DNA from: Ideonella alba
Lineage (GTDB): Bacteria; Pseudomonadota; Gammaproteobacteria; Burkholderiales; Burkholderiaceae_C
Direction: 5' to 3'
DNA length: 64,000 bases
Assembly: GCF_018069875.1 (NCBI RefSeq)
Contig: NZ_JAGQDF010000012.1
Span: 62,001 to 126,000, forward strand
The position numbers were made by a program, and so were the translations under genes. Shown piece after piece: positions 1 through 64,000 of the stretch (position 1 is the stretch's first letter; every line of letters begins with the position of its first letter). A model generated the notes under the pieces. That model saw only the letters and a program-made list of their open reading frames with translations, searched no databases and was not told where the DNA came from.

Positions 1-358
1 GGGTGTAGTCCCAGTAGTCGACCAGGGTCTCGCCCTTGACGGCGAACACCGGCGTGCCGCCGGCGGCGATCGCGGCGGCGGCGTGGTCCTGGGTGCTGAA
101 GATGTTGCACGAGGCCCAGCGCACGTCGGCGCCCAGGGCCTTGAGCGTCTCGATCAGCACCGCGGTCTGGATCGTCATGTGCAGGCTGCCGGTGATGCGC
201 GCGCCCTTGAGCGGCTGCTTGGCGGCGAATTCCTCGCGGATGGCCATCAGACCGGGCATCTCGGTCTCGGCGATGCGGATTTCCTTGCGGCCCCAGTCGG
301 CCAGCGTGATGTCGGCGATGGCGCAATCGGCCAGCTTCAGGGTCTCGGGTGCGTTCAT
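1..358 (-). CDS. ahcY: Adenosylhomocysteinase, N-terminal part (cut by window edge)
   Basis: S-adenosylhomocysteine hydrolase splits SAH into adenosine and homocysteine in the activated-methyl cycle in the cytosol. Only the first 119 codons lie in the window; the gene continues past position 1. The N-terminus carries family-typical stretches: [35 protein letters not shown] and [14 protein letters not shown]. The ATG at 358 is the natural start and is followed by [17 protein letters not shown], normal for this family. An SAH riboswitch lies about 105 bp upstream, which independently supports the call, since SAH is this enzyme's substrate. No other gene shares its leader; ppk2, the next gene upstream, is separated by terminator-like hairpins. 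Confidence 0.97.
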
Positions 359-463
359 GGGTGCGGTCCTTCGGTTCGGCGTGGAACGAGAACCCGCCGC
401 GCGAAAGACACCACCAGGGGAAGGGAGACACCCCACTCACCCACGGTCGGCCAGACGCGATGC

Positions 464-548
464 GGGTGAGCGCCGTTGCAATGTGAAGATTCCGAGCCTG
501 GGGTCTGCCATCTCATGGCGGCTGACCTTGCAACGCTCCTCGGAATCC
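464..548 (-). ncRNA. SAH riboswitch upstream of ahcY
   Basis: Read on the minus strand, this leader has the parts of the S-adenosylhomocysteine riboswitch. A closing stem pairs 539-547 with 488-496 (GATTCCGAG against CTCGGAATC). It is followed by the conserved GAGGAGCG core. The 3' strand TTGCAACGGCGCTCACCC (464-481) can pair back with GAGCGTTGCAA, forming the pseudoknotted helix. From knowledge of this RNA class, SAH binding turns on genes that recycle SAH, and ahcY is the usual target in Betaproteobacteria. A TAGAAT -10 hexamer (553-558, minus) would start transcription just ahead of the closing stem. The rest of 359-683 holds the short ahcY leader and two hairpins listed separately. Confidence 0.92.
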
Positions 549-564
549 CGTGATTCTAGCGAAA

Positions 565-584
565 GCGGCGCCCGCGGGCGCCGC
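565..584 (-). terminator. GC-rich hairpin between ppk2 and the ahcY riboswitch
   Basis: A perfect 20-bp palindrome (GCGGCGCCCGCGGGCGCCGC) is followed on the minus strand by TTTCG. It sits just before the putative ahcY -10 hexamer. It probably ends ppk2 transcription so that readthrough does not bypass the riboswitch. The T-run is short, so intrinsic termination is an inference. Confidence 0.5.
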
Positions 585-624
585 AACAGCCCGGCCAGAC
601 CGGCTCAATTCACGGTTTCTCCGC

Positions 625-661
625 GGGCGTCTGCCTGTGCGCCGGGGCGGGCAGACGCCCC
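625..661 (-). terminator. Hairpin downstream of ppk2
   Basis: An 11-bp perfect stem (625-635 GGGCGTCTGCC with 650-660) and a 14-nt loop lie 23 bp past the ppk2 stop codon. No T-run follows, so it may be a Rho-dependent end or an mRNA-stabilising 3' structure. Confidence 0.45.
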
Positions 662-683
662 GGGCGGTCCAGGGCGGCCGCGA

Positions 684-1823
684 TCAGCCGGCGTTGCTGG
701 ACGCCAGCTGGTCGTCGCCCACACTGGGCACCAGCGAGGGCCGGCCCACGATCAGCGGATCGACCGCGCCCATCGCCTTGAGGTTCTTGCCGCCATAGGG
801 CAGGCGGTGCAGCACATAGCGCATCGCGTTCAGGCGCGCGCGCTTCTTGCAGTCGCTCTTGATCACCGTCCATGGCGCGTCGGAGGTGTCGCAGTGCAGG
901 AACATGGCCTCCTTGGCGCGGGTGTAGTCCTCCCACTTGTCCAGGCTGGCCTTGTCGATGGGGCTGAGCTTCCACTGCTTGAGCGGGTGCATCTCGCGCT
1001 CCTTGAACCGGCGGCGCTGCTCGGCGCGGCTGACCGAGAACCAGAACTTGAACAGGTGCACGCCCGAGCGCACCAGCTGACGCTCGAACTCGGGCGCCTG
1101 GCGCAGGAACTCGTCGTACTCGTGCTGGGTGCAGAAACCCATCACCCGCTCGACGCCCGAGCGGTTGTACCAGCTGCGGTCGAACAGCACGATCTCGCCG
1201 GCCGTGGGCAGGTGCTGGATGTAGCGCTGGAAGTACCACTGGCCACGCTCGACCTCGCTGGGCTTCTCCAGCGCCACGACGCGCGCGCCGCGGGGGTTGA
1301 GGTGCTCCATGAAGCGCTTGATCGTGCCGCCCTTGCCGGCGGCGTCGCGGCCCTCGAAGACGATCACCACGCGCTGGCCGGTCTCCTTGACCCAGGCCTG
1401 CAGCTTCAGCAACTCGACCTGCAGGTTGTATTTCTGCTTCTCGTAGCTCTTGCGGGAGAGCAGGTTCTTGTACGGGTAGGCGCCCTCGCGCCAGCCGGCG
1501 GCCAGCTCGGTGTCGGGGTCGACGCCGGGCGTCGTGACGCGCGGCGGCTTGGCCAGCACCTGGCGCAGCGCCTTGCGGTCGTCGGGCGACGCGCCGCCGA
1601 TCAGGGCCTTGACCTGGGACAGCACCTCGGAGGGGCGCGCATCGGAGCCCACGACCCCCTTGATCACTTCGGCCTGCACGATCTGCTTGGCGCGGGTGGA
1701 CTCGGCGGCGGTGTAGTTGCGGCGGCCGGCGGCGGTCTTGCGGGGCGTCACGTCGCCGCCACTGGCGGGACGGGGGCGGTTGGCGGCGGGCGTCTTCTTG
1801 GCGGCGGTGGTGCGGGTGGCCAT
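684..1823 (-). CDS. ppk2: Polyphosphate kinase 2
   Basis: PPK2 family enzyme of 379 residues that transfers phosphate between inorganic polyphosphate and nucleotides; class I members mainly make nucleoside triphosphate from diphosphate. The P-loop GRDAAGKGGTI is at residues 158-168. A Walker-B/lid region, LFDRSWYNRSGVERV, begins near residue 213. The first ~110 residues form a Lys/Ala/Arg-rich, probably disordered extension (MATRTTAAKKTP...), seen in many betaproteobacterial homologues. The ATG at 1823 is preferred because the longer reading to 1901 adds a low-complexity leader with no better ribosome site. Monocistronic; divergent from the HAD gene at 2026. The exact class (ADP- or GDP-preferring) cannot be read from sequence alone. 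Confidence 0.92.
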   Translation of the reverse strand: MATRTTAAKKTPAANRPRPASGGDVTPRKTAAGRRNYTAAESTRAKQIVQAEVIKGVVGSDARPSEVLSQVKALIGGASPDDRKALRQVLAKPPRVTTPGVDPDTELAAGWREGAYPYKNLLSRKSYEKQKYNLQVELLKLQAWVKETGQRVVIVFEGRDAAGKGGTIKRFMEHLNPRGARVVALEKPSEVERGQWYFQRYIQHLPTAGEIVLFDRSWYNRSGVERVMGFCTQHEYDEFLRQAPEFERQLVRSGVHLFKFWFSVSRAEQRRRFKEREMHPLKQWKLSPIDKASLDKWEDYTRAKEAMFLHCDTSDAPWTVIKSDCKKRARLNAMRYVLHRLPYGGKNLKAMGAVDPLIVGRPSLVPSVGDDQLASSNAG

Positions 1824-2025
1824 GGTGCGGTGGTGTGTGGGGAAGTCCCTGGAACAGTCGATGATGGAACGATGGCGTTTGCGTGACTTGAGCGGCATCA
1901 AGCTTTAAGGCGACGCTGGACAAGTCGCCGCGGATGGGCCCGCGCTGGGTTCGGGATGTGCAACGCCGCGGTCCGCCCGAAGCAGGGATGCGCACGCCGA
2001 AAGGGACTTGTTCAGCGTGAGGGCC

Positions 2026-2835
2026 ATGGGACACTGGGGCATGGATTCCTGCCGCTGGGACGAGGCCCCGGGCGCCGCGCTGGCCGCGGTGCGCGGCGTG
2101 CTGACCGACATCGACGACACCCTGACGCGCGACGGCGCGATCGAGCCCGCCGCGCTGGCCGCGCTGCAGGCGCTGGCCGACGCCGGCCGGCACTGCATCG
2201 CGATCACCGGCCGCCCGGCCGGCTGGAGCGAACCCTTCGCGATGGCCTGGCCGGTGGCCGCGATCGTGGCCGAGAACGGCGCCGTGATGCTGCGCCGCGA
2301 CGGCAACCGGCTGCGCCACGATTTCACCCAGGACGCGCCCACCCGCGCTGCCAACGCGCAGCGCCTGGCCGCCTGCGCCGCCGATGTGCTGGCGCGGGTG
2401 CCCGGCGCCACGCTGGCGCGCGACAGCGCCGGCCGGCAGACCGACATCGCCATCGACCACAGCGAGTTCGCCCACCTGGATGAGGCGCAGATCGCCCAGG
2501 TGGTGGCCGTGATGCGCGCGCACGGCCTGAGCGCCACCGTCAGCTCGATCCACATCAACGGCTGGATCGGCGCGCACAGCAAGTGGACCGCGGCGCGCTG
2601 GGCGGTCGAGACCGCGCTGGGCCGGGTGTTCGATCCGGCCGACTGGCTCTACGTGGGCGACTCCACCAACGACCAGACCATGTTCCAGCAGATGCCGCTG
2701 AGCGTGGGCGTGGCCAACATCGCGCGCTTCTGGCCGCAGCTGCTGCACCGGCCGCGCTGGGTCACGCGCGGCGAGCGCGGGCAGGGCTTCGCCGAGGTGG
2801 TGGCGCGCCTGCTTCAGTCCAGCCCGAGGAACTGA
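2026..2835 (+). CDS. HAD-superfamily phosphatase (Cof/mannosyl-3-phosphoglycerate phosphatase-like)
   Basis: Predicted cytosolic Mg-dependent phosphatase of 269 residues. Motif I, DIDDT, lies at residues 28-32, with the nucleophile and general-acid aspartates. Motif IV, VGDSTND, is at 210-216, and the region between fits a type IIB cap. The ITGRPAGW segment near residue 60 is typical of sugar-phosphate phosphatases of this branch. The substrate is unknown. The start is uncertain: a TTG (2008), a GTG (2017) and ATGs at 2026 and 2041 are all in frame, and 2026 has a GAGGG just upstream. The 3' end overlaps the convergent ycaQ-like gene by 22 bp, so the two transcripts are antisense at their ends. 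Confidence 0.8.
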   Translation: MGHWGMDSCRWDEAPGAALAAVRGVLTDIDDTLTRDGAIEPAALAALQALADAGRHCIAITGRPAGWSEPFAMAWPVAAIVAENGAVMLRRDGNRLRHDFTQDAPTRAANAQRLAACAADVLARVPGATLARDSAGRQTDIAIDHSEFAHLDEAQIAQVVAVMRAHGLSATVSSIHINGWIGAHSKWTAARWAVETALGRVFDPADWLYVGDSTNDQTMFQQMPLSVGVANIARFWPQLLHRPRWVTRGERGQGFAEVVARLLQSSPRN

Positions 2836-3899
2836 GCCAGGCGCTGCAGCTCGTCGTCCAGCGCCGCCGTGAAGGCCGCGCCGCGCGGGCGCTTGTCAAC
2901 GTAGCCCAGCTCGGCCTGCAGCCGGCCGTCCGCCACCGCCAGGTTGCCCCAGCCGATCACCCGGCCCTGCCACAGCATCGGCAGCGCGTAGTAGCCGCGC
3001 TGGCGCTTGGGCGCGGGGGTGTAGGCCTCGAAGCGGTAGGCCCAGCCCCAGAAGCGCTCGAAGCGCGGGCGGTCCCAGACGATCGGGTCGAAGGGCGCCA
3101 GCAGGCGCAGCGCCTCGTCCGCTGCCCAGCGGCGCGCCGTGGGGTTCTCGCCGGCGGGCCAGTACCAGCGCGTGCCCTCGACCTCGGCCGAGGCCAAGCG
3201 CGCCTTGGCGCGGCGCAGCGCCGCCGCGCGCTCGGCCTGCCACTGCGGCGCGCCGAACACCAGCCGGGCCACCAGGTGGCTCAGCGTGGTGGCCGGCAGC
3301 GGCGCGTACTTGCCCACCACCACGTCGACCAGGGCGTCCATCGCCGCGGCGGGGTCCTCATGGGGCGGCGTGACCGGGCGCGCCGCGTACAGGCGGATGC
3401 CGCCCTCGCGCCGCGCCACCCGCAGCAGGCCGCGGTAGTGCATGCCGTCGAGCAGCTGGGTGCTGGCGTTGGACGAGCCGCCAAACCAGTTGCGGGTCTT
3501 GCCGTGCTGGAAATGCGCGTCCACCGCCCTCGGGTGCACCACGCCGCGGTCCTGCACGAAGGCCAGCACCTCGCGGGCCTGCGTCCAGCGGCTGGCCGGC
3601 CAGGCCTGGCGCGCCTGGCGCGGGTGCATCAGCGTGTGCAGGGTCGGCGTCACGAAGCCGTAGTTGATGAAGAAGTCCTCCTCCACCTTCAGCCGCGGGT
3701 AGCGCTGTTCCAGCTCACCGGCGCGGTAGTCCTTGACGCGGTGGCGCAGCGTCAGGTCCTGGGCGCGGGCCGGGGCGCGGATCGGGTCGGCCTGCACGAA
3801 GCCCAGGCGCTGCAGCGCGGCCGGCAGCGTGGACGGGCGGCCCAGGCTGCGGGCGATCGCGTAGCGTGTCAGGTCGTCGAGCGTGGGCGTGGCAGGCAT
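2814..3899 (-). CDS. YcaQ-family DNA glycosylase (winged-helix, crosslink repair type)
   Basis: Member of the YcaQ/AlkZ (DUF1006) family of winged-helix DNA glycosylases that unhook interstrand crosslinks or remove bulky alkylated bases. The protein has 361 residues. A Gln-x-Asp motif is seen as QAD at residues 36-38, the position where the family keeps its catalytic QxD/QxQ; the following [14 protein letters not shown] matches the conserved first helix. Start at 3899 (MPATPTL) is chosen over 3911. The protein is shorter than E. coli YcaQ (about 410 residues) but appears complete. The start lies 38 bp from the divergent Nudix gene, so both promoters must be very short. Its damage substrate is not predictable. 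Confidence 0.83.
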
Positions 3900-3925
3900 G
3901 AGCGGCAGCATAGCGGCGCGGCGGC

Positions 3926-3931
3926 TATCCT
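3926..3931 (+). promoter_or_regulatory. Candidate -10 element for a leaderless Nudix mRNA
   Basis: TATCCT lies exactly 6 bp before the ATG at 3938, and no Shine-Dalgarno sequence is present. A -10 at this distance would start transcription at or within a base or two of the ATG, giving a leaderless message. No clear -35 is seen. Confidence 0.45.
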
Positions 3932-3937
3932 CGCACC

Positions 3938-4600
3938 ATGGACAGCACCAGCCCCGACCCCCGCGCGCTGTGGCAGGCCCGCCTGCAGGCGGCCGGCGCG
4001 CGTGCGCTGCCCGACGAGGGCCGGCGCCGGGCCGCGGTGGCCCTGGCGGTGGTGGAGGCGGGCCACGGCGCCGACGCTGCCGGCCTGCCCGCCCATGCCC
4101 GGTGGCAGACCGAGCCGGCGCTGCTGCTGACCCGCCGCGCCGCCCACCTGCGCGCCCACGCCGGCCAGTGGGCGCTGCCGGGCGGCCGGCTGGACGAGGG
4201 CGAGAGCCCCGAGCAGGCGGCGCTGCGCGAACTGCACGAGGAGGTGGGCCTGGCCCTGGCGGCCGATGCGGTGCTGGGTCGGCTGGACGACTACGCCACC
4301 CGCAGCGGCTACGTGATCACGCCGATCGTGGTGTGGGCCGGCGCAGCCCGGGACGCCCAGGCCAACCCCGACGAGGTGGCCAGCCTGCACCGCATCCCGG
4401 TGGCCGAGCTGCTGCGTCCGGACGCGCCCTTGCTCAACCAGACACCGCATGGCGAGCACCCGGCGCTGCGCATGCCGATCGGTCACAGCTGGATCGCTGC
4501 GCCCACCGGCGCCTTCCTCTACCAGTTCGCCCAGTGGTGCCTGCGCGGCGAGGCCACGCGGGTGGCCCACTTCGACCAGCCGCGTTTCGCCTGGCAGTAG
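3938..4600 (+). CDS. Nudix hydrolase, CoA pyrophosphatase (NudL-like)
   Basis: Predicted hydrolase that cleaves coenzyme A or its derivatives to phosphopantetheine and 3',5'-ADP. The complete Nudix box GX5EX7REUXEEXGU spans residues 83-105 (GRLDEGE...RELHEEVGL). The segment before it, [20 protein letters not shown], matches the UPF0035 signature that marks the CoA-pyrophosphatase branch within this broad superfamily. Length is 220 residues, as expected. The gene is followed 83 bp later by purT on the same strand, but purT has its own -10-like GACAAT at 4639, so co-transcription is optional. Substrate assignment rests on family signature only. Confidence 0.85.
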
Positions 4601-4683
4601 GCTTGGCAGTCGTCAAAGGCCACGTCCGGCGGCGCTGCGACAATGTCGGCCAGTCACCCCCGCCCCAGCAGGAATTCCGCGCC

Positions 4684-5901
4684 ATGACGACCCTCGGTAC
4701 CCCCTTGTCCCCGTCCGCCACCCGCGTGATGCTGCTTGGCAGCGGCGAGCTGGGCAAGGAGGTGCTGATCGCCCTGCAGCGCCTGGGCGTCGAGACGATC
4801 GCCGTCGACCGCTACGACAACGCCCCCGGCCAGCAGGTGGCCCACCACGCCCGCACGATCACGATGAGCGACCCGGCCCAGCTGCGCGCGCTGATCGAGG
4901 CCGAGCGGCCGATGCTGGTGGTGCCCGAGATCGAGGCCATCGCCACCCAGGAGCTGGAGAAGCTCGAGGCCGAGGGTGTCGTGCGCGTCATCCCCACGGC
5001 CCGCGCCGCGCGCCTGACCATGGACCGCGAGGGCATCCGCCGCCTGGCCGCCGAGAACCTGCGCCTGCCCACCAGCCCCTACCGCTTCTGCGACTCGCTG
5101 GCCGAGCTGCAGGCGGCGATCGACGGCAGCGACGGCCAGCCGCCGATCGGCTACCCCTGTGTGGTCAAGCCGGTGATGAGCAGCTCGGGCAAGGGCCAGA
5201 GCAAGATCGACACCCCCGCCGACGTGGCCGCCGCCTGGGACTACGCGATGGCCGGCGGCCGCGTGGCCAAGGGCCGCGTCATCGTCGAGGGCTTCATCGA
5301 TTTCGATTTCGAGATCACCCTGCTCACCGTGCGCGCGATGAACGCCAGTGGCGGCGTCGACACCCATTTCTGCGAGCCGGTCGGCCACAAGCAGGTGGCG
5401 GGCGACTACGTCGAGAGCTGGCAGCCGCAGCGCATGAGCGAGGCGGCGCTGGAGCGCTCGCGCCTGATCGCCGAGATGGTCACCGCCGACCTGGGCGGCC
5501 TGGGCCTCTTTGGCGTGGAGCTGTTCGTCAAGGGCGACCAGGTCTGGTTCAGCGAGGTCAGCCCGCGCCCGCACGACACCGGCCTGGTGACCCTGGTCAC
5601 GCAGTGGCAGAGCGAGTTCGAGCTGCACGCGCGCGCCATCCTGGGCCTGCCGGTGGACACCTCGATGCGCAGCCCGGGCGCCAGTGCGGTGATCTATGGC
5701 GGCGTCGATGCGGCAGGCATCGCCTTCGATGGCGTGGCCGACGCGCTGGCGGTGCCCCGCAGCGAGCTGCGCCTGTTCGGCAAGCCCGAGAGCTTCACCA
5801 AGCGCCGCATGGGCGTGGCGCTGGTGCATGACCAGGATGTCGACACCGCCCGGCAGCAGGCCAGGCTGGCGGCCGGCAAGGTCCGTCCGCGCCAGGTCTG
5901 A
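4684..5901 (+). CDS. purT: Formate-dependent phosphoribosylglycinamide formyltransferase
   Basis: PurT makes formyl-GAR from GAR, formate and ATP, the folate-independent form of the third step of purine synthesis. The 405-residue protein is an ATP-grasp enzyme. It opens with the nucleotide-fold motif [13 protein letters not shown], continues with [16 protein letters not shown], and has the ATP-grasp core [14 protein letters not shown] and the metal-binding end [14 protein letters not shown]. Length matches E. coli PurT (392). The ATG at 4684 has an AGGAA about 9 bp upstream, and a GACAAT -10 hexamer lies at 4639-4644. No other purine gene is nearby. Confidence 0.96.
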
Positions 5902-5935
5902 GCACCGCCTCTTCTTTCAACCAGGGAGCACACAC

Positions 5936-6904
5936 ATGAACACTTCGATCCTGAACACCCGCCGTGCGCTGACGCTGCTGGCGCTGGCCAGCCTGGCCGC
6001 CTGTGGCGGCGGCGGCGGCGGCGATGGCGGCGAGCCGCCGGTGGCCACCGACCTGGCGATCACCGACGCCAACGCCGACGCGGTGGCCCGCGTCGGGCTG
6101 GCCAGCACCTCGGTGGGCCCGCTGGCCGCCAACCTCGGCACCGGCCTGGGCGCCACCGGCTCGGCCAGCCAGGTGGTGGCGCTGGTCAGCCGCCGCGCCC
6201 AGGCGCTGGGGCTGAAGGCCGCGTCGCGCGTGCAGCCGCAGGCCGCCGCGGTGGTCGACTGCGCGGTGTCCGGGTCGGTCAGCGTGAACTTCAGCGACAG
6301 CAATGCCAACGGCCTGTTCGACGCCACCGGCGAGTCGATCAGCGTGTCGGCCAGCGCCTGCGACGATGGCAGCGGCTTCACGCTCAATGGCAGCTTCACG
6401 ATGACGCTGGGCAGCTTCACCGACGCCCGCAACTTCGGCTTCACGATGGCCTTTGCCGGTCTGCAGACCACCACCACCGAGGGCTCGGTGCGCCTGGACG
6501 GCGAGCTCGCGGTGCAGCTGAGCGGGGGCAACACGCTGGATCTGAGCTCGCCGTCGATCGTGCTGCAGGCCTCGCGCAGCGGTGTCAGCTACCGCTTCGC
6601 GCTGGCCAGCTACGTGGCCCATGTGGTGGACCGCGGCGATGCCTCGGTGCAGCGCGTCACCGGCACCTTCTCGGGCACGGGCCTGGACAGCTACCGGGTC
6701 CAGGTCACCACGCCGGTCGACGTGGTGCAGCGCTACGCCGACGACTACCCGTCGGCCGGCACGATGAAGTTCGTCGGTGCCGCCGGCTCGGTGCTGAAGG
6801 TCGACGCGCTCAATGCCACGCAGGCCCGCCTGTCGGTCGACGCCAACGGCGATGGCGCCTACGAGACCGTGCGCACCGTCCTCTGGGCCGACCTGGACCG
6901 CTGA
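5936..6904 (+). CDS. Putative lipoprotein of unknown function
   Basis: A 322-residue exported protein whose function I do not recognise. The N-terminus is a type II signal peptide with lipobox SLAAC (Cys23), followed by a glycine-rich linker, so it is probably anchored to the outer membrane. The body is rich in Ser, Thr, Gly and Val with alternating beta-strand-like segments, consistent with a beta-sandwich. The stretches DSNANGLFDATGES and VDANGDGAYETV resemble Ca-binding dockerin-like loops (DxNxxG). It has a good ribosome site (AGGGAG) and begins 34 bp after purT, so it may be read in part from the purT promoter. Confidence 0.75.
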   Translation: MNTSILNTRRALTLLALASLAACGGGGGGDGGEPPVATDLAITDANADAVARVGLASTSVGPLAANLGTGLGATGSASQVVALVSRRAQALGLKAASRVQPQAAAVVDCAVSGSVSVNFSDSNANGLFDATGESISVSASACDDGSGFTLNGSFTMTLGSFTDARNFGFTMAFAGLQTTTTEGSVRLDGELAVQLSGGNTLDLSSPSIVLQASRSGVSYRFALASYVAHVVDRGDASVQRVTGTFSGTGLDSYRVQVTTPVDVVQRYADDYPSAGTMKFVGAAGSVLKVDALNATQARLSVDANGDGAYETVRTVLWADLDR

Positions 6905-6910
6905 GCGACA

Positions 6911-6942
6911 ATACCGGCCTCGCGCCCGCCGGGCGCCGGTAT
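6911..6942 (+). promoter_or_regulatory. Inverted repeat in the proQ leader
   Basis: ATACCGGC (6911-6918) pairs with GCCGGTAT (6935-6942) around a GC-rich centre. A GACAAT -10-like hexamer overlaps its left arm (6907-6912). It could be the terminator of the lipoprotein gene or an operator at the proQ promoter; the sequence does not decide. Confidence 0.35.
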
Positions 6943-6951
6943 CCCCCGCCC

Positions 6952-7752
6952 ATGTCCACTGAACAACCGCAGCCCGGCGACAGCGCGTCGCCGGTCGAGC
7001 CGCCCGCCGCCGTCACGCCCGCCGAGGCCGTCCATGAGGCCGTCCATGAGAACGTCAGCGAGGCCGCCTCGGCCGTCCTGACCGAGGCCGTTGCGGCGCC
7101 CGCGCCGCAGGCCCCGAAGGCGCCCGAGATGAGCCTGAACGCGTGCACGCGCGAGCTGCGCCAGCGCTTCCCGGCGCTGTTCGGCGAGCAGCCCAAGCCG
7201 ATCAAGCTGCGCATCCAGGCCGACATCCAGCAGCGCGCCCCGGGCGTGTTCACGAAGAAGGCGCTGTCGATCTTCCTGCACCGCCACACCACGCACACCA
7301 GCTACCTGCTGGCGCTGGCCAAGGCCACGCACCGCTACGACCTGGACGGCCAGCCCGCCGGCGAGCTGGCCGAGGAACACCGCCAGGCCGCGCGCGACGA
7401 ACTGGCGCGCCGCAAGGCCATCGTCCAGGAGCGGCGTGCGGCCGAGGACGACGCCCGTCGGCAGCGTTTCTCGCTGGTGCGCGACTACGAGCACACCACG
7501 CTGACCAAGGCGAACTTCTGTGCCCTCAAGGGCATCGCCGAGGACCAGCTTGACGGCTTGCTGGCCACGATCCGAGCCGAGATCGCTGCCTGGGAAGCGC
7601 AGCGGCCAGCGGCGCCGCCGCGGCCGGAGCGCCGCGACGGCCGCGACGAGCGACGGGGTCCGCGCGGTGATGCGCGCGGTGAGGCGCGCGGTGGCCCGCG
7701 GGGTGGTTCGCGCGGCCCCGGTGGCCCCGGCGGCCGCGGCCCGCGCCCCTGA
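6952..7752 (+). CDS. proQ: ProQ/FinO-family RNA chaperone
   Basis: RNA-binding protein of 266 residues that matches ProQ, a global binder of structured sRNAs and mRNA 3' ends. An acidic Ala/Val/Glu-rich N-terminal tail (1-60) precedes the FinO-like domain (about 62-180). That domain is recognised by LRQRFPALFGEQPKPIKLRI, the VFTKKALSIFLHRHTTHTSY region and LDGQPAGELAEEHRQAA. The C-terminus (from about 205) is an Arg/Gly/Pro-rich tail with several RGD, RGG and RGP repeats that should add non-specific RNA affinity. No partner gene is adjacent; the next gene converges on it 9 bp downstream. Confidence 0.9.
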   Translation: MSTEQPQPGDSASPVEPPAAVTPAEAVHEAVHENVSEAASAVLTEAVAAPAPQAPKAPEMSLNACTRELRQRFPALFGEQPKPIKLRIQADIQQRAPGVFTKKALSIFLHRHTTHTSYLLALAKATHRYDLDGQPAGELAEEHRQAARDELARRKAIVQERRAAEDDARRQRFSLVRDYEHTTLTKANFCALKGIAEDQLDGLLATIRAEIAAWEAQRPAAPPRPERRDGRDERRGPRGDARGEARGGPRGGSRGPGGPGGRGPRP

Positions 7753-7761
7753 CCACGCCGC

Positions 7762-8193
7762 TCAGCGGCGCAGCACCACCGCCACGCCGGCGCGCAGCTC
7801 GGCCGGATCGACATAACCGATCGCCCCGGGCGTGCGGGCCACATGGTCCAGCACCTCGGCGGTCGAGCGCAGCTCGGCCGGCGGCACGCCCTTGCCGATG
7901 TAGCGGCGCACCGTCCAGTAGGCCAGGTAGGCCTCATCGTCCTGCTGCAGCAGGGCCTTCAGGAAGCGCTGGCGCAGCGGGTGGGCCGAGGGCAGGTTGA
8001 CCGGCCGCAGGGCCTGGCCATCCAGCTCCACGGCGCGGCCGGTGTAGGCCCGGCGGATGGTTTCGGCGTCCAGGCCCTTCAGGCCCGGATGGGCGATCAC
8101 GGCCAGGCCCTCGTCGGCCGCGTGGACCGGTCCGGTCAGCAGCGTGGGCAGCGCGGCGGCGAGACCGCCCAGCAGAAAGTGGCGTCGTTGCAT
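7762..8193 (-). CDS. Small PstS-like periplasmic phosphate-binding-type protein
   Basis: A 143-residue exported protein related to phosphate ABC transporter substrate-binding proteins but only about half a normal PstS. It has an Arg-Arg signal peptide (MQRRHFLLGGLAAALPTLL) that may use the Tat route. The mature part (VIAHPGLKGLDAETIRRAYT, then a TPGAIGYVD segment) corresponds to the ends of the PBP fold. No permease or ATPase lies nearby. It is the last gene of a minus-strand row: hybrid kinase, HD-GYP regulator, porin, this gene. The linkage suggests a ligand-sensing role rather than bulk phosphate uptake, but that is inference. Confidence 0.7.
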   Translation of the reverse strand: MQRRHFLLGGLAAALPTLLTGPVHAADEGLAVIAHPGLKGLDAETIRRAYTGRAVELDGQALRPVNLPSAHPLRQRFLKALLQQDDEAYLAYWTVRRYIGKGVPPAELRSTAEVLDHVARTPGAIGYVDPAELRAGVAVVLRR

Positions 8194-8203
8194 GGCGCCC
8201 CCT

Positions 8204-9541
8204 TCAGTAGACGAAGCTGTAGGACAGCGACAGCACGTTGACGTGCCGCGGCCGCGCCAGGGGCTCGCCCGCGGGCACATCGATCAGCTGTGACTGCTGC
8301 GCCTGGGTGTGCATCCACTCCAGCTTGAGCTTGCTGCGCGCGTCCAGCGCCCACGAACTGCCCAGCGCCAGCGAGGTCTGTCGGAAGATCAGCGTCTGGT
8401 CGGCCGCACTGCGCATGCTGCCGTTGAGCAGCGGCGCGCCGGGCAGCGCATCGGGCAGTCGGGTGCTGTCCAGCGCCCGCGCCACGGCGGTGCCGTCGGC
8501 GGTGCTGTGCGCCGCGGCCAGCGACACATAGGGCGTGAAGGCGCCCCACTGGCGCGACACGGTGGCGGCGGCGGCCCAGGCGTCGACCGCCATCACCGTG
8601 CCGGACTGGCGCAGCCGCATCAGCTCGGCCGCGACACGCCAGCGCGCGTCGAAGCGGTGGTCCACGCCCACGGCGTACAGCCACTCGCGGAAGTGCCTGG
8701 CCTCCTGCACCCCCGGGCCCGGCAGCTGGTTGCTGGTCTGCCAGTAGCCCAGGCCTGGGCCGAGCGGTGCCCACACCGGCCGCACCAGCAGGCCGCTGCC
8801 GTCCGACAGGCCCACGGTCAGGCGGTGCAGGCCGGCGCGCAGCGTGGTGTCGGCCGTGCGCCAGGTCAGCACGCCGCCGAGGGCGTCGACATCCGCGCTG
8901 CGGAACTGCGGCCCGGCGCTGACCAGCGGCGCTTGGCCCGGCACCGGCGAGGGCACCGCCTCGCGCTGCCAGCTGCGCTTGGCCAGCGTGGTCTGGCCGA
9001 CGTAGCCGTCGATGCTCAGCTCGCCATCGGCCAGCCACAGGCTGCGCGAGAGGTTCAGGCCATTGAAGTCGCTGGTCGGTGCCAGCGAGTAGAACTCGGT
9101 GGGCAGGCGCGCCTCGTCGTAGGTCTGGCCGACGTCGAGCTGCTCGCTGCGCAGGAAGAAGGGCACCCGCATGCGGCCCAGGCGCAGCAGCCAGTCGTTG
9201 TCGGGACGCCAGGCCACGAAGGCCCAGCTCGGCCGCAGGCTCCAGCGCGCGTCGTGGTCTTCGGACGGGCCCAGGCGCAGCTGCACCGTGGCCGACCATT
9301 CGGGGCTGAACTGCGCATCGAGCTGCACGCCCAGCACGCTGTCGCGCTCGGCGGTGGCGTGGTCCTTGATGAAGCGCTGGTAGGTGAAGGACTGGTCGCT
9401 CTGCGTCAGGCCGATCGTGCCGAAGGCCGACCAGCTCAGGCGCGGGCCGCCCGCATCGGCCTCGTCGGCACGGGCAGCGCCGGCCAGCAACAGGGCGGCC
9501 AGGGTGAGAACGCCCAGGCGGCGTGCAAAGTGGGGTGTCAT
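8204..9541 (-). CDS. Outer-membrane porin-like beta-barrel protein
   Basis: A 445-residue exported protein with a signal peptide ending near ARADEA. The long mature part is made of alternating aromatic/polar beta-strands and ends in Tyr-Ser-Phe-Val-Tyr, the terminal aromatic signature recognised by the BAM complex. It resembles porins found next to PstS-like proteins and sensor kinases in Burkholderiales; substrate unknown. It lies 3 bp downstream of the HD-GYP gene and 10 bp upstream of the small PstS-like gene, so all three are almost certainly co-transcribed. Confidence 0.78.
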   Translation of the reverse strand: MTPHFARRLGVLTLAALLLAGAARADEADAGGPRLSWSAFGTIGLTQSDQSFTYQRFIKDHATAERDSVLGVQLDAQFSPEWSATVQLRLGPSEDHDARWSLRPSWAFVAWRPDNDWLLRLGRMRVPFFLRSEQLDVGQTYDEARLPTEFYSLAPTSDFNGLNLSRSLWLADGELSIDGYVGQTTLAKRSWQREAVPSPVPGQAPLVSAGPQFRSADVDALGGVLTWRTADTTLRAGLHRLTVGLSDGSGLLVRPVWAPLGPGLGYWQTSNQLPGPGVQEARHFREWLYAVGVDHRFDARWRVAAELMRLRQSGTVMAVDAWAAAATVSRQWGAFTPYVSLAAAHSTADGTAVARALDSTRLPDALPGAPLLNGSMRSAADQTLIFRQTSLALGSSWALDARSKLKLEWMHTQAQQSQLIDVPAGEPLARPRHVNVLSLSYSFVY

Positions 9542-9544
9542 GGC

Positions 9545-10641
9545 TCAGTCCTTCCAGGCGCGGGCGATCTCGATGAAGCGGTCTTCGCAGGCCTGGGCTG
9601 CGGCGACGATCCGGGGGTCGAAGTGCTGGCCGGCGCCGTCGGCCAGCATGGCCATGGCGTCGGCGTGGGGCAGCGGGTCCTTGTAGGGACGACGGCTGAT
9701 CAGCGCGTCGTAGACGTCGGCCACCGCCATCAGGCGCGCGGCCAGCGGAATCGCGCGGCCCGCCAGGCCATCCGGGTAGCCGCGGCCGTCCCAGCGCTCG
9801 TGGTGGTGGCGGGCGATCTGGCGCGCGAAGTCCAGGAAATCCGAGGCGCCGCCCATGCGCTGCGCGGCGCGCTGCAGGATCTCCCAGCCCTGCAGCGTGT
9901 GGGTCTTCATCACCTCGAAGTCGGCGGCGTCGAGCTTGCCGGGCTTGAGCAGGATGTGGTCGGGGATCGCCACCTTGCCGATGTCGTGCAGCGGCGCGCT
10001 CTTGGCCAGCAGCTCGATCGAGCCGGCGTCCAGCCGCGCCGCGTCGGCGTCATCGCCGGGGTGTTCGCTCAGGTACTCGGCCAGCGTGCGCACGTACTCC
10101 TGGGTGCGCTTGACGTGGTTGCCGGTGTCCTGGTCGCGGAACTCGGCCAGAGAGACCATCACGAACATCGTGGCGTCGCGCAGCCGCTCCACCTGGTCGA
10201 CCTGGGCGGCCAGCGCCTCGGCCAGACCGGCGTTGCGCTGCTTGAGCGCATCGCGCGAGGCCTTGACCTGCAGGTGGGTGCGCACCCGCGAGCGCACGAT
10301 CGGCGGGCTGATCGGCTTGTGGATGAAGTCGGCCCCGCCGACCTCGAAGCCGCGCGCCTCGTCCTCGGGCTGGCTCATCGCGGTGACGAAGATCACCGGC
10401 ACCTCGCGCGTGCGCGGGTCGGCCTTGAGGCGGCGGCAGACCTCGAAGCCGTCCATCTCCGGCATCATCACATCGAGCAGGATCAGGTCGGGCGGCTCGC
10501 GCAGCGCCAGCTCCAGCGCGCGGGCGCCGGTGTTGGCCAGCTTCACGCGGTGCTCGCTGTTGAGCAGGCCGGCCAGCAGGTTCAGGTTGGCCGGGGTGTC
10601 GTCCACCACCAGCAGCGTGGCGCGGTGTTCCGATGCCCCCA

Positions 10642-10642
<1 letters not shown>
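9545..10642 (-). CDS. Response regulator with HD-GYP cyclic-di-GMP phosphodiesterase domain
   Basis: A 365-residue two-domain response regulator. The receiver domain (8-125) has the acidic pocket VDD (13-15), phosphoacceptor Asp57 in LILLDVMMPEMDG, and Lys109. The HD-GYP domain (about 155-355) has the HD pair at 219-220 and GRGYP at 286-290, the motif of the cyclic-di-GMP phosphodiesterases. It should lower cyclic-di-GMP when phosphorylated. Its ATG shares one base with the TGA of the upstream hybrid kinase (TGATG), pointing to translational coupling with its likely partner. The porin gene follows after 3 bp. Confidence 0.93.
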
Positions 10643-13818
<3,176 letters not shown>

Positions 13819-13885
13819 GACACGGATGCCCCCGTGGGTAGGGGGTCTCCGTTTATCGGCGCGATCCGGCCAGTATGAAGGGCGG

Positions 13886-13920
13886 AAAAACGGCCGGAAG
13901 CCGCACGCGGCCCGGCCGTC
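13886..13920 (-). terminator. Rho-independent terminator of the cytochrome c gene
   Basis: On the minus strand an 8-bp GC stem (13890-13897 with 13912-13919) is followed directly by a run of five T (13886-13890). It lies 16 bp past the cytochrome c stop codon. Confidence 0.85.
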
Positions 13921-13935
13921 AGGTGTGCGCGCGCG

Positions 13936-14574
13936 TCAGAGCGACTGCAGGTAGGCCGCCACGGCCTTCATCTGCTGCGCGGACATGCCGGCCGTCTCGG
14001 CACGCATCAGCACGCCGTGCGGGCGCAGCCGGGTGCTGAAGCCCTTGAGCTGGCGCTCCAGGTAGTCGGCATGCTGGCCCGCCAGGCGCGGGAAGCCCGC
14101 GGCGCCTTCGGCCCGCTCGCCATGGCAGCCGGCGCAGGCGCGGATGCCCGAGCCGGGCACACCGTCCTCGAACAGGCGACGGCCTTCCTTGAGCAGGCGG
14201 TCGGGGCCACGGGCGCGGCCGGGCGCCGGCGCCTGCACCGCGTAGTACTCGGCCAGGGCCTGGATGGTGTCGTCGTCGAGCAGGGCCGACACGCCCCACA
14301 TGTAGGCCTTGTTGTCGGCCTCGGCGCGCTGCTGGGCGCGGAAGTCCTTCAGCTGGCGCGCCGTGTACTGCACCGGCTGGCCGGCCAGTGACGGGTAGGC
14401 CGCGCTGGCACTGCGGCCGCCCTCGCCGTGGCAGGCTGCGCAGACGTGGATCGCGCGGCGCGCGATGTCGGTACCGCCGTTCATGTCCTGGGCCGACGCG
14501 GCGACCGCGGCCAGGCCCAGCAGGGCGGCGCCCAGCGCACGACGTGCGCCGGAGCGGATGGGGAACACAGGCAT
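13936..14574 (-). CDS. Dihaem cytochrome c (c4/c553-like), periplasmic
   Basis: A 212-residue exported electron carrier with two class I cytochrome c units. A Sec signal peptide ends near ASAQD (residue 30). The haem sites are CAACH (45-49) and CAGCH in the second half (RACAGCHGERAEG). Each unit has a downstream Met that could be the sixth ligand (for example in the AYMWGVSALL region). The layout matches cytochrome c4, which passes electrons from the bc1 complex to terminal oxidases. The ATG at 14574 has a strong GGAGGAG site. A palindrome about 105 bp upstream (14680-14694) may regulate it. Confidence 0.9.
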   Translation of the reverse strand: MPVFPIRSGARRALGAALLGLAAVAASAQDMNGGTDIARRAIHVCAACHGEGGRSASAAYPSLAGQPVQYTARQLKDFRAQQRAEADNKAYMWGVSALLDDDTIQALAEYYAVQAPAPGRARGPDRLLKEGRRLFEDGVPGSGIRACAGCHGERAEGAAGFPRLAGQHADYLERQLKGFSTRLRPHGVLMRAETAGMSAQQMKAVAAYLQSL

Positions 14575-14878
14575 GTCTCCTCCAGGTCTCATGCCCGCCA
14601 ACCGCTGGCGGGCAACGCGGCCACGTTGCAAGTCCGGGGCCAGTGCAGAGCTTGAGCGGGTTGATGCTGGCCTGTCTTGATGCATGTCATGCATTGGGCG
14701 CCGCGCCGGGCCTGCCGGCGGCCCTGCGCGCCGGGCGAGGACCGCGCCTCTCGCCGGTCGCGCAACACCGTGTCACGCGGCTGGCGCAGTTCGGGCCGCC
14801 CCATGAACGCGGTATGGCGACGCATGGGCGCCTGCGCGGAGCTCGGCGCCGGGGAGACTGCATCGTTCGGAGGGGCCC
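14575..14878. other. Divergent promoter region without a gene
   Basis: This 304-bp gap separates the cytochrome c gene (leftward) from the HAF-like gene (rightward). It holds the ribosome sites of both, the 15-bp palindrome at 14680-14694, and otherwise no open frame with a family match or sensible codon use. Confidence 0.6.
14680..14694. promoter_or_regulatory. 15-bp palindrome, candidate operator for cytochrome c
   Basis: ATGCATG-T-CATGCAT is a perfect inverted repeat with 7-bp arms in an otherwise GC-rich leader. The ATGCAT half-sites recall NsrR sites, but the 3-bp spacing is too short for the known consensus, so no regulator is assigned. Confidence 0.4.
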
Positions 14879-16030
14879 ATGATTGATCTTCTCGGACCGC
14901 CTGGCCGTGGACGCGCCGCCTGCCTGATGGCGCTGTCCGTGCTGGCGCTGGCCTGCGCTGCTGCCCATGCCGCGCCCGCACGCTACAGCGCCACCGCACT
15001 GTCCAGCGGCAACAGCATGGCCTACGGACTCAATGCGCGCGGCGACGTGAGTCTGGCTGCGGATGACGTGGGTGGCGGCACGGCTGGCTGGGTCAAGGGT
15101 GTGCTGATCCCCGTGCCGATGGGCAGCGGCAGCCGAGTGTCCAGCGATGGCCGGGTGGGTGTGCTGGTGGACAACGGCGACGGCCGTCAGAGACCGGGCC
15201 TCTTTGACCTGCGCACCGGCGACGTGACGGTGGTGGGTCCGCCGCACACGCTGCCGCCGATCGTGCGCGACGCCAACCGGCAGGGGGTGGCTGTGGGCTA
15301 TGCCAGCGAGGCGCCGCCGAACGCCGAGGTCTTCAGCGGCGGCTCCGAGCTGGAGCTGGGCCAGGGCAGCGTCAACGCCATCAACAGCCAAGGCGAGGTC
15401 GCTGGCACGCTGTGGCACACCGACCCGCTGAGCGGGGATGGCCAGTGGTGGGCGTTCAGCGCCGCGCCGGGGTCGACCGCGATCCAGTGGATCGCGCCGA
15501 TCAACGGGGGCCTGTCGAACGAGGCCGTGGCCATGGACAGCCAACGGGTGGTGGGCGTCAGCGATGTGAACGCCGGCAGCGGTTCGGTGGCCTTCTACCA
15601 CCACCTGCGCAATGGCCTGACCGTGCCGCTGGCCGGGCTGGGTGGCAGTGGAGCGGGGGCGCTGGGCGTGAACACCCATGGCGCGATCGTGGGCTGGGCG
15701 GCGACGCCCGGCGACGCCGACTACCGGGCCGTTCTGTGGACCGGCCGCAACCAGGTCCACGACCTGAACCAACTCAGCGATGTGCCGGCCGGCTGGTTGC
15801 TCTATGAGGCCGTCGACATCAACCCGAAGGGTCAGATCGTGGCCAATGGCGCCGATGCCGCCGGCAACCCGAAAGCCTTCCTGCTGACGCCGGTGTCAGG
15901 CGCACAGGCGCCGGCGACGGTGTCGCGCCCGCGGCTGTCGCCACGGATGCTGTGCGAGCAACTGCGCCCGTGGGTGCGGCTGCCGGGGACGAAGACGCCT
16001 GCGGCCTGCCGCTGGATGCGGGAGCGCTGA
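14879..16030 (+). CDS. Secreted HAF-repeat-like protein of unknown function
   Basis: A 383-residue exported protein with a signal peptide (ALSVLALACAAAHA, cleavage near residue 35). The mature part is built of repeats of 30-40 residues that each contain a turn such as GLNARGDVS, AINSQGEVAG, GVNTHGAIVGW and DINPKGQIVANG. These match the HAF repeat (N-x-x-G-x-I/V-V-G) found in predicted extracellular beta-propeller-like proteins. Function is unknown. The ATG has a good AGGGG site. The last 40 codons are Arg/Pro-rich and run into the metK-derived repeats, so the natural C-terminus may have been extended. Confidence 0.7.
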   Translation: MIDLLGPPGRGRAACLMALSVLALACAAAHAAPARYSATALSSGNSMAYGLNARGDVSLAADDVGGGTAGWVKGVLIPVPMGSGSRVSSDGRVGVLVDNGDGRQRPGLFDLRTGDVTVVGPPHTLPPIVRDANRQGVAVGYASEAPPNAEVFSGGSELELGQGSVNAINSQGEVAGTLWHTDPLSGDGQWWAFSAAPGSTAIQWIAPINGGLSNEAVAMDSQRVVGVSDVNAGSGSVAFYHHLRNGLTVPLAGLGGSGAGALGVNTHGAIVGWAATPGDADYRAVLWTGRNQVHDLNQLSDVPAGWLLYEAVDINPKGQIVANGADAAGNPKAFLLTPVSGAQAPATVSRPRLSPRMLCEQLRPWVRLPGTKTPAACRWMRER

Positions 16031-16089
16031 CGCGAACGCCGGGCCTGACAGCCCGGCCGCTGCACGCAGCGCCGCGGCCTTGTGGTCTG
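16026..16089 (-). repeat. Degenerate copy 1 of the metK 3' end
   Basis: This 64-bp unit is identical to 16140-16203. Read on the minus strand it encodes [19 protein letters not shown]. The start matches the authentic metK ending [12 protein letters not shown], with the metK stop TAA replaced by TCA. It overlaps the last codons of the HAF-like gene. Confidence 0.85.
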
Positions 16090-16090
16090 C

Positions 16091-16117
16091 GTTCACGTCC
16101 GCTACGCGGACATGAAC
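16091..16117. repeat. Hairpin following repeat copy 1
   Basis: GTTCA and GTCCGC pair with GCGGAC and TGAAC around a TAC loop, with one C/A mismatch. The same layout, including the mismatch, recurs at 16217-16241. Confidence 0.7.
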
Positions 16118-16139
16118 TTCGCCCCAAAGCCCAGGGTTC

Positions 16140-16203
16140 GCTGACGCGAACGCCGGGCCTGACAGCCCGGCCGCTGCACGCAGCGCCGCGGCCTTGTGGT
16201 CTG
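16140..16203 (-). repeat. Degenerate copy 2 of the metK 3' end
   Basis: Exact 64-bp copy of 16026-16089, 114 bp away in the same orientation. It lies about 80 bp beyond the true metK stop codon. With the metK terminus itself (16281-16326) the region contains three related units. Confidence 0.85.
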
Positions 16204-16216
16204 TTCTCTGGTCTCC

Positions 16217-16241
16217 GCTCACGTCGCTGCGCGACATGAGC
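16217..16241. repeat. Hairpin following repeat copy 2
   Basis: GCTCA and GTCGC pair with GCGAC and TGAGC, again with one internal C/A mismatch. It is the counterpart of the 16091-16117 hairpin and may act as a transcription end for metK. Confidence 0.65.
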
Positions 16242-16285
16242 GTCGCCCGCGCACAGCCAAGCCGCGCGCTGCGCGCCCGGGGGCC

Positions 16286-17467
16286 TTACAGGCCCGCTGC
16301 GGCCCGAAGGGCCGCAGCCTTGTCTGTACGCTCCCAGCTGAACTCGGGCTCTTCGCGGCCGAAGTGGCCGTAGGCCGCGGTCTTCTGGTAGATCGGGCGC
16401 AGCAGGTCGAGCATCTGGATGATGCCCTTGGGGCGCAGGTCGAAGTGGGCTTCGACCAGCTTGGCGATCTCGCTGTCGGGGATGACGCCGGTGCCCTCGG
16501 TGTAGACCGTGATGTTCATCGGCCGCGCCACGCCGATCGCGTAGGCCACCTGGATCTGGCACTGGCGCGCCAGGCCGGCGGCGACGATGTTCTTGGCCAC
16601 GTAGCGGGCGGCATAGGCGGCCGAGCGGTCGACCTTGGTCGGGTCCTTTCCCGAGAACGCGCCGCCGCCGTGCGGGCAGGCGCCGCCGTAGGTGTCGACG
16701 ATGATCTTGCGGCCGGTCAGGCCGCAGTCGCCCTGCGGGCCGCCGATGACGAAGCGGCCGGTCGGGTTGATCAGGTAGCGCGTGTCCTGCAGCCACTCCT
16801 TGGGCAGCACCGGCTTGATGATCTCCTCGATCACCGCCTCGGTGAAGCTGGCCTTCATCTTGGTGGGCGTCTCGGACTGGTCGGGGCTGTGCTGGGTGGA
16901 CAGCACCACGGTGTCGATGCTGTGCGGCTTGCCGTCGACGTAGCGCATCGTCACCTGGCTCTTGGCGTCCGGGCGCAGGAAGGGCAGGCGGCCGTCCTTG
17001 CGCAGCTGCGCCTGGCGCTCGACCAGCCGGTGCGCGTAGTAGATCGGCGCGGGCATCAGCTCGGGCGTCTCGTCGCAGGCGTAGCCGAACATCAGGCCCT
17101 GGTCGCCGGCACCGGTGTTCAGGTGGTCGTCGCTGGCGTGGTCCACGCCCTGGGCGATGTCGTTGCTCTGCTTGTCGTAGGCCACCAGCACCGCGCAGCC
17201 CTTGTAGTCGATGCCGTACTCGGTGTTGTCGTAGCCGATGCGCTTGATCGTGTCGCGCGCGACCTGGATGTAGTCGACATGCGCGTTGGTGGTGATCTCG
17301 CCGGCCAGCACGACCAGACCGGTGTTGGTCAGGGTCTCGGCGGCCACGCGGCTGCGCGGGTCCTGGGCGAAGATGGCGTCCAGGATGGCGTCGGAGATCT
17401 GGTCGGCGACCTTGTCGGGATGGCCTTCCGAGACCGATTCGGAGGTGAAGAGATAATCGTTCGCCAT
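16286..17467 (-). CDS. metK: S-adenosylmethionine synthetase
   Basis: MetK makes S-adenosylmethionine from methionine and ATP in the cytosol. The 393-residue protein shows the family signatures [15 protein letters not shown] (methionine-binding loop region) and [19 protein letters not shown] (P-loop-like signature 2). The early [19 protein letters not shown] holds the catalytic His. Start is the ATG at 17467; the longer in-frame reading to 17623 adds residues of poor quality. The extreme C-terminus, [11 protein letters not shown], is duplicated twice in the downstream non-coding DNA. Together with ahcY it covers two steps of the methyl cycle, though the genes are about 16 kb apart. Confidence 0.97.
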
Positions 17468-17499
17468 GGTGCTCACTGCAGAAACGGTTGCGCGGTCTA

Positions 17500-17511
17500 T
17501 CGAAGCTTCGA
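17500..17511. promoter_or_regulatory. 12-bp palindrome in the metK leader
   Basis: TCGAAGCTTCGA is a perfect palindrome 33 bp upstream of the metK ATG. It could be an operator or the tip of a leader hairpin. The 176-bp divergent gap between metK and the first lpxL gene contains no recognised riboswitch. Confidence 0.3.
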
Positions 17512-17643
17512 CCGGCTCGGCAACCTGGGTGAGCGGCGAACGCTTTAGCGGCATTTGATCAGTGCGATTCTCAGTTGAACCCCACCGGCGTGGTCTGATG
17601 AACAGCCCCGCATCGCCCCGCAAGTTGTCCTGTTAACTCGGCG

Positions 17644-18537
17644 ATGTCGGACATTTTACCAACGATCGGCATGGCCCTGCTGCGCTGGATGTCGCGCTGG
17701 CCCCTGGGCGCGCTGCACGCGCTGGGTGCTGGCCTGGGCTGGCTGACCTGGCTGGCCTCGCCCAGCTACCGCCGCCGTGTGCGCGCCAATGCCGACCTGG
17801 CCGGCGTCAGCGCCGCCGACCGTCGCCGCTCGGTGTCCGAGGCCGGCCGCATGGTCGGCGAGGTGCCCTGGCTGTGGCTGATGCCGCCCGAGGGCCAGGT
17901 GCTGCCGCGGGTGCGCTGGCAGGGCGCCGAGAAGGTGGACGCGGCGATTGCCGCCGGCCGCGGCCTGGTGCTGCTGACGCCGCACCTGGGCAGCTTCGAG
18001 GTGTCGGCCCGCGCGATCGTCGAGCGCTGGGGGGCGCAGCAGCCGCTGACCGTGCTGTACCGGCCGGCGCGCAACGCGTTCCTGCGCGAACTGGAAGAGA
18101 CCGCCCGCCACCGCCCCGGCCTGGCCACCGCGCCGGCCAACCTCAGCGGCGTGCGCCAGATGCTGCGCGCGCTGAAGAAGGGCGAGATGGTCGGGCTGCT
18201 GCCCGACCAGGTGCCGCCCGAGGGCCAGGGCGTCTGGGCACCGTTCTTCGGCCAGCCCGCCTACACGATGACGCTGGCCGCCCGCCTGGTGCAGCAGACC
18301 GGCGCCGCGGTGCTGGTGCTGTGCTGCGAGCGCCTGCCCGGCGCGGCGGGCTTCGAGGTGCACCTGCTGGACCTGGTCGGGCCCCTGCCTGCCGGCAGCG
18401 ACGAGGCCGCCCAGGTGCAGGCCGCCCGCATCGTGAACCGCACGATGGAGATGGTCATCGCCCGCTGGCCGCACCAGTACCTGTGGGGCTACCACCGCTA
18501 CAAGCGCCCGCGTGCGGCACCGGGGACGCCCGGATGA
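17644..18537 (+). CDS. LpxL/HtrB-family lipid A acyltransferase (copy 1)
   Basis: Inner-membrane acyltransferase of 297 residues that adds a secondary acyl chain to lipid A (or a related lipid) from acyl-ACP. The catalytic H(X4)E is HLGSFE at residues 114-119. Other family marks are LYRPARNAFLRELEE, GLLPDQVPPEGQGVWAPFFG and the terminal PHQYLWGYHRYKRP. A hydrophobic N-terminal helix (about 5-40) anchors it. Its TGA overlaps the next gene's ATG (ATGA), so the two acyltransferases are translationally coupled. Which acyl position each one serves cannot be read from sequence. Confidence 0.92.
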   Translation: MSDILPTIGMALLRWMSRWPLGALHALGAGLGWLTWLASPSYRRRVRANADLAGVSAADRRRSVSEAGRMVGEVPWLWLMPPEGQVLPRVRWQGAEKVDAAIAAGRGLVLLTPHLGSFEVSARAIVERWGAQQPLTVLYRPARNAFLRELEETARHRPGLATAPANLSGVRQMLRALKKGEMVGLLPDQVPPEGQGVWAPFFGQPAYTMTLAARLVQQTGAAVLVLCCERLPGAAGFEVHLLDLVGPLPAGSDEAAQVQAARIVNRTMEMVIARWPHQYLWGYHRYKRPRAAPGTPG

Positions 18538-19448
18538 GTGGCCGCAGCGACAACGGAATGGCCAATGCCGGCGCGCGCCTCGTGCTGGCGCTGGTCTGGC
18601 TGATCCACTGGCTGCCGATGGGCGCGCAGGATGCGCTGGGCCGCGGCCTGGGGCGGCTGCTGTGGTGGATCGGCGGCTCGCGCAAGCGCACCGCGCTGCG
18701 CAACCTGGCGCTGTGCTTTCCCGAGCGGCCAGCGGCCGAGCGCGGGGCGATCGCCCGCGAGCACTTCGGCTGGCTGGGCCGCAGCATCCTGGAGCGCGGC
18801 ATGCTGTGGTACGCCAGCCCCGAGCGCCTGCGCCGGCTGATCCGGGTCGAGGGCGAGGTCGACTTCGCCGAACGCCAGCCCGGTGCGGTGATGTGGCTGG
18901 TGCCGCACTTCCTGGCGCTGGAGGTGGCCGGCGCGGCCTCGCAGCTGTTCCAGAAGCGCTGGGTGGTCTCCATCTATGCCGAGCAGTCCAACCCGGTGTT
19001 CGACCGCGCGATGCGCGCCGGGCGGCTGCGCTACGGCCAGGGCGAGCTGTTCTCGCGCCATGGCGAGCGCGCACTGCCCTTGGTGCGGGCGGTCAAGCGT
19101 GGCGCCGCGTTCATGAACCTGCCGGACATGGACTTCGGCCTGAAGGACGGGGCCTTCGTGCCCTTCTTCGGCGTGCCTGCGGCCACGCTGCTGGCGCCCG
19201 CGCGCATGGCGCGCAGCCTGCAGATGGCGGTGCAACCGGTGGTGGCCGAGATGCTGCCCGGCGGCCAGGGCTGGCGCGTGCGCTTCCTGCCGCCCTGGAC
19301 CGATTTCCCTGGCGACGATGACCTCGCCGCCACCCGCCGCATCAACGCCTGGATCGAGCAGGAGATCCTGCGCAACCCGGCGCAGTACCTGTGGGTGCAT
19401 CGGCGCTTCAAGACCCGCCCGCCCGGCGAGCCGTCGCTGTACCGCTGA
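18534..19448 (+). CDS. LpxL/HtrB-family lipid A acyltransferase (copy 2)
   Basis: Second acyltransferase of the same family, 304 residues. The catalytic pair is HFLALE (125-130) and the donor-site region reads NLPDMDFGLKDGAFVPFFG. The C-terminal NPAQYLWVHRRFKTRPPGE is the hallmark of LpxL/LpxM. It is clearly divergent from copy 1, so the pair probably performs two successive secondary acylations, as LpxL and LpxM do in E. coli. The ATG overlaps the stop of copy 1. dapF follows 63 bp later with its own -10-like hexamer. Confidence 0.92.
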   Translation: MSGRSDNGMANAGARLVLALVWLIHWLPMGAQDALGRGLGRLLWWIGGSRKRTALRNLALCFPERPAAERGAIAREHFGWLGRSILERGMLWYASPERLRRLIRVEGEVDFAERQPGAVMWLVPHFLALEVAGAASQLFQKRWVVSIYAEQSNPVFDRAMRAGRLRYGQGELFSRHGERALPLVRAVKRGAAFMNLPDMDFGLKDGAFVPFFGVPAATLLAPARMARSLQMAVQPVVAEMLPGGQGWRVRFLPPWTDFPGDDDLAATRRINAWIEQEILRNPAQYLWVHRRFKTRPPGEPSLYR

Positions 19449-19498
19449 GTGCGGCGAGGCGGCACGCCCCCGCCGCCCGCCGAGAGCGTCGGACGCCT

Positions 19499-19504
19499 GA
19501 TAAT
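19499..19504 (+). promoter_or_regulatory. Candidate -10 for a near-leaderless dapF mRNA
   Basis: GATAAT ends 7 bp before the dapF ATG, and no Shine-Dalgarno lies between. Transcription from it would begin at or next to the start codon. Confidence 0.45.
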
Positions 19505-19511
19505 CCGGCCC

Positions 19512-20369
19512 ATGCTCGTCAAGTTCACCAAGATGCAGGGTGCCGGCAACGACTTCGTCGTGCTCGACGCCACCCGCGCCGCGCTCAAGCTCTCGCCCCG
19601 CCAGCTGCAGAAGCTGGGTGACCGCCGCTTCGGCGTCGGTGCCGACCAGATCCTCGTCGTCGAGCCCGCGCCTGACGACAGCGTCGACTTCCGCTACCGC
19701 ATCTTCAACGGTGCCAGCGGCACCGAGGTCGAGCACTGCGGCAATGGTGCGCGCTGCTTCGTGCGCTACGTGCGTGACCACGGCCTGACCGACAAGTCGG
19801 TGGTGCGCGTGGCCACGATCAACAACCGGCTCGAGCTGCGCCTGCAGGCCGACGGCCGCGTCACCGTGGACATGAACCGCCCGCGCTTCGAGCCCGAGGC
19901 GCTGCCCTTTGACACCACCGGCCTGCAACCGCGCAGCCAGGGCCAGGCCCAGCTGTGGCCGCTGTCGCTGCCAGGCGGCCCGACGGTGGAGGTGGCGCTG
20001 GTGTCGATGGGCAACCCGCATGCGGTGCAGCGCGTCGAGGACGTGCGCACCGCCGCGGTGGCCGAACTCGGCCCGCTGATCGAATCGCATGCGCGCTTCC
20101 CGCGCAAGGTCAATGCCGGCTTCATGCAGGTCATCGACCGTGGGCAGATCGCGCTGCGCGTGTTCGAGCGCGACGCCGGCGAGACCCTGGCCTGCGGCAC
20201 CGGCGCCTGCGCCGCGGTGGTGGCCGGCATCCGGCTGGGCTGGCTGGACGCCACGGTGGACGTTGAAACCCGCGGTGGCCGCCTGACGATTGAATGGGCG
20301 GGCGGCGACGCCCCGGTGCTGATGACCGGCCCCGCCGTGACCGTCTTTGAAGGAGAGATCGAGCTGTGA
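19512..20369 (+). CDS. dapF: Diaminopimelate epimerase
   Basis: DapF converts LL- to meso-diaminopimelate for lysine and peptidoglycan synthesis. The 285-residue protein has both catalytic cysteines: Cys76 in [10 protein letters not shown] and Cys228 in [11 protein letters not shown]. The N-terminal [10 protein letters not shown] is typical. Its stop codon overlaps the GTG start of the DUF484 gene (GTGA), and xerC follows. This dapF-DUF484-xerC order is widely conserved in Proteobacteria, so the operon assignment is secure. Confidence 0.97.
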
Positions 20370-21049
20370 GCAATACGCCGGAGCGGGTGCAGGGCATCAC
20401 CGAGGACGACATCGCCGACTACCTGGCCAACACGCCGGGCTTCTTCGAGCGCCACGCCGAACTGCTGGCTGCGGTGCAGCTGGCCAGCCCGCATGGCGGG
20501 CGGGCGGTGTCGCTGCAGGAGCGCCAGATCGACATGCTGCGCGAGCGCATCAAGGGCATGGAGCGCCGCTTCATGGACATGGTGCGGGCCGGCAATGACA
20601 ACGCCTCGATCGCCCGCCGCATGCATGGCTGGACCTGCGCGCTGATGCGCGCCACCGACCCGGACGCGCTGCACGAAGCGGTCGTCGACGGCCTGAAGGA
20701 GCAGTTCCTGATCCCCCAGGTGGCCTTGCGCCTGTGGGGTGTCGACGGCGGGGGCCGTCCCTGGACCGAGGGCACCGACGAGGACCTGCACACCTTCGCC
20801 GCCAGCCTGAACGTGCCCTACTGCGGCCTGAACTCGGGCTTTGCCGCGGCGCAGTGGCTGGGCGGCGCGCCGGCGCAGTCGATGGCCATGATCCCGCTGC
20901 GCCGCGCCGGCGCCGGCAGCGCATGCTTCGGACTGCTGGTGCTGGGCTCGCCCGATGCGCTGCGCTACCAGGCCGACATGGGCACCGAGTTCCTCGAGCA
21001 ACTGGGCGACATCGCCAGCGCTGCACTGGCGCGGCTGTTCCCGCGCTGA
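20366..21049 (+). CDS. DUF484 family protein
   Basis: A 227-residue cytosolic protein of the DUF484 family, which has a GAF-like fold and an N-terminal helical part. The opening [20 protein letters not shown] and the next segment, [21 protein letters not shown], are diagnostic. The C-terminal half ([11 protein letters not shown]-type strands, [16 protein letters not shown]) completes the GAF-like domain. Function is unknown; the constant position between dapF and xerC suggests a link to cell envelope growth or chromosome segregation. The GTG start overlaps the dapF stop. Confidence 0.93.
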
Positions 21050-21102
21050 CATGCCCCAACGCGCGCACGACGTCCCAGGCCTCCCCAGGCAGGCGCACTG
21101 AC

Positions 21103-22038
21103 ATGGATCCGCGTGCCGCCTTGCCCGACCCGCTGCCGCGCTACCTGACGCACCTGCGCGTCGAGCGCCGGGTGGCGGCGCGCACGCTGGCGCTGTACGA
21201 AGACGCGCTGCGCCGGCTGGCCGATGGCCTGGCCACGCAGGAGGTGCCGCTGGCCCGCACCCAGCCGCACCATGTGCGCGGGCTGGTGGCCTCGCTGCAC
21301 GGGGCCGGGCTGTCGCCGCGCAGCCTGGCGCTGCAGCTGTCGGCCTGGCGCGGCTTCTTCCGCTGGTGGGGACGCGAGGGCGCGGTGGCGGCCAACCCGG
21401 TGGACGGCGTGCGGGCCCCCAAGGCCGCCAAGCCGCTGCCCAAGGCGCTGCCGGTGGACCAGGCGGTGGCGCTGGCGGCCCATGAGGATGCCGCCGACGA
21501 CCCGGCGCTGGCGGCGCGCGACCACGCGATCGCCGAGCTGCTCTACGGCGGCGGCCTGCGCGTGGGCGAGCTGGTCGGCCTGGACTGCGCGGCCGGGCCG
21601 CAGGCGGCCGGCTGGGTCGACCTGGCCGATGGCACCGCGCATGTGCTGGGCAAGGGCCGCAAGCGGCGCAGCGTGCCGATCGGCGAGGCAGCGGTGACGG
21701 CGCTGCGCGCCTGGCTGACGCAGCGCAGCGCGATGGCCGCCGAGGGCGAGGCCGCGCTGTTCGTCGGCCAGCGTGGCCAGCGGCTGAGCGACAGCCAGGT
21801 GCGCTCGCGCCTGCGCCGCCTGGCGCTGCAGGCCGGTCTGCCCACGCCGGTGCACCCGCACATGCTGCGCCACAGCTTCGCCTCGCACCTGCTGCAGTCC
21901 AGCGGCGACCTGCGCGCGGTGCAGGAGCTGCTGGGCCACGCCAGCATCAGCACCACCCAGGTCTACACGCGGCTGGACTACCAGCACCTGGCCAAGGTCT
22001 ACGACGCGGCGCATCCGCGCGCCCGGCGCAAGGGTTGA
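21103..22038 (+). CDS. xerC: Tyrosine recombinase XerC
   Basis: XerC acts with XerD at dif to resolve chromosome dimers. The 311-residue protein has the N-terminal SAM-like core-binding domain (about 10-100) and the complete catalytic set: Arg153 (GGGLRVGEL), Lys184 (GKGRKRRSVPI), His253 and Arg256 (HMLRHSFASHLL), His279 (LLGHASISTTQ) and the nucleophile Tyr288 (VYTRLDY). It is third in the dapF-DUF484-xerC operon, 53 bp after DUF484. The genomic place and length argue for the housekeeping enzyme rather than a mobile-element integrase. Confidence 0.95.
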   Translation: MDPRAALPDPLPRYLTHLRVERRVAARTLALYEDALRRLADGLATQEVPLARTQPHHVRGLVASLHGAGLSPRSLALQLSAWRGFFRWWGREGAVAANPVDGVRAPKAAKPLPKALPVDQAVALAAHEDAADDPALAARDHAIAELLYGGGLRVGELVGLDCAAGPQAAGWVDLADGTAHVLGKGRKRRSVPIGEAAVTALRAWLTQRSAMAAEGEAALFVGQRGQRLSDSQVRSRLRRLALQAGLPTPVHPHMLRHSFASHLLQSSGDLRAVQELLGHASISTTQVYTRLDYQHLAKVYDAAHPRARRKG

Positions 22039-22096
22039 GCCGGATCGGGCGCACCAGCCCGGGCGCCTAACATCGCCGCGCATCAAGGGGACAGGC

Positions 22097-23398
22097 ATGC
22101 AGCAGAGATGGCGATGGGCGCTGGGCGCCGCGGTGCTGGCAATCGCCGGCCTGGCCGGCGCCGCCGAGCCGAGCTTCCAGATCACGCCGGTCGACGACGC
22201 CTGGTTCAAGGCCTTGCCGATGGACCCGCAGGCCGCCACCGATGCGTTCATGGCGCGCATCCCGCCCGAGGTCCAGGCGCGCGCCAATGCCTACTTCGAG
22301 GGCGGCTACTGGCTGCAGCTGTGGAACTTCCTGCTCGGCCTGGCAGTCGCCGCGCTGCTGCTGTTCACGCCCTGGTCCACGCGCTGGCGCGATGCGCTGC
22401 GCCAGCGGCTGCCCCGGCCCTTCCTGGCCGACGCCGCCTACGGCGCGCTGTACCTGCTGGCCGGCACCGTGCTGACGCTGCCCTTGTCGATCTACCAGGG
22501 CTTCGTGCGCGAGCGCGCCTACGGCCTGGCCACGCAGGACTTCGGGGCCTGGTTCGGCGAACAGCTGATGCAGACCGGCATCAGCCTGCTGCTGGGCGGC
22601 CTGGCGATCGGCCTGCTGTATGCGGTGCTGCGCTCCAGCGGGGCGCGCTGGTGGCTGTGGGGCGCGGTGGCGATGACCAGCGTGATGGCGGTGACGATCG
22701 CCATCGGACCGGTGTTCATCGAGCCGCTGTTCAACACCTACCGGCCGATGCCCGACGGCCTGCTGAAGGACCAGCTGCTGCGCATGGCGCAGGCCAACGG
22801 TGTGCCGGTGGACAACGTCCTGGTCTTTGACGCCTCGCGCCAGAGCACCCGCGTCAGTGCCAACGTCGCGGGCCTGATGGGCACCGCCGCCGTGCGCCTG
22901 AACGACAACCTGCTCAACCGCGCCAGCCCCGATGAGGTGGTGGCGGTGATGGCCCACGAGATCGGTCACTACGCGCTGAACCACATCCCGAAGATGCTGC
23001 TGGAATTCGGCGTGCTGATCGCCGCGGGCTTCCTGTTCTGCGACGCGGTGATGCGCGCGCTGCTGGCGCGCTGGGGCACCCGCTGGCGCCTCCAGGGCAT
23101 GGCCGACGTCGGCGGCCTGCCGCTGCTGGCCGCGGTGTTCGCCACCTGGATGTTCCTGGCCACGCCGCTGCTCAACACCATCATCCGCGTGCACGAGGTC
23201 GAGGCCGACCTGTGGGGCCTGAACCTGGCGCGTGAGCCGCTGGCCGAGGCCGAGGTGCTGCTCAAGCTGGTCGAATACCGCAAGCCCGACCCCGGCCCGA
23301 TCGAGGAATTCATCTTCTTCGACCATCCCAGCACCCGCACCCGCGTCTTCAACGCGATGCAGTGGCGCGCCCAGCTGGGCGACGGCGCCGAGCCGTGA
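22097..23398 (+). CDS. M48 family membrane metalloprotease (Ste24/CaaX-type)
   Basis: A 433-residue membrane zinc protease of the M48A (Ste24-like) group. HEIGH at residues 287-291 supplies the zinc ligands, and a later Glu in IIRVHEVEADLWGLNLA completes the site. Several hydrophobic spans are visible: a signal-like N-terminus, one near 75-95, one near 120-140, a pair near 165-215 and a pair around 300-355. In bacteria such proteins have been tied to membrane-protein quality control; a role in prenyl-protein processing is not expected. Its stop overlaps the GTG start of the lipid kinase gene. Confidence 0.9.
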   Translation: MQQRWRWALGAAVLAIAGLAGAAEPSFQITPVDDAWFKALPMDPQAATDAFMARIPPEVQARANAYFEGGYWLQLWNFLLGLAVAALLLFTPWSTRWRDALRQRLPRPFLADAAYGALYLLAGTVLTLPLSIYQGFVRERAYGLATQDFGAWFGEQLMQTGISLLLGGLAIGLLYAVLRSSGARWWLWGAVAMTSVMAVTIAIGPVFIEPLFNTYRPMPDGLLKDQLLRMAQANGVPVDNVLVFDASRQSTRVSANVAGLMGTAAVRLNDNLLNRASPDEVVAVMAHEIGHYALNHIPKMLLEFGVLIAAGFLFCDAVMRALLARWGTRWRLQGMADVGGLPLLAAVFATWMFLATPLLNTIIRVHEVEADLWGLNLAREPLAEAEVLLKLVEYRKPDPGPIEEFIFFDHPSTRTRVFNAMQWRAQLGDGAEP

Positions 23399-24294
23399 GC
23401 CCGGCGCGCCTGTGCCTGCTGAACCCGCACGCGGCCGGCGGCCGCGGCGCCGCGCTGGCGCCGGCGCTGGAGGCTGCCCTGCACGCGGCCGGCGGGCCGC
23501 CGCTGCGCTGCCCGTCCAGCGTGGCCGCGGCGCGCGCCGAGATTGCCGCGCTGCCCGCCGGCAGCCGGGTGCTGGTGGCGGGCGGCGACGGCACACTGCA
23601 GCACCTGCTGTCCGCCGTGCTCGCGGGGGACCATGAGCTGGCGCTGCTGCCCTGCGGCACCGGCAACGACCTGGCGCGGGCACTGGGCCTGCGCCGCGGC
23701 GACTGGCGCGCCGCGCTGCAGGGGGCGCTGCAGGCACCGGCGCGGCCGATCGATCTGGGCGAGTTGTGCGCCGACGGCGGCGCGCCGCAGCCCTTCGCCT
23801 CCAGCCTGTGCGTCGGCTTTGACGCGGCGGTGGGCGCGGCGGCGCTGTCCGGCCCGCGCAGGCTGCGCGGGATGCCGCGCTACCTGTGGGCCACGCTGCG
23901 CACGCTGGCGCGGCTGCAGCGCTACCCGCTGCGCCTGCAGGTGGATGGCGCCCCCGGACCGGCCGGCCCCTGCCTGTTCGCGTCCTCGCTGAACACGCCG
24001 ACCTATGCCAGCGGCATGCCGGTGGCGCCGGGCGCGCGCATCGACGACGGCCGGCTATCGCTGGTGCGGGCCGCCGCGCTGGGGCGGGTCGGCACGCTGC
24101 TGGCGCTGCCGCTGCTGCTGGCGGGCTGGCACCTGCACCACCCGCGCATCCGGCTGCTGCCCTTCCGGCACCTGCGCCTGGAGGGCGATGCGCCGCTGCC
24201 GCTGGCCCTGGATGGCGAGCCGGTGGCGCCGGCCCGGGTGGTGGAGGTCCGCGTGCGCCCGGCGGCGCTGCGGGTGGTGCAGGCTCAGCGGTAG
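23395..24294 (+). CDS. Diacylglycerol/sphingosine kinase-like lipid kinase
   Basis: A 299-residue member of the DAGK catalytic family (YegS/DgkB-like). It starts with the conserved LLNPHAAGGRG and has the nucleotide motif VLVAGGDGTLQHLLS and LPCGTGNDLARALGL, which together define the family. The C-terminal half holds the second beta-domain that covers the lipid site. The start is a GTG that overlaps the M48 protease stop (GTGA). The 3' end overlaps the convergent solute-binding gene by 10 bp. The lipid phosphorylated is unknown. Confidence 0.9.
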   Translation: MSPARLCLLNPHAAGGRGAALAPALEAALHAAGGPPLRCPSSVAAARAEIAALPAGSRVLVAGGDGTLQHLLSAVLAGDHELALLPCGTGNDLARALGLRRGDWRAALQGALQAPARPIDLGELCADGGAPQPFASSLCVGFDAAVGAAALSGPRRLRGMPRYLWATLRTLARLQRYPLRLQVDGAPGPAGPCLFASSLNTPTYASGMPVAPGARIDDGRLSLVRAAALGRVGTLLALPLLLAGWHLHHPRIRLLPFRHLRLEGDAPLPLALDGEPVAPARVVEVRVRPAALRVVQAQR

Positions 24295-25592
24295 TAGCCG
24301 GCCCGGGACATCTCGCGCTCGGCCGCCACCTGCGAGGCCTTCAGCGCCTCGGTCAGCGTGAGCTGGTCGGCCAGCAGCAGGCCCATCTGCCGGCCCACCT
24401 CGTTGCCGACCGTCGGGAACTCGGCGATCGAGGCGAACTGCACGCCCACATAGGGGCTGCGCGGCAGCGTCGCGTCCTGCGGGTTGGCCAGCTCGATGGC
24501 GGCCAGCTCGGCGGTGGCAAAGCGCGCCGCCCGCTTGAACTCGGGGTTGGCATAGGTGCTGCGCCGGGTGCCAGTGGGCACATGCGCCCAGCCGCGGTTG
24601 CGCGCCACCAGCTGCACGTAGTCCTTGCTGGTGGCCCAGGTGACGAAGCGCATCGCCTGCGCCACCTTGGTCGAGCCGGCCGGCACCGCCAGGTTCCAGC
24701 TCCACAGCCAGCCCGCCCCCTTGGGGGTGACGGCGGTGGGCGCCATCGCCAGTCCCACCTGAGCGGCCACCCGCGAGCGCTGGGGATCGGTGATGGCGGA
24801 CGCTGCGATGGAAGCGTCGACCCACACGCCGCAGCGCCCCGCACTGAACAGCGCCAGCAGCTGGTTGTAGCCCAGCGTCCAGGGCTGCGGCGGGCCGTAG
24901 CGCTTCATCAGGTCGGCATACAGGCCGATCGCCTCGCGCCAGGGGCGGCTGTCGATCTGCGGCCGCCAGCCCATGTCGAACCACTGGCCACCATGGGTGT
25001 TGACCAGGGTGCTCAGCAGCGCCATGTTCTCGCCCCAGCCGGGCTTGCCGCGCAGGCAGATGCCGTAGCGGCCGCGTTGGGGGTCGTGCAGGCGCGCGGC
25101 CAGCGCCTTCACCTGGGCCCAGGTGGGGCGGTCGGGCAGGGGGAGGCCGGCCTGCTCGGCCAGGTCCTTGCGGTACATCAGCAGCGAGCCCTCGCCGTAG
25201 AAGGGGGCGGCGTAGAGCTTGCCGCCCACGCTCAGCCCGCCGCGCACCGCGGGCAGCAGGTCGTCGACGTCGTAGGCGGCGTCGGTGGCGATCGGCTGCA
25301 GCCAGCCCTTGCGTGCCCAGATCGGTGTCTCGAACATGCCGATCGTCATCACATCGAAGCGCCCGCCCTTGCGGGCGATGTCGGCGCTGACCTGTTCGCG
25401 CAGGGCGCCTTCGGGCAGCGTGACCCACTTCAGGCGGATGTCCGGGTGGCTGCGCTCGAACGCGGGCGAGAGCTTCTGCATCTCCAGCATGTGCGCGTTG
25501 TCCACCGTGGCAATCACCAGCTCAGTGGCCGCCTGCGCGCCCGCAGCCAGACCGGTCAGGGCCAGGACCAGAAGAGCGGTTCTCGGCGACAT
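24285..25592 (-). CDS. Extracellular solute-binding protein, sugar/polyol ABC type (orphan)
   Basis: A 435-residue periplasmic binding protein of the family 1 (maltose-binding-like) class, close to polyol (mannitol/sorbitol) receptors. The signal peptide ends at AQAATELV (about residue 23). Features include PAFERSHPDIRLKWVTLPEG, DVMTIGMFETPIWARKGWL, YAAPFYGEGSLLMYRKDL and WSWNLAVPAGSTKVAQAM. No permease or ATPase gene is adjacent, so it must serve a transporter encoded elsewhere or act as a sensor input. It is divergent from the RlmI-type gene and convergent with the lipid kinase. Confidence 0.86.
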   Translation of the reverse strand: MSPRTALLVLALTGLAAGAQAATELVIATVDNAHMLEMQKLSPAFERSHPDIRLKWVTLPEGALREQVSADIARKGGRFDVMTIGMFETPIWARKGWLQPIATDAAYDVDDLLPAVRGGLSVGGKLYAAPFYGEGSLLMYRKDLAEQAGLPLPDRPTWAQVKALAARLHDPQRGRYGICLRGKPGWGENMALLSTLVNTHGGQWFDMGWRPQIDSRPWREAIGLYADLMKRYGPPQPWTLGYNQLLALFSAGRCGVWVDASIAASAITDPQRSRVAAQVGLAMAPTAVTPKGAGWLWSWNLAVPAGSTKVAQAMRFVTWATSKDYVQLVARNRGWAHVPTGTRRSTYANPEFKRAARFATAELAAIELANPQDATLPRSPYVGVQFASIAEFPTVGNEVGRQMGLLLADQLTLTEALKASQVAAEREMSRAGYYR

Positions 25593-25656
25593 GGCGGCTC
25601 CCGGGGTGAAGGGCTGGCGCGGACGGCGCATCGGCGCGATTGTCGGCGCAGCGGGC

Positions 25657-25662
25657 GACAAT
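25657..25662 (+). promoter_or_regulatory. Candidate -10 for a leaderless rlmI-like mRNA
   Basis: GACAAT lies exactly 6 bp before the ATG at 25669. The bases between (CGGGGC) do not form a normally spaced ribosome site, which suggests a leaderless transcript. Confidence 0.45.
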
Positions 25663-25668
25663 CGGGGC

Positions 25669-26850
25669 ATGAAAGTCATCCGCTTGCGAGAAGGCAAGGA
25701 ACGTTCGCTGCTGCGCCAGCACCCCTGGGTGTTCGCCGGCAGCGTGGCCAAGGGCAAGGCCGACCCTGGCGAGACCGTGCGCGTGGAGGCCGACGACGGC
25801 CGTTTCCTGGCCTGGGCCGCGTTCAGCCCCAGCTCCATGATCCGCGTGCGCGCCTGGAGCTTCGACGAGGCCGAGCGCATCGACGCCGGCTTCTTCCAGC
25901 GCCGCCTGCAGGCCGCGGTGGCGATGCGCCAGCGCCTGGCCATCCAGAGCAATGGCGTGCGCCTGGTGCACGGCGAGGCCGACGGCCTGCCGGGCCTGAT
26001 CGTCGACCGCTACGACGACATCCTCAGCGTGCAGTTCCTCTCGGCCGGCACCGAGCGCTGGAAGGACGTGATCGCCGACGCGCTGCTGCAGGTCACCGGC
26101 TGCCAGCGCCTGTTCGAGCGCAGCGACTCGGGCGTGCGCCAGATGGAGGGCCTGGCGCCCGCCAAGGGCTGGCTGCGTGGCGAGGGGTCCACCACCGTGA
26201 CCCTGCAGGAACACGCGATCCGCCTGACGGTGGATGTCGAGGAAGGCCACAAGACCGGCTACTACCTGGACCAGCGCGAGAACCGCGCGCTCTTCGCCCG
26301 GCTGGTGCGGCAGTTCGGCTGCAAGAGCGTGCTGAACTGCTACAGCTACACCGGCGGCTTCAGCGTGGCGGCGCTGGCCGGCGGCGCCACCGAGGTGATC
26401 AGCGTCGATTCATCGGGCCCGGCACTGGCGCGCGCCGACGCCCATGTGCTGCTCAATGGCTTCGACCCGGCGCACCACACCTCGATGGATGCCGACGTCA
26501 ACGGCACGCTGCGCCAGCTGCTCAAGGACGGCCGGCAGTTCGATGCCATCGTGCTGGACCCGCCGAAGTTCGCCCCCAGCGCGGCCCACGCCGACCGCGC
26601 CAGCCGCGCCTACAAGGACATCAACCGCCTGGGCCTGAAGCTGCTGAAACCCGGCGGCCTGCTGCTGACCTTCAGCTGCTCGGGCGGCATCGGCGCCGAG
26701 CTGTTCCACAAGATCGTCGCCGGCGCCGGTCTGGACGCCGGTGTGGATGCCTACCTGATGCAGCGCCTGGAAGCCTCCAGCGACCACCCCACCACGCTGT
26801 GCTTCCCGGAGGGCGAGTACCTCAAGGGCTTGGCGCTGCTGCGGCGCTGA
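25669..26850 (+). CDS. rlmI: Class I SAM-dependent rRNA methyltransferase (RlmI-like)
   Basis: A 393-residue protein with the layout of RlmI, which makes 5-methylcytosine in 23S rRNA. The N-terminal PUA domain (1-75; LREGKERSLLRQHPWVFAGS) is followed by an EEHAC-like strand region and a Rossmann domain with NCYSYTGGFSVAALAGGA (SAM site). The catalytic motif is LDPPKFAP, followed by the second motif FSCSGGIG; Cys in the latter is the expected nucleophile. Length matches E. coli RlmI (396). Other m5C methylases of the same group cannot be fully excluded. The glycosyltransferase starts 17 bp after its stop. Confidence 0.9.
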   Translation: MKVIRLREGKERSLLRQHPWVFAGSVAKGKADPGETVRVEADDGRFLAWAAFSPSSMIRVRAWSFDEAERIDAGFFQRRLQAAVAMRQRLAIQSNGVRLVHGEADGLPGLIVDRYDDILSVQFLSAGTERWKDVIADALLQVTGCQRLFERSDSGVRQMEGLAPAKGWLRGEGSTTVTLQEHAIRLTVDVEEGHKTGYYLDQRENRALFARLVRQFGCKSVLNCYSYTGGFSVAALAGGATEVISVDSSGPALARADAHVLLNGFDPAHHTSMDADVNGTLRQLLKDGRQFDAIVLDPPKFAPSAAHADRASRAYKDINRLGLKLLKPGGLLLTFSCSGGIGAELFHKIVAGAGLDAGVDAYLMQRLEASSDHPTTLCFPEGEYLKGLALLRR

Positions 26851-26867
26851 GCCAGGCCGCGCCCGCG

Positions 26868-28148
26868 ATGCCCAAGGCGCCGATCCTGGTCCTGTGCCAC
26901 GGCTCGGCCGGTGACGTGCATCCGCTGCTGGGCCTGGCCCGGCGTCTGGCCGACCGCGGCCACCCGGTGCAGGTGCTGTGCGGCCGGCTGCACCTGGGCG
27001 CGGCACAGCGCCTGGGCCTGAACGCCCAGGCGGTGGACACCGACGCGCTGCCTCCCCAGGCCGTGCACGGCCCGGGGCTGTGGCCCGCGCCGCTGCTGTG
27101 GCGCCGCGTGCTGCAGGCCGCGCGCGCCAGCCTGCCGCTGGCCCTGGCCTGGCTGGACCGCTGGCCCGCCGACGGCCCGCGGCCGGTGCTGGTGGCCGGC
27201 AGCTTTGCGCTGGCCGGGCCGCTGCTGCGTGAGCTGCGCGGCCTGCGGCTGCTGACCGTGCACCTCTCGCCGGCGGTGGTGCCCAGCGACACGCTGGCGG
27301 TGCGCCTGGGCGATCTGCAGATGCCCGCCTGGTGGCCGCAGCGCTGGCGTCCGGCGACGATCCGCTGGGCCGAGCGCTGGCTGTTCGATCCGGTGGTGGC
27401 GCCCGGCGTGAACGCGCTGCGCGCCGAATGGGGCCTGCCGCCGGTGCAGCGGGTGCTGGGCCGCTGGCTGCATTCACCCGATGGCGCGGTGGCGCTGTTC
27501 CCGCCGGCCTTCGCGCCGGTGCTGCCGCCGCCGGGCCTGGCGGTGCAGCAGCTAGGCTTTCCGCTGTTCGACCCGCCGCGCGCCGACGCCCGCTGCCTGG
27601 CCGACGACCCCGAGCTGCTGCAGTTCCTGCAGGACGGCCCGCCGCCGGTGGTGTTCTATCCGGCGTCGGCGCGGCGCGATGCGCGCGTCTTCCTGGGCCG
27701 CGCGCTGGCGCTGGTGCGTGAACCCGGCAGCCCGGTGCGCCGCGCGGTGCTGATCAGCCGCGACCGCGACGGCCTGCAGGCGCTGGGCCCGCTGCCTGCG
27801 GGCGTGTTGCAGCGCGACTTCGTGCCCTTCGAGGAACTGCTGCCGCGCAGTGCCGCGCTGGTCCACCTGGGCGGCATCGGCGCCGCCGCGCAGGCGCTGC
27901 GCGCCGGCATTCCCCAGCTGGCGCTGCCGCTGCACCACGACCAGTTCGACAACGCCCAGCGGCTGCAGGACCTGGGCGTGGCGCGCTGGGTGCGCAAGCA
28001 CCAGTCGGCGACCGTGCTGGCGCGCGCGCTGAGCGAGCTGCAGGCCGACCCGCGCACCGCCCAGGCCTGCGCCGTCTGGCGCGAGCGCCTGTCAGCCGCG
28101 CCCAACGCGCTGACGCAGGCGGCGGACGCGGTCCAGGCGCTGGCCTGA
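26868..28148 (+). CDS. GT1/MGT-type glycosyltransferase
   Basis: A 426-residue GT-B glycosyltransferase of the UDP-glycosyltransferase type (family GT1, sterol/macrolide-like). The N-terminal CHGSAGDVHPLLGLARRLAD is the acceptor-domain signature. The donor-site end reads LVHLGGIGAAAQALRAGIPQ and LPLHHDQFDNAQRLQDLGVA, close to the consensus HGGxGT...P...DQ, with LGG replacing HGG. That His-Leu-Gly-Gly variant keeps the His. The acceptor could be a lipid or a small aglycone. It is probably co-transcribed with the rlmI-like gene, although the functions look unrelated. Confidence 0.86.
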   Translation: MPKAPILVLCHGSAGDVHPLLGLARRLADRGHPVQVLCGRLHLGAAQRLGLNAQAVDTDALPPQAVHGPGLWPAPLLWRRVLQAARASLPLALAWLDRWPADGPRPVLVAGSFALAGPLLRELRGLRLLTVHLSPAVVPSDTLAVRLGDLQMPAWWPQRWRPATIRWAERWLFDPVVAPGVNALRAEWGLPPVQRVLGRWLHSPDGAVALFPPAFAPVLPPPGLAVQQLGFPLFDPPRADARCLADDPELLQFLQDGPPPVVFYPASARRDARVFLGRALALVREPGSPVRRAVLISRDRDGLQALGPLPAGVLQRDFVPFEELLPRSAALVHLGGIGAAAQALRAGIPQLALPLHHDQFDNAQRLQDLGVARWVRKHQSATVLARALSELQADPRTAQACAVWRERLSAAPNALTQAADAVQALA

Positions 28149-28169
28149 GGCGATGCGCGCGGCAGGTGC

Positions 28170-28592
28170 TCAGTCGGCGTCCGCAGCCCAGGTCAGCAGG
28201 CCGCGGCCACCCTCGTCCAGGGCGTGGCGCGGCGCGGGCAGGGCGGCCTCGGGCAGGCTGAAGCGCACCCGCACCATGCCGCCGGCGCCCAGCTTCACGC
28301 CGCCAAAGTAGCGCACCACGGTGGCCAGCACGCCGTCCAGGTCCTGGTGGCGCAGCACCTCCAGCATCGGCCGGCCCGCGGTGCCGCTGGGTTCGCAATC
28401 GTCGACCGCGGCGCTCTGGCCGCCGGCCATCAGCGCCCAGCAGACATGGGCCGCGCCCGGGTGCTCGGCCCGCAGGGCGGCCACCACCGCCAGTGCCTCG
28501 GCACGGTTGGCCACCGGCTGCACGCAGCCAATGAAACGGCTCTTGCGGATCAACTGCTCGGCCCGTGCAGGCCCGGCCAGCGTGCTGGGCAT
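28170..28592 (-). CDS. YigZ/IMPACT-family protein, N-terminal domain only
   Basis: A 140-residue protein matching the IMPACT N-terminal domain (UPF0029): RKSRFIGCVQPVANRAEA, AHVCWALMAG, DDCEPSGTAGRPMLEVL and VVRYFGGVKLGAGGMVR. Full YigZ proteins are about 200 residues with a second DUF1949 domain, which is missing here. After GGMVR the family normally has an AY-type motif and a long helix; instead the sequence runs into RVRFSLPEAALPAPRH. Truncation or divergence of the C-terminus is therefore likely. It starts 7 bp after the Lrp-type gene stop and should share its transcript. Function unknown. Confidence 0.78.
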   Translation of the reverse strand: MPSTLAGPARAEQLIRKSRFIGCVQPVANRAEALAVVAALRAEHPGAAHVCWALMAGGQSAAVDDCEPSGTAGRPMLEVLRHQDLDGVLATVVRYFGGVKLGAGGMVRVRFSLPEAALPAPRHALDEGGRGLLTWAADAD

Positions 28593-28599
28593 GGCGCGG

Positions 28600-29088
28600 T
28601 TAACGGGCCGGCCGGTCGGGCGCCGGCACGGTGGGCGCGAACTTCGCCCGCTTGGTGGCGAAGAAGGCCTTCACGTTGCGCACATTGGCGTCCTGGGTGA
28701 ACAGGCGCTGGCTCAGCGCCAGGTAGCCCGGCATGTCGGGCGCCCAGACGGCCAGCATGAAGTCGGGGCCGGGCGAGACGCGCCAGCACTGCTGCACCGC
28801 CGCTTCGGCCACCACGCGGGCTTCGAAGGCGTCCAGGTGCTCGGCGCCCTGGCGGTCCAGGCTGACCTCGCACAGCGCGGTCAGCCCGCGGCCGGCGAAG
28901 GCCGGGGCCAGCAGCACGGTGAAGCGCTCGACCACGCCTGCCTCGCGCAGGCGCTTGACGCGCCGCAGCGCGGTGGCCGGCGAGACGTGCGCCGCCTCGG
29001 CCAGCGCCTGGTTGGTCAGGCTGGCATCGGCCTGCAGCAGGTCCAGCAGGCGCCAGTCGATCGCATCCAGCTCGATGGAAAATTCCAA
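28600..29088 (-). CDS. Lrp/AsnC-family transcription regulator
   Basis: A DNA-binding regulator of about 162 residues. The N-terminal helix-turn-helix reads LDAIDWRLLDLLQADASLTNQ and LAEAAHVSPATALRRVKRLR. The C-terminal RAM domain (from about 70) has the PGPDFMLAVWAPDMPGYLAL segment, where amino-acid effectors bind in this family. I choose the TTG at 29088 (MEFSIELDAIDW). Upstream in-frame TTG (29166) would add 26 residues coded by an AT-rich stretch that looks like promoter DNA. It is divergent from glmS across a palindromic region that it may control. The effector is unknown. Confidence 0.88.
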   Translation of the reverse strand: MEFSIELDAIDWRLLDLLQADASLTNQALAEAAHVSPATALRRVKRLREAGVVERFTVLLAPAFAGRGLTALCEVSLDRQGAEHLDAFEARVVAEAAVQQCWRVSPGPDFMLAVWAPDMPGYLALSQRLFTQDANVRNVKAFFATKRAKFAPTVPAPDRPAR

Positions 29089-29113
29089 GATGTAATCGAG
29101 TTTGAATGAATCT

Positions 29114-29137
29114 GCCAATTCTGGCTGATCATGATCA
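29114..29137. promoter_or_regulatory. Two adjacent inverted repeats between the Lrp-type gene and glmS
   Basis: GCCA-ATTC-TGGC (29114-29125) directly abuts the perfect palindrome TGATCATGATCA (29126-29137). They lie in an AT-rich 137-bp gap in a GC-rich genome, between divergent starts. This is the best candidate site for autoregulation by the Lrp-type protein and for control of glmS. Confidence 0.5.
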
Positions 29138-29225
29138 AAAATTCCATTCACATCAACATCTGGCAAACATCTTTCTTCCAGGCCTGACTACGATGCCGCC
29201 CAGTCCAACCTCCAGGTGAACCCCC

Positions 29226-31067
29226 ATGTGTGGCATCGTCGGCGCGGTCAGCACGCGCAACATCGTCCCCGTCCTCGTCCAGGGCCTGCAGCGGCTGGAG
29301 TACCGCGGCTATGACAGCTGCGGCGTGGCGGTGCACCAGGACGGCGAGCTGCGCCGCAGCCGCTCCACCGCCCGCGTGGCCGAGCTGCAGGCGCAGGTCG
29401 ACACCGACGGCGTGGCCAGCGGCACCGGCATCGCCCACACCCGGTGGGCCACCCACGGCGCGCCGGCGGTGCACAACGCCCACCCGCACTTCAGCAACGG
29501 GCGCATCGCGCTGGTCCACAACGGCATCATCGAGAACCACGACGAGCTGCGCGCCGAATTGCAGGCCAAGGGCTACGTTTTCGAGAGCCAGACCGACACC
29601 GAGGTCATCGCCCACCTGGTGCACCAGCTCTACGACGGCGACCTCTTCGAGGCCGTGCAGCAGGCCGTGGCGCGCCTGAAGGGCGCCTACGCGATCGCCG
29701 TGTTCAGCCGCGACGAGCCGCACCGCGTGGTGGGCGCGCGCGAGGGCTCGCCACTGATTCTGGGCGTGGGCACCGGCGCCGACGAGGGCGCCACCTACCT
29801 GGCGTCCGATGCGATGGCGCTGGCCGGCGTGACCGACCGCATCGTCTACCTGGAAGAGGGCGACGTGGTCGACCTGCAACTGGGCAAGCACTGGATCGTC
29901 ACGCGCCAGCCCGGCGGCGGCTTCAAGCCGGTGCAGCGCGAGGTCAAGACCGTGCAGGCCCACAGCGGCGCCGCCGAGCTGGGCCCCTACCGCCACTACA
30001 TGCAAAAGGAAATCTTCGAGCAGCCGCGCGCGATTGCCGACACGCTGGAGGGCGTGGAGGGCATCACACCCGAGCTGTTCGGCGACAGCGCCTTCCGCGT
30101 GTTCCAGGAGATCGACCGTGTGCTGATCCTGGCCTGCGGCACCAGCTACTACAGCGGCAGCACCGCCAAGTACTGGCTGGAGAGCATCGCCCGCATCCCC
30201 ACCAGCGTGGAGATCGCCAGCGAGTACCGCTACCGCGACAGCGTGCCCGACCCGCGCACCCTGGTGGTCACCATCAGCCAGAGCGGCGAGACCGCCGACA
30301 CCCTGGCCGCGCTGAAGCACGCGCGGTCACTGGGCATGCCGCACACCCTGACCATCTGCAACGTGGCCACCAGCGCCATGGTGCGCGAGTGCGAACTGGC
30401 CTACATCACCCGCGCCGGCGTGGAAGTGGGCGTGGCCAGCACCAAGGCCTTCACCACCCAGCTGGCCGGCCTGTTCCTGCTGACGCTGGCGCTGGCCCAG
30501 GTGCGCGGCACCATCACCCCTGCCCAGGAGGCCGAGCACCTCAAGGCCATGCGCCACCTGCCGGTGGCCCTGCAGGCCGTGCTGGCGCTGGAGCCCCAGG
30601 TGGTGGCCTGGGCCGAGGCCTTCGCCCGCAAGGAAAACGCGCTCTTCCTGGGCCGCGGCCTGCACTACCCGATCGCGCTGGAAGGCGCGCTCAAGCTCAA
30701 GGAAATCAGCTACATCCACGCCGAGGCCTACCCCGCGGGTGAGCTCAAGCACGGCCCGCTGGCCCTGGTCACCGCCGAGATGCCGGTGGTCACCGTGGCC
30801 CCGAACGACGCGCTGCTGGAAAAACTCAAGAGCAACCTGCAGGAAGTCCGCGCCCGCGGCGGCGAACTCTTCGTCTTCGCCGACAGCGACACCCGCATCG
30901 ACAGCGGCGAAGGCCTGCACGTCATCCGCATGCCCGAACATTACGGCGCGCTCAGCCCCATCCTGCATGTGGTGCCGCTGCAGTTGCTGGCGTATCACAC
31001 GGCGTGCGCGCGGGGGACGGATGTGGACAAGCCCAGGAACCTGGCCAAGTCGGTGACGGTGGAGTGA
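29226..31067 (+). CDS. glmS: Glutamine--fructose-6-phosphate aminotransferase
   Basis: GlmS makes glucosamine-6-phosphate from fructose-6-phosphate and glutamine, the first step to UDP-GlcNAc for peptidoglycan and lipid A. The 613-residue enzyme begins MCGIVGAV with Cys2 as the glutaminase nucleophile. The glutaminase domain (1-240) includes [11 protein letters not shown]-type and [11 protein letters not shown] motifs. Two SIS isomerase domains follow ([49 protein letters not shown]; and the C-terminal KSVTVE). Start and length are standard. No glmS ribozyme was seen in the leader. Confidence 0.98.
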
Positions 31068-31073
31068 CCGTGG

Positions 31074-31087
31074 CCGACTGCAGTCGG
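31074..31087 (+). terminator. Perfect palindrome after glmS
   Basis: CCGACTGCAGTCGG lies 7 bp past the glmS stop, without a T-run. Part of it (31079-31090) recurs inverted at 41946-41957, so it may belong to a dispersed intergenic element rather than be a true terminator. Confidence 0.35.
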
Positions 31088-31182
31088 TCGCCGGGTGTCT
31101 CTCGATCGGTGGCTATCGACCCTCAGCAGTCATTGCGCGTTTGTCGAAGTGGACATTCGAGCGAAGGCGATCGACGCCGAGG

Positions 31183-32220
31183 TCAGGTCATCCATCGCAT
31201 CAGCCCGAGGGTCAAGGCGGCGAGGAAGGCCGTTTCGCCGACCATCAGGATGACGGGCCGCAGACCCACGGTCGCGAGCTGCTTGAGCTCGGTCTTCATG
31301 CCGATGCCGGCGATCGCGGCGACGAGGAACCAGCGCGAGCACTCGCTGCCCAGGGACTGGATGGACGTGGGAACGAATCCAGTGCTGTTGACCGCCACGA
31401 TCAGCGCGAAGGCCAGCGCGAAGCCGGGCAGCAGCGGCGGACGCGGCCCCGCTTGCGCGCCGGGCTCGGCCGCAGCCAGGCGCACCCGGGTGACGGCCGA
31501 CGCCAGCATGATCACCGGCAGCAGCATCGCGACGCGCAGCAGCTTGACGAGCGTGGCGACGTCGCCGGCCTGGCTGGACACGCTGTAGCCCGCGCCGACC
31601 ACCTGCGCCACGTCGTGGATGGTCGCGCCGAGAAAGATGCCCGCGTGGCGAGCGTCCAGCCCAAGCGATCGCACCAGCATCGGGTAGGCCACCATCACCA
31701 GCGTGGACAGCGCCGAGACGCCGATCACGGTGAACAACGTCGCGCGTTCCTTCTGCGGATGCGCCGGCAAGGCCGCTGAGAGCGCCAGCGCGGCCGAGGC
31801 GCCGCAGATGGCGGTGGCCCCACCCGTGAGCAGACCGAACAGGCCCTGGAAGCCCATTGCGCGCGCGGCGAGCATCGACAGCCCGATGGTCAGCGCCACG
31901 CACAGCAGCACCATCGCCAACGGCCCCCAGCCCAGCGCCAGCACCTGCCCGGCCGTGATGCGCAGGCCCAGCAGGGCCACGCCCGCGCGCAGCAGGCCGC
32001 GCGAGCAGAACGCAATACCGGGGCCACACGGGCCTTCGGCAGCCAGGAAGTTCATCGCCAAGCCCAGCAGCAGCGCGAACAGCAGCACCGGCGCACCGTA
32101 GTGCTGCCCCAGAAAACCTGCCGCGGCGGCGACCACGGCGCACGCCATCGCGCCGGGGAACAGCGCGCGGAGCTGTGCAGGGCTCGCGGCCCGGGCGAGT
32201 GCGTTCAGCATGTCGATCAC
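31183..32220 (-). CDS. YeiH/UPF0324-family membrane exporter
   Basis: A 345-residue integral membrane protein with about ten hydrophobic spans. It belongs to the UPF0324/YeiH family, often annotated as putative sulfate exporters. The diagnostic segments are [20 protein letters not shown] and [20 protein letters not shown]. The start is GTG at 32220 or an in-frame ATG three codons later; either lies within 12 bp of the acyl-CoA ligase stop. It is the last gene of the leftward catabolic unit and might export an anionic end product (sulfite/sulfate or a sulfonate in known cases). Its exact substrate is unknown. Confidence 0.87.
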
Positions 32221-32223
32221 AGC

Positions 32224-33852
32224 TCAGGCCGTTGGCAGACGGTGGTCCCTGAACATCTCGCGCAGCTTGTTCTTTTGCATCTTGCCGGTGGCCCCGAGCG
32301 GGATCGCATCGACGAAGACCACGTCGTCAGGCGTCCACCACCTGGCGATCTTGCCTTCGTAGAACTGCAGCAGGCCTTCGCGCGTGAGCTCGGCGCCGGC
32401 CTTGCGCATGACCACCAGCAGCGGGCGCTCGTCCCATTTCGGGTGGCGCGCGGCGATGCAGGCCGCCATCGCCACCGCGGGGTGGGCCATCGCGATGTTC
32501 TCGAGTTCGATTGAGCCGATCCACTCGCCGCCTGACTTGATGACGTCTTTGCTGCGGTCGGTGATTTGCATGAAGCCGTCCGCGTCGATGAGGGCGACGT
32601 CGCCCGTGGGGAACCAGCCTTCCCGCAGTGGGTCGCCGCCCTCGCCTTTGAAGTATTGCTGGATGACCCACGGGCCCCTGACCATCAACTCGCCCGAGGT
32701 CTTGCCGTCCCAGGCCAGTTCCTCGCCGTCCTCGCCGACGATCTTCATGTCGATGCCGAAGATGCCGCGGCCCTGCTTGGACTGGATCGCCATGCGCGCC
32801 TGCGCGTCCAGCCTCTCCTGGTGGCCTTTGAGCACGCCGACCGTGCCCAGCGGGCTCAGTTCCGTCATGCCCCAGGCATGCAGCACCGTCACGCCATAGG
32901 TCTCCTGGAAGGTCCGCATCATCGCCGGCGGGCAGGCCGAGCCGCCGATGACGGTGCGTGTCATGGAACCGAAGCGCAGCTGGTTCGCCTGGACGTGGGC
33001 CAGCAGCCCTTGCCACACGGTGGGCACGCCTGCCGAGACGGTCACCTGCTCGCTCTCGAACAGCTCGTACAGGCTCTTGCCGTCCAGGTGCGGCCCTGGA
33101 AAGACCAGCTTGGCGCCCACCATGCAGGCTGCGTACGGCAGGCCCCAGGCGTTGACGTGGAACATCGGCACCACCGGCAGGATCACGTCGCGCGACGACA
33201 GCCCGAGCGAGTCCGGCAGCGCCACCGCGTAGGTGTGCAGAACGGTGGAGCGGTGGCTGTAGAGCGCGCCTTTGGGGTTGCCCGTCGTGCCGCTCGTGTA
33301 GCACAGCGAACTGGCGCGGTTCTCGTCGAAGCGCGGCCAGTCGAAGCGGTCACTCGCGGCGTCCAGCAAGTCTTCGTAGCACAGCAAGTGGGCGATCGTG
33401 CTGCTTGCTGGCATGTGCGCGCGGTCGGTCATCAGCACGAACTGGCGCACCTGCGGCAGGTGCGGGGCGACAGCCTCGACCAGCGGCAGGAAGGTCAGGT
33501 CGAAGAACACCACGCGGTCTTCGGCATGGTTGGCGATCCAGGCCAACTGCTCGGCGTGCAGGCGCGGGTTGAGCGTGTGCAGCACGGCGCCCATGCCGCT
33601 GACGGCGTAGTACAGCTCCATGTGGCGGTGGCCGTTCCAGGCCAGCGTGCCCACGCGCTCGCCGTCGGCCACGCCGAGCGCCTTCAGCGCGTTGGCCATG
33701 CGGCGCGAGCGGGCCGCCAGCTCGCGGAAGGTCTGGCGGTGCAGGTCGCCCTCCACGCGGCGCGACACCACCTGCTGTTCGCCGTGGTGGCGCTCGGCGT
33801 GCACGAGCAGGGAAGAGATCAGCAGCGGCTGCTGCATCATTTGTCCGAGCAT
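32224..33852 (-). CDS. Acyl-CoA synthetase, medium/long-chain type (AlkK-like)
   Basis: A 542-residue AMP-forming ligase that activates a carboxylic acid with ATP and CoA. The P-loop-like motif is [28 protein letters not shown] is motif A5, [15 protein letters not shown] contains the adenylate-binding Asp, and the C-terminal lysine lies in [14 protein letters not shown]. Overall it resembles medium-chain fatty-acyl-CoA ligases. In this operon it may activate an acid from uptake or the acid released by the cleavage enzyme. Ligase, MFS, Bug and aconitase-X genes are all spaced under 110 bp in one direction. Confidence 0.9.
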
Positions 33853-33895
33853 GGGATGGGGTCCTTGACGGAGGTTGGTAGGGCGGGGCGGGCGC

Positions 33896-35164
33896 TCAAT
33901 GGGCGGGGGCGACGGATGCCGGCGCGGCGTGCAACCGGGTCCCGCGAGCCGCCAGGCCGAAGAACAGGGCTGCAGAGATCGCCAGGACGTCAGTGGCCAG
34001 CAGCGACAGCGTCAGGCCGTTGGTCGCCCCGGCAGTGTTCATCCGGTCGCTCACCGCGCCGATGGCGAGGTTGCCGATGGCGATCGCGAACACGTTGATC
34101 AGCAGCATCGCGATGCCCGTGACCGTGGATCTCACGCGGTCCGGCGTCAGCCCCTGGATCAAGGCCATCGACGGGCCGTACGTGGCCAGCGGCAGGAAGA
34201 AGCCCGCACACATGCCCACGTAGAAGAGCAGGGAGCCCGGCGTGGCGAACCGGTAGGCCAGCATCAGCGGTCCGCACAGGACGATCAGCAGCATGGCGAA
34301 GCCGGCGTGGCCGCCCCTCATGTGCCGGGCCAAACGGTCGCTGAGCACGCCGCCGACACCCGCGCCCAGGATGCCGAAGACGATTTGCAGCCCGCCGATC
34401 TGGCGCGCGATCGCGGCGGCGTCGAAGCCGCGCTCGCGCACCAGCCAGAGCTGCGAGAACGACAAGCCCGCAAACGCCATGTGCACCAGCACGAAGCCGA
34501 CGATGGTGTGCACGACCGTCGGGTTGCCTCGCAGCGAGGCCAGTGCCGCATTGATCTGCGGCAGGAAGGCCACTCCGCGGCGGGTCTCGTCGACGTTGTC
34601 TCGGCGATCTTTCAGCGCAAGCATCGGCACGCCGATCATCACCCCGACGATGCCCAGCAGGTAGAAGGTGCTCCGCCATCCTTGGGCCGCACCGAGCGTG
34701 CCGGCGAGCAGGAAGCTCAGGCCGATACCCAGCGGGATGCCCATGAAGAAGACGCCCACCGCGGTGCCCGCGCGGCGGGCCAGGAACAGCTCCACGAGCA
34801 GCGACACCGCGGCCGGCACCAGCGCCGCCTCGCCGGAGGCGACGAGGAAGCGCGCGAGCACCATCTGCTCGAAGCTCTGTGCGGCACCCGAGGCCGCGGT
34901 GCAGGCGCTCCAGATCAGGATGCCCGCGGCCATGACCCGGGTGCGGCTGAAACGATCGGCCAGGCTGCCCATGAAGACGGCCATCAGGCCATAGCTCAGC
35001 ACCCAGACCGCCCCGGCCAGGAAGCCGTACTGCGCGTTGCTGAGCGCCAGGTCCCGCGTGATCTGCGGCGAGAAGCCGAGCAGCATGTTGCGGTCGATGT
35101 GGGCGATGACGTGGATGGCCAGCAGGGCGATCAGCACGCCGTTGGGCTTGTCTTTCCAGCGCAT
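33896..35164 (-). CDS. MFS transporter
   Basis: A 422-residue major-facilitator carrier with 12 predicted membrane helices. The loop after helix 2 carries the MFS signature as GSLADRFSRTRVMAAG, and a second copy-like motif, LSDRLARHMRGGHAG, follows the cytoplasmic middle loop. It resembles carriers of organic anions. Placed between the Bug receptor gene and the acyl-CoA ligase, it is the likely importer for the compound degraded by this cluster. Start is the ATG at 35164 (MRWKDKP), which has GGAGTCC upstream. Substrate not predictable. Confidence 0.88.
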   Translation of the reverse strand: MRWKDKPNGVLIALLAIHVIAHIDRNMLLGFSPQITRDLALSNAQYGFLAGAVWVLSYGLMAVFMGSLADRFSRTRVMAAGILIWSACTAASGAAQSFEQMVLARFLVASGEAALVPAAVSLLVELFLARRAGTAVGVFFMGIPLGIGLSFLLAGTLGAAQGWRSTFYLLGIVGVMIGVPMLALKDRRDNVDETRRGVAFLPQINAALASLRGNPTVVHTIVGFVLVHMAFAGLSFSQLWLVRERGFDAAAIARQIGGLQIVFGILGAGVGGVLSDRLARHMRGGHAGFAMLLIVLCGPLMLAYRFATPGSLLFYVGMCAGFFLPLATYGPSMALIQGLTPDRVRSTVTGIAMLLINVFAIAIGNLAIGAVSDRMNTAGATNGLTLSLLATDVLAISAALFFGLAARGTRLHAAPASVAPAH

Positions 35165-35271
35165 GACGGACTCCTGGGGTCGTGGGGCGGTGCCGGGCGG
35201 CATCGCATGGTGCGCTGCCGCCCGTCGGTGTCTGAACGGGGACGGTGAAGGGGCCTGGCGGCCCGCCCTCG

Positions 35272-36279
35272 TCAGTCGGGCTTGAAGCCGATGGCCTTCA
35301 ACATCGCGGCCTGGCGGTCCGACGCGGCGCGCAGCGAGGCGACCAGCTCATCAGGCGTGGCGCCGGATCCCAGGCCCCAGCCCATCGTCGAGACGAAGGT
35401 CTCGCGCACCTTGGGATCCTGCAGGATCTTGAGGGTCTCGTCGCGCATCCTCTGCTGGATGTTGGCAGGCACGCCGGCGGCGGCCCACAAGCCAGCCCAT
35501 GCCGTCTCGGTGAGTTCCTTGTAGCCCAGCTCCGCGAACGTGGGCACGTCGGGGAACGACACCAGGCGCTGCGGCGCCGTGGTGGCCAGCACCTTCAGCT
35601 TGCCCGCCTTCGCGAACGGCTGCACGTTGCTCGACGCGTCGAACATGGCTTGCACCTGCCCGCCCATCAGGTCCTGCAGCGCAGGCGGCGAGCCCTTGTA
35701 TGGCACGTGCAACATGTCCAGACCGGCCAATTTGTTGAGCTCCAGGCCCAGCGTGTGCGACACCGTGCCCGCGCTGTAGGACGCGAAGTTGACCTTGCCC
35801 TTGTTCGCCTTGGCATAGGCAATGAAGCCTGCCAGATCGTTACCGGGCACCTGCAGATGCGTGGTCAGGACCAGACCGTAGGTGGCGAGCTGGACCAGCG
35901 GACGGAAGCTGGTCATCGGGTCGAACGGCATCTTCACCGCATGCGGGATCTCGGACGCGAACCCGTTGATCATGACCATGAAGGTCGAGCCGTCGCGCGG
36001 CGACTTGAGCACCTCGGCGGCCCCGATGATGCCCGCGGCGCCGGGCCTGTTCTCGACGATGACCTGTTGGCCCAGCGCCGGCGACAGGCGCTCGGACAGG
36101 ATGCGCGCTACCTGGTCCAGGCCGCTGCCGGCCGGCGACGGGACGATCAGGCGGATGGTCTTTTCGGGCCAGGTCTGAGCGGCGGCGGCTGGCGCGAGGA
36201 GGCCCAGCGTCGAGCCGATCGCGGTGGCGAAAGCCGCGCGGTGGAACATGCGACGGCCGAGGTGATGGAACTGCTTCAT
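35272..36279 (-). CDS. Bug/TctC-family periplasmic solute receptor (orphan)
   Basis: A 335-residue periplasmic binding protein of the Bug (TctC) family, which is greatly expanded in Burkholderiales and binds carboxylates and related small molecules. The signal peptide ends near AAAAQTWP (residue 35). Hallmarks are IRLIVPSPAGSGLDQVARI, VENRPGAAGIIGAAEVL and MLHVPYKGSPPALQDLMGG. No tctA or tctB membrane genes accompany it, so it must pair with a distant TTT permease or act as a chemosensor. Its place directly after the aconitase-X genes suggests that it recognises the pathway substrate. Confidence 0.93.
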   Translation of the reverse strand: MKQFHHLGRRMFHRAAFATAIGSTLGLLAPAAAAQTWPEKTIRLIVPSPAGSGLDQVARILSERLSPALGQQVIVENRPGAAGIIGAAEVLKSPRDGSTFMVMINGFASEIPHAVKMPFDPMTSFRPLVQLATYGLVLTTHLQVPGNDLAGFIAYAKANKGKVNFASYSAGTVSHTLGLELNKLAGLDMLHVPYKGSPPALQDLMGGQVQAMFDASSNVQPFAKAGKLKVLATTAPQRLVSFPDVPTFAELGYKELTETAWAGLWAAAGVPANIQQRMRDETLKILQDPKVRETFVSTMGWGLGSGATPDELVASLRAASDRQAAMLKAIGFKPD

Positions 36280-36363
36280 GGTCTTGTCTCCTTGATGGCG
36301 GGGGGCCTGCGACCCGGACCGTTGCCGGGCCGTCGAGGCCGTTCCTCTGTCCTTGTCTACGTC

Positions 36364-37704
36364 CTATCGAGCCCAGCGCGATGGTGTGTAGCGGCCCGTC
36401 ACAGCAGCGTTGATCAGCTCGGGAAGGCTCGCGAAGATCAGGCTGTGGCCGAGGCCTCCGAAGATCTTGATCTGCTTGAAGCTGCTTGTGGCCACGGTGA
36501 AGTTGCTGCCCCAGTCCTTGCTGAGCATGTTCATGCCGGCGCAGGTCTGGTGATAAATCTTGCCGCCTGCGTCCTCGATGATCTTGGCTTCGCCGTAGTG
36601 CTTGGCCATGTTGTACGACGGCGTGTCGGTCTGCGCCCACATCATCACGTCGGGGTGAACCTTTTTGCCCTCGATCGCACGCGCGATCATCCGGATTTCC
36701 TCGTAGGTCAGGTGCGGGCAGCCCATGTGCACGATGTCGACCTTGTCGGTCTTGGCGGTGCGCAGGTGCTCGTAGACCGCACGGACGTCGGCCAGCGTGA
36801 TGGGGATGCGCTCGACATTGGCCGGCACCGCACCGCCGAAGGCCTGCTCCAGCGTGTCGGATCCCGGCGTGATGCCGATGAGGTGGAGCATGGGGTCGTT
36901 CATGCCGGGCGACGCGCAGGCCGTCAGGGCCTTGGCTGCGGAGGTCGTGAGCCGGTCCGGCATGTTGGTCACAGCCGGGATGCCGCGGTTGTTGACCTTC
37001 ATCGCGATGGCACCGCCGAGCGCCGCCCAGTCGGCCGGGTCGTCCACGATGTGTTGCTTGATCTCGTCGGCCAGATCGAAGATCACCTTCGGGCGCCGGT
37101 TCTCTTCCAGCAGCATGCCGTATTTCGGCAGCACGCCGGCATAGGCGGCGTACATGCCGGTGACCGCGTTCTCGCGGTTGGTCTTCACGCCCATGATGGT
37201 GTTCAGGTAGGCGGCGCAGCTCGATTCGCACGAGGCCGCGTATTCGCCGCGCTTCGGGCTAACGGTGTTGAACTGCGGCGTGCACGAGTGCGTGGGCACC
37301 CAGCCCGCGTCCTTCATCGCCTCGTAGCCGCGCACCGACGCTTCGTGCACGATCTTCGGCAGCTTGTAGTACTTGTTGTTCCAAGGCGTGCCGGGTTCGT
37401 CGAAACGGTCGAGCTGGTGCAGGAACGGGTCGGTCGAGCACGTCACGCGCGGGTCGTCGGTCACCTTGGCGCCCATCTCGAACAGCGGCTCGAGCTGCAG
37501 GCCCTGGCCCCACTCGAACTGCTGGTACTCCGGCGTGTCGCGCGGCAGGTCTTTGACGCAGCCGATGTAGTGCACGAAGGTCAGCGGCACCATCTCCTCG
37601 GCGCCCACCGCACGGCCGAAGTCGACCAGCTTCTCCATCGCGAAGCGCTTGCCCTTGCCGTGCTTGCCTTCGAGCATTTCCTGTTCGTAGGTATTGAGTC
37701 TCAT
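36364..37704 (-). CDS. Aconitase X, large catalytic subunit (DUF521)
   Basis: A 446-residue protein of the aconitase-X catalytic family. Characterised relatives dehydrate cis-3-hydroxy-L-proline or mevalonate 5-phosphate and use an Fe-S cluster. The matching core is THSCTPQFNTVSPKRGEYAA, followed by SSCAAYLNTIMGVKTNRE, which corresponds to the family's C-P-Y...P-x-x-G-E...E-S-S-A...N-S...G-A-R-T-N-R-E. Several Cys residues (positions near 51, 91 and 147-170) are available as cluster ligands. It begins 17 bp after the small subunit, the usual two-gene form. The true substrate here is unknown but should be a hydroxy-carboxylate. Confidence 0.9.
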   Translation of the reverse strand: MRLNTYEQEMLEGKHGKGKRFAMEKLVDFGRAVGAEEMVPLTFVHYIGCVKDLPRDTPEYQQFEWGQGLQLEPLFEMGAKVTDDPRVTCSTDPFLHQLDRFDEPGTPWNNKYYKLPKIVHEASVRGYEAMKDAGWVPTHSCTPQFNTVSPKRGEYAASCESSCAAYLNTIMGVKTNRENAVTGMYAAYAGVLPKYGMLLEENRRPKVIFDLADEIKQHIVDDPADWAALGGAIAMKVNNRGIPAVTNMPDRLTTSAAKALTACASPGMNDPMLHLIGITPGSDTLEQAFGGAVPANVERIPITLADVRAVYEHLRTAKTDKVDIVHMGCPHLTYEEIRMIARAIEGKKVHPDVMMWAQTDTPSYNMAKHYGEAKIIEDAGGKIYHQTCAGMNMLSKDWGSNFTVATSSFKQIKIFGGLGHSLIFASLPELINAAVTGRYTPSRWAR

Positions 37705-37721
37705 GATCGTCTCCTTGAGGT

Positions 37722-38168
37722 TCAGGCGTTCGCCGCGCGATGACGCGTGACGGTCACGGTGGCGGGCTTGCCGACTTCGTCGGCGACGATCTCGACCCAG
37801 TCGCCGGACTGGATGACTTCCAGCGGATCCGCATTCAGGCCGTCGATGGCGGGGATGTCGCTGGCGATGGCACCTGCGATGTCGATGTAGTGCACGTCGC
37901 GGCAGATCAGCGCCTTTGGTCCGGTGTGCGCTTCCTTGACCTTGAACAGCAGGCCGAACGATCCCGAGGTCGACCCGGTCACCGTCGGGTAGACGACGAT
38001 CTTGTCCTTGACGCTCTGGCCGTTGAGCTTGTTGCCGAAGGCGCGGATCGTGCCGTCGTTGACAACGGAGCAAGGCGCCCAGCTGAGGTTCATGTCGCAG
38101 ACCAGGGCTTCGCCCGCGGTCCGGCCCTTGGAACGGGCAGTTCCGGTGTACGTGTGTTTCTGTTCCAT
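37722..38168 (-). CDS. Aconitase X, small swivelling-domain subunit (DUF126)
   Basis: A 148-residue protein matching the DUF126 swivelling domain that pairs with the DUF521 subunit. Conserved parts are GEALVCDMNLSWAPCSVVNDG, in the family pattern of an active-site loop (shown here without further context), VVYPTVTGSTSGSFGLLFKV and a late ALICRDVHYIDIAGAIASDI. The Ser/Thr-Gly-Ser loop is the expected cofactor or substrate site. It is the first gene of the leftward operon, with a strong AGGAGA ribosome site, and starts 170 bp from the divergent AraC-type gene. Confidence 0.9.
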   Translation of the reverse strand: MEQKHTYTGTARSKGRTAGEALVCDMNLSWAPCSVVNDGTIRAFGNKLNGQSVKDKIVVYPTVTGSTSGSFGLLFKVKEAHTGPKALICRDVHYIDIAGAIASDIPAIDGLNADPLEVIQSGDWVEIVADEVGKPATVTVTRHRAANA

Positions 38169-38308
38169 CGTCTCGTCTCCTTGTCGCGAGTCGTCGGTGC
38201 TGGGGCGGCCGGCGCGTGCTGGCCCTTGCGGTCGGCGGGCCGCTCGAAGCGGCAACCACCGAAGGCCGCATTGAAGACGCTGGGAGCTCCGTTCACATGT
38301 AGGATTGC

Positions 38309-38336
38309 GACAAGTAGTTGAAAAACAGTGACAACT
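38309..38336 (+). promoter_or_regulatory. Candidate AraC-family binding site
   Basis: GACAAGT (38309) and GACAACT (38330) form a direct repeat with 21-bp spacing, two helical turns, which is the spacing seen at araI half-sites. It lies in the divergent promoter region and ends just before the regulator's ATG, so autorepression is plausible. Confidence 0.45.
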
Positions 38337-38337
38337 G

Positions 38338-39333
38338 ATGACCCAACTAACCCGCAGTGCCGGCTTGTCCGGGTTCTCGGATCTGGTCAGCGGCTACGGG
38401 CTGGACCCGGTTGAACTGGCAGCGCAGGCGCGCCTGCCCGCCCAGGCACTGACGCAGCCGGACCTGCTCGTGGCGGCCAGCAGCGTGGCCACCTTGCTGG
38501 ATCTCGCCGCGGCCCGCACCGGCGTCGAGGACTTCGGCCTGCGACTGGCCGACAAGCGGCGCATGTCCAACATGGGCCCGATGGCGCTGCTCGCGGGCAT
38601 GCAGCCGTCCTTGCGCCAGATGCTGGCCGTGGTCTGTCACTACCAGTCGCTGAACATCGGCCCGTTGTCGCTCTTGGTTGAGGAAGAGGGCGACGTCGCC
38701 GTCCTCCGCGGCAACATCGACCTCGCGGACCGCGTGGGCTCGCGGCAGGTCAGCGAGCTCATCTTCGGCGGTCTGTGCCGCTACATCCAGGCCGTGATGC
38801 AGACGGGCTGGCGGCCGCGTTCGGTGATGTTCCGCCACCTGCCGCCGCGAGGCCCGACCATGCATCGCGACCTGTTCCGCTGCTCTCCTGCCTTCCGGGC
38901 AGACTTCGATGGCCTCGTGCTGGCGCGTTCCGACCTGGACGTGGCCTTCGACGCGCCCGACCCCGTGCTGCTGAGCTACCTGCAGGACCACATCGACCAG
39001 TTGATCCGCGGTCGGGCACGCTCGATCAGCGAGGAAGTCGGTGAAGTCATCGTGGCTTTGCTGCCCACCGGACAGTGCAACGCCGACGCGGTAGCGGCGC
39101 ATCTGGGCATGACGCGGCGCACGCTTCATCGGCGCCTGGCCGACGCGTCGACGAGCTTCCGCCAGTTGATGGAGGACAAGCGCCTGATCCTCGTCACGAC
39201 CTACCTCGGTGGCCATCGCAAGCACAGTGAGATCGCTGAACTCGTCGGACTGAATTCGGCCAGCGGGCTGTCCCACTGGATGCGTCGGCACTCGGTGACG
39301 CCGCCGCCGCGCACCCGCCGCCGTTTGCGTTGA
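38338..39333 (+). CDS. AraC-family transcription regulator
   Basis: A 331-residue regulator with an N-terminal 'arabinose-binding-like' domain of the OruR/ArgR type (about 15-190) and a C-terminal AraC DNA-binding domain (about 225-331). The first helix-turn-helix reads VAAHLGMTRRTLHRRLADAS, and the second sits around HSEIAELVGLNSASGLSHWM. It lies between the leftward aconitase-X operon and the rightward cleavage-enzyme operon, so it is the natural activator of both. The effector is probably the pathway substrate. The start is the ATG at 38338, right after the candidate binding repeat. Confidence 0.92.
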   Translation: MTQLTRSAGLSGFSDLVSGYGLDPVELAAQARLPAQALTQPDLLVAASSVATLLDLAAARTGVEDFGLRLADKRRMSNMGPMALLAGMQPSLRQMLAVVCHYQSLNIGPLSLLVEEEGDVAVLRGNIDLADRVGSRQVSELIFGGLCRYIQAVMQTGWRPRSVMFRHLPPRGPTMHRDLFRCSPAFRADFDGLVLARSDLDVAFDAPDPVLLSYLQDHIDQLIRGRARSISEEVGEVIVALLPTGQCNADAVAAHLGMTRRTLHRRLADASTSFRQLMEDKRLILVTTYLGGHRKHSEIAELVGLNSASGLSHWMRRHSVTPPPRTRRRLR

Positions 39334-39547
39334 CGTCGAGTCATCTGAGGAGATCGGGATATCCCGAGTGTGTCCCGAAAATGCACTCGCATGTCCCGGG
39401 TTTGCATCTCCTGGAACGCGAGCGCCGAAGAATCTCCCCTGCCGATCGGACATGCGGCGCACGCATCGGCACCGCGGCGGACCCTGCCCAACGACGCAGG
39501 GCCCGCCCGCAGGTTTCCGGCACCCGCTCACCCCAAGGACAACCGCC

Positions 39548-40603
39548 ATGCATTTCCTCGACGACTCGCTGTTTCCCGAGAATCAGCAACCCCTGGTGAT
39601 CCAGGTCGCTCCGTACGGCCCCGAATTCCTGCCCGGCGACTCCGACGACATCCCGGTGTCCATGGACGCGCAGATCCAAAAGGCCGTCGACTGCTACAAC
39701 GCTGGCGCCACAGTGCTGCACGTGCACGTGCGCGAGGAAGACGGCAAAGGCAGCAAGCGGCTGTCGAAGTTCAACGAGATGCTGGCCCGGTTGCGCGAAG
39801 CCGTGCCGAAGATGCTGCTGCAGGTGGGCGGCTCGATCTCCTTCGCGCCCGAGGGCGAAGGCGCCGGGGCCCAGTGGCTGAACGACGACACGCGGCACAT
39901 GCTGGCCGAGCTCACGCCGAAGCCCGATCAGGTCACGATCGCGATCAACACCAACCAGATGAACGTCTGCGAACTGATGAGCGCCGACGACGTGGCCGGC
40001 ACCTCGCTGGCGCTGCCGGCCTACCAGGCGGCCTACAGCGAGATGACCATCCCGTCTGGCCCGGCCTTCGTCACCGAACACCTCAGGCGCCTGCAGGCCA
40101 AAGGCATCCAGCCGCACTTCATGCTCGGCGACGTCGGCCAGCTCGAGACCGTGGAGCGCCTGATTCGCCGTGGCCACTACCACGGCCCGCTGGTGCTCAA
40201 CCACGTGATGATCGGGGGCGGCATGGACGGCCCCAACCCCACCAACATGCTGGAGTTCATTCGCCGCGTGCCGACCGGTGCCGTGCTGACCATCGAGGGC
40301 ATCATGCGCACCGTGCTTCCGCTGAACGCCATGGCCATTGCGATGGGCCTGCATGTGCGCGTTGGCATCGAGGACAACCTGTGGGGCCGCAAGGGTGAAC
40401 GCATCACCAGCGTCCAGCAGGTCGAGCAGATGGTTCGCATCGCGCGCGAGCTGTATCGCGAGGTGGCCACCGGCGAACAGGCGCGAGAGATCTACCAGAT
40501 CGGCACGCAGTACCGCAGCACGGACGAGACACTGGCCAGGCTCGGCTACTCGCCCAATCGCCAGCCCGGCGAACGTGGTGCACCGATGCTTCGAGCCGCA
40601 TGA
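39548..40603 (+). CDS. Beta-keto acid cleavage enzyme (BKACE, DUF849)
   Basis: A 351-residue member of the DUF849/BKACE family. Known members cleave a beta-keto acid with acetyl-CoA to acetoacetate and a new acyl-CoA. The zinc-binding HVHVRE (His58, His60) follows GATVLHVH at the end of an early strand of the TIM barrel. LNHVMIGGGMDGPNPTNML and VRVGIEDNLWGRKGERITS hold the later barrel motifs. It is longer than the founding lysine-pathway enzyme (about 275 residues), so it is probably a different specificity subgroup. It starts the rightward operon 214 bp after the regulator and overlaps the SDR gene (ATGA). Confidence 0.92.
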   Translation: MHFLDDSLFPENQQPLVIQVAPYGPEFLPGDSDDIPVSMDAQIQKAVDCYNAGATVLHVHVREEDGKGSKRLSKFNEMLARLREAVPKMLLQVGGSISFAPEGEGAGAQWLNDDTRHMLAELTPKPDQVTIAINTNQMNVCELMSADDVAGTSLALPAYQAAYSEMTIPSGPAFVTEHLRRLQAKGIQPHFMLGDVGQLETVERLIRRGHYHGPLVLNHVMIGGGMDGPNPTNMLEFIRRVPTGAVLTIEGIMRTVLPLNAMAIAMGLHVRVGIEDNLWGRKGERITSVQQVEQMVRIARELYREVATGEQAREIYQIGTQYRSTDETLARLGYSPNRQPGERGAPMLRAA

Positions 40604-41433
40604 GCGCCGCTCGACTGGCCAGCCGCGTGGCCCTGATCACCGGGGCCGGCCGCGGCCTCGGCGGGACGATCGCACGCGCCTATGCCCGCGAGGGTGCTCG
40701 CCTCGTGCTCTGCGACCTCGACACCGAGGCGCTCGACGAGACCCGCGCTGCCGTCACGGCGCTCGGTGCCGAGTGCCTGGCCCTGCGCTGCGACGTCTCG
40801 GACCGCGCCGCGGTCGATGCGATGTTCGAGCAGGCCGGCAACCGATTCGGCACCGTCGACATCCTCGTGAACAACGCTGCCCGCGTGCCGGGCTCGCCCG
40901 AGGAGGCCGAGCGCCGCAACAGGCATTACGCCTACGCCACCACGCCAGTGCCGCGCCGGTCGCTGGGCATCGTCGCGTCGCTCAGCGACGACGACTGGCT
41001 CAAGTGGTGGGGCGTCAACATGCATGGCGTGTTCTGGTGCACGCGCGCGGCATTGCGCTTCATGGAGCCGCAGCGCTCGGGCCAGATCATCAACGTGGCC
41101 TCGGTGTCCGCGCTGGGTGCTGCCAGCGTGCACAGCCCGGGCTACTCGGCCAGCAAGGCCGGCGTGATCAGCCTGACCCGGACAACGGCCTACGACGTCG
41201 CCGGCGCCAACATCTTCGTCAACGCGATCGCCTGTGGTGGCGTGATGACGCCGCCCTTCGAGGCCTACCTCGCCGCCGCCACCGAGGCCCAGCGCAACAG
41301 CCTGTTCCAGATGGTCCCGGCGGGGCGCCTCGGCGCGCCCGAGGAATACGCCAACGTCGCGGTCTTCCTTGCGGCCGGTGGGCACTATCTGGTCGGGCAG
41401 GTCATCAGCCCGAACGGCGGCATGGTGATCTGA
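40600..41433 (+). CDS. SDR-family dehydrogenase
   Basis: A 277-residue classical short-chain dehydrogenase. The cofactor motif TGAGRGLG is at 14-21, with Asp in LVLCDLD suggesting NAD(H). NNAA follows, and the catalytic Tyr182/Lys186 lie in YSASK, with the partner Ser in NVASVSALG. An insertion of some 25 residues after NNAARVPGSP (to about 125) is larger than usual and may shape the substrate pocket. Its ATG overlaps the cleavage-enzyme stop. It should oxidise a hydroxy acid to the beta-keto acid used by that enzyme; this is inferred from context. Confidence 0.92.
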   Translation: MSAARLASRVALITGAGRGLGGTIARAYAREGARLVLCDLDTEALDETRAAVTALGAECLALRCDVSDRAAVDAMFEQAGNRFGTVDILVNNAARVPGSPEEAERRNRHYAYATTPVPRRSLGIVASLSDDDWLKWWGVNMHGVFWCTRAALRFMEPQRSGQIINVASVSALGAASVHSPGYSASKAGVISLTRTTAYDVAGANIFVNAIACGGVMTPPFEAYLAAATEAQRNSLFQMVPAGRLGAPEEYANVAVFLAAGGHYLVGQVISPNGGMVI

Positions 41434-41786
41434 TGCCCGCCCCGATCCCGTTGATCGCACTCAGCGCGCTGCCGGTCGGCCGAGGCCTGCGGGTCTGCCG
41501 CGACGGGCTGGACCTGGCGGTCTTCAGGGTCGGTGATTCCGCGTACGCCGTCGACGACTCCTGCCCCCATGCCGGCGCCTCGCTCGCCAATGGCAGGCTG
41601 AGTGGGACGCGTGTGCGCTGCCCGGTGCATGGGCTGACGTTCGAGCTCGATCCGGCATGCCCTCCGGGCCCACCCATGCTGCAAGCCAGGAAGCATGCCG
41701 TTCGAGTCATCGACGGCGTGGTGATGCTGGAGCTGCCCGATGCTGTGCAGGATGTTGGCGCCGACGTGGAACGCCAGCTGCGATAG
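41433..41786 (+). CDS. Rieske-type [2Fe-2S] ferredoxin
   Basis: A 117-residue soluble Rieske protein. The cluster ligands are Cys44, His46 (CPHAG) and Cys63, His66 (CPVHG), with 16 residues between the pairs. The size and lack of a signal peptide fit an electron-transfer component of an oxygenase or an assimilatory reductase. No oxygenase gene is in the cluster. Its start shares one base with the SDR stop (TGATG), so it belongs to the same operon. It might supply electrons to an oxygenase encoded elsewhere that makes the hydroxy acid, but this is speculative. Confidence 0.9.
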   Translation: MPAPIPLIALSALPVGRGLRVCRDGLDLAVFRVGDSAYAVDDSCPHAGASLANGRLSGTRVRCPVHGLTFELDPACPPGPPMLQARKHAVRVIDGVVMLELPDAVQDVGADVERQLR

Positions 41787-42167
41787 ACGGCCGCGACTCG
41801 AGTCGCCAGTTCCCGGGTTTCGTCGGACCAATTCCGAACGATCGATCTTCCAGCACACGCTTCACAGAGACGCCCGCATGACTGTTGTCGGGCAGTGAGC
41901 CGGAGGACCGCCCTGGCCGGTAGCAGGCGATGAGCGACCCAGCATCGACCGACTGCAACCGCTGCCAAGTGGCCCTGCATAGGACATGAGAGTCGACACG
42001 TCGGCGCCCTTCTTGGGCCTGGTGGTGCCTCAATCTGCGAGCAGTCCGACTTCGACGAGCCGTACTTGTTGGAGTCACGGGGGTGAGCTCAGGGCCGACG
42101 GCGCAGCGACCGCTGCACGGCGGCCGCCCCGTCCACCGCAGCGGCAGGAGATCGCCGCGCAGACGCC
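41787..42167. other. Gene-free right border of the catabolic island
   Basis: These 381 bp hold no supported gene. The stretch is less GC-rich than its flanks and looks like degenerate intergenic DNA. It includes CGACCGACTGCA at 41946-41957, an inverted match to 31079-31090 on the other side of the island. The last ~80 bp return to the GC-rich pattern of the backbone. Confidence 0.5.
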
Positions 42168-43172
42168 TCAACGCCCCACCCGTCGCCCGCGCTCCCAGGC
42201 CTGCAGCCGCTGGCGCCAGGCCTGCAGCGCCTTCTCGGGGTGGGCGTCGGCAATCGCCGCCAGGCGCTCCAGCAGGGCCTGCTGTTCGGCGTCCGGGTGT
42301 GACGGGAAGGTGGGCTCCACCGTGACCAGGTAGTCGCCGCGCTCGGCGCTGCCGCGCGCCAGAGGAAAGCCCTGGCCGGGCAGGCGGTAGACCAGGCGGC
42401 CGCGGCGCAGGCGCATCTGTTGCAGGCCGGTGGGGGCAGGCACCTCGATCCATTGCTGGGCCAGCCAGGCAAAGCCGTCCACCGGCAGCTGGCAGCGCAG
42501 CGTGCCGTCGTCGCTCCACTGGAACAGCGGGTGCGGGGCCAGCTCGATGCGCAGCTCCAGCCGGCCATCGAAGCCGCCGCGGTGCCGTCCGCCGCCGTCG
42601 GCCATCAGCACGTCGCCCTGGCGCAGGCCGGCCGGCAGGCGCACGCTGCAGCGGTAGCGCCAGGTCTGCTGGCCGGCGCCGTCGCAGGTGGGGCAGCTGG
42701 TCTGTCGCTGGCCGCTGCCCTGGCAGTCGGCGCAGGCCTTGTCGGTGGCCGGCCAGGCCAGCCACCAGTCCTGGCGCTGCCGGCCGCTGCCGCGGCAGCT
42801 GGGGCAGGGCTGCGGCTCACCCAGCACGCCGCGGCCGTCGCAGGGCAGGCAGGGGTCGACCAGGCGGCCGCGCAGGTCGCGCGTGGCGCCTTGCACGGCC
42901 TCTTCGATGGACAGGCGCACGCGGCGGCGCACCACGCGGCCCTCTGCGGCCGACGTTGCAGGGGCCTGATCGGCCTCATCCACCGGCGCCAGCGTGGCCA
43001 GGCGGATGCGCTCATAGGCGCCGTTGATGCGCTGGATCAGTGCCGCGGCCTCGGCCGACGCATTGCGGTCCGGGTGCCAGCGCGACACCATCCGCCGCCA
43101 GGCCTGCTTGACCTCAGCGTCGGTGGCGCCGGGCGCCAGGCCCAGTTCGACGTAGGCGTCGTCGATGCTCAC
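42168..43172 (-). CDS. DnaJ-family co-chaperone (type I, cytosolic)
   Basis: A 334-residue J-protein. The J domain (1-60) has HPD at 33-35. A short linker replaces the usual Gly/Phe-rich region. Four CxxCxGxG zinc motifs begin at Cys109, Cys124, Cys148 and Cys161, and a C-terminal substrate domain runs to about 290. It is therefore a type I DnaJ but shorter than canonical DnaJ (about 375), with no G/F region, and is probably a specialised paralogue. The start is a GTG (43172) with GGGGGGA 7-8 bp upstream. dnaK is not nearby. Confidence 0.9.
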   Translation of the reverse strand: MSIDDAYVELGLAPGATDAEVKQAWRRMVSRWHPDRNASAEAAALIQRINGAYERIRLATLAPVDEADQAPATSAAEGRVVRRRVRLSIEEAVQGATRDLRGRLVDPCLPCDGRGVLGEPQPCPSCRGSGRQRQDWWLAWPATDKACADCQGSGQRQTSCPTCDGAGQQTWRYRCSVRLPAGLRQGDVLMADGGGRHRGGFDGRLELRIELAPHPLFQWSDDGTLRCQLPVDGFAWLAQQWIEVPAPTGLQQMRLRRGRLVYRLPGQGFPLARGSAERGDYLVTVEPTFPSHPDAEQQALLERLAAIADAHPEKALQAWRQRLQAWERGRRVGR

Positions 43173-43457
43173 GTTTCATCCCCCCTGCAGCAACAGCGGG
43201 CATTGTCGCTGCTGCGTCAGGGAGTCGGCGGGCGCTGTGGGGGCCGTGGTGTCGGCGCCGCTGGCGGCGATTTGCCACCCGCGTGTGCTGCGGTGGGGAT
43301 TCTTCGAGCGCCGGCCGCCGATGCGGGCGGCGTCCCACGCTATCGGCCCAGCCTGATCACCAGGGCCACCTGAGCAGAGACCACAAGCGCGTGCCTGTAC
43401 TGCGACCGTGACGGCGAGGCCCTGCGCGCAGCGCATCAGCCCCGACCCCTCCCGGCC

Positions 43458-44486
43458 CTACAACTGCCGCGCCAGCGCCTTGCAGTCGTCGTAGGTGCGA
43501 TCGGGCGTGCCGCCCCAGAAGCGGCGCACGTAGCTGCCGTTGAGCAACCGCAGCTGTTCCTGCAGGGCGTCGCGGTCCTGGGCCATGCAGGCGAAGTAGG
43601 CGTAGGCGTTGCGGTGGTCGACGTGCGGGTGGCGTGACAGACGGTCCTCGAAGCCGGCTTTCATGGACGGCCACGAGGCACGGGTGGCGCTGAACAGCCG
43701 CTGCTTCACCTCCCGGTCGCTGAGCTCGCTGTAGAGCCGCGCGTACATCTCCAGGCCGCGGGTGTCGCGCGTCGCCTGTGCCGCCCGGGCAATGAAGCGT
43801 TCGATGATGTCGACGCTGCCGCCCCAGCGGGGCAGCATGGTCGTGAGCATCTCGACGTAGAGCTCGTCATGGTCGGGGTTCCTGGCGATGCCGTTGTCGA
43901 AGATCGGCATCAGGCGCGCGTGGCCCAGACCCAGGCCGCGGCCGACCTGGATCACCATCAGGTTCCACGAACTGTCCTGGGCCAGCAGGGTTTCGTGGCG
44001 CTGCAGTTGCTCGAAGGACCGTTTCAGCAGGGTCTCGAAGCGCGGCAGCGCCGTGCTCGAGACGGTCTCGTAGGTGCCGGTGCCGCGCACATACCACGCG
44101 TGCTGCCGCAGAACCTGCGCGTGCAGCAGCTGAGCCATCGCGGATTGGGGGTGGGCCTGGGCCCACTGCTGGGTCAGCAGGTCAAGCTGGGTGAAGTAGC
44201 CCTCGCTGACAGGCAGGTCGTCGTCGCTGATCGACTCGACGCCCCGCCAGAACTGCGTGACCAGCTCGGTCCCGGTCTGTGGTGCGCGCGCGCCTGGTCG
44301 GGCGGCGCTGGCGTACAGACGCTCCAGCGCGGCGAAGTCGCCAAAGCGCAGCGCCTCGCGCGCCTGGTCCCGCACCGAAACCGCCGGTGCGGTGGGCTGG
44401 GCGTGGCTCATTGCAGCGAGGCTCAACAGGCCCGTGGCCAGCAGGGCGCGCAGGCAGCGCAGGCCGTCAACGTGCACCACGTTCAT
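43458..44486 (-). CDS. Exported DUF4034-like protein
   Basis: A 342-residue protein with a signal peptide ending near AMSHAQPT (residue 30). The mature part is mostly helical. The central AWYVRGTGTYETVSSTALPR, followed by a run of tetratricopeptide-like helices (HARLMPIFDNGIARNPDHDE), resembles the DUF4034 family, whose function is unknown. Its ATG lies 20 bp inside the end of the TonB-domain gene, so the two are translated together. It probably acts in the periplasm with that protein. Confidence 0.65.
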   Translation of the reverse strand: MNVVHVDGLRCLRALLATGLLSLAAMSHAQPTAPAVSVRDQAREALRFGDFAALERLYASAARPGARAPQTGTELVTQFWRGVESISDDDLPVSEGYFTQLDLLTQQWAQAHPQSAMAQLLHAQVLRQHAWYVRGTGTYETVSSTALPRFETLLKRSFEQLQRHETLLAQDSSWNLMVIQVGRGLGLGHARLMPIFDNGIARNPDHDELYVEMLTTMLPRWGGSVDIIERFIARAAQATRDTRGLEMYARLYSELSDREVKQRLFSATRASWPSMKAGFEDRLSRHPHVDHRNAYAYFACMAQDRDALQEQLRLLNGSYVRRFWGGTPDRTYDDCKALARQL

Positions 44487-45645
44487 CTCCCTCGAGTTTC
44501 CAGACGAACTCCAGACGCACCTCCTGCTCTGGCTGGGCGCTGAAGCGGCGCTCGCGCATCTTCGCCAGTGCGGCGCCGTCGAGCAGCGCTTCGAAGGCCA
44601 GCGGCCGGTGGTCGCGGATGCCCGGCACGCGGATGTTGCGTGCCACCACCTCGGCGCGCTGCACCTGGCCTTGCGCGTCCACCCGGGCGCGCACGGTGGT
44701 GCTGCCCTGCACGCCGAAGTGGCGCGCGGCGCGCGGGTAGCTGCTGTCGCCGCTGGTGTCGGCCTTCACCTGCTCAGGCAGCAGTTCCTCGACATCCGGC
44801 AGCAGCGAGTAGCGGAACACCTGCAGCGCCTTGGCGCGGTCGGTGCCGGGGGCGGCCAGCTGGGTCTGCAGCCACCACTGGCTGATCGCGCAGCGTTCCC
44901 GGCGGTCCGGCGCGTCGGGCCGCCGATCTCGTGCAAACACCATGCGGGCCAGGAAGGGCGTCATGGGCGCGGCCGTGACCGGCAGGCCCTCGCGCAGCTG
45001 TGCGGCGGCCTGCGCCCCAGCCAGCAGGTCGGCATTGGCCGGGCGTGGGGGCAGGTCCGACCGCGTCGTGCCCCAGCGCGCCAGCAGGGCCTGTTCGGCG
45101 GCGAGCAGCGCGGGCCGCACCTCCGCCGGCGCGGCCTGGACGATGGCGATGCGGCGCGCATAGAACAGCGGCTCATGGGTCTGGCAGGCGGTGGGCGCGA
45201 GCGCGGCCTGCAACCAGGCCTCGTCATGCGCCGGGCCGGTGCTCTCGACGAAGCCGATCAGCAGTTCGTTGACCGAGCGCAGCAGCAGCGCCTGGGTCAG
45301 CGCCGACCCGCGCAGCGCCGGATCCCGCTGTGCCGCGCGCTCCTCGGCGATCCAGGTGGGCACCATCGTCCTCAGGCGGCGAGACAGCGCCTGGGTCGAT
45401 TCGCTCACGCTGGCACGCAGCGCCGGGTCCAGCGCCATGCTGCCGGGCAACAGCATCTCGCGCTCGGTCCACTCCACGATGTGCTGGACCACGTCGGCGT
45501 CATACTCGGCCATCAGCGCCTGGGCCGTGGGGGCCTTGCTGGTGGCGCCGGGGGCCGTGTTGGTCGCCGCCAGGGCGCCGGTGGCACTCGCCGCCACCAC
45601 GCCACTCAGCAGGAGCCATCGCCCCTGAGTGATCACCCGCCGCAT
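44467..45645 (-). CDS. Exported protein with C-terminal TonB-like domain
   Basis: A 392-residue exported protein with a signal peptide near residues 1-26. The first 270 residues are a helical region I do not recognise. The last 110 (from about SSYPRAARHFGVQGSTTVRA) have the beta-alpha-beta pattern of the TonB C-terminal energy-transducing domain, including YPxxAxxxGxxGxVxxxxxVxxxGxV. Unlike TonB it lacks a membrane anchor plus Pro-rich spacer, so it is not a classical energy transducer. It is the upstream partner of the DUF4034-like gene, overlapping by 20 bp. Confidence 0.65.
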   Translation of the reverse strand: MRRVITQGRWLLLSGVVAASATGALAATNTAPGATSKAPTAQALMAEYDADVVQHIVEWTEREMLLPGSMALDPALRASVSESTQALSRRLRTMVPTWIAEERAAQRDPALRGSALTQALLLRSVNELLIGFVESTGPAHDEAWLQAALAPTACQTHEPLFYARRIAIVQAAPAEVRPALLAAEQALLARWGTTRSDLPPRPANADLLAGAQAAAQLREGLPVTAAPMTPFLARMVFARDRRPDAPDRRERCAISQWWLQTQLAAPGTDRAKALQVFRYSLLPDVEELLPEQVKADTSGDSSYPRAARHFGVQGSTTVRARVDAQGQVQRAEVVARNIRVPGIRDHRPLAFEALLDGAALAKMRERRFSAQPEQEVRLEFVWKLEGDERGAR

Positions 45646-45736
45646 CGCTGCCCTCCCAGGCCGTTGAGCTCGTTGGTCTGCGAGCCATCATAGCGGCGGG
45701 CGACCCGAGGCGCGCCCGGGCCCCCGTCCACGCCGC

Positions 45737-46291
45737 TCAGCCTTCGTTCTGCGACAGCCGCCCATTCGCCGCCAGCCGCACCCGCCGCACATTCGCCGGC
45801 TGGTTGATGCGCCAGGGGCAGCGCCGCGCCTGCAGCAGGCGGTCGCGGCCCAGGCGCTTGATGCTGACGCGGTCGTCCTGGTTGCCGCCCAGCACGTGGA
45901 AGGCGCTGTCGTCCTCGCCCACGTAGACGCCCACATGGCCCTGGAAGCCGTTGCGCGCGCCGCGCCAGAAGACCAGCACGTCGCCCAGCATCGGCGTGTC
46001 TGCCGGGTTGCCCCAGGCCTGCCAGTTGCGGGCCATCAGGGCGTTGCCGCGGGGCGCGTTGTCCCAGCCGGCCTGGCCGGCCACATAGGCCAAGGCCAGG
46101 CCGCACCAGGCGGTGGCGTCGTCGCGGTAGACACGGTCCAGGCCGATGCTGCGGGCCCAGTCCAGGATCGTGGGGTTGGAGCCGGGGCCCAGGTCTTCGG
46201 CGGTGCCGAAGATCTTCAGGAACTCCTTGAGCAGGCGCGGGCCGGGTTCGGCGTCGAGCCAGGCGTAGGCGGCGGGAAGCGGCGTCGGCAT
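45737..46291 (-). CDS. TIGR02594-family NlpC/CHAP-like peptidase domain protein
   Basis: A 184-residue protein of the TIGR02594 family, which has a cysteine-peptidase-like (CHAP/NlpC) fold. The likely catalytic Cys63 is in TAWCGLALAYVAGQAGW and His119 in GFQGHVGVYVGE. The end, LGGNQDDRVSIKRLGRDRLL, is diagnostic. Relatives occur in phage lysins and peptidoglycan-acting effectors. Here there is no signal peptide or phage context, so it may be a domesticated cell-wall enzyme. Start at 46291 follows AAGGAGA; the longer form to 46318 is less likely. Confidence 0.8.
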   Translation of the reverse strand: MPTPLPAAYAWLDAEPGPRLLKEFLKIFGTAEDLGPGSNPTILDWARSIGLDRVYRDDATAWCGLALAYVAGQAGWDNAPRGNALMARNWQAWGNPADTPMLGDVLVFWRGARNGFQGHVGVYVGEDDSAFHVLGGNQDDRVSIKRLGRDRLLQARRCPWRINQPANVRRVRLAANGRLSQNEG

Positions 46292-46435
46292 GGGGTCTCC
46301 TTCGGCGTGCGCGGGCATCGGCCCGCCGAACGAGGATAGCCAGCCGCCTGCACGGCCTCAAGCGGCCCGCGGGCCCCAAGCTGCTGCGATCGTGGGGGGC
46401 GGCGCGGTGCCGTGTCTGCGTGCGGGCTCAGCCGC

Positions 46436-47695
46436 TCAGAGCAGCAGGAAGGCCGCGGCGGCCACGGCTGTGGGCACCAGCGCGCCCAGCAGCAGCCCGC
46501 CGGCGCCGATCGACTCGTCGGCAAAGCCGCGCCGCAGCAGTGCCGCGCCGGCCGGGTTGGGCGCGTTGGCGATCACGGTGAGGCCGCCGCCGGCCACCGC
46601 ACCGGCCACCAGCATGTACTTCGATTCGTCGCTGATGCCCTGGATCAGCGAGCCCAGGTAGGTCAGCGCGGCGTTGTCGGTCACCGCGGTCAGGCCCAGC
46701 GCGCCGAAGAACAGCGCCAGCGGCTCCAGCCCCGCGACGATGGGTTGCAGCCACCAGCGCTGCAGCCCGCCCAGCACCACCAGGCCGGCCAGGAAGAAGC
46801 CCACCAGCAGCGCCTCCTTCAGGATCAGCGGGTCCTGGTGCCGGCTGTAGGCCTGCGTGAAGCCCAGGAACAGCAGGAACAGCGCCAGGAAGGCCACCGG
46901 GTGGTGGGCCAGCATCACCACGCCGGCCAGCAGCACCCCGTGCACCGCCACCACCGCCCAGGGCACCGGGTCGCTGCTGGCGGTCTCGGCCGCGTTCAGC
47001 GGTGCCTGCAGGTGCCGCCGCAGCACCAACGTGGCCAGCGAGGCATTGATCAGCACCGCCAGCGCCGCCTTCCAGCCGAAGGTGGCCAGCATGAAGGCGC
47101 TGTCCCACTGCCAGGTGCCGGCCACCATCAGCACCGGCGGCGCCGCGTAGGACGTGAGCGTGCCACCGATCGACACGTTCACGAACAGCGCCCCCAGCGC
47201 CACGTACTTGGCGCGCTCGGGCACCTCGGGGCGGAACACCAGGCGCGCCAGCAGCAGCGCGGCCAGCGTCATCGCCGCCGGCTCGGTGATCAGCGAGCCC
47301 AGCAGCGGCACCGCGGCCAGGCCCAGCCAGGCGGTGGCCAGCGGTGCGGGCATCGGCAACCAGCGCGCCAGCGTGTCCACGACGCGCAGCACGGTCTGCA
47401 TCACCGGGCGCGAGGCGGCCACCACCATCACCACGAAGACGAACAGCGGCTCGGTGTAGTTGCGCGATTCGGCGTAGTCCAGTGCGCTGCTGCCACCCGT
47501 CACCAGCGCCATCACCAGCACCAGCACGATGGCCCAGAAACCGAACACCACCTCCACCTCGCCCAGCAGGTGCAGCAGGCCGGCGTGGCGAGGGTAGCGG
47601 TGGGCCAGGCGCTCGAAGAGCTTGGCCGAGAAGGTGTGCAGAACAGCGACGCCGAAGAGGACGGCGGCGATCAGGTCGATCGTGGGCGTGGTCAT
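46436..47695 (-). CDS. Putative Na+/H+ antiporter
   Basis: A 419-residue membrane protein with about ten helices, matching the 'putative Na+/H+ antiporter' family (PF07399). Conserved features are LLGEVEVVFGFWA, SLITEPAAMTLAALLLA, TSYAAPPVLMVAG and the intramembrane TDNAALTYLGSLIQG, with an Asn-Ala-Pro-Asn loop near the end (VIANAPNPAGAALL). Charged residues in the middle of helices support an ion path. It is monocistronic and divergent from the nuclease gene. Ion preference is inferred from the family name only. Confidence 0.85.
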   Translation of the reverse strand: MTTPTIDLIAAVLFGVAVLHTFSAKLFERLAHRYPRHAGLLHLLGEVEVVFGFWAIVLVLVMALVTGGSSALDYAESRNYTEPLFVFVVMVVAASRPVMQTVLRVVDTLARWLPMPAPLATAWLGLAAVPLLGSLITEPAAMTLAALLLARLVFRPEVPERAKYVALGALFVNVSIGGTLTSYAAPPVLMVAGTWQWDSAFMLATFGWKAALAVLINASLATLVLRRHLQAPLNAAETASSDPVPWAVVAVHGVLLAGVVMLAHHPVAFLALFLLFLGFTQAYSRHQDPLILKEALLVGFFLAGLVVLGGLQRWWLQPIVAGLEPLALFFGALGLTAVTDNAALTYLGSLIQGISDESKYMLVAGAVAGGGLTVIANAPNPAGAALLRRGFADESIGAGGLLLGALVPTAVAAAAFLLL

Positions 47696-48020
47696 GGTGG
47701 GCAAGGACGTGCCAGGGCCGCGTGGCGGCCCGACCAGCGCGTAAACCTGCAGCGGCGCCTCATGCGGCCGTGCACCCGGCGCGCAGTGTAGCGCCCCCGG
47801 GTGCGGCCTCCCGGGCGCTGCCGCCGCAGCCCCAGCCGTCCCTCGGGTTGACACCCGCTGCGGTTCGCTTGCCCGCGTGACAGGTCTGTCAAGCGTCTGA
47901 CACGGCCAGGACATCGTGGCTTGCGAAGCTGCGCCGTCCCTGGCCCGGCGCAACGTCGGCGAGGTGTGCTGCGACGGGCACCCAGGGACATCCGATCGAC
48001 CCCATCCAGAGAGGCCCGCC
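47696..48020. promoter_or_regulatory. Divergent regulatory region of the antiporter and nuclease genes
   Basis: This 325-bp gap holds no gene. On the right it has a TTGACA hexamer (47848-47853), a perfect inverted repeat TGACA-GGTC-TGTCA (47878-47891) and the PHO-box-like repeat listed next. The left half, next to the antiporter start, shows nothing recognisable. Confidence 0.5.
47886..47903 (+). promoter_or_regulatory. Candidate PHO box upstream of the secreted nuclease
   Basis: CTGTCAA-GCGT-CTGACAC fits the PhoB site CTGTCAT-N4-CTGTCAT: two 7-bp half-sites with an 11-bp period, 6 of 7 and 5 of 7 matches. It lies 117 bp before the nuclease ATG. Phosphate-starvation control would suit an enzyme that frees phosphate from DNA. 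Confidence 0.5.
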
Positions 48021-50861
48021 ATGCCCCACCGATTCCAGCCCCGACTCCTTCCGCTGTGCGCCGCGCTGGCCCTGGCTTGTGCCACGGGCCTGGCGGCCGC
48101 CTCGGCGACAGGCGTGGTCATCAGCCAGGTCTATGGCGGTGGCGGCAACTCGGGGGCGACGCTGAAGAACGACTTCATCGAGCTGTTCAACGGCGGCGCC
48201 TCGCCGGTGTCGCTGGCGGGCTGGTCGGTGCAGTACAACTCCACCACCGGCACCGGCACCTGGTTGAAGACCGACCTCAGCAGCGTCGTGCTGCAGCCGC
48301 GCCAGTACTACCTGGTCCAGGAGGCGCAGGGCGCGGGCGGTACGCAGGACCTGCCCACCCCGGACGCGATCGGCAGCATCGCGATGGGCTCGACCGGCGG
48401 CAAGGTGGCGCTGGTCAGCAACCTCACACCGCTGGTGGGTGACAAGCCGGTGTCCGCAGCCATCGTCGACCTGGTGGGTTTCGGTTCGGCCAACTACTTC
48501 GAAGGCACCGGCGCGGCACCGGCGCCGTCCAACACCACCGCCGACCAGCGCGCGGCCGGTGGCTGCACCGACACCGACCAGAACAACGCCGACTTCGCCG
48601 TCGCCCCGCCGAATCCGCGCAACACCGCAGCGCCGCTGGGGTCGTGTGGCACCAGTACGCCGCCCAGCCACACGATCATGGAGATCCAGGGCAGCGGGTC
48701 CACCAGTCCCTTCGTGGGCCAGCAGGTCAGCACCTCGGGCGTGGTCACCCGCGTCAACAACAACGGCTTCTTCCTGCAGGACCCGCTGGGTGACGGCGAC
48801 CCGCTCACCTCCGACGGCGTCTTCGTCTTCACCGGCGCTGCGCCCACGGTCAGCGCCGGCCAGGCGGTGCAGCTGGTGGGCACCGTCACCGAGTTCAACA
48901 CCGGTACGGCCAGCAACCCCGACACCGCGGCCCACACCGTGACCGAGCTGACCGGCATCAGCGGCCTGGTGGTGCAGGCCAGCAGCCAGGTGATCACGCC
49001 GACCGTGATCACCTTCCCCGAAGGGGTCAATGACGACCTGGAGCATGTCGAGGGCATGCTGGTCACGATCGTCGGTCCGCTCACCGCCTCGCAGAACTAC
49101 TTCCAGGGGCGCTATGGCCAGGTCACGCTGTCGGCGGATGCCCGCCTGGAAACCCCCACCAACCGCCACCGTCCCGGCTCGGCCGAGGCGCAGGCCCTGG
49201 CCGACGCCAACGCCCGCCGGCGCATCATCCTGGACGACGGCAGCAGCCAGCAGAACCCCAACCCCACGCCCTACCTGGGCGAGGGCGACACGCTGCGTGC
49301 CGGTGACACCGTGGCGGCGATCACCGGCGTGGTCGACTACGGCCTGGCCACCAGCAGCTCGTCAGGCCCGGGCGACTACCGACTGCACCCGACCGAGCCG
49401 GTGGCCTTCACCCGCGCCAACCCGCGCACCGACGCGCCGCCGCCGCTGCCCGGCAACCTGGTGCTGGCCAGCTTCAATGTGCTGAACTACTTCACCACCT
49501 TCACCGATGGCACCGACGCCTTCGGCCAGAGCGGCCAGGGCTGCACGCTCGATGGCGTCAGCCTGCCGCAGAACTGCCGCGGCGCCGACAACCTGGCCGA
49601 GTTCCAGCGCCAGCGCGCGAAGATCGTGGCCGCGCTGTCGGCGATCAATGCCGACGCCGTGGGCCTGATCGAGATCCAGAACAACGGTGCCACCGCGGTG
49701 CAGAACCTGGTCGACGGTCTCAACGCCCAACTGGGTGCCGGCACCTACGCTGCGGTGCCCGACCCCGCTCAGGGCAGCGGCAGCGATGCGATCAAGGTGG
49801 CCATGATCTACAAGCCTGCCCGCCTGCAGCGCGCGGCCGAGGTCCAGAGCGACGTGGATGCGGTGCATAACCGCCCACCGCTGGCCCAGACCTTTGAGGC
49901 CCCCAACGGCGAGCGCCTGACGCTGGTGGTCAACCACCTGAAGAGCAAGGGCAGCTGCCCCGGCGCCACCGACCCGGACGCCGCTGGCAACCTGGACAGT
50001 GGTGACGGCCAGGGCTGCTGGAACGCCCGCCGCGTGGCCCAGGCCCAGCGCACGGCCAGCTGGGTGGCCAGCCTCGCAGGCAGCGCCGGCACCGACGCTG
50101 CGCTGCTGCTGGGCGACCTGAACGCCTACGCCCAGGAGGATCCGATCGTCGCCCTGGCCGACGCCGGCTACGCGGACCAGATCGCGCGCTTCAACCGCTT
50201 CGGCTATTCCTACGTGTTCGACGGCGCCGCCGGTCGCCTGGACCATGCGCTGGCCACGCCCACGCTGGCGACCCGGCTGACCGATGTCGCCCCGTGGCAC
50301 ATCAATGCCGACGAACCCTCGGTGATCGACTACAACACCGAGTTCAAGCAGCCGCAGTGCGGCAGCTGCGGCCCCGACCTTTACACGGCCACGGCCTTCC
50401 GCTCGTCGGACCATGACCCGGTGGTCGCGGGCCTGTACCTGGTGAAGGTGATCGCAGGCAGCTCGGGCAAGGACCGGCTGGTGGGCACGCCGGGTGACGA
50501 TCAGCTGATCGGCGGCGGCGGTGCCGACAAGCTCACCGGCGGCGCCGGCGACGATGTCTTCACCTACACCGCGATGAGCGATGCGCGCGACACCATCCTG
50601 GACTTCACGCCGGGCTCGGACCGCATCGATCTGCGCGCGCTGCTGGCCAGCATCGGCTACACCGGGTCGGACCCGATCGGCGACGGCGTCGTGCGCCTGA
50701 AGGACAGCGCCAAGGGCGCGCTGCTGCAGATCGACACCGACGGCGCCGGCCCCAGCGCGAAGTGGAAGCCCCTGGTCCTGCTCAGCGGCGTGCCGGCCAG
50801 CGCGGTGGTGCCGGCCCGCGACCTGGTGTTCGCCGACCCGGCGCGGCGCGCGCAGCGCTGA
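48021..50861 (+). CDS. Secreted ExeM/NucH-type endonuclease with RTX tail
   Basis: A 946-residue extracellular nuclease. After a signal peptide (LALACATGLAAASA) comes a lamin-tail domain (about 28-150: VISQVYGGGGNSGATLKNDF, then FIELFNGG), then an OB-fold (210-330). The endonuclease/exonuclease/phosphatase domain follows (about 475-810: ASFNVLNYFTTF, IEIQNNGA, VVNHLKSKGS, LLGDLNAYAQED, SSDHDPVVAGLY). It ends with calcium-binding RTX repeats (about 815-850: GTPGDDQLIGG and GGAGDDVFTY) and an Ile/Asp-rich type I-like secretion end. Relatives such as ExeM and NucH degrade extracellular DNA and loosen biofilm matrix. It has both a Sec signal and an RTX tail, which is common for this group. Confidence 0.93.
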   Translation: MPHRFQPRLLPLCAALALACATGLAAASATGVVISQVYGGGGNSGATLKNDFIELFNGGASPVSLAGWSVQYNSTTGTGTWLKTDLSSVVLQPRQYYLVQEAQGAGGTQDLPTPDAIGSIAMGSTGGKVALVSNLTPLVGDKPVSAAIVDLVGFGSANYFEGTGAAPAPSNTTADQRAAGGCTDTDQNNADFAVAPPNPRNTAAPLGSCGTSTPPSHTIMEIQGSGSTSPFVGQQVSTSGVVTRVNNNGFFLQDPLGDGDPLTSDGVFVFTGAAPTVSAGQAVQLVGTVTEFNTGTASNPDTAAHTVTELTGISGLVVQASSQVITPTVITFPEGVNDDLEHVEGMLVTIVGPLTASQNYFQGRYGQVTLSADARLETPTNRHRPGSAEAQALADANARRRIILDDGSSQQNPNPTPYLGEGDTLRAGDTVAAITGVVDYGLATSSSSGPGDYRLHPTEPVAFTRANPRTDAPPPLPGNLVLASFNVLNYFTTFTDGTDAFGQSGQGCTLDGVSLPQNCRGADNLAEFQRQRAKIVAALSAINADAVGLIEIQNNGATAVQNLVDGLNAQLGAGTYAAVPDPAQGSGSDAIKVAMIYKPARLQRAAEVQSDVDAVHNRPPLAQTFEAPNGERLTLVVNHLKSKGSCPGATDPDAAGNLDSGDGQGCWNARRVAQAQRTASWVASLAGSAGTDAALLLGDLNAYAQEDPIVALADAGYADQIARFNRFGYSYVFDGAAGRLDHALATPTLATRLTDVAPWHINADEPSVIDYNTEFKQPQCGSCGPDLYTATAFRSSDHDPVVAGLYLVKVIAGSSGKDRLVGTPGDDQLIGGGGADKLTGGAGDDVFTYTAMSDARDTILDFTPGSDRIDLRALLASIGYTGSDPIGDGVVRLKDSAKGALLQIDTDGAGPSAKWKPLVLLSGVPASAVVPARDLVFADPARRAQR

Positions 50862-51106
50862 GCGGCCCGGCCGGCGCTCGGCCGCCCGGTGTTCTCGTGC
50901 CCGGCTGAGCCACCGGCTGTCGGTCGGACGGGCCTTTGCCTTGGGCCGCAGGGTCGTGTCCAGCCCCCCATCGTCAACGTTGCGGCACGGGGTCACGCTG
51001 GCGCGGCCTGGGTGTAAGGCAGGCTGCCCGTGTTCGACTGATGCGCTGTGGGGCGATCCTGCCCTGGCAGCACGGTGCCTCGCGGCACCACGACACGGAG
51101 AACATC

Positions 51107-51622
51107 ATGACCACGACCGACACCGCCATCCTCGCGGGAGGATGTTTCTGGGGCATGCAGGACCTGATCCGCAAGCGGCCCGGCGTTGTGCGCACCCGCG
51201 TGGGTTACAGCGGCGGCGATGTGCCCAACGCCACCTACCGACACCACGGCACGCATGCCGAGGCGATCGAGGTGGTGTTCGACCCCGCCGTGATCAGCTA
51301 CCGCGAGCTGCTGGAGTTCTTCTTCCAGATCCACGATCCGACCACGCTGAACCGGCAGGGCAACGACCGCGGCACGTCGTACCGCTCGGGCATCTACGTC
51401 ACCAGCGAGGCGCAGCGCACGGTGGCGCTGGGCACGATCGCCGATGTCGACGCCTCGGGCCTGTGGCCGGGCAAGGTGGTCACCGAGGTGAAGGCGGCCG
51501 GCCCGTTCTGGCAGGCCGAGCCGGAACACCAGGACTACCTGCAGCGCTACCCTGAGGGCTACACCTGCCACCGGGTGCGACCCGGCTGGACGCTGCCGCG
51601 CCGCGACGCGGCCCAGGCTTGA
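51107..51622 (+). CDS. msrA: Peptide-methionine (S)-S-oxide reductase
   Basis: MsrA repairs oxidised methionine in proteins. The 171-residue protein has the catalytic GGCFWG (Cys13) right after the start. It also shows [40 protein letters not shown] and YRSGIYV, all diagnostic. A Cys near the C-terminus (YTCHR) could be the resolving residue. It is convergent with the YeeE/YedE gene 16 bp away. Start is the ATG at 51107 with ACGGAG upstream. No msrB lies in the window. Confidence 0.97.
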
Positions 51623-51638
51623 GCCACCCACCGGCGCG

Positions 51639-52583
51639 TCATCGCGGCGCCAGCACCTGCAGTGCGGCCGCGATGACCGCCACCATCGTGCCGAAGGCCA
51701 CCCAGGCATAGGGCCACAGCATCGGCATGCCCAGCAGCACCAGGCCGTCATTGCCGCCCGGTATCAGCGCACCACCCCAGCCCATCAGCAGGCCGCCGGC
51801 CGCGCAGCGCAGCAGTGCGCTGGCGCGGAAGCGGCCGGGCCGCAGCGTGCCGCTGGACCAGCCGCCGACGATGGCCCCCACCAACACGGCCAGGCCCAGC
51901 GCCCCGCGCGCCAGCAGGCTGGCGGCCATGCCGCGGGCCAGGTCCTGCAGCACGTCGGTGTAGGTCCAGGCGCCGGCCAGCAGCAGCAGTCCGGCGAAGC
52001 TCAAGCCGATCACGGTGGTCGCGGTGTGCGGCGACCAGGCGCCGCTCAGCGCGATGCGCTGCGCCGCCCGCGCCCGCCATGCGCGCCACAGCACCAGACC
52101 CAGCAGCCCGGCCATCAGCAGGCCAGGCCACCAGGGAGGTGCACCGGCCAGTGGCGAGTCAACTGGCAGCGGGCGCGGCGGCGAGAAGACCGCGCCCACG
52201 CTGACGCAGCCCAGGTAGAAGCCCAGCGGCGTGGCCGCGTACACCCACTGACCCGAGCCCAGCCGGGCCACGGTACCGAACACGCAGGCCTGGTTGAGCA
52301 CCGCACCCAGGCCCAGCAGCGTGGCGCCGATCCCGGTCCAGCGTGACACCGCATAGCCGGCCGGCCAGGCGCCCGCATGCCCCAACTGACGCGCCAGCAT
52401 CACGCCGGCGCAGACCCACAGCGAGGCCTCCACCATCGCCGCCAGCCGCGTGGTGCGGCGGCTGGTGCGCCACTCCTCCACGGCGGCCACGGTGCAGGTG
52501 GTGCCGCGCTGGATGGCCAGCCCCATGGCCGCCGCGCACAGCAGCGCCAGCACGAAGGCCGTGCCCGCGATCATCGGGTTCAT
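51639..52583 (-). CDS. YeeE/YedE-family membrane protein (sulfur compound transport type)
   Basis: A 314-residue membrane protein with about nine helices and two homologous halves. Half one has QRGTTCTVAAVEEW (Cys30) and LNQACVFGTVARLGSG (Cys99). Half two ends with GWGGALIPGGNDGLVL, where the Cys is replaced. Family members include thiosulfate importers (TsuA/YeeE), which pass their substrate by way of conserved Cys residues. One family Cys being absent suggests an altered role. It is last in an operon with DinB-like, YHS and DoxX-like genes. Sulfur traffic is the likely theme. Confidence 0.85.
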   Translation of the reverse strand: MNPMIAGTAFVLALLCAAAMGLAIQRGTTCTVAAVEEWRTSRRTTRLAAMVEASLWVCAGVMLARQLGHAGAWPAGYAVSRWTGIGATLLGLGAVLNQACVFGTVARLGSGQWVYAATPLGFYLGCVSVGAVFSPPRPLPVDSPLAGAPPWWPGLLMAGLLGLVLWRAWRARAAQRIALSGAWSPHTATTVIGLSFAGLLLLAGAWTYTDVLQDLARGMAASLLARGALGLAVLVGAIVGGWSSGTLRPGRFRASALLRCAAGGLLMGWGGALIPGGNDGLVLLGMPMLWPYAWVAFGTMVAVIAAALQVLAPR

Positions 52584-52599
52584 GGCCGGGCCACCGGGC

Positions 52600-53085
52600 T
52601 CATCGGCCGCGGAGGCGGGCCAGCCATCCCAGCCACAGCGCGCGCCGCAGCCACAACAGCAGCGCGCAGCTCAACCACACGCCGCAGGCCAGCATGAACA
52701 GCTCGCCGCCATCGCTGCTGCCATCGGCGTTGACCACCGCCACGCCCAGCGGCGTGAACAGGTGGAAGAAGATCGCGCCACTGATGACGCCCAGGCCCAG
52801 GGCCGCGCCCAGCACCTGCACCGCGCGCTGCGTGCTGATCGCCGCGCCGGCCAGCAGCAGCACCGAGGCGATCAGCTCGACGCTGCCCACCACCTTGGCC
52901 GAGAAGATGCCGCCCGGCGCGAACAGGCCAGGAAAGCCCAGCGACGCGGCCCAGGGGTCGAGCTTGACCTGGAAGATGTAGACCGTCTCGGGCGAGCCCG
53001 TGAACTTGAAGAACAGCGACTGGATGAACACGAAGGCCACATACAGCGTCAGCAGCCAGTGGCCGTGTTTCTTGAGCCAGGACAT
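52600..53085 (-). CDS. DoxX-like membrane protein
   Basis: A 161-residue four-helix inner-membrane protein of the DoxX-like type. The first helix, LLTLYVAFVFIQSLFFKFTG, and the SAKVVGSVELIASVLLLAGA segment are typical. DoxX relatives work in thiosulfate:quinone reduction or redox stress. A hydrophilic loop with DGSSDGGELF lies between helices 3 and 4. It starts 38 bp after the YHS gene and ends 17 bp before the YeeE/YedE gene. Precise function unknown. Confidence 0.75.
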   Translation of the reverse strand: MSWLKKHGHWLLTLYVAFVFIQSLFFKFTGSPETVYIFQVKLDPWAASLGFPGLFAPGGIFSAKVVGSVELIASVLLLAGAAISTQRAVQVLGAALGLGVISGAIFFHLFTPLGVAVVNADGSSDGGELFMLACGVWLSCALLLWLRRALWLGWLARLRGR

Positions 53086-53123
53086 GGGGGACTCCTCCAA
53101 GGGGGGTGGGGTGGTGGTGGGTG

Positions 53124-53621
53124 TCACTTCTTCAGCAGCGCGCCGAAACGGCCATCGGCGGTCTTGATGAAGCCGGCCGGGTCCTTGAGCCACTTGGCCT
53201 GGACATCGGCGTCGTAGTTCAGGTAGAGCTTGTCGTCACGGATCGTGAACTGATCGGGCTCCACCTTGACCAGCGAGCCCTGCGCTACGCCATAAGCGCA
53301 GTAGCCGCCGTACTGGGGCGCGTACTTCTCGGGGTTGGCCTTGAACAGGTCCAGATGGGCCTGGCTCGCGAACTTCCACTTCGCGCCCATCCATTCCTGG
53401 ACGAAGGCCTCGCTGCCCTTCACCGGCTTGCGTTCGGCGAAGTAGGCCACCGTGTCGTAGCCGTTGATCGCGGTGTCGGTGCGGCCGCCGAACAGGCTGT
53501 TCTTCAGCGTGTTGACCGGGGGCTCGGCCGCCTGGGCGGGCAGGGCCAGCCAGGCGAGCGAGGCGAGCAGCGCGCCCATGAACAGGCGCATCAGGCGAGG
53601 GGAGGGGGTGGCGGGGGTCAT
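53124..53621 (-). CDS. Exported YHS-domain protein
   Basis: A 165-residue periplasmic protein with a signal peptide ending near AQAAEPPV (residue 32) and a YHS-type domain (INGYDTVAYFAERKPVKGSE, then AKWKFASQAHLDLFKANPEK and YAPQYGGYCAYGVAQG). The pattern Tyr-Asp-x-Val-Ala-Tyr-Phe with a later Cys is usual in this group, which is thought to bind metal or haem-related ligands. Its ATG shares one base with the stop of the DinB-like gene. Function unknown; redox or metal handling is a reasonable guess from the neighbours. Confidence 0.83.
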   Translation of the reverse strand: MTPATPSPRLMRLFMGALLASLAWLALPAQAAEPPVNTLKNSLFGGRTDTAINGYDTVAYFAERKPVKGSEAFVQEWMGAKWKFASQAHLDLFKANPEKYAPQYGGYCAYGVAQGSLVKVEPDQFTIRDDKLYLNYDADVQAKWLKDPAGFIKTADGRFGALLKK

Positions 53622-54193
53622 CAGGTCTCCTGGTTGGGGGTCGGTGGGGTGTCGGTGGAAAGGGCGCGGGCGTTGGCGCGCTCGTGCGCCACGGTGGCGG
53701 GGGCCTTGCCCAGGTCGGCCTCGATCGCAATGCCCTGCGCCAGGCAATGCGGCCGGATCAGGGCGAGGTGGTGCACGGCATGGCTGGCGACAAAGGCCAG
53801 CTCGCGCCCCAGCGTCGAGGGCACGGTGAAATCGAACTCGCCGGTCAGGCCGCACTGGCCGCGCACCTGCACGGGCGCTGACAGCGTGTCGGCGCACCAG
53901 GTGGCCAGTTGCTGCTGCAGGTCCTGCAGGCGGGTCTGGGCCAGCGCTGGACTGGCCTCCAGCGCGGCCTCACGCGGCCGGGCGTCGTAGTCCACGCAGC
54001 CCGGCTGCGCCGGCCAGACCAGCGCCTGCCAATGCTCGATCGCGTGGCGCAGGTGGGACCCCACTGGTCCGGCGTAACGCGGCCGCTCGGGTCCGGCATG
54101 GGCGCTCACCACGCGCAGGCACTGGTCCAGCACCTGGTGGTTGAACACCAGCAGGGGAGGGGTATCCGGGCGTGGGCTGGTCGGGGTGGGCAT
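53621..54193 (-). CDS. DinB-like helical-bundle protein
   Basis: A soluble protein of about 190 residues. The helical pattern, with SHLRHAIEHWQALV and later ELAFVASHAVHHLALIRPH, resembles the DinB/YfiT four-helix bundle, in which three His bind a metal. Three suitably placed His residues are visible (in HAIEHW and SHAVHHL). DinB-like proteins include bacillithiol or mycothiol transferases, so a thiol-related role would fit the YeeE/DoxX neighbours. An in-frame GTG at 54262 would lengthen it by 23 residues. It is probably the first gene of this operon. Confidence 0.65.
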   Translation of the reverse strand: MPTPTSPRPDTPPLLVFNHQVLDQCLRVVSAHAGPERPRYAGPVGSHLRHAIEHWQALVWPAQPGCVDYDARPREAALEASPALAQTRLQDLQQQLATWCADTLSAPVQVRGQCGLTGEFDFTVPSTLGRELAFVASHAVHHLALIRPHCLAQGIAIEADLGKAPATVAHERANARALSTDTPPTPNQET

Positions 54194-54269
54194 GGGGTGC
54201 GAAGCGGTGGGGATTGGGTGTGTGTCGATCCAGGGGCGGCGGACCTTACGCAGGTTCGGCACGCGCCAC

Positions 54270-55415
54270 TCAATCGGTCGCTGGGTAATGCGGCGTCAGC
54301 GCTTTCTCGCGCCGGTAGGCCCGCACAAAGGCGGCCCAGCCCATGGGCTGGAAGCCGCGCGCGCGGTTGGCATGGCCGATCTCGAACAGCCAGCGGTACT
54401 GCCGCATCAGATCGCGCCAGGCCTGCAGCAGACCGGTGCGGCGATCCCAGATGTGGGTGCTCTCGGCGCCGGCGCCGTTGATCTCGACGATCGTGAAGCC
54501 CTGGCCCTGCTGCACCTGCGCGAAGCTGTCGAAGCGCACGTCGAAGCGGCCGAAGTGGAACTCCGGCAGGCTGCGCGCGATGGCCTCGAAGCGCGCCTCC
54601 ATCGCCGGCGTGACCAGGTGCGTGCCGTTGCGGAAGATGGCGCCGCGGCTGTGGCTGCCTGCAAAGGCCAGGCGCACCGGCTGGCCCTCGGGCACCACCT
54701 CGTCCAGCCGCGTCAGGTGGCGCCTCAGGTACAGGTGTGGCAGGCGGCCTGCGCGCGGGTCGTCCAGGATCAGCTGGCGCAGGCCGCGCTTCCCGTCACC
54801 AATAACGTACGGGAAGTACTTCAACGTGATCGACACGATGCGCCCCTGCGCCTGCCCGGGCCGGCGGCAGTAGAAGATGCCTGCCTCGCCCTCGAAGGGC
54901 ACCAGTTGCTGCAGCACCAGCGCGGCGCCGGCCGGAAAGGCCTGCAGGTAGGCGCTCAGGGCCTCGGTCGTGCGGATCAGCTGGACGCCTGCGCCGCGGC
55001 AGCCCAGGTCGGGCTTGGCCACCACCGGCAGGTCCAGACCGGCCGCATGCAGCGCCTGCAGCGCGGCGCGGCACTCGGCGTGTGCATCGCTGGTGGGCGA
55101 CGCCGGCCGCTCCAGGCGGATGAAGGGCGCCACCCACTGCGGCGCGTGGCGCACCGCCAGCGCGAGGATCTCGGCCTTGGATTCACCATAGAAGCCACCG
55201 CCGGGAAACGAGGGGTTGGCGGCGGTGGGCAGCAACACGCCGCGGTAACGCAGCATCAGCCAGGCGGCATAGGCCATCACGGGCGGGTAGAAGGCCCACA
55301 TCGGCCAGAACTCGAAGAAGCTCAGCGGCGGGCCGTCCTGGTCCAGCGGGGGCATGCCCTGGTGCGGACGGAACGGCGGGGTGGGACGGGACTGGGGTGG
55401 GGCAAGAAGCGTCAT
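54270..55415 (-). CDS. ATP-grasp ligase-like protein
   Basis: A 381-residue cytosolic or membrane-associated protein with an ATP-grasp fold. LPVVAKPDLGCRGAGVQLIR is the first ATP-binding strand and loop. FPYVIGDGKRGLRQLIL and GRFDVRFDSFAQVQQGQG follow, and the metal-binding end is FTIVEINGAGAESTHIWD. The N-terminal part (FEFWPMWAFYPPVMAYAAWL) is hydrophobic enough to lie on the membrane. It should form an amide or similar bond from a carboxylate and an amine. Its start overlaps the DedA-like stop (ATGA), and an OlsB-like acyltransferase is divergent, suggesting a joint role in an aminoacyl lipid. Substrate unknown. Confidence 0.75.
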   Translation of the reverse strand: MTLLAPPQSRPTPPFRPHQGMPPLDQDGPPLSFFEFWPMWAFYPPVMAYAAWLMLRYRGVLLPTAANPSFPGGGFYGESKAEILALAVRHAPQWVAPFIRLERPASPTSDAHAECRAALQALHAAGLDLPVVAKPDLGCRGAGVQLIRTTEALSAYLQAFPAGAALVLQQLVPFEGEAGIFYCRRPGQAQGRIVSITLKYFPYVIGDGKRGLRQLILDDPRAGRLPHLYLRRHLTRLDEVVPEGQPVRLAFAGSHSRGAIFRNGTHLVTPAMEARFEAIARSLPEFHFGRFDVRFDSFAQVQQGQGFTIVEINGAGAESTHIWDRRTGLLQAWRDLMRQYRWLFEIGHANRARGFQPMGWAAFVRAYRREKALTPHYPATD

Positions 55416-56023
55416 GGGCGGGTGGGTGAAGCAGCCAGGCGTTGGCGAACGCTGCGCACCAGCGGCACCGCCAGTGCGAGCACAAGAATGGGCAGGGCCA
55501 CTGCGATCGGCGCGGGCAGCCCCAGCTGCTGCGCCAGCGCCTGGCCCAGGGCCGCGCTCAGCGCATACAGCCCCAGCGTCCACAGCGTGACCGCCAGCAG
55601 CACCCAGGCCGTGAAGGGCACGAACGGCACACGCAGAAAGCCGCAGGCGGTGTAGGTGGCCAGCCGCAGCCCGGGGATCACACGCGCCAGCAGCACCGCG
55701 GTGAGCAGGCGCTGCTCGATCTGACGGCGCGTCCAGTCGGCACGCTCGCCAACCAGACGGCGGCGCAAGGCCGGCAGGCGCCGCGCGCCCAGGCCCAGCG
55801 CATACAGGCCCAGATCGCCCAGCGCAATACCCAGCGCCACGGCGCTGAACGACAGCGCCCAGGAGATCGCCCCTTGAGTGGCCAGCGCCACACCGGCGGC
55901 GATGGCCAGGTCTTCCAGCAGCAGCGTGGTCAGTGCCAGCACACCGGCGATGACGGCGGGCGTGGCCATGCCCGACAGCACTGCCTGGCTCCACGCCAGC
56001 CAATCCGCCAGGCCGCTCAGCAT
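55412..56023 (-). CDS. DedA/VTT-family membrane protein
   Basis: A 203-residue inner-membrane protein with a VTT (SNARE-associated) domain. The re-entrant-loop motif is ALATQGAISWALSFSAVALG, and the helix motif VIPGLRLATYTACGFLRVPF carries the conserved Arg and Gly. DedA proteins flip or help recycle lipid carriers and are needed for envelope stability. The start is taken at the ATG at 56023; a longer reading exists but is Arg/Pro-rich and without membrane character. It is co-transcribed with the ATP-grasp gene. Confidence 0.83.
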   Translation of the reverse strand: MLSGLADWLAWSQAVLSGMATPAVIAGVLALTTLLLEDLAIAAGVALATQGAISWALSFSAVALGIALGDLGLYALGLGARRLPALRRRLVGERADWTRRQIEQRLLTAVLLARVIPGLRLATYTACGFLRVPFVPFTAWVLLAVTLWTLGLYALSAALGQALAQQLGLPAPIAVALPILVLALAVPLVRSVRQRLAASPTRP

Positions 56024-56187
56024 GCGGGCTCCAGCGCGACGCGCATTGGAGCGCGCGCCGGTCCACCGACGCGGTGGCACAGGCCCCATCGCTGGCGCGC
56101 TGTCGTCACCGTGATGCTGCGGTTCATGTTCATGTGTCCTGGGTTCGCGGCTGTGCTCACCGTGGTCAGTCGGCCCAGACGGCGATT

Positions 56188-56207
56188 CATTACAGATCGC
56201 TGTAATG
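56188..56207. promoter_or_regulatory. 20-bp palindromic operator candidate
   Basis: CATTACAG-ATCG-CTGTAATG is a perfect inverted repeat with 8-bp arms. It lies 51 bp before the OlsB-like ATG and in the leader of the divergent DedA-like gene, so one regulator could control both directions. The regulator is not in the window. Confidence 0.6.
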
Positions 56208-56257
56208 CCGCAGCGCGATGTGCGACCAAGTGATGGCCAGCCCCACAGGACATCGCC

Positions 56258-57043
56258 ATGAGCCCCACGCCAGCCTCTTACCACCTCAGCGAGACCACAG
56301 CGTTACCAGAACAACGACCCACACCGCGTTACCGGCTGCGCCTGGCCGACGGTGCAGACGATGTGCGCGCCGCGCAGGCGCTGCGCTTTGCGGTGTTCAA
56401 CCTCGAACTCAATGAGGGCCTGCCGCAGTCCTACGACACCGGGCTGGATGCCGACCCTTTCGACGAGGTCTGCGATCACCTGCTGGTGGAGGACGCGCAG
56501 AGCGGCGCCATCGTCGGCACCTACCGGCTGCAGACCGGCCTTAGGGCCGGCGCGGCCCGCGGCTACTACAGCGAGCGGGAGTTCGACTTCTCGCCCTTCG
56601 AGGCCGCCAGGCCACTGATCCTGGAGCTCGGCCGCGCCTGCATCCACCAGCGGCACCGCCACTTCGCGGTGCTGAACCTGTTGTGGAGTGGCATTGCCAG
56701 CTATGCGCATGAGCAGGGGGCGCGATACCTGGTGGGCTGCAGCTCGCTGAACTCGCAGGATGCCGGTGAAGGCTGGGCCGCCTACCGCGCGATGGCCCGT
56801 CACCTGGCGCCGCCGGCCTGGCGCACGCAGCCGAGGAACGCCTTCGTTTGTCCGCACTCGCCGCAGCCGGCCGCTGCGCCCCGTCTGCCGCGCCTGCTGT
56901 CGGCCTACCTGGCGCTTGGCGCGGAGATCTGCGGGCCGCCGGCCATCGACCGCGAGTTCCGCACCATCGACTTCCTCACCCTGCTGGACCTGCACTCACC
57001 CGGTGTGATGGCGCTGCAGGCCCGCGGCCGCTTTGCCGGTTGA
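56258..57043 (+). CDS. OlsB-like N-acyltransferase (GNAT fold)
   Basis: A 261-residue acyltransferase of the OlsB/hemolysin family, which N-acylates ornithine (or another amine) from 3-hydroxyacyl-ACP. Matching parts are ALRFAVFNLELNEGLPQSYD, DPFDEVCDHLLVED, IVGTYRLQTG, YYSEREFDFSPFE and LELGRACIHQRHRH. The C-terminal part has LVGCSSLNSQDAG. No OlsA-type second acyltransferase is adjacent, so the classic ornithine-lipid pair is incomplete here. It is divergent from DedA and ATP-grasp genes across a 20-bp palindrome. Confidence 0.87.
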   Translation: MSPTPASYHLSETTALPEQRPTPRYRLRLADGADDVRAAQALRFAVFNLELNEGLPQSYDTGLDADPFDEVCDHLLVEDAQSGAIVGTYRLQTGLRAGAARGYYSEREFDFSPFEAARPLILELGRACIHQRHRHFAVLNLLWSGIASYAHEQGARYLVGCSSLNSQDAGEGWAAYRAMARHLAPPAWRTQPRNAFVCPHSPQPAAAPRLPRLLSAYLALGAEICGPPAIDREFRTIDFLTLLDLHSPGVMALQARGRFAG

Positions 57044-57198
57044 GGTGACGATCAGGCCGCCGGCCTGGCAGCGCCCCGACCGTGCGGTGCAAAACCTGCC
57101 GCCGTTTCAACGAGCCGATGCACTGCCTGCGCCGGGCGATCCAGCCGCTGCAGGCGTCGTTCGGGAAGCCCGGCGCCGACCCCTGAGGCCTCGGGCAC

Positions 57199-58536
57199 TC
57201 AGTCGCGCGCAGGCACGCGGCTGGCCAGCGGCGGCGGCGTCCAGTCCGGCAGCATCCGGCACTCGCCCGGGAAGCGGGCGCGGGCGGCCTCGCAGCGCGC
57301 GGCCACTGCGGCCGGGTCGGGTTTCTGGCCGCGGTCCACCCAGGCCTGCAGGGCCTCGAGCAGGGCCACATAGACCGGGTCGGCCAGGTAGCTGTGCTCG
57401 TCATGGTCGGTGTAGACCTGCACCAGGTGCTCAGCCTGGCCGGCGCGTGCCATCGTGCGGCCGAACTCGCCCGACAGTTCGGGGAAGGCCACCGGGTCCT
57501 GGCGCGCGTGCACGGTCAGCACCGGCGCGGCGATGCGGCCGGTGGGATCGGTGTCGGCGGCGAAGCGCTGGCGCGCGTCGGGGTCGGCGCGGTAGCGCAG
57601 CACGCCGGCGTTCAGCGCGGCGTCGTCGGGCGAGCCGCTGTAGCGCACGCCCTGGTTGCCGAAGACGGGCTGCTCGCCAATGCGGCGGGCGATGTCGGCG
57701 AAGTGGAAGGTGGCCCAGTTCAGGTGGCCCTGCACGCTGCGCTCGGGGATGCGGATCACCGACAGCAGCGTCTTCAGCCGCGCCGACTGCTCGGCGCTGC
57801 GCTGGGCGGCGGGCAGGCCCAACCCCAGGCACTCGCGGGCGCGGGCGGCCAGGTCGCTCTGCTTCATCGTCGAGCCGGCGGGCTGGCCCATCCACAGCGG
57901 GTAGGCGGGCTCGTCGGGGCGCGGGTGGTTGCCGCACAGGGACTGGTAGACCACCCGCAGGTCCAGCCGGAAGTCGTAGCTCTTCGAGCCGCCACCCAGC
58001 ACGCCGCTGGTCAGCAGCACGCCGTCATAGGCGCTGGGCTGGCGCTCGGCCAGCCGCGCCGCCACGCTGGCACCCCAGCTCTGCCCGTGCAGCAGCGTGC
58101 GCCGGGGTGGCCCCACATGCTCGACGAACAGGCGGCGCAGGCGCTCGGTGTCGTCGGCCGCGGCCAGCACCTGCACGCCGCCCTGGGCGAAGCTGCTGCC
58201 GGCCCAGGCATAGCCGGCGCGCACGGTGATGGACCAGCGGTGCAGGTCCTCGGCCACCCGCTCGGCGCGCGGCTCGCCCAGCAGCGGGCCGCCGTGGGCG
58301 TGCATGACCAGGTCGCCGCGGCCGGCGGTCCAGCCCGGCGGCAGGGCGATCAGGATGTGGGCGCCGGCGCTGTCGCGGCCGCCCAGGCAGCGGCTGCCGG
58401 CCGGCAGGCCCTCGGGGCAGGCCACGGCCTGCGGGGCGGGCTCGGGGGGCAGCGGCGGCGTGCTGCGGCACGCCGGCAGCAGCAGGGTCAGGGGCAACAG
58501 ACCCAGGCTCAGCAGGGGGATGGGACGAAGTGGCAT
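57199..58536 (-). CDS. Lipoprotein alpha/beta-hydrolase
   Basis: A 445-residue secreted hydrolase with a lipoprotein signal (LLLPAC, Cys23). The nucleophile elbow is GQSWG (LLHGQSWGASVAARLAER). The oxyanion region HAHGGPLLGE lies earlier; the C-terminal HARQDPVAFPELSGEFGR supplies the acid and YTDHDEHSYLA the His. The mature protein may face the periplasm or cell surface. It resembles esterase/peptidase-type hydrolases annotated only generally. It is convergent with the OlsB-like gene and divergent from the acyl-CoA synthetase. Substrate unknown. Confidence 0.84.
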   Translation of the reverse strand: MPLRPIPLLSLGLLPLTLLLPACRSTPPLPPEPAPQAVACPEGLPAGSRCLGGRDSAGAHILIALPPGWTAGRGDLVMHAHGGPLLGEPRAERVAEDLHRWSITVRAGYAWAGSSFAQGGVQVLAAADDTERLRRLFVEHVGPPRRTLLHGQSWGASVAARLAERQPSAYDGVLLTSGVLGGGSKSYDFRLDLRVVYQSLCGNHPRPDEPAYPLWMGQPAGSTMKQSDLAARARECLGLGLPAAQRSAEQSARLKTLLSVIRIPERSVQGHLNWATFHFADIARRIGEQPVFGNQGVRYSGSPDDAALNAGVLRYRADPDARQRFAADTDPTGRIAAPVLTVHARQDPVAFPELSGEFGRTMARAGQAEHLVQVYTDHDEHSYLADPVYVALLEALQAWVDRGQKPDPAAVAARCEAARARFPGECRMLPDWTPPPLASRVPARD

Positions 58537-58690
58537 GGCGCAGGGAACCCGGAAGGCGTCGTGATGCTCTGTGCTCTGCTGACGCGCGTCAAGTTAGGTG
58601 CAAGCCCCCAGCCGCAGCGCTGGAATCCCCCGACGACGGCGCGCCCGGCTGTCGCTATCGTCGCCCCATCCTGACACTGGAGACCCTGTC

Positions 58691-60376
58691 ATGGCGTCCT
58701 CGCCGCAACTGCTGCTCGACCACGTCTACGCCCACGAGAAGAACTTCGCCGACCGGGTGTTCATGACCCAGCCCATCGGCAACGGCCAGGTCGTGAACTA
58801 CACCTGGGCGCAGACGCTGGACCAGGCGCGCCGCATGGCCACCCACCTGCAGGCGCTGGGCCTGGAGCCGGGGGCGCGGGTGGCGATGCTGTCGAAGAAC
58901 TGCGCGCACTTCGTGATGGCCGAGCTGGCCATCTGGATGGCCGGCTGCACCACGGTGGCGATCTTCCCCACCGAGACCGCCGAGACGGTGAACTACGTGC
59001 TCTCGCACAGCGAGGCCAGCCTGCTGTTCGTCGGCAAGCTCGACACCTGGGCCCACCAGAAGCCCGGCGTGCCCGAGAGCCTGCCCTGCATCGCCTTCCC
59101 GCTGGCGCCCGAGGGCCACGGCCTGCCCAGCTGGGACGAGATCACCGCCCGCAACGCGCCGATGGCCGGCCAGCCGGCGCGTGCGGCACAGGACATCGCG
59201 GTGCTGATGTACACCTCCGGCTCCACCGGCACGCCCAAGGGCGTGATGCACAGCTTCGAGCGCTTCAGCGCCGCGGCGGTGGGCATCCGCGAGGACCTGC
59301 GCCGGCGCATCGGCCAGGACGCGCCCTACCGGGTGCTGTCCTACCTGCCGCTGTCGCACATCTTCGAGCGCTCCTGGATCGAAGGCGCCGCGCTGGTGGA
59401 CGGCCGCACCCACATGTTCTTCGCCGAAGCGCTGGACACCTTCCTGGCCGATCTGCAGCGCGCCCGCCCCACGCTGTTCATCAGCGTGCCGCGGCTGTGG
59501 CTGAAGTTCCAGCAGGGTGTGTTCGCCAAGATGCCGCCAGCCAAGCTGGAGCGGCTGCTGAAGATCCCGCTGCTGGGCAAGATCGTCGCCAAGAAGATCC
59601 GCACCGGCCTGGGCCTGGACGCGGTGCTGATGGCCGGCAGCGGCTCGGCGCCGATCCCGCCCGACCTGATCGCCTGGTACCGCCGCATCGGCCTGCCGCT
59701 CTACGAGGGCTATGGCATGACCGAGGACTGCGCCTACTCCTTCACCTCGAACGCGCAGTACAACGCGCCGGGCTATGTGGGCGTGGCGCTGCCGGGCGTG
59801 CAGCTGCGGCTGAGCGCCGAAGGCGAGATCCTGATCAAGAGCCCGGGCCAACTGGTGGGCTACTACAAGCGCCCCGACCTCGACGCCGAGGTCTTCACCG
59901 AGGACGGCTTCTTCCGCACCGGCGACCTGGGCGAGCTGAACCCGCAGGGCCTGCTGAAGCTGACCGGCCGCGCCAAGGAGCTGTTCAAGACCGCCAAGGG
60001 CAAGTACGTGGCGCCCGCACCCATCGAGAACCGCATCAACGCCCACCCGATGGTCGAGTTGTCGCTGGTCTCGGGCGTGGGCCAGCCGGCGGCCTATGCG
60101 ATGGTGCTGCTCAGCGAGACCCTGCGCCCGCGCCAGCACGAGCCCGAGCTGCGTCAGCACGTCACCGCCGAGCTGACCCGCCTGCTCGACGAGATCAACG
60201 CCAGCGTCGCCGACTACGAGCAGCTGAAGATGTTCGTCGTCGTGCGCGAGCCCTGGAGCATCGAGAACGGCTGCCTGACGCCCACCATGAAGATCAAGCG
60301 CGCCGGCATCGAGAAGATGATCGCCTCCGAGCTGGACCGCTGGTACGCGGACAAGCAGAAGGTGCTCTGGCAGTAG
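58691..60376 (+). CDS. Long-chain acyl-CoA synthetase (FadD15-type)
   Basis: A 561-residue AMP-forming acyl-CoA ligase of the long-chain type. The P-loop is MYTSGSTGTPKGVMHS. The linker has YEGYGMTEDCAYSFTS, and the fatty-acid and adenylate sites are in GFFRTGDLGELNPQGLLKLT and GRAKELFKTAKGKYVAP. The C-terminal NGCLTPTMKIKRAGIEK holds the catalytic Lys. The form lacks a signal and is probably peripheral to the membrane. It differs clearly from the AlkK-like ligase at 32.2-33.9 kb, so the two are not recent duplicates. It converges on an unknown operon 3 bp away. Confidence 0.93.
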   Translation: MASSPQLLLDHVYAHEKNFADRVFMTQPIGNGQVVNYTWAQTLDQARRMATHLQALGLEPGARVAMLSKNCAHFVMAELAIWMAGCTTVAIFPTETAETVNYVLSHSEASLLFVGKLDTWAHQKPGVPESLPCIAFPLAPEGHGLPSWDEITARNAPMAGQPARAAQDIAVLMYTSGSTGTPKGVMHSFERFSAAAVGIREDLRRRIGQDAPYRVLSYLPLSHIFERSWIEGAALVDGRTHMFFAEALDTFLADLQRARPTLFISVPRLWLKFQQGVFAKMPPAKLERLLKIPLLGKIVAKKIRTGLGLDAVLMAGSGSAPIPPDLIAWYRRIGLPLYEGYGMTEDCAYSFTSNAQYNAPGYVGVALPGVQLRLSAEGEILIKSPGQLVGYYKRPDLDAEVFTEDGFFRTGDLGELNPQGLLKLTGRAKELFKTAKGKYVAPAPIENRINAHPMVELSLVSGVGQPAAYAMVLLSETLRPRQHEPELRQHVTAELTRLLDEINASVADYEQLKMFVVVREPWSIENGCLTPTMKIKRAGIEKMIASELDRWYADKQKVLWQ

Positions 60377-60379
60377 CCC

Positions 60380-61702
60380 TCACTCGATCGGCCGCTTAGC
60401 CTTGGCGCGCGCGGCCAGCGCGCCCAGGTCGACGCGGGCCACATAGCGGCGCAGCTCGTCGGCAGGCAGCTGGCCGCTTTCGGCGCGCACGTGGTAGCGC
60501 TCGCCGACCAGCACCTCCAGCTTGCACTCACGCGTGGGCAGATCGCACTCCAGGCGAGAGATGCTGCTGTCGTCAGCGCTCATGCTGCGCTGCGTGCGCT
60601 CGTCACCCTGCAGACCGCTGCCGCTGGCGATCTCGCTGAGCAGCTTGGCGGCGAGCGCGCTGCCATGGCCTCCCAGATCCTCGATCGTCAGGTGCAGGTA
60701 GCGCGACCTGTCCTGGCGGGCGACGTTCTCGACCCGGGCCATGGCGCCGGTGGTCAGGACCTGGCGCATCGCGTCGCTGGCGCCCGGGGCGTGGGCATAG
60801 CTTTCGGTGATGCGCCGATCGAAGCCGTCGATCGGCCCCGGCAACAGGTCCTGGAGCACGGTGCGGGTGAGTGGCTCCGTCGGCTGGCCCGAGCGCACCC
60901 AGCGCTCCAGGTCGGCCGTGGCACTGGCTGCCGTGCCGGGTGGCAGGGTCATCGCGCCACTGCCGGCGCCGTCCGGCGGCACCAGGCCGACACGCTCGCC
61001 GGGGCCGCCCTGGCCGCTTTCATCAGGTCGCGCCACGGCGCCAGTGCCCGAGCGCGCCGCTGAGGCGGCGGCGTCGGACCACTCAGGCGGGGCCGACCAG
61101 GGAAAGGGCGGCACGGTGGGCGCCGCGGGCAGGCCGCTGCATCGCGCCAGACTGGCCAGCAGGAGCAGGACCGCGGCCGCCGTGATCACGCTGGTCGCGG
61201 TGTAGGCCAGCGCGCGCGAGTCCGACGGCTGCGCCGCCTGGCGCAGGCCGGCGTGCACCTGCCACACCACAGCGGCCAGCGCCAGGGGCCAGGCCCACCA
61301 CAGCAGCGGCCACCACAGCGTCTGCGACCACAGCCACAGCGGCCCCAACGCATACAGCGCGGCGCTGACCAGCGCGGTGCGGGACGACTGGCCGCCAAAG
61401 CGCGGCGCCCAGCGCAGCGCAGACTCGGCCAGCAGCAGCGCAAACACCAGCGCCAGCAGCGCTGCGCCCACTGCCTCGCGCAGCGCGGCCATCGGCAGGA
61501 ACCGGGTGCTGAAGTCGCCGCTGCGCAGACCGACCAGACTGAAGCCCAGCGTCGCGGCCAGCACGCCCACCAGCATCAGCGGCAGGGTGAAGCGCCAGCC
61601 GGCCCCCGGCGCGCTCAGCGGCAACGCGGGCCATTGCGTGGCCGGGCGGCGCAACAGCCGCAAGGCCTGGGCCCAGGCGCCCCATGCCGCTGCCGCGCTC
61701 AC
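60380..61702 (-). CDS. Membrane protein of unknown function
   Basis: A 440-residue protein I do not recognise. The first 200 residues have five hydrophobic spans (about 38-58, 77-97, 110-130, 128-150 and 168-188), similar to Yip1-type proteins. A Pro/Ala/Gly-rich linker (about 200-260) leads to a C-terminal soluble domain (260-440). That domain contains SRYLHLTIEDLGGHGSALAA and a Cys pair (RLECDLPTRECKLEVLVGER). The GTG start overlaps the previous gene's stop (GTGA). It is the last gene of the 60-64 kb operon. Confidence 0.7.
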   Translation of the reverse strand: MSAAAAWGAWAQALRLLRRPATQWPALPLSAPGAGWRFTLPLMLVGVLAATLGFSLVGLRSGDFSTRFLPMAALREAVGAALLALVFALLLAESALRWAPRFGGQSSRTALVSAALYALGPLWLWSQTLWWPLLWWAWPLALAAVVWQVHAGLRQAAQPSDSRALAYTATSVITAAAVLLLLASLARCSGLPAAPTVPPFPWSAPPEWSDAAASAARSGTGAVARPDESGQGGPGERVGLVPPDGAGSGAMTLPPGTAASATADLERWVRSGQPTEPLTRTVLQDLLPGPIDGFDRRITESYAHAPGASDAMRQVLTTGAMARVENVARQDRSRYLHLTIEDLGGHGSALAAKLLSEIASGSGLQGDERTQRSMSADDSSISRLECDLPTRECKLEVLVGERYHVRAESGQLPADELRRYVARVDLGALAARAKAKRPIE

Positions 61703-62655
61703 AGCACCGGCCTCTTGTAGTGGTCCTTCATGAACTGGTAGTAGACGAAGCCGAAGCGGTCATACCAGCTGGGCACCTTCATGATCGTCTCTTCGCATTC
61801 GCTGTACTGCTGCAGGTCCTTCAGCAGCGCCTGCATCAGCTCGGCGTACTTGGCGTCGTAGGCCTTGTCGAGGTTCTTGACGCTCTGCATGATCTTGATC
61901 TTCTGGGTCTGCCAGGCCAGCCCCGACACGCCATGCACGCCGGACACGCTGTCGGCAAAGGCCATCTGCGCCTTGGCCGACTTGTAGGTGCTGCTGTAGA
62001 TGGCCCGCAGTTTCTCGAGCCGGGTGCGCGTGCTGTCCAGCGCATTGATGGCCTTGGTGTAGCAGGCCTCGCAGGGGTGGCCGGCGGCGCCGGGGGCGCG
62101 CGCCGCGCCCGGCTTGTGCGTGCGGCGCCCGCCACTGGCCGCACCACCGTCGACCGCCGCGCAGGCCGACGGGACGCCAGGCTGCCCATCGGGCGCGCCG
62201 CTGGGTTCGTTGCCGCTGTCATCCGGGTCGACCAGACCGGCCCGCTCCAGGGCCTTGCGCACCGCACGCGTGGCGTCGGCCGAGCGGCCCCAGCCGCTGT
62301 CGCGCAGCATGCGGGCGAGTTCTTCCAGCTGCTCGCCGCCGTTGTCGGAAGCCCAGCCGAGGAGCTCGCTGGTCTTCTCGGCGATCGCGCCGGCGCGCTC
62401 GAAACCTTCCTTGGCGCCCTTCTTGGCGGCATCCTCGATCTGCTCGTTGCGGCGGAACCTTTCGCCCTCCTGGCGAGCCTGGTCGAGCCCGGCCTGCTGA
62501 CGACGCATCGGGTCGGCCGACCCGGGCTGGGTGCGCCATTCCTCCCACAGCCCACCGAAGTCGCCGCTCAGCGACTGTGCGGCGGCCGAGCCCAGCTGCA
62601 TCACGCAGGCGGCCCCGACCAGGATGCGCACGCTGGCTATCAGCAGACGCTTCAT
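61699..62655 (-). CDS. Exported coiled-coil-like protein of unknown function
   Basis: A 318-residue exported protein (signal peptide ends near GSAAAQSL). A helical, Gln/Glu/Arg-rich N-terminal half (about 40-150, RRQQAGLDQARQEGERFRRN) may form a coiled coil. A Pro/Gly/Ala linker follows (about 150-195), then a short CEACYTKAINALDSTRTRLE motif with a CxxC, and a helical end. I do not know the family. Overlaps with both neighbours (ATGA and GTGA) show that it belongs to one operon. Confidence 0.7.
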   Translation of the reverse strand: MKRLLIASVRILVGAACVMQLGSAAAQSLSGDFGGLWEEWRTQPGSADPMRRQQAGLDQARQEGERFRRNEQIEDAAKKGAKEGFERAGAIAEKTSELLGWASDNGGEQLEELARMLRDSGWGRSADATRAVRKALERAGLVDPDDSGNEPSGAPDGQPGVPSACAAVDGGAASGGRRTHKPGAARAPGAAGHPCEACYTKAINALDSTRTRLEKLRAIYSSTYKSAKAQMAFADSVSGVHGVSGLAWQTQKIKIMQSVKNLDKAYDAKYAELMQALLKDLQQYSECEETIMKVPSWYDRFGFVYYQFMKDHYKRPVL

Positions 62656-63164
62656 GGCTTGCCTCCCTTCTGCAGCGACTCGGCGCTCACGGCGCGAAAC
62701 GGCGGCGCCAGTTCGGGCACTGCCTCGGGCGCCACCCAGATCGACATTTGGTACCGCACCCCTGCGGGCGTGGCGCCGGGCTTTCCGCCGATGCGCAGCT
62801 GCGTCTCGCCCTGGGCGCGGAAGGCGCTGCCCACCTGGCCCGAGGCCTGGGTGGTCACCACCCGCCGGGCGCGGTCACCACCCAGGGGCTTGAACAGCGT
62901 CAGTGCAACGCCTGGCGTGGCCGGCCGCGTCACCAGATGCACCGCCACCGGCTGCATCACGCTCAGGCCGCCCAGCTCCAGCGTCTCGGGCTTGTCGGCC
63001 TTGACCTCGCCCTGCACCAGGTAGAGCTTGCCGCCCTTGAAGTCGATCGCCTTGGCCGGGTCGAGGTTGAAGACACCCTCGCCGGGCGCGGCCACCGGCT
63101 GCCCCTGGCCAAGCACCGTGGCGGCGAACAGGCAGCCCGCGGTGAACACACTCCATCGTCTCAT
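62652..63164 (-). CDS. Exported protein of unknown function
   Basis: A 170-residue exported protein. A short signal peptide ends near VLGQGQPV. The body alternates beta-strand-like segments (KLYLVQGEVKADKPETLELG and so on) with several Pro/Gly turns, and VRYQMSIWVAP sits near the end. I find no known domain. The stop overlaps the next gene's ATG, and it starts 50 bp after the gene at 63215. Probably periplasmic. Confidence 0.68.
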   Translation of the reverse strand: MRRWSVFTAGCLFAATVLGQGQPVAAPGEGVFNLDPAKAIDFKGGKLYLVQGEVKADKPETLELGGLSVMQPVAVHLVTRPATPGVALTLFKPLGGDRARRVVTTQASGQVGSAFRAQGETQLRIGGKPGATPAGVRYQMSIWVAPEAVPELAPPFRAVSAESLQKGGKP

Positions 63165-63214
63165 CGCTCGGAACTCCGGGAATGGTGGACGGCGCAGGTG
63201 CCGTCCCGGGGGGA

Positions 63215-63760
63215 TCAGGGCACGCGGCGCAACTTCAGCAGCTTGGCCTGCATGCCGTTGACCAGGGGTTGGGGCACGCCGTTGATGGACACCATCACCA
63301 TCACGTTGCCGCCGCGAACGTAGTGCAGCGCCTGCTTGGCGCCCTCGCGCTCGCTCAGCCACAGGGCACCGTCGGCGTCGCCTGGCAGGGGCTTGGCGTC
63401 CTTCAGGTCGCGCAACTGCAGGGCCTTGATCCGCACGGCGGCGGTCTTGGGGTCGAACCAGCGCTGCGACACCAGCAGCGAGGCCGAGACCGCGCCATCA
63501 GTTGCGCTGCAGCTGAGGAACATCTCACCGTTGACCGGCTCGGTCATCGGCTTGGGGGCGCCGGCGAAGGTCATCAGCGGCACCAGCTCAATCTTCAGGC
63601 CGGTGGCAGCGCTGAGCTCCTCGGCGGTGTAGGGGCAGCGCTGCAGCTGGGTGTGCGCCACCGGCGCGGCGACGGCCCCTGCGGCGCCAGCCAGCACCAG
63701 TGTCAGTGCAAGGACCGGTCGTGCCGGCCGGCCGGGTCGGGAGAGTGGGGTCCAGGGCAT
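63215..63760 (-). CDS. Exported protein of unknown function, paralogue of the next gene
   Basis: A 181-residue exported protein with a signal peptide (VLALTLVLAGAAGAVAA). The mature part begins HTQLQRCPYTAEELSAATGL, which recalls the opening of small lipoprotein-like proteins, then a beta-rich body. It ends MQAKLLKLRRVP. The partial gene at the window edge ends ATKLLKLPRLP after a similar lead-in (SYKRGGYVVFLRALGQG versus HYVRGGNVMVMVSINGVP). So the two are diverged tandem duplicates. Two Cys (42 and 83) may form a disulfide. Confidence 0.7.
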   Translation of the reverse strand: MPWTPLSRPGRPARPVLALTLVLAGAAGAVAAPVAHTQLQRCPYTAEELSAATGLKIELVPLMTFAGAPKPMTEPVNGEMFLSCSATDGAVSASLLVSQRWFDPKTAAVRIKALQLRDLKDAKPLPGDADGALWLSEREGAKQALHYVRGGNVMVMVSINGVPQPLVNGMQAKLLKLRRVP

Positions 63761-63863
63761 CGTGAACGGCTCTTCAGTCGGATCGCGATGGATGGTACGG
63801 TCAGCCAGCGCAGGGCACCACCCGTGCAGACAAGGGGGGCGGCCTGCGCCGGATCGGCCGTGC

Positions 63864-64000
63864 TCAGGGCAGCCGGGGCAGCTTCAGCAGCTTGGTGGCC
63901 AGCGCCTCGTGGTTCTCCTTGCCCTGGCCCAGCGCCCGCAGGAAGACCACGTAGCCACCACGCTTGTAGCTGATGTCGAGAAGGCCGTCATCGGCGGCAC
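63864..64000 (-). CDS. C-terminal fragment of a paralogous exported protein (window edge)
   Basis: Only the last 45 codons are present, ending LATKLLKLPRLP and a TGA. The sequence parallels the C-terminus of the 63215-63760 product, which marks it as its upstream paralogue. The rest lies outside the window. It is 103 bp from the downstream gene on the same strand. Confidence 0.7.
   Translation of the reverse strand, partial: AADDGLLDISYKRGGYVVFLRALGQGKENHEALATKLLKLPRLP

Follow-up and report, generated by a model that had tools for sequence, protein, structure and literature searches.

We consider that the ten adjacent genes at positions 31183–41786 of the window (the whole 64-kb stretch of DNA analysed here) might form a single catabolic module, controlled by an AraC-family regulator and acquired horizontally, which processes an organic acid, most likely an organosulfonate, through successive aconitase X (AcnX), SDR dehydrogenase and DUF849/BKACE steps. 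We advance this whole reading tentatively, with somewhat less than even confidence. It draws on gene content, recurrent neighbours, an operator-like motif, residues and clade structure, which are read directly from the sequences; the reactions, the direction of AcnX, the route of acquisition and the substrate we infer.

In the proposed pathway, the substrate would be taken up through the Bug receptor or the MFS carrier, and the two-chain Fe-S AcnX, acting without CoA, would interconvert R-CH=CH-COO- and R-CH(OH)-CH2-COO-. The SDR would turn the 3-hydroxy acid into a 3-keto acid, on which the Zn-dependent DUF849 enzyme may act together with acetyl-CoA, either by a retro-Claisen reaction yielding acetoacetate and an acyl-CoA or by some variant chemistry, acetyl transfer for instance, which we considered because the catalytic Tyr is missing. 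The acyl-CoA ligase would re-activate a product acid, the YeiH-like protein might export sulfite or a similar anion, and the Rieske protein would presumably carry electrons. The order AcnX–SDR–DUF849, already suggested by the sequence-only reading, is chemically sensible, and its last two steps have a precedent. According to the available part of the source (PMC6365646), the use of deoxyribonate by P. simiae and Burkholderia needs an SDR and a DUF849 protein; there too the SDR adjoins DUF849, an MFS gene is found and the logic runs from a 3-hydroxy acid to a 3-keto acid, whereas AcnX, YeiH and Rieske proteins are not mentioned in that part; the comparison made here is one of gene kinds. Our literature search found no paper joining AcnX with DUF849, in line with the earlier statement that no such pathway is known, and none that connects a glycyl radical enzyme with AcnX.

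Table 1. Genes and proposed operators of the cluster (positions in the window)
Feature	Position	Strand	Evidence
YeiH-like inner-membrane anion exporter	31183-32220	-	PF03601, 203.5 bits (cut-off 24.5)
Acyl-CoA ligase, AMP-binding	32224-33852	-	NF005426, 995.4 bits (cut-off 822)
MFS carrier	33896-35164	-	PF07690; 50% identity to the L009 carrier
TctC/Bug periplasmic solute receptor	35272-36279	-	PF03401, 194.5 bits; 60% identity to the L097 receptor
Aconitase X large subunit (P0002)	36364-37704	-	PF04412, 336.8 bits (cut-off 31.5)
Aconitase X small subunit (P0003), UPF0107	37722-38168	-	Alignment to TK1248 (7cnr_B) and AF0055 (2hi6)
Proposed AraC operator 5' of acnX; TGTC direct repeat, 21-bp period	38307-38333	-	
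AraC-family regulator	38338-39333	+	Arabinose_bd and HTH_18
Second proposed AraC operator, 5' of the DUF849 arm	39371-39397	+	
DUF849/BKACE-family Zn enzyme (P0011)	39548-40603	+	PF05853, 227.4 bits (cut-off 24.8), obtained on a longer frame starting at 39368
SDR dehydrogenase	40600-41433	+	PF13561/PF00106
Rieske [2Fe-2S] ferredoxin	41433-41786	+	PF00355, 47.1 bits (cut-off 20.3)

All ten genes were recovered by profile search and gene calls in the window, in the order first described (Table 1). AcnX is encoded as two separate chains, and a 635-aa open reading frame at 36364–38271 is a frame artefact; UPF0107, the family of the small subunit, is presumably what the label DUF126 denotes. The DUF849 gene begins with the ATG at 39548, in agreement with the N-terminus of its relatives. 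The acyl-CoA ligase exceeds the equivalog cut-off of NF005426, 3-(methylthio)propionyl-CoA ligase, a name that is not specific here because the protein also passes two broader long-chain ligase subfamilies. The GC content of the cluster (0.678) lies below that of its 20-kb flanks (0.722 on one side, 0.716 on the other), and the cluster is absent from nine informative stretches of the same genus; we infer that it was acquired horizontally. A tRNA scan of the window found none, a sigma-70 promoter scan found 0 (0.7 expected), and a terminator scan found 7 (4.2 expected), the last two scans being uninformative.

Much of this gene set recurs in relatives. In the locus L012, from a Hyphomicrobiales MAG, AcnX, DUF849, SDR, Rieske, YeiH-like and AraC genes occur together, with identities to the window proteins of 81% for DUF849, 54% for the YeiH-like protein, 51% for Rieske and 49% for AcnX. 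AcnX and the SDR recur in L009 with YeiH-like, MFS and AraC genes, and identities of the SDR are 76% in L097, 58% in L012, 54% in L048 and 44% in L009. The DUF849 subfamily is widespread and the AcnX clade is rare. The sequence-only reading had proposed a search for DUF521 within 10 kb of DUF849 in other genomes; in L012 the two do occur together, with SDR and AraC, but they are not a standard pair. The window subfamily of DUF849 is found at just two of nine loci of the AcnX clade, and just 2/37 DUF849 loci have a member of the AcnX clade within 10 kb, counts that point against the module reading. The commonest partner of the AcnX clade is a glycyl radical enzyme, of an oxygen-sensitive kind (5/9 loci). 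Among the 37 DUF849 loci, which are not independent of one another, 27 carry a TauD-like dioxygenase, 13 a YeiH-like gene (PF03601 scores above cut-off at 49 places in 100 whole genomes), eight a Rieske ferredoxin of the same kind, three SulP carriers and two an acetoacetate-CoA ligase; a dehydrogenase (SDR or QOR) lies beside many of the DUF849 genes. The usual partners, TauD for DUF849 and the radical enzyme for AcnX, and the sulfonate-like context lie beyond what had been noted earlier. Operons of the type TauD-QOR-DUF849-MFS-serine hydrolase, found in Pseudomonadota and Actinomycetota, share the DUF849 subfamily and AraC type with the window, and some include YeiH-like, Rieske or Bug genes; in the window, in contrast, AcnX and SDR replace TauD, QOR and the hydrolase, and DUF849 is of the Met192, not the Gln192, subtype. 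Our literature search found no described function for the TauD/DUF849 operon.

Because relatives couple the same AcnX or DUF849 to a radical enzyme or a TauD-like dioxygenase, we propose that one class of substrate is common to these loci, organosulfonates being the likeliest. The recurrent YeiH-like exporter and the family of the radical enzyme likewise suggest, short of proof, an organosulfonate. YeiH is the primary sulfite-resistance factor of Salmonella in vitro (PMC12880088), and the AcnX-linked radical enzymes are kin of the isethionate and sulfopropanediol lyases: the two that were scored, out of five, give 1004.5 (L014) and 998.6 bits (L009) with the sulfopropanediol family NF048011 (cut-off 1000). 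Where readable, these enzymes of relatives retain Arg189, Arg678 and the CxE motif of IslA; they differ from it in Gln193, replaced by Asn, and Trp374, replaced by His, and a genome search found no radical enzyme in the window's own genome. Nor was a TauD-like gene found in the 25 kb examined. A route through sulfoacetaldehyde and its acetyltransferase Xsc was rejected for the window's genome, which lacks a true Xsc (best 314 bits against 676), whereas the genome of L012 has one (962 bits). Taurine is unsupported as a substrate of the relatives' TauD-like enzymes, three of which, at 238, 212 and 230 bits, fall short of the taurine-dioxygenase cut-off (313). Their alignments are non-discriminating because the Arg and His lining the sulfonate site of TauD occur in PlaO1 too.

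Might the same regulon, with AcnX, SDR and DUF849 arranged around a 3-hydroxy acid, serve a sulfur-free substrate? The relatives' TauD-like enzyme would then act as a beta-hydroxylase, in the manner of gamma-butyrobetaine hydroxylase, with a different anion leaving through the YeiH-like protein. The low TauD-like scores, the lack of Xsc in the window's genome, the dehydrogenases accompanying many DUF849 genes and the sulfur-free deoxyribonate precedent all fit this explanation. The window YeiH-like protein passes PF03601 and scores 110 bits with TIGR00698 (cut-off 232.6), so that by sequence it is divergent from that subfamily, and all five YeiH-like proteins scored, from the window and relatives, fall below this cut-off. 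What speaks against a sulfur-free substrate is the frequency of YeiH-like and SulP genes at DUF849 loci and, at AcnX loci, that of a radical enzyme akin to the sulfonate lyases. On balance, we regard such a substrate as somewhat unlikely.

The final step of the pathway was also reconsidered. The sequence-only reading had assigned DUF849 to cleavage yielding acetoacetate. Membership of the family stands, both by profile score and by the Zn ligands (His, His and Glu; PMC12871164), which as H58, H60 and E275 are present in all 40 aligned rows; the cleavage itself is weakened. The window protein is of a Met192/Gly194 subtype, and alignments to 2y7d, 8rio and 9zsc agree in placing Gly194 at the catalytic Tyr (Tyr145 of Kce, Tyr173 of PdKce), a residue said to occur in all BKACE sequences; cleavage to acetoacetate is therefore not safe. 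In BsfD of flavophos synthesis, Phe occupies the Tyr position and the enzyme acetylates a phosphonate-bearing keto acid (PMC12871164). The DUF849 protein could thus be no cleavage enzyme at all, transferring an acetyl group to the 3-keto acid with decarboxylation or performing some other chemistry, with AcnX taking its product, or else a parallel intermediate, as substrate. We think this unlikely. BsfD shares with the window protein the family and the altered Tyr position, but it is distant in sequence (68.9 bits) and belongs to a biosynthetic cluster, and the post-beta3 loop is longer in the window DUF849 than in 9zsc. Moreover, Tyr is kept in 11 of 40 rows of the subfamily, and Thr, Gly, Ala, Ser, Gln and Val also occur there, so the site may simply be relaxed, and the acetoacetate-CoA ligase at two DUF849 loci is what cleavage would predict.

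Evidence that the two arms belong together comes in part from their upstream regions. The best NCBIfam match of the regulator is QhpR (133.3 bits, cut-off 250). First, upstream of each arm, acnX and DUF849 alike, lies a TGTC direct repeat with a 21-bp period, and the pattern TGTCNC occurs twice in the 64 kb, once per arm; as this pattern was composed after the sites were seen and 19 of 100 shuffles also reach two matches, only the placement carries weight. Second, when all 4-mers and spacings upstream of araC homologues were scanned, TGTC at 21 bp ranked first (10 of 37 regions); the best of any pair in simulated sets (n=60) was 8 regions. Third, this pair occurs in 0/37 control regions, where another, CGGC at 36 bp, occurs in 12/37. 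A search for an operator built of TTGTCRC half-sites, with no more than three mismatches allowed, gave 7 matches (12.4 expected), neither operator site among them. The repeat is likely an AraC operator, and because it precedes both arms, they probably form one regulon. Together with the L012 recurrence and the lower GC content, this upholds the earlier view of the divergent arms as probably one co-regulated catabolic cluster. That they represent separate pathways, adjoining by chance, we consider very unlikely: 35/37 DUF849 loci lack the clade AcnX within 10 kb and 7/9 AcnX loci lack the subfamily DUF849, but both arms share the repeat, L012 repeats the association with SDR, Rieske, YeiH-like and AraC genes, and with 20 DUF849 places in 398 genomes chance adjacency at 2/9 loci is itself very unlikely.

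The AcnX large subunit retains the Fe-S cysteines C141, C329 and C388 and the catalytic E160, S161, S162 and K410 (alignments to 7cnr and 7d2r), and the small subunit keeps the GST motif (alignment to TK1248 and AF0055) with the Ser of catalytic role (PMC8184944). Characterised AcnX enzymes dehydrate 3-hydroxy acids (PMC8184944). With the hydroxyproline type the window AcnX shares the family, the catalytic Ser, Glu and Lys and two cysteines; it differs in its separate subunits (as in IIa), a third cysteine of archaeal type and Lys413, present clade-wide in the residue table and tree. With the archaeal type IIb, mevalonate-5-phosphate dehydratase, it shares the two chains, three cysteines and equivalents of Glu129, Ser130, Ser131 and Lys361, whereas its setting is bacterial and catabolic. 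Archaeal Tyr365 becomes Ile414 in a stronger alignment stretch. Other contact residues seem replaced, namely Asp203 (amine-binding in A. tumefaciens; PMC8184944, section 9) by Ile47, Ile206 by Val50, and the archaeal phosphate-loop Val49/Ser50 by Cys49/Val50, an argument that is soft because these N-terminal stretches score just 8.9 and 7.7 bits, respectively. The window AcnX belongs to a rare clade and appears unlike the hydroxyproline type, and the hydroxyproline-like substrate guessed earlier is not supported. Despite the shared family PF04412, a cis-3-hydroxy-L-proline or mevalonate-5-phosphate dehydratase is highly improbable, given 142 bits with NF051439 (cut-off 700), Tyr365 and, more softly, the contact residues, and no hydroxyproline gene was recognised among the ten.

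We speculate further, with a good deal of doubt, that these AcnX proteins represent a third functional class acting on organosulfonates, which feeds a glycyl radical C-S lyase in anaerobic settings and has moved twice independently to regulons whose SDR and Tyr-less DUF849 enzyme complete the conversion of the same sulfonated 3-hydroxy acid. If so, all three enzymes would be served by 3-hydroxy-4-sulfobutanoate, from which the lyase would produce acetoacetate and sulfite, and the route through DUF849 either sulfoacetyl-CoA or a sulfonate bearing an acetyl group. The case would also caution against annotating Tyr-less DUF849 genes as acetoacetate-forming cleavage enzymes. Subclasses IIc–IIf of AcnX have so far been assigned no function (PMC8184944, section 14); the clade described here could belong among these or form an additional subclass, and it comes with a small, testable set of substrates and a regulator. 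The organosulfonate reading of the module would also tie the widespread TauD/DUF849 operon to a substrate class.

We confirmed the placement of all ten genes proposed by the sequence-only reading, with two revisions of the gene calls: aconitase X (AcnX) is encoded by two genes, the 635-aa frame that spans them being an artefact, and the start of the DUF849 gene moves to 39548. The minus-strand arm runs from the small and large acnX genes through the Bug receptor, MFS and ligase genes to the YeiH-like gene, and the DUF849, SDR and Rieske genes touch or overlap, an operon-like spacing. The GC content of the cluster is 0.678, versus 0.722 and 0.716 in the 20 kb to its left and right, and the acnX genes have the minimum (0.641–0.642) among the genes measured. 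A close AcnX was absent from the 15 same-genus genomes searched, one of which carries a 31% relative. The glmS gene is present in all 16 genus genomes, including that carrying the window, and the asnC–glmS order was kept in 10/10 same-genus stretches (the glmS neighbourhood being compared in 10 of the 15 other genomes). Beyond glmS, no cluster protein was matched at 70 bits or more in these stretches, except for a 28% ligase match in L136; the L135 stretch stops 1.9 kb past glmS and is uninformative, so nine are informative. To the right of the cluster (42168–46318) lie DnaJ_C, DUF4034, TonB_C-like and CHAP-like genes (the last below the cut-off), and the glmS neighbourhoods of the other genomes of the genus yielded none of these (9/10 stretches informative).

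Positions of the AcnX subunit genes and the candidate operators in the window
Feature	Position	Strand	Remark
AcnX large subunit	36364-37704	minus	
AcnX small subunit	37722-38168	minus	
TGTC direct repeat, upstream of acnX	38307-38333		candidate operator
TGTC direct repeat, upstream of DUF849	39371-39397		candidate operator

A pattern scan of an 84,980-species genome collection with a single AcnX protein, which may miss distant relatives, gave 26 candidate stretches, six of them true relatives. Among sampled genomes, AcnX was found in 1/399 of the order (E up to 1e-70) and 1/398 of the phylum (E up to 1e-60), in each case the genome carrying the window, and in 3/297 of the phylum to which the genome of locus L014 belongs (its own, G652 and G714). 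Nine AcnX loci were available: the window, L009 (Pseudomonas sp. N040; 84%), L010, L011 (a Desulfarculus MAG), L012 (a Hyphomicrobiales MAG), L013, L014, L055 and L056. Eight form one clade (support 100/100), with L056 outside under midpoint rooting; within it, the window groups with L009 and L010 (99/98), and L012 with L013, L014 and L055 (100/100), while L011 is not firmly placed. Known AcnX enzymes dehydrate 3-hydroxy acids (PMC8184944, PMC5144071). The window AcnX retains the archaeal-type three cysteines together with Glu160, Ser161, Ser162 and Lys410, and the archaeal Tyr365 is replaced by Ile414. The contacts to hydroxyproline (Asp203/Ile206) and to the phosphate of mevalonate (Val49/Ser50) are apparently lost, a soft result because the local alignment there scores only 7.7–8.9 bits. 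Lys413 is found in 8/8 clade members; L056 has Arg, and the loci L005–L008 have His, Asn, Phe and Asn.

Which genes accompany AcnX? Counting partners within 10 kb, with bit-score thresholds that we set, we found a glycyl radical enzyme related to isethionate and sulfopropanediol lyases at five of the nine loci (L009, L010, L013, L014 and L055; the L013 locus is only 5.2 kb long), a PFK-like protein at four, and an SDR (at least 40% identity) and a YeiH-like protein at three each. The pairing of AcnX with a DUF849 protein of this subfamily was limited to 2/9 loci, the window and L012. The two DUF849-linked AcnX lie in separate subclades, the window being sister to the radical-enzyme-linked L009, and L012 to the radical-enzyme-linked L013/L014/L055; this would fit two separate couplings, or a single old coupling plus losses. 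The L009 genome has three DUF849 subfamily genes, all on contigs other than that of AcnX, and L011 has two distant ones (28–29%) under the count threshold. In L011 (11359–15641), these and a TRAP-type carrier, identified by eye, precede AcnX, and the gene after it encodes a protein of the 2-hydroxyglutaryl-CoA dehydratase type (PF06050). The PFK-family protein that accompanies the radical enzyme and AcnX (L009:14963–16087, L010:20250–21329, L014:14444–15601, L055:3838–4995) carries SxEND; TxDND is the usual motif of the family. Two proteins are encoded between AcnX and the PFK-like gene in L010 (15019–19293): one is a sulfatase (PF00884), the other is alkyl-sulfatase-like (PF14863/PF14864). 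In L012 (14994–16404), two genes after the ligase encode a TPP enzyme that resembles sulfopyruvate/phosphonopyruvate decarboxylase but scores under the cut-offs; that genome carries a true sulfoacetaldehyde acetyltransferase (Xsc). Bile-acid-symporter-like carriers lie near AcnX or DUF849 at L014:13464–14318 and L097:3914–4795 (by Pfam) and at L055:1–582 and L056:6715–7734 (by eye). Beside the L009 cluster, 18735–18926 matches just residues 217–280 of the TauD-like protein (83%), a sign of past rearrangement.

The closest PDB entry to the L009 radical enzyme is 5ymr (812.8 bits), followed by the isethionate sulfite-lyase 7kq3 (774.2) and 6lon (757.2). Against NF048011, named sulfopropanediol dehydratase (cut-off 1000), the two of five enzymes scored gave 998.6 (L009) and 1004.5 (L014). 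The sulfonate contacts of isethionate lyase (IslA) named in PMC8473560 include Arg189, Gln193 and Arg678. In the AcnX-linked enzymes Arg189 and Arg678 are kept, but Gln193 is Asn and Trp374 is His (positions 678 and 374 in 5/5 loci, 189 and 193 in 4/5, the L013 piece lacking that site), and they therefore appear to be near relatives of the sulfonate lyases with their own active-site signature. The L010 gene (6870–9400) is split into two overlapping frames and the L013 copy has a stop, reflecting assembly error or decay. No radical enzyme match was found in the genome carrying the window.

The DUF849 subfamily is common, occurring in 16/398 phylum genomes (E up to 1e-90) and 24 plasmid records (E up to 1e-40; 14 examined). 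We compared 37 loci (14 plasmid, 17 from sampled genomes, six others; L103 only 5.4 kb). Their neighbours within 10 kb were AraC (29), TauD-like (27), MFS (26), serine hydrolase (23), QOR (22), YeiH-like (13), Bug (11), CMD (9), ligase (8), Rieske (8), SDR (4), SulP (3), AcnX (2) and acetoacetate-CoA ligase (2). Because PF03601 exceeded its cut-off at only 49 places in 100 sampled whole genomes, YeiH-like proteins at 13/37 loci are far above background, although the loci are non-independent and 4/13 come from one family; the weakest matches are L116 (30%) and L087 (36%, annotated YeiH). Position 192 in 40 proteins is Gln in 32, Met in seven (window, L012, L048, L049, L095, L096, L097) and Ala in one. 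Within 8 kb, the Met192 and Gln192 groups differ in SDR (4/7 versus 0/32; Fisher p 0.0004), QOR (0/7 versus 23/32; 0.0007) and TauD (2/7 versus 27/32; 0.007), with p values uncorrected for kinship, and do not differ in YeiH-like proteins (p 0.69). SDR and QOR may be mutual replacements. In Kce, this position is a Glu that contacts the amino group of the substrate, so an amino substrate is unlikely here. The nearest AcnX-less version is L097, from the same family as the window (DUF849 72%, SDR 76%, YeiH-like 62%, Bug 60%, plus TauD). In Caballeronia grimmiae (L092:6038–11998), Rieske and methylcitrate-cycle genes come after the TauD/DUF849 operon, a hint of propionyl-CoA as a possible product there.

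According to PMC12871164, a catalytic Tyr is present in all BKACE sequences (Tyr145 of Kce, Tyr173 of PdKce), whereas BsfD has Phe166 at this site and acetylates a phosphonate-bearing keto acid instead. Alignments by HMMER to 2y7d, 8rio and 9zsc agree in placing Gly194 of the window protein at this site, and the 40 subfamily proteins have Tyr (11), Thr (11), Gly (8), Ala (5), Ser (3), Gln (1) or Val (1). Therefore, either the Tyr rule fails for the subfamily as a whole or many members act differently. The set of Zn ligands is full. The proposed cleavage to acetoacetate is thus a plausible step but not an assured one. Malonate semialdehyde is also a substrate of some BKACE (PMC11961710), so small substrates are possible.

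Upstream of 37 araC homologues (300 bp each), TGTC/GACA ranked first among 4-mers repeated at 20–22 bp, a spacing picked after the window had been seen, with 13 regions versus 1.1 expected and a maximum of four in 300 simulations. With all 4-mers and spacings of 8–40 bp, TGTC at 21 bp was again top (10/37; best pair in 60 simulated sets, 8), followed by AATG, TCCC and GTCC, each at 21 bp. In control regions 600–900 bp away, TGTC at 21 bp occurred in 0/37 and CGGC at 36 bp in 12/37, so raw repeat counts need base composition considered. The form TGTCNC occurs in the window only at the two repeats in the table; two matches per 64 kb are not rare (19/100 shuffles), but their placement is. Given a first-order Markov null and related homologues, these statistics are indicative. 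The TGTC direct repeat, spaced at 21 bp, resembles an operator for AraC regulators of a QhpR-like subfamily.

The claim that no described pathway combines AcnX with DUF849 held in a literature search judged by term counts, with most subscription papers outside its coverage; within the same coverage, we found no published link of a glycyl radical enzyme with aconitase X or DUF521, or of 3-keto-5-aminohexanoate cleavage with a TauD dioxygenase. What, then, might the substrate be? Salmonella depends primarily on YeiH for sulfite resistance (PMC12880088), but the YeiH-like protein of the window is a divergent relative. Together with the radical enzyme in relatives, this is suggestive of a sulfonate. 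Evidence against a sulfonate is the lack of Xsc in the genome carrying the window and of any recognised C–S cleaving enzyme in its cluster. As a candidate substrate, a sulfonate stands slightly ahead of a sulfur-free acid.
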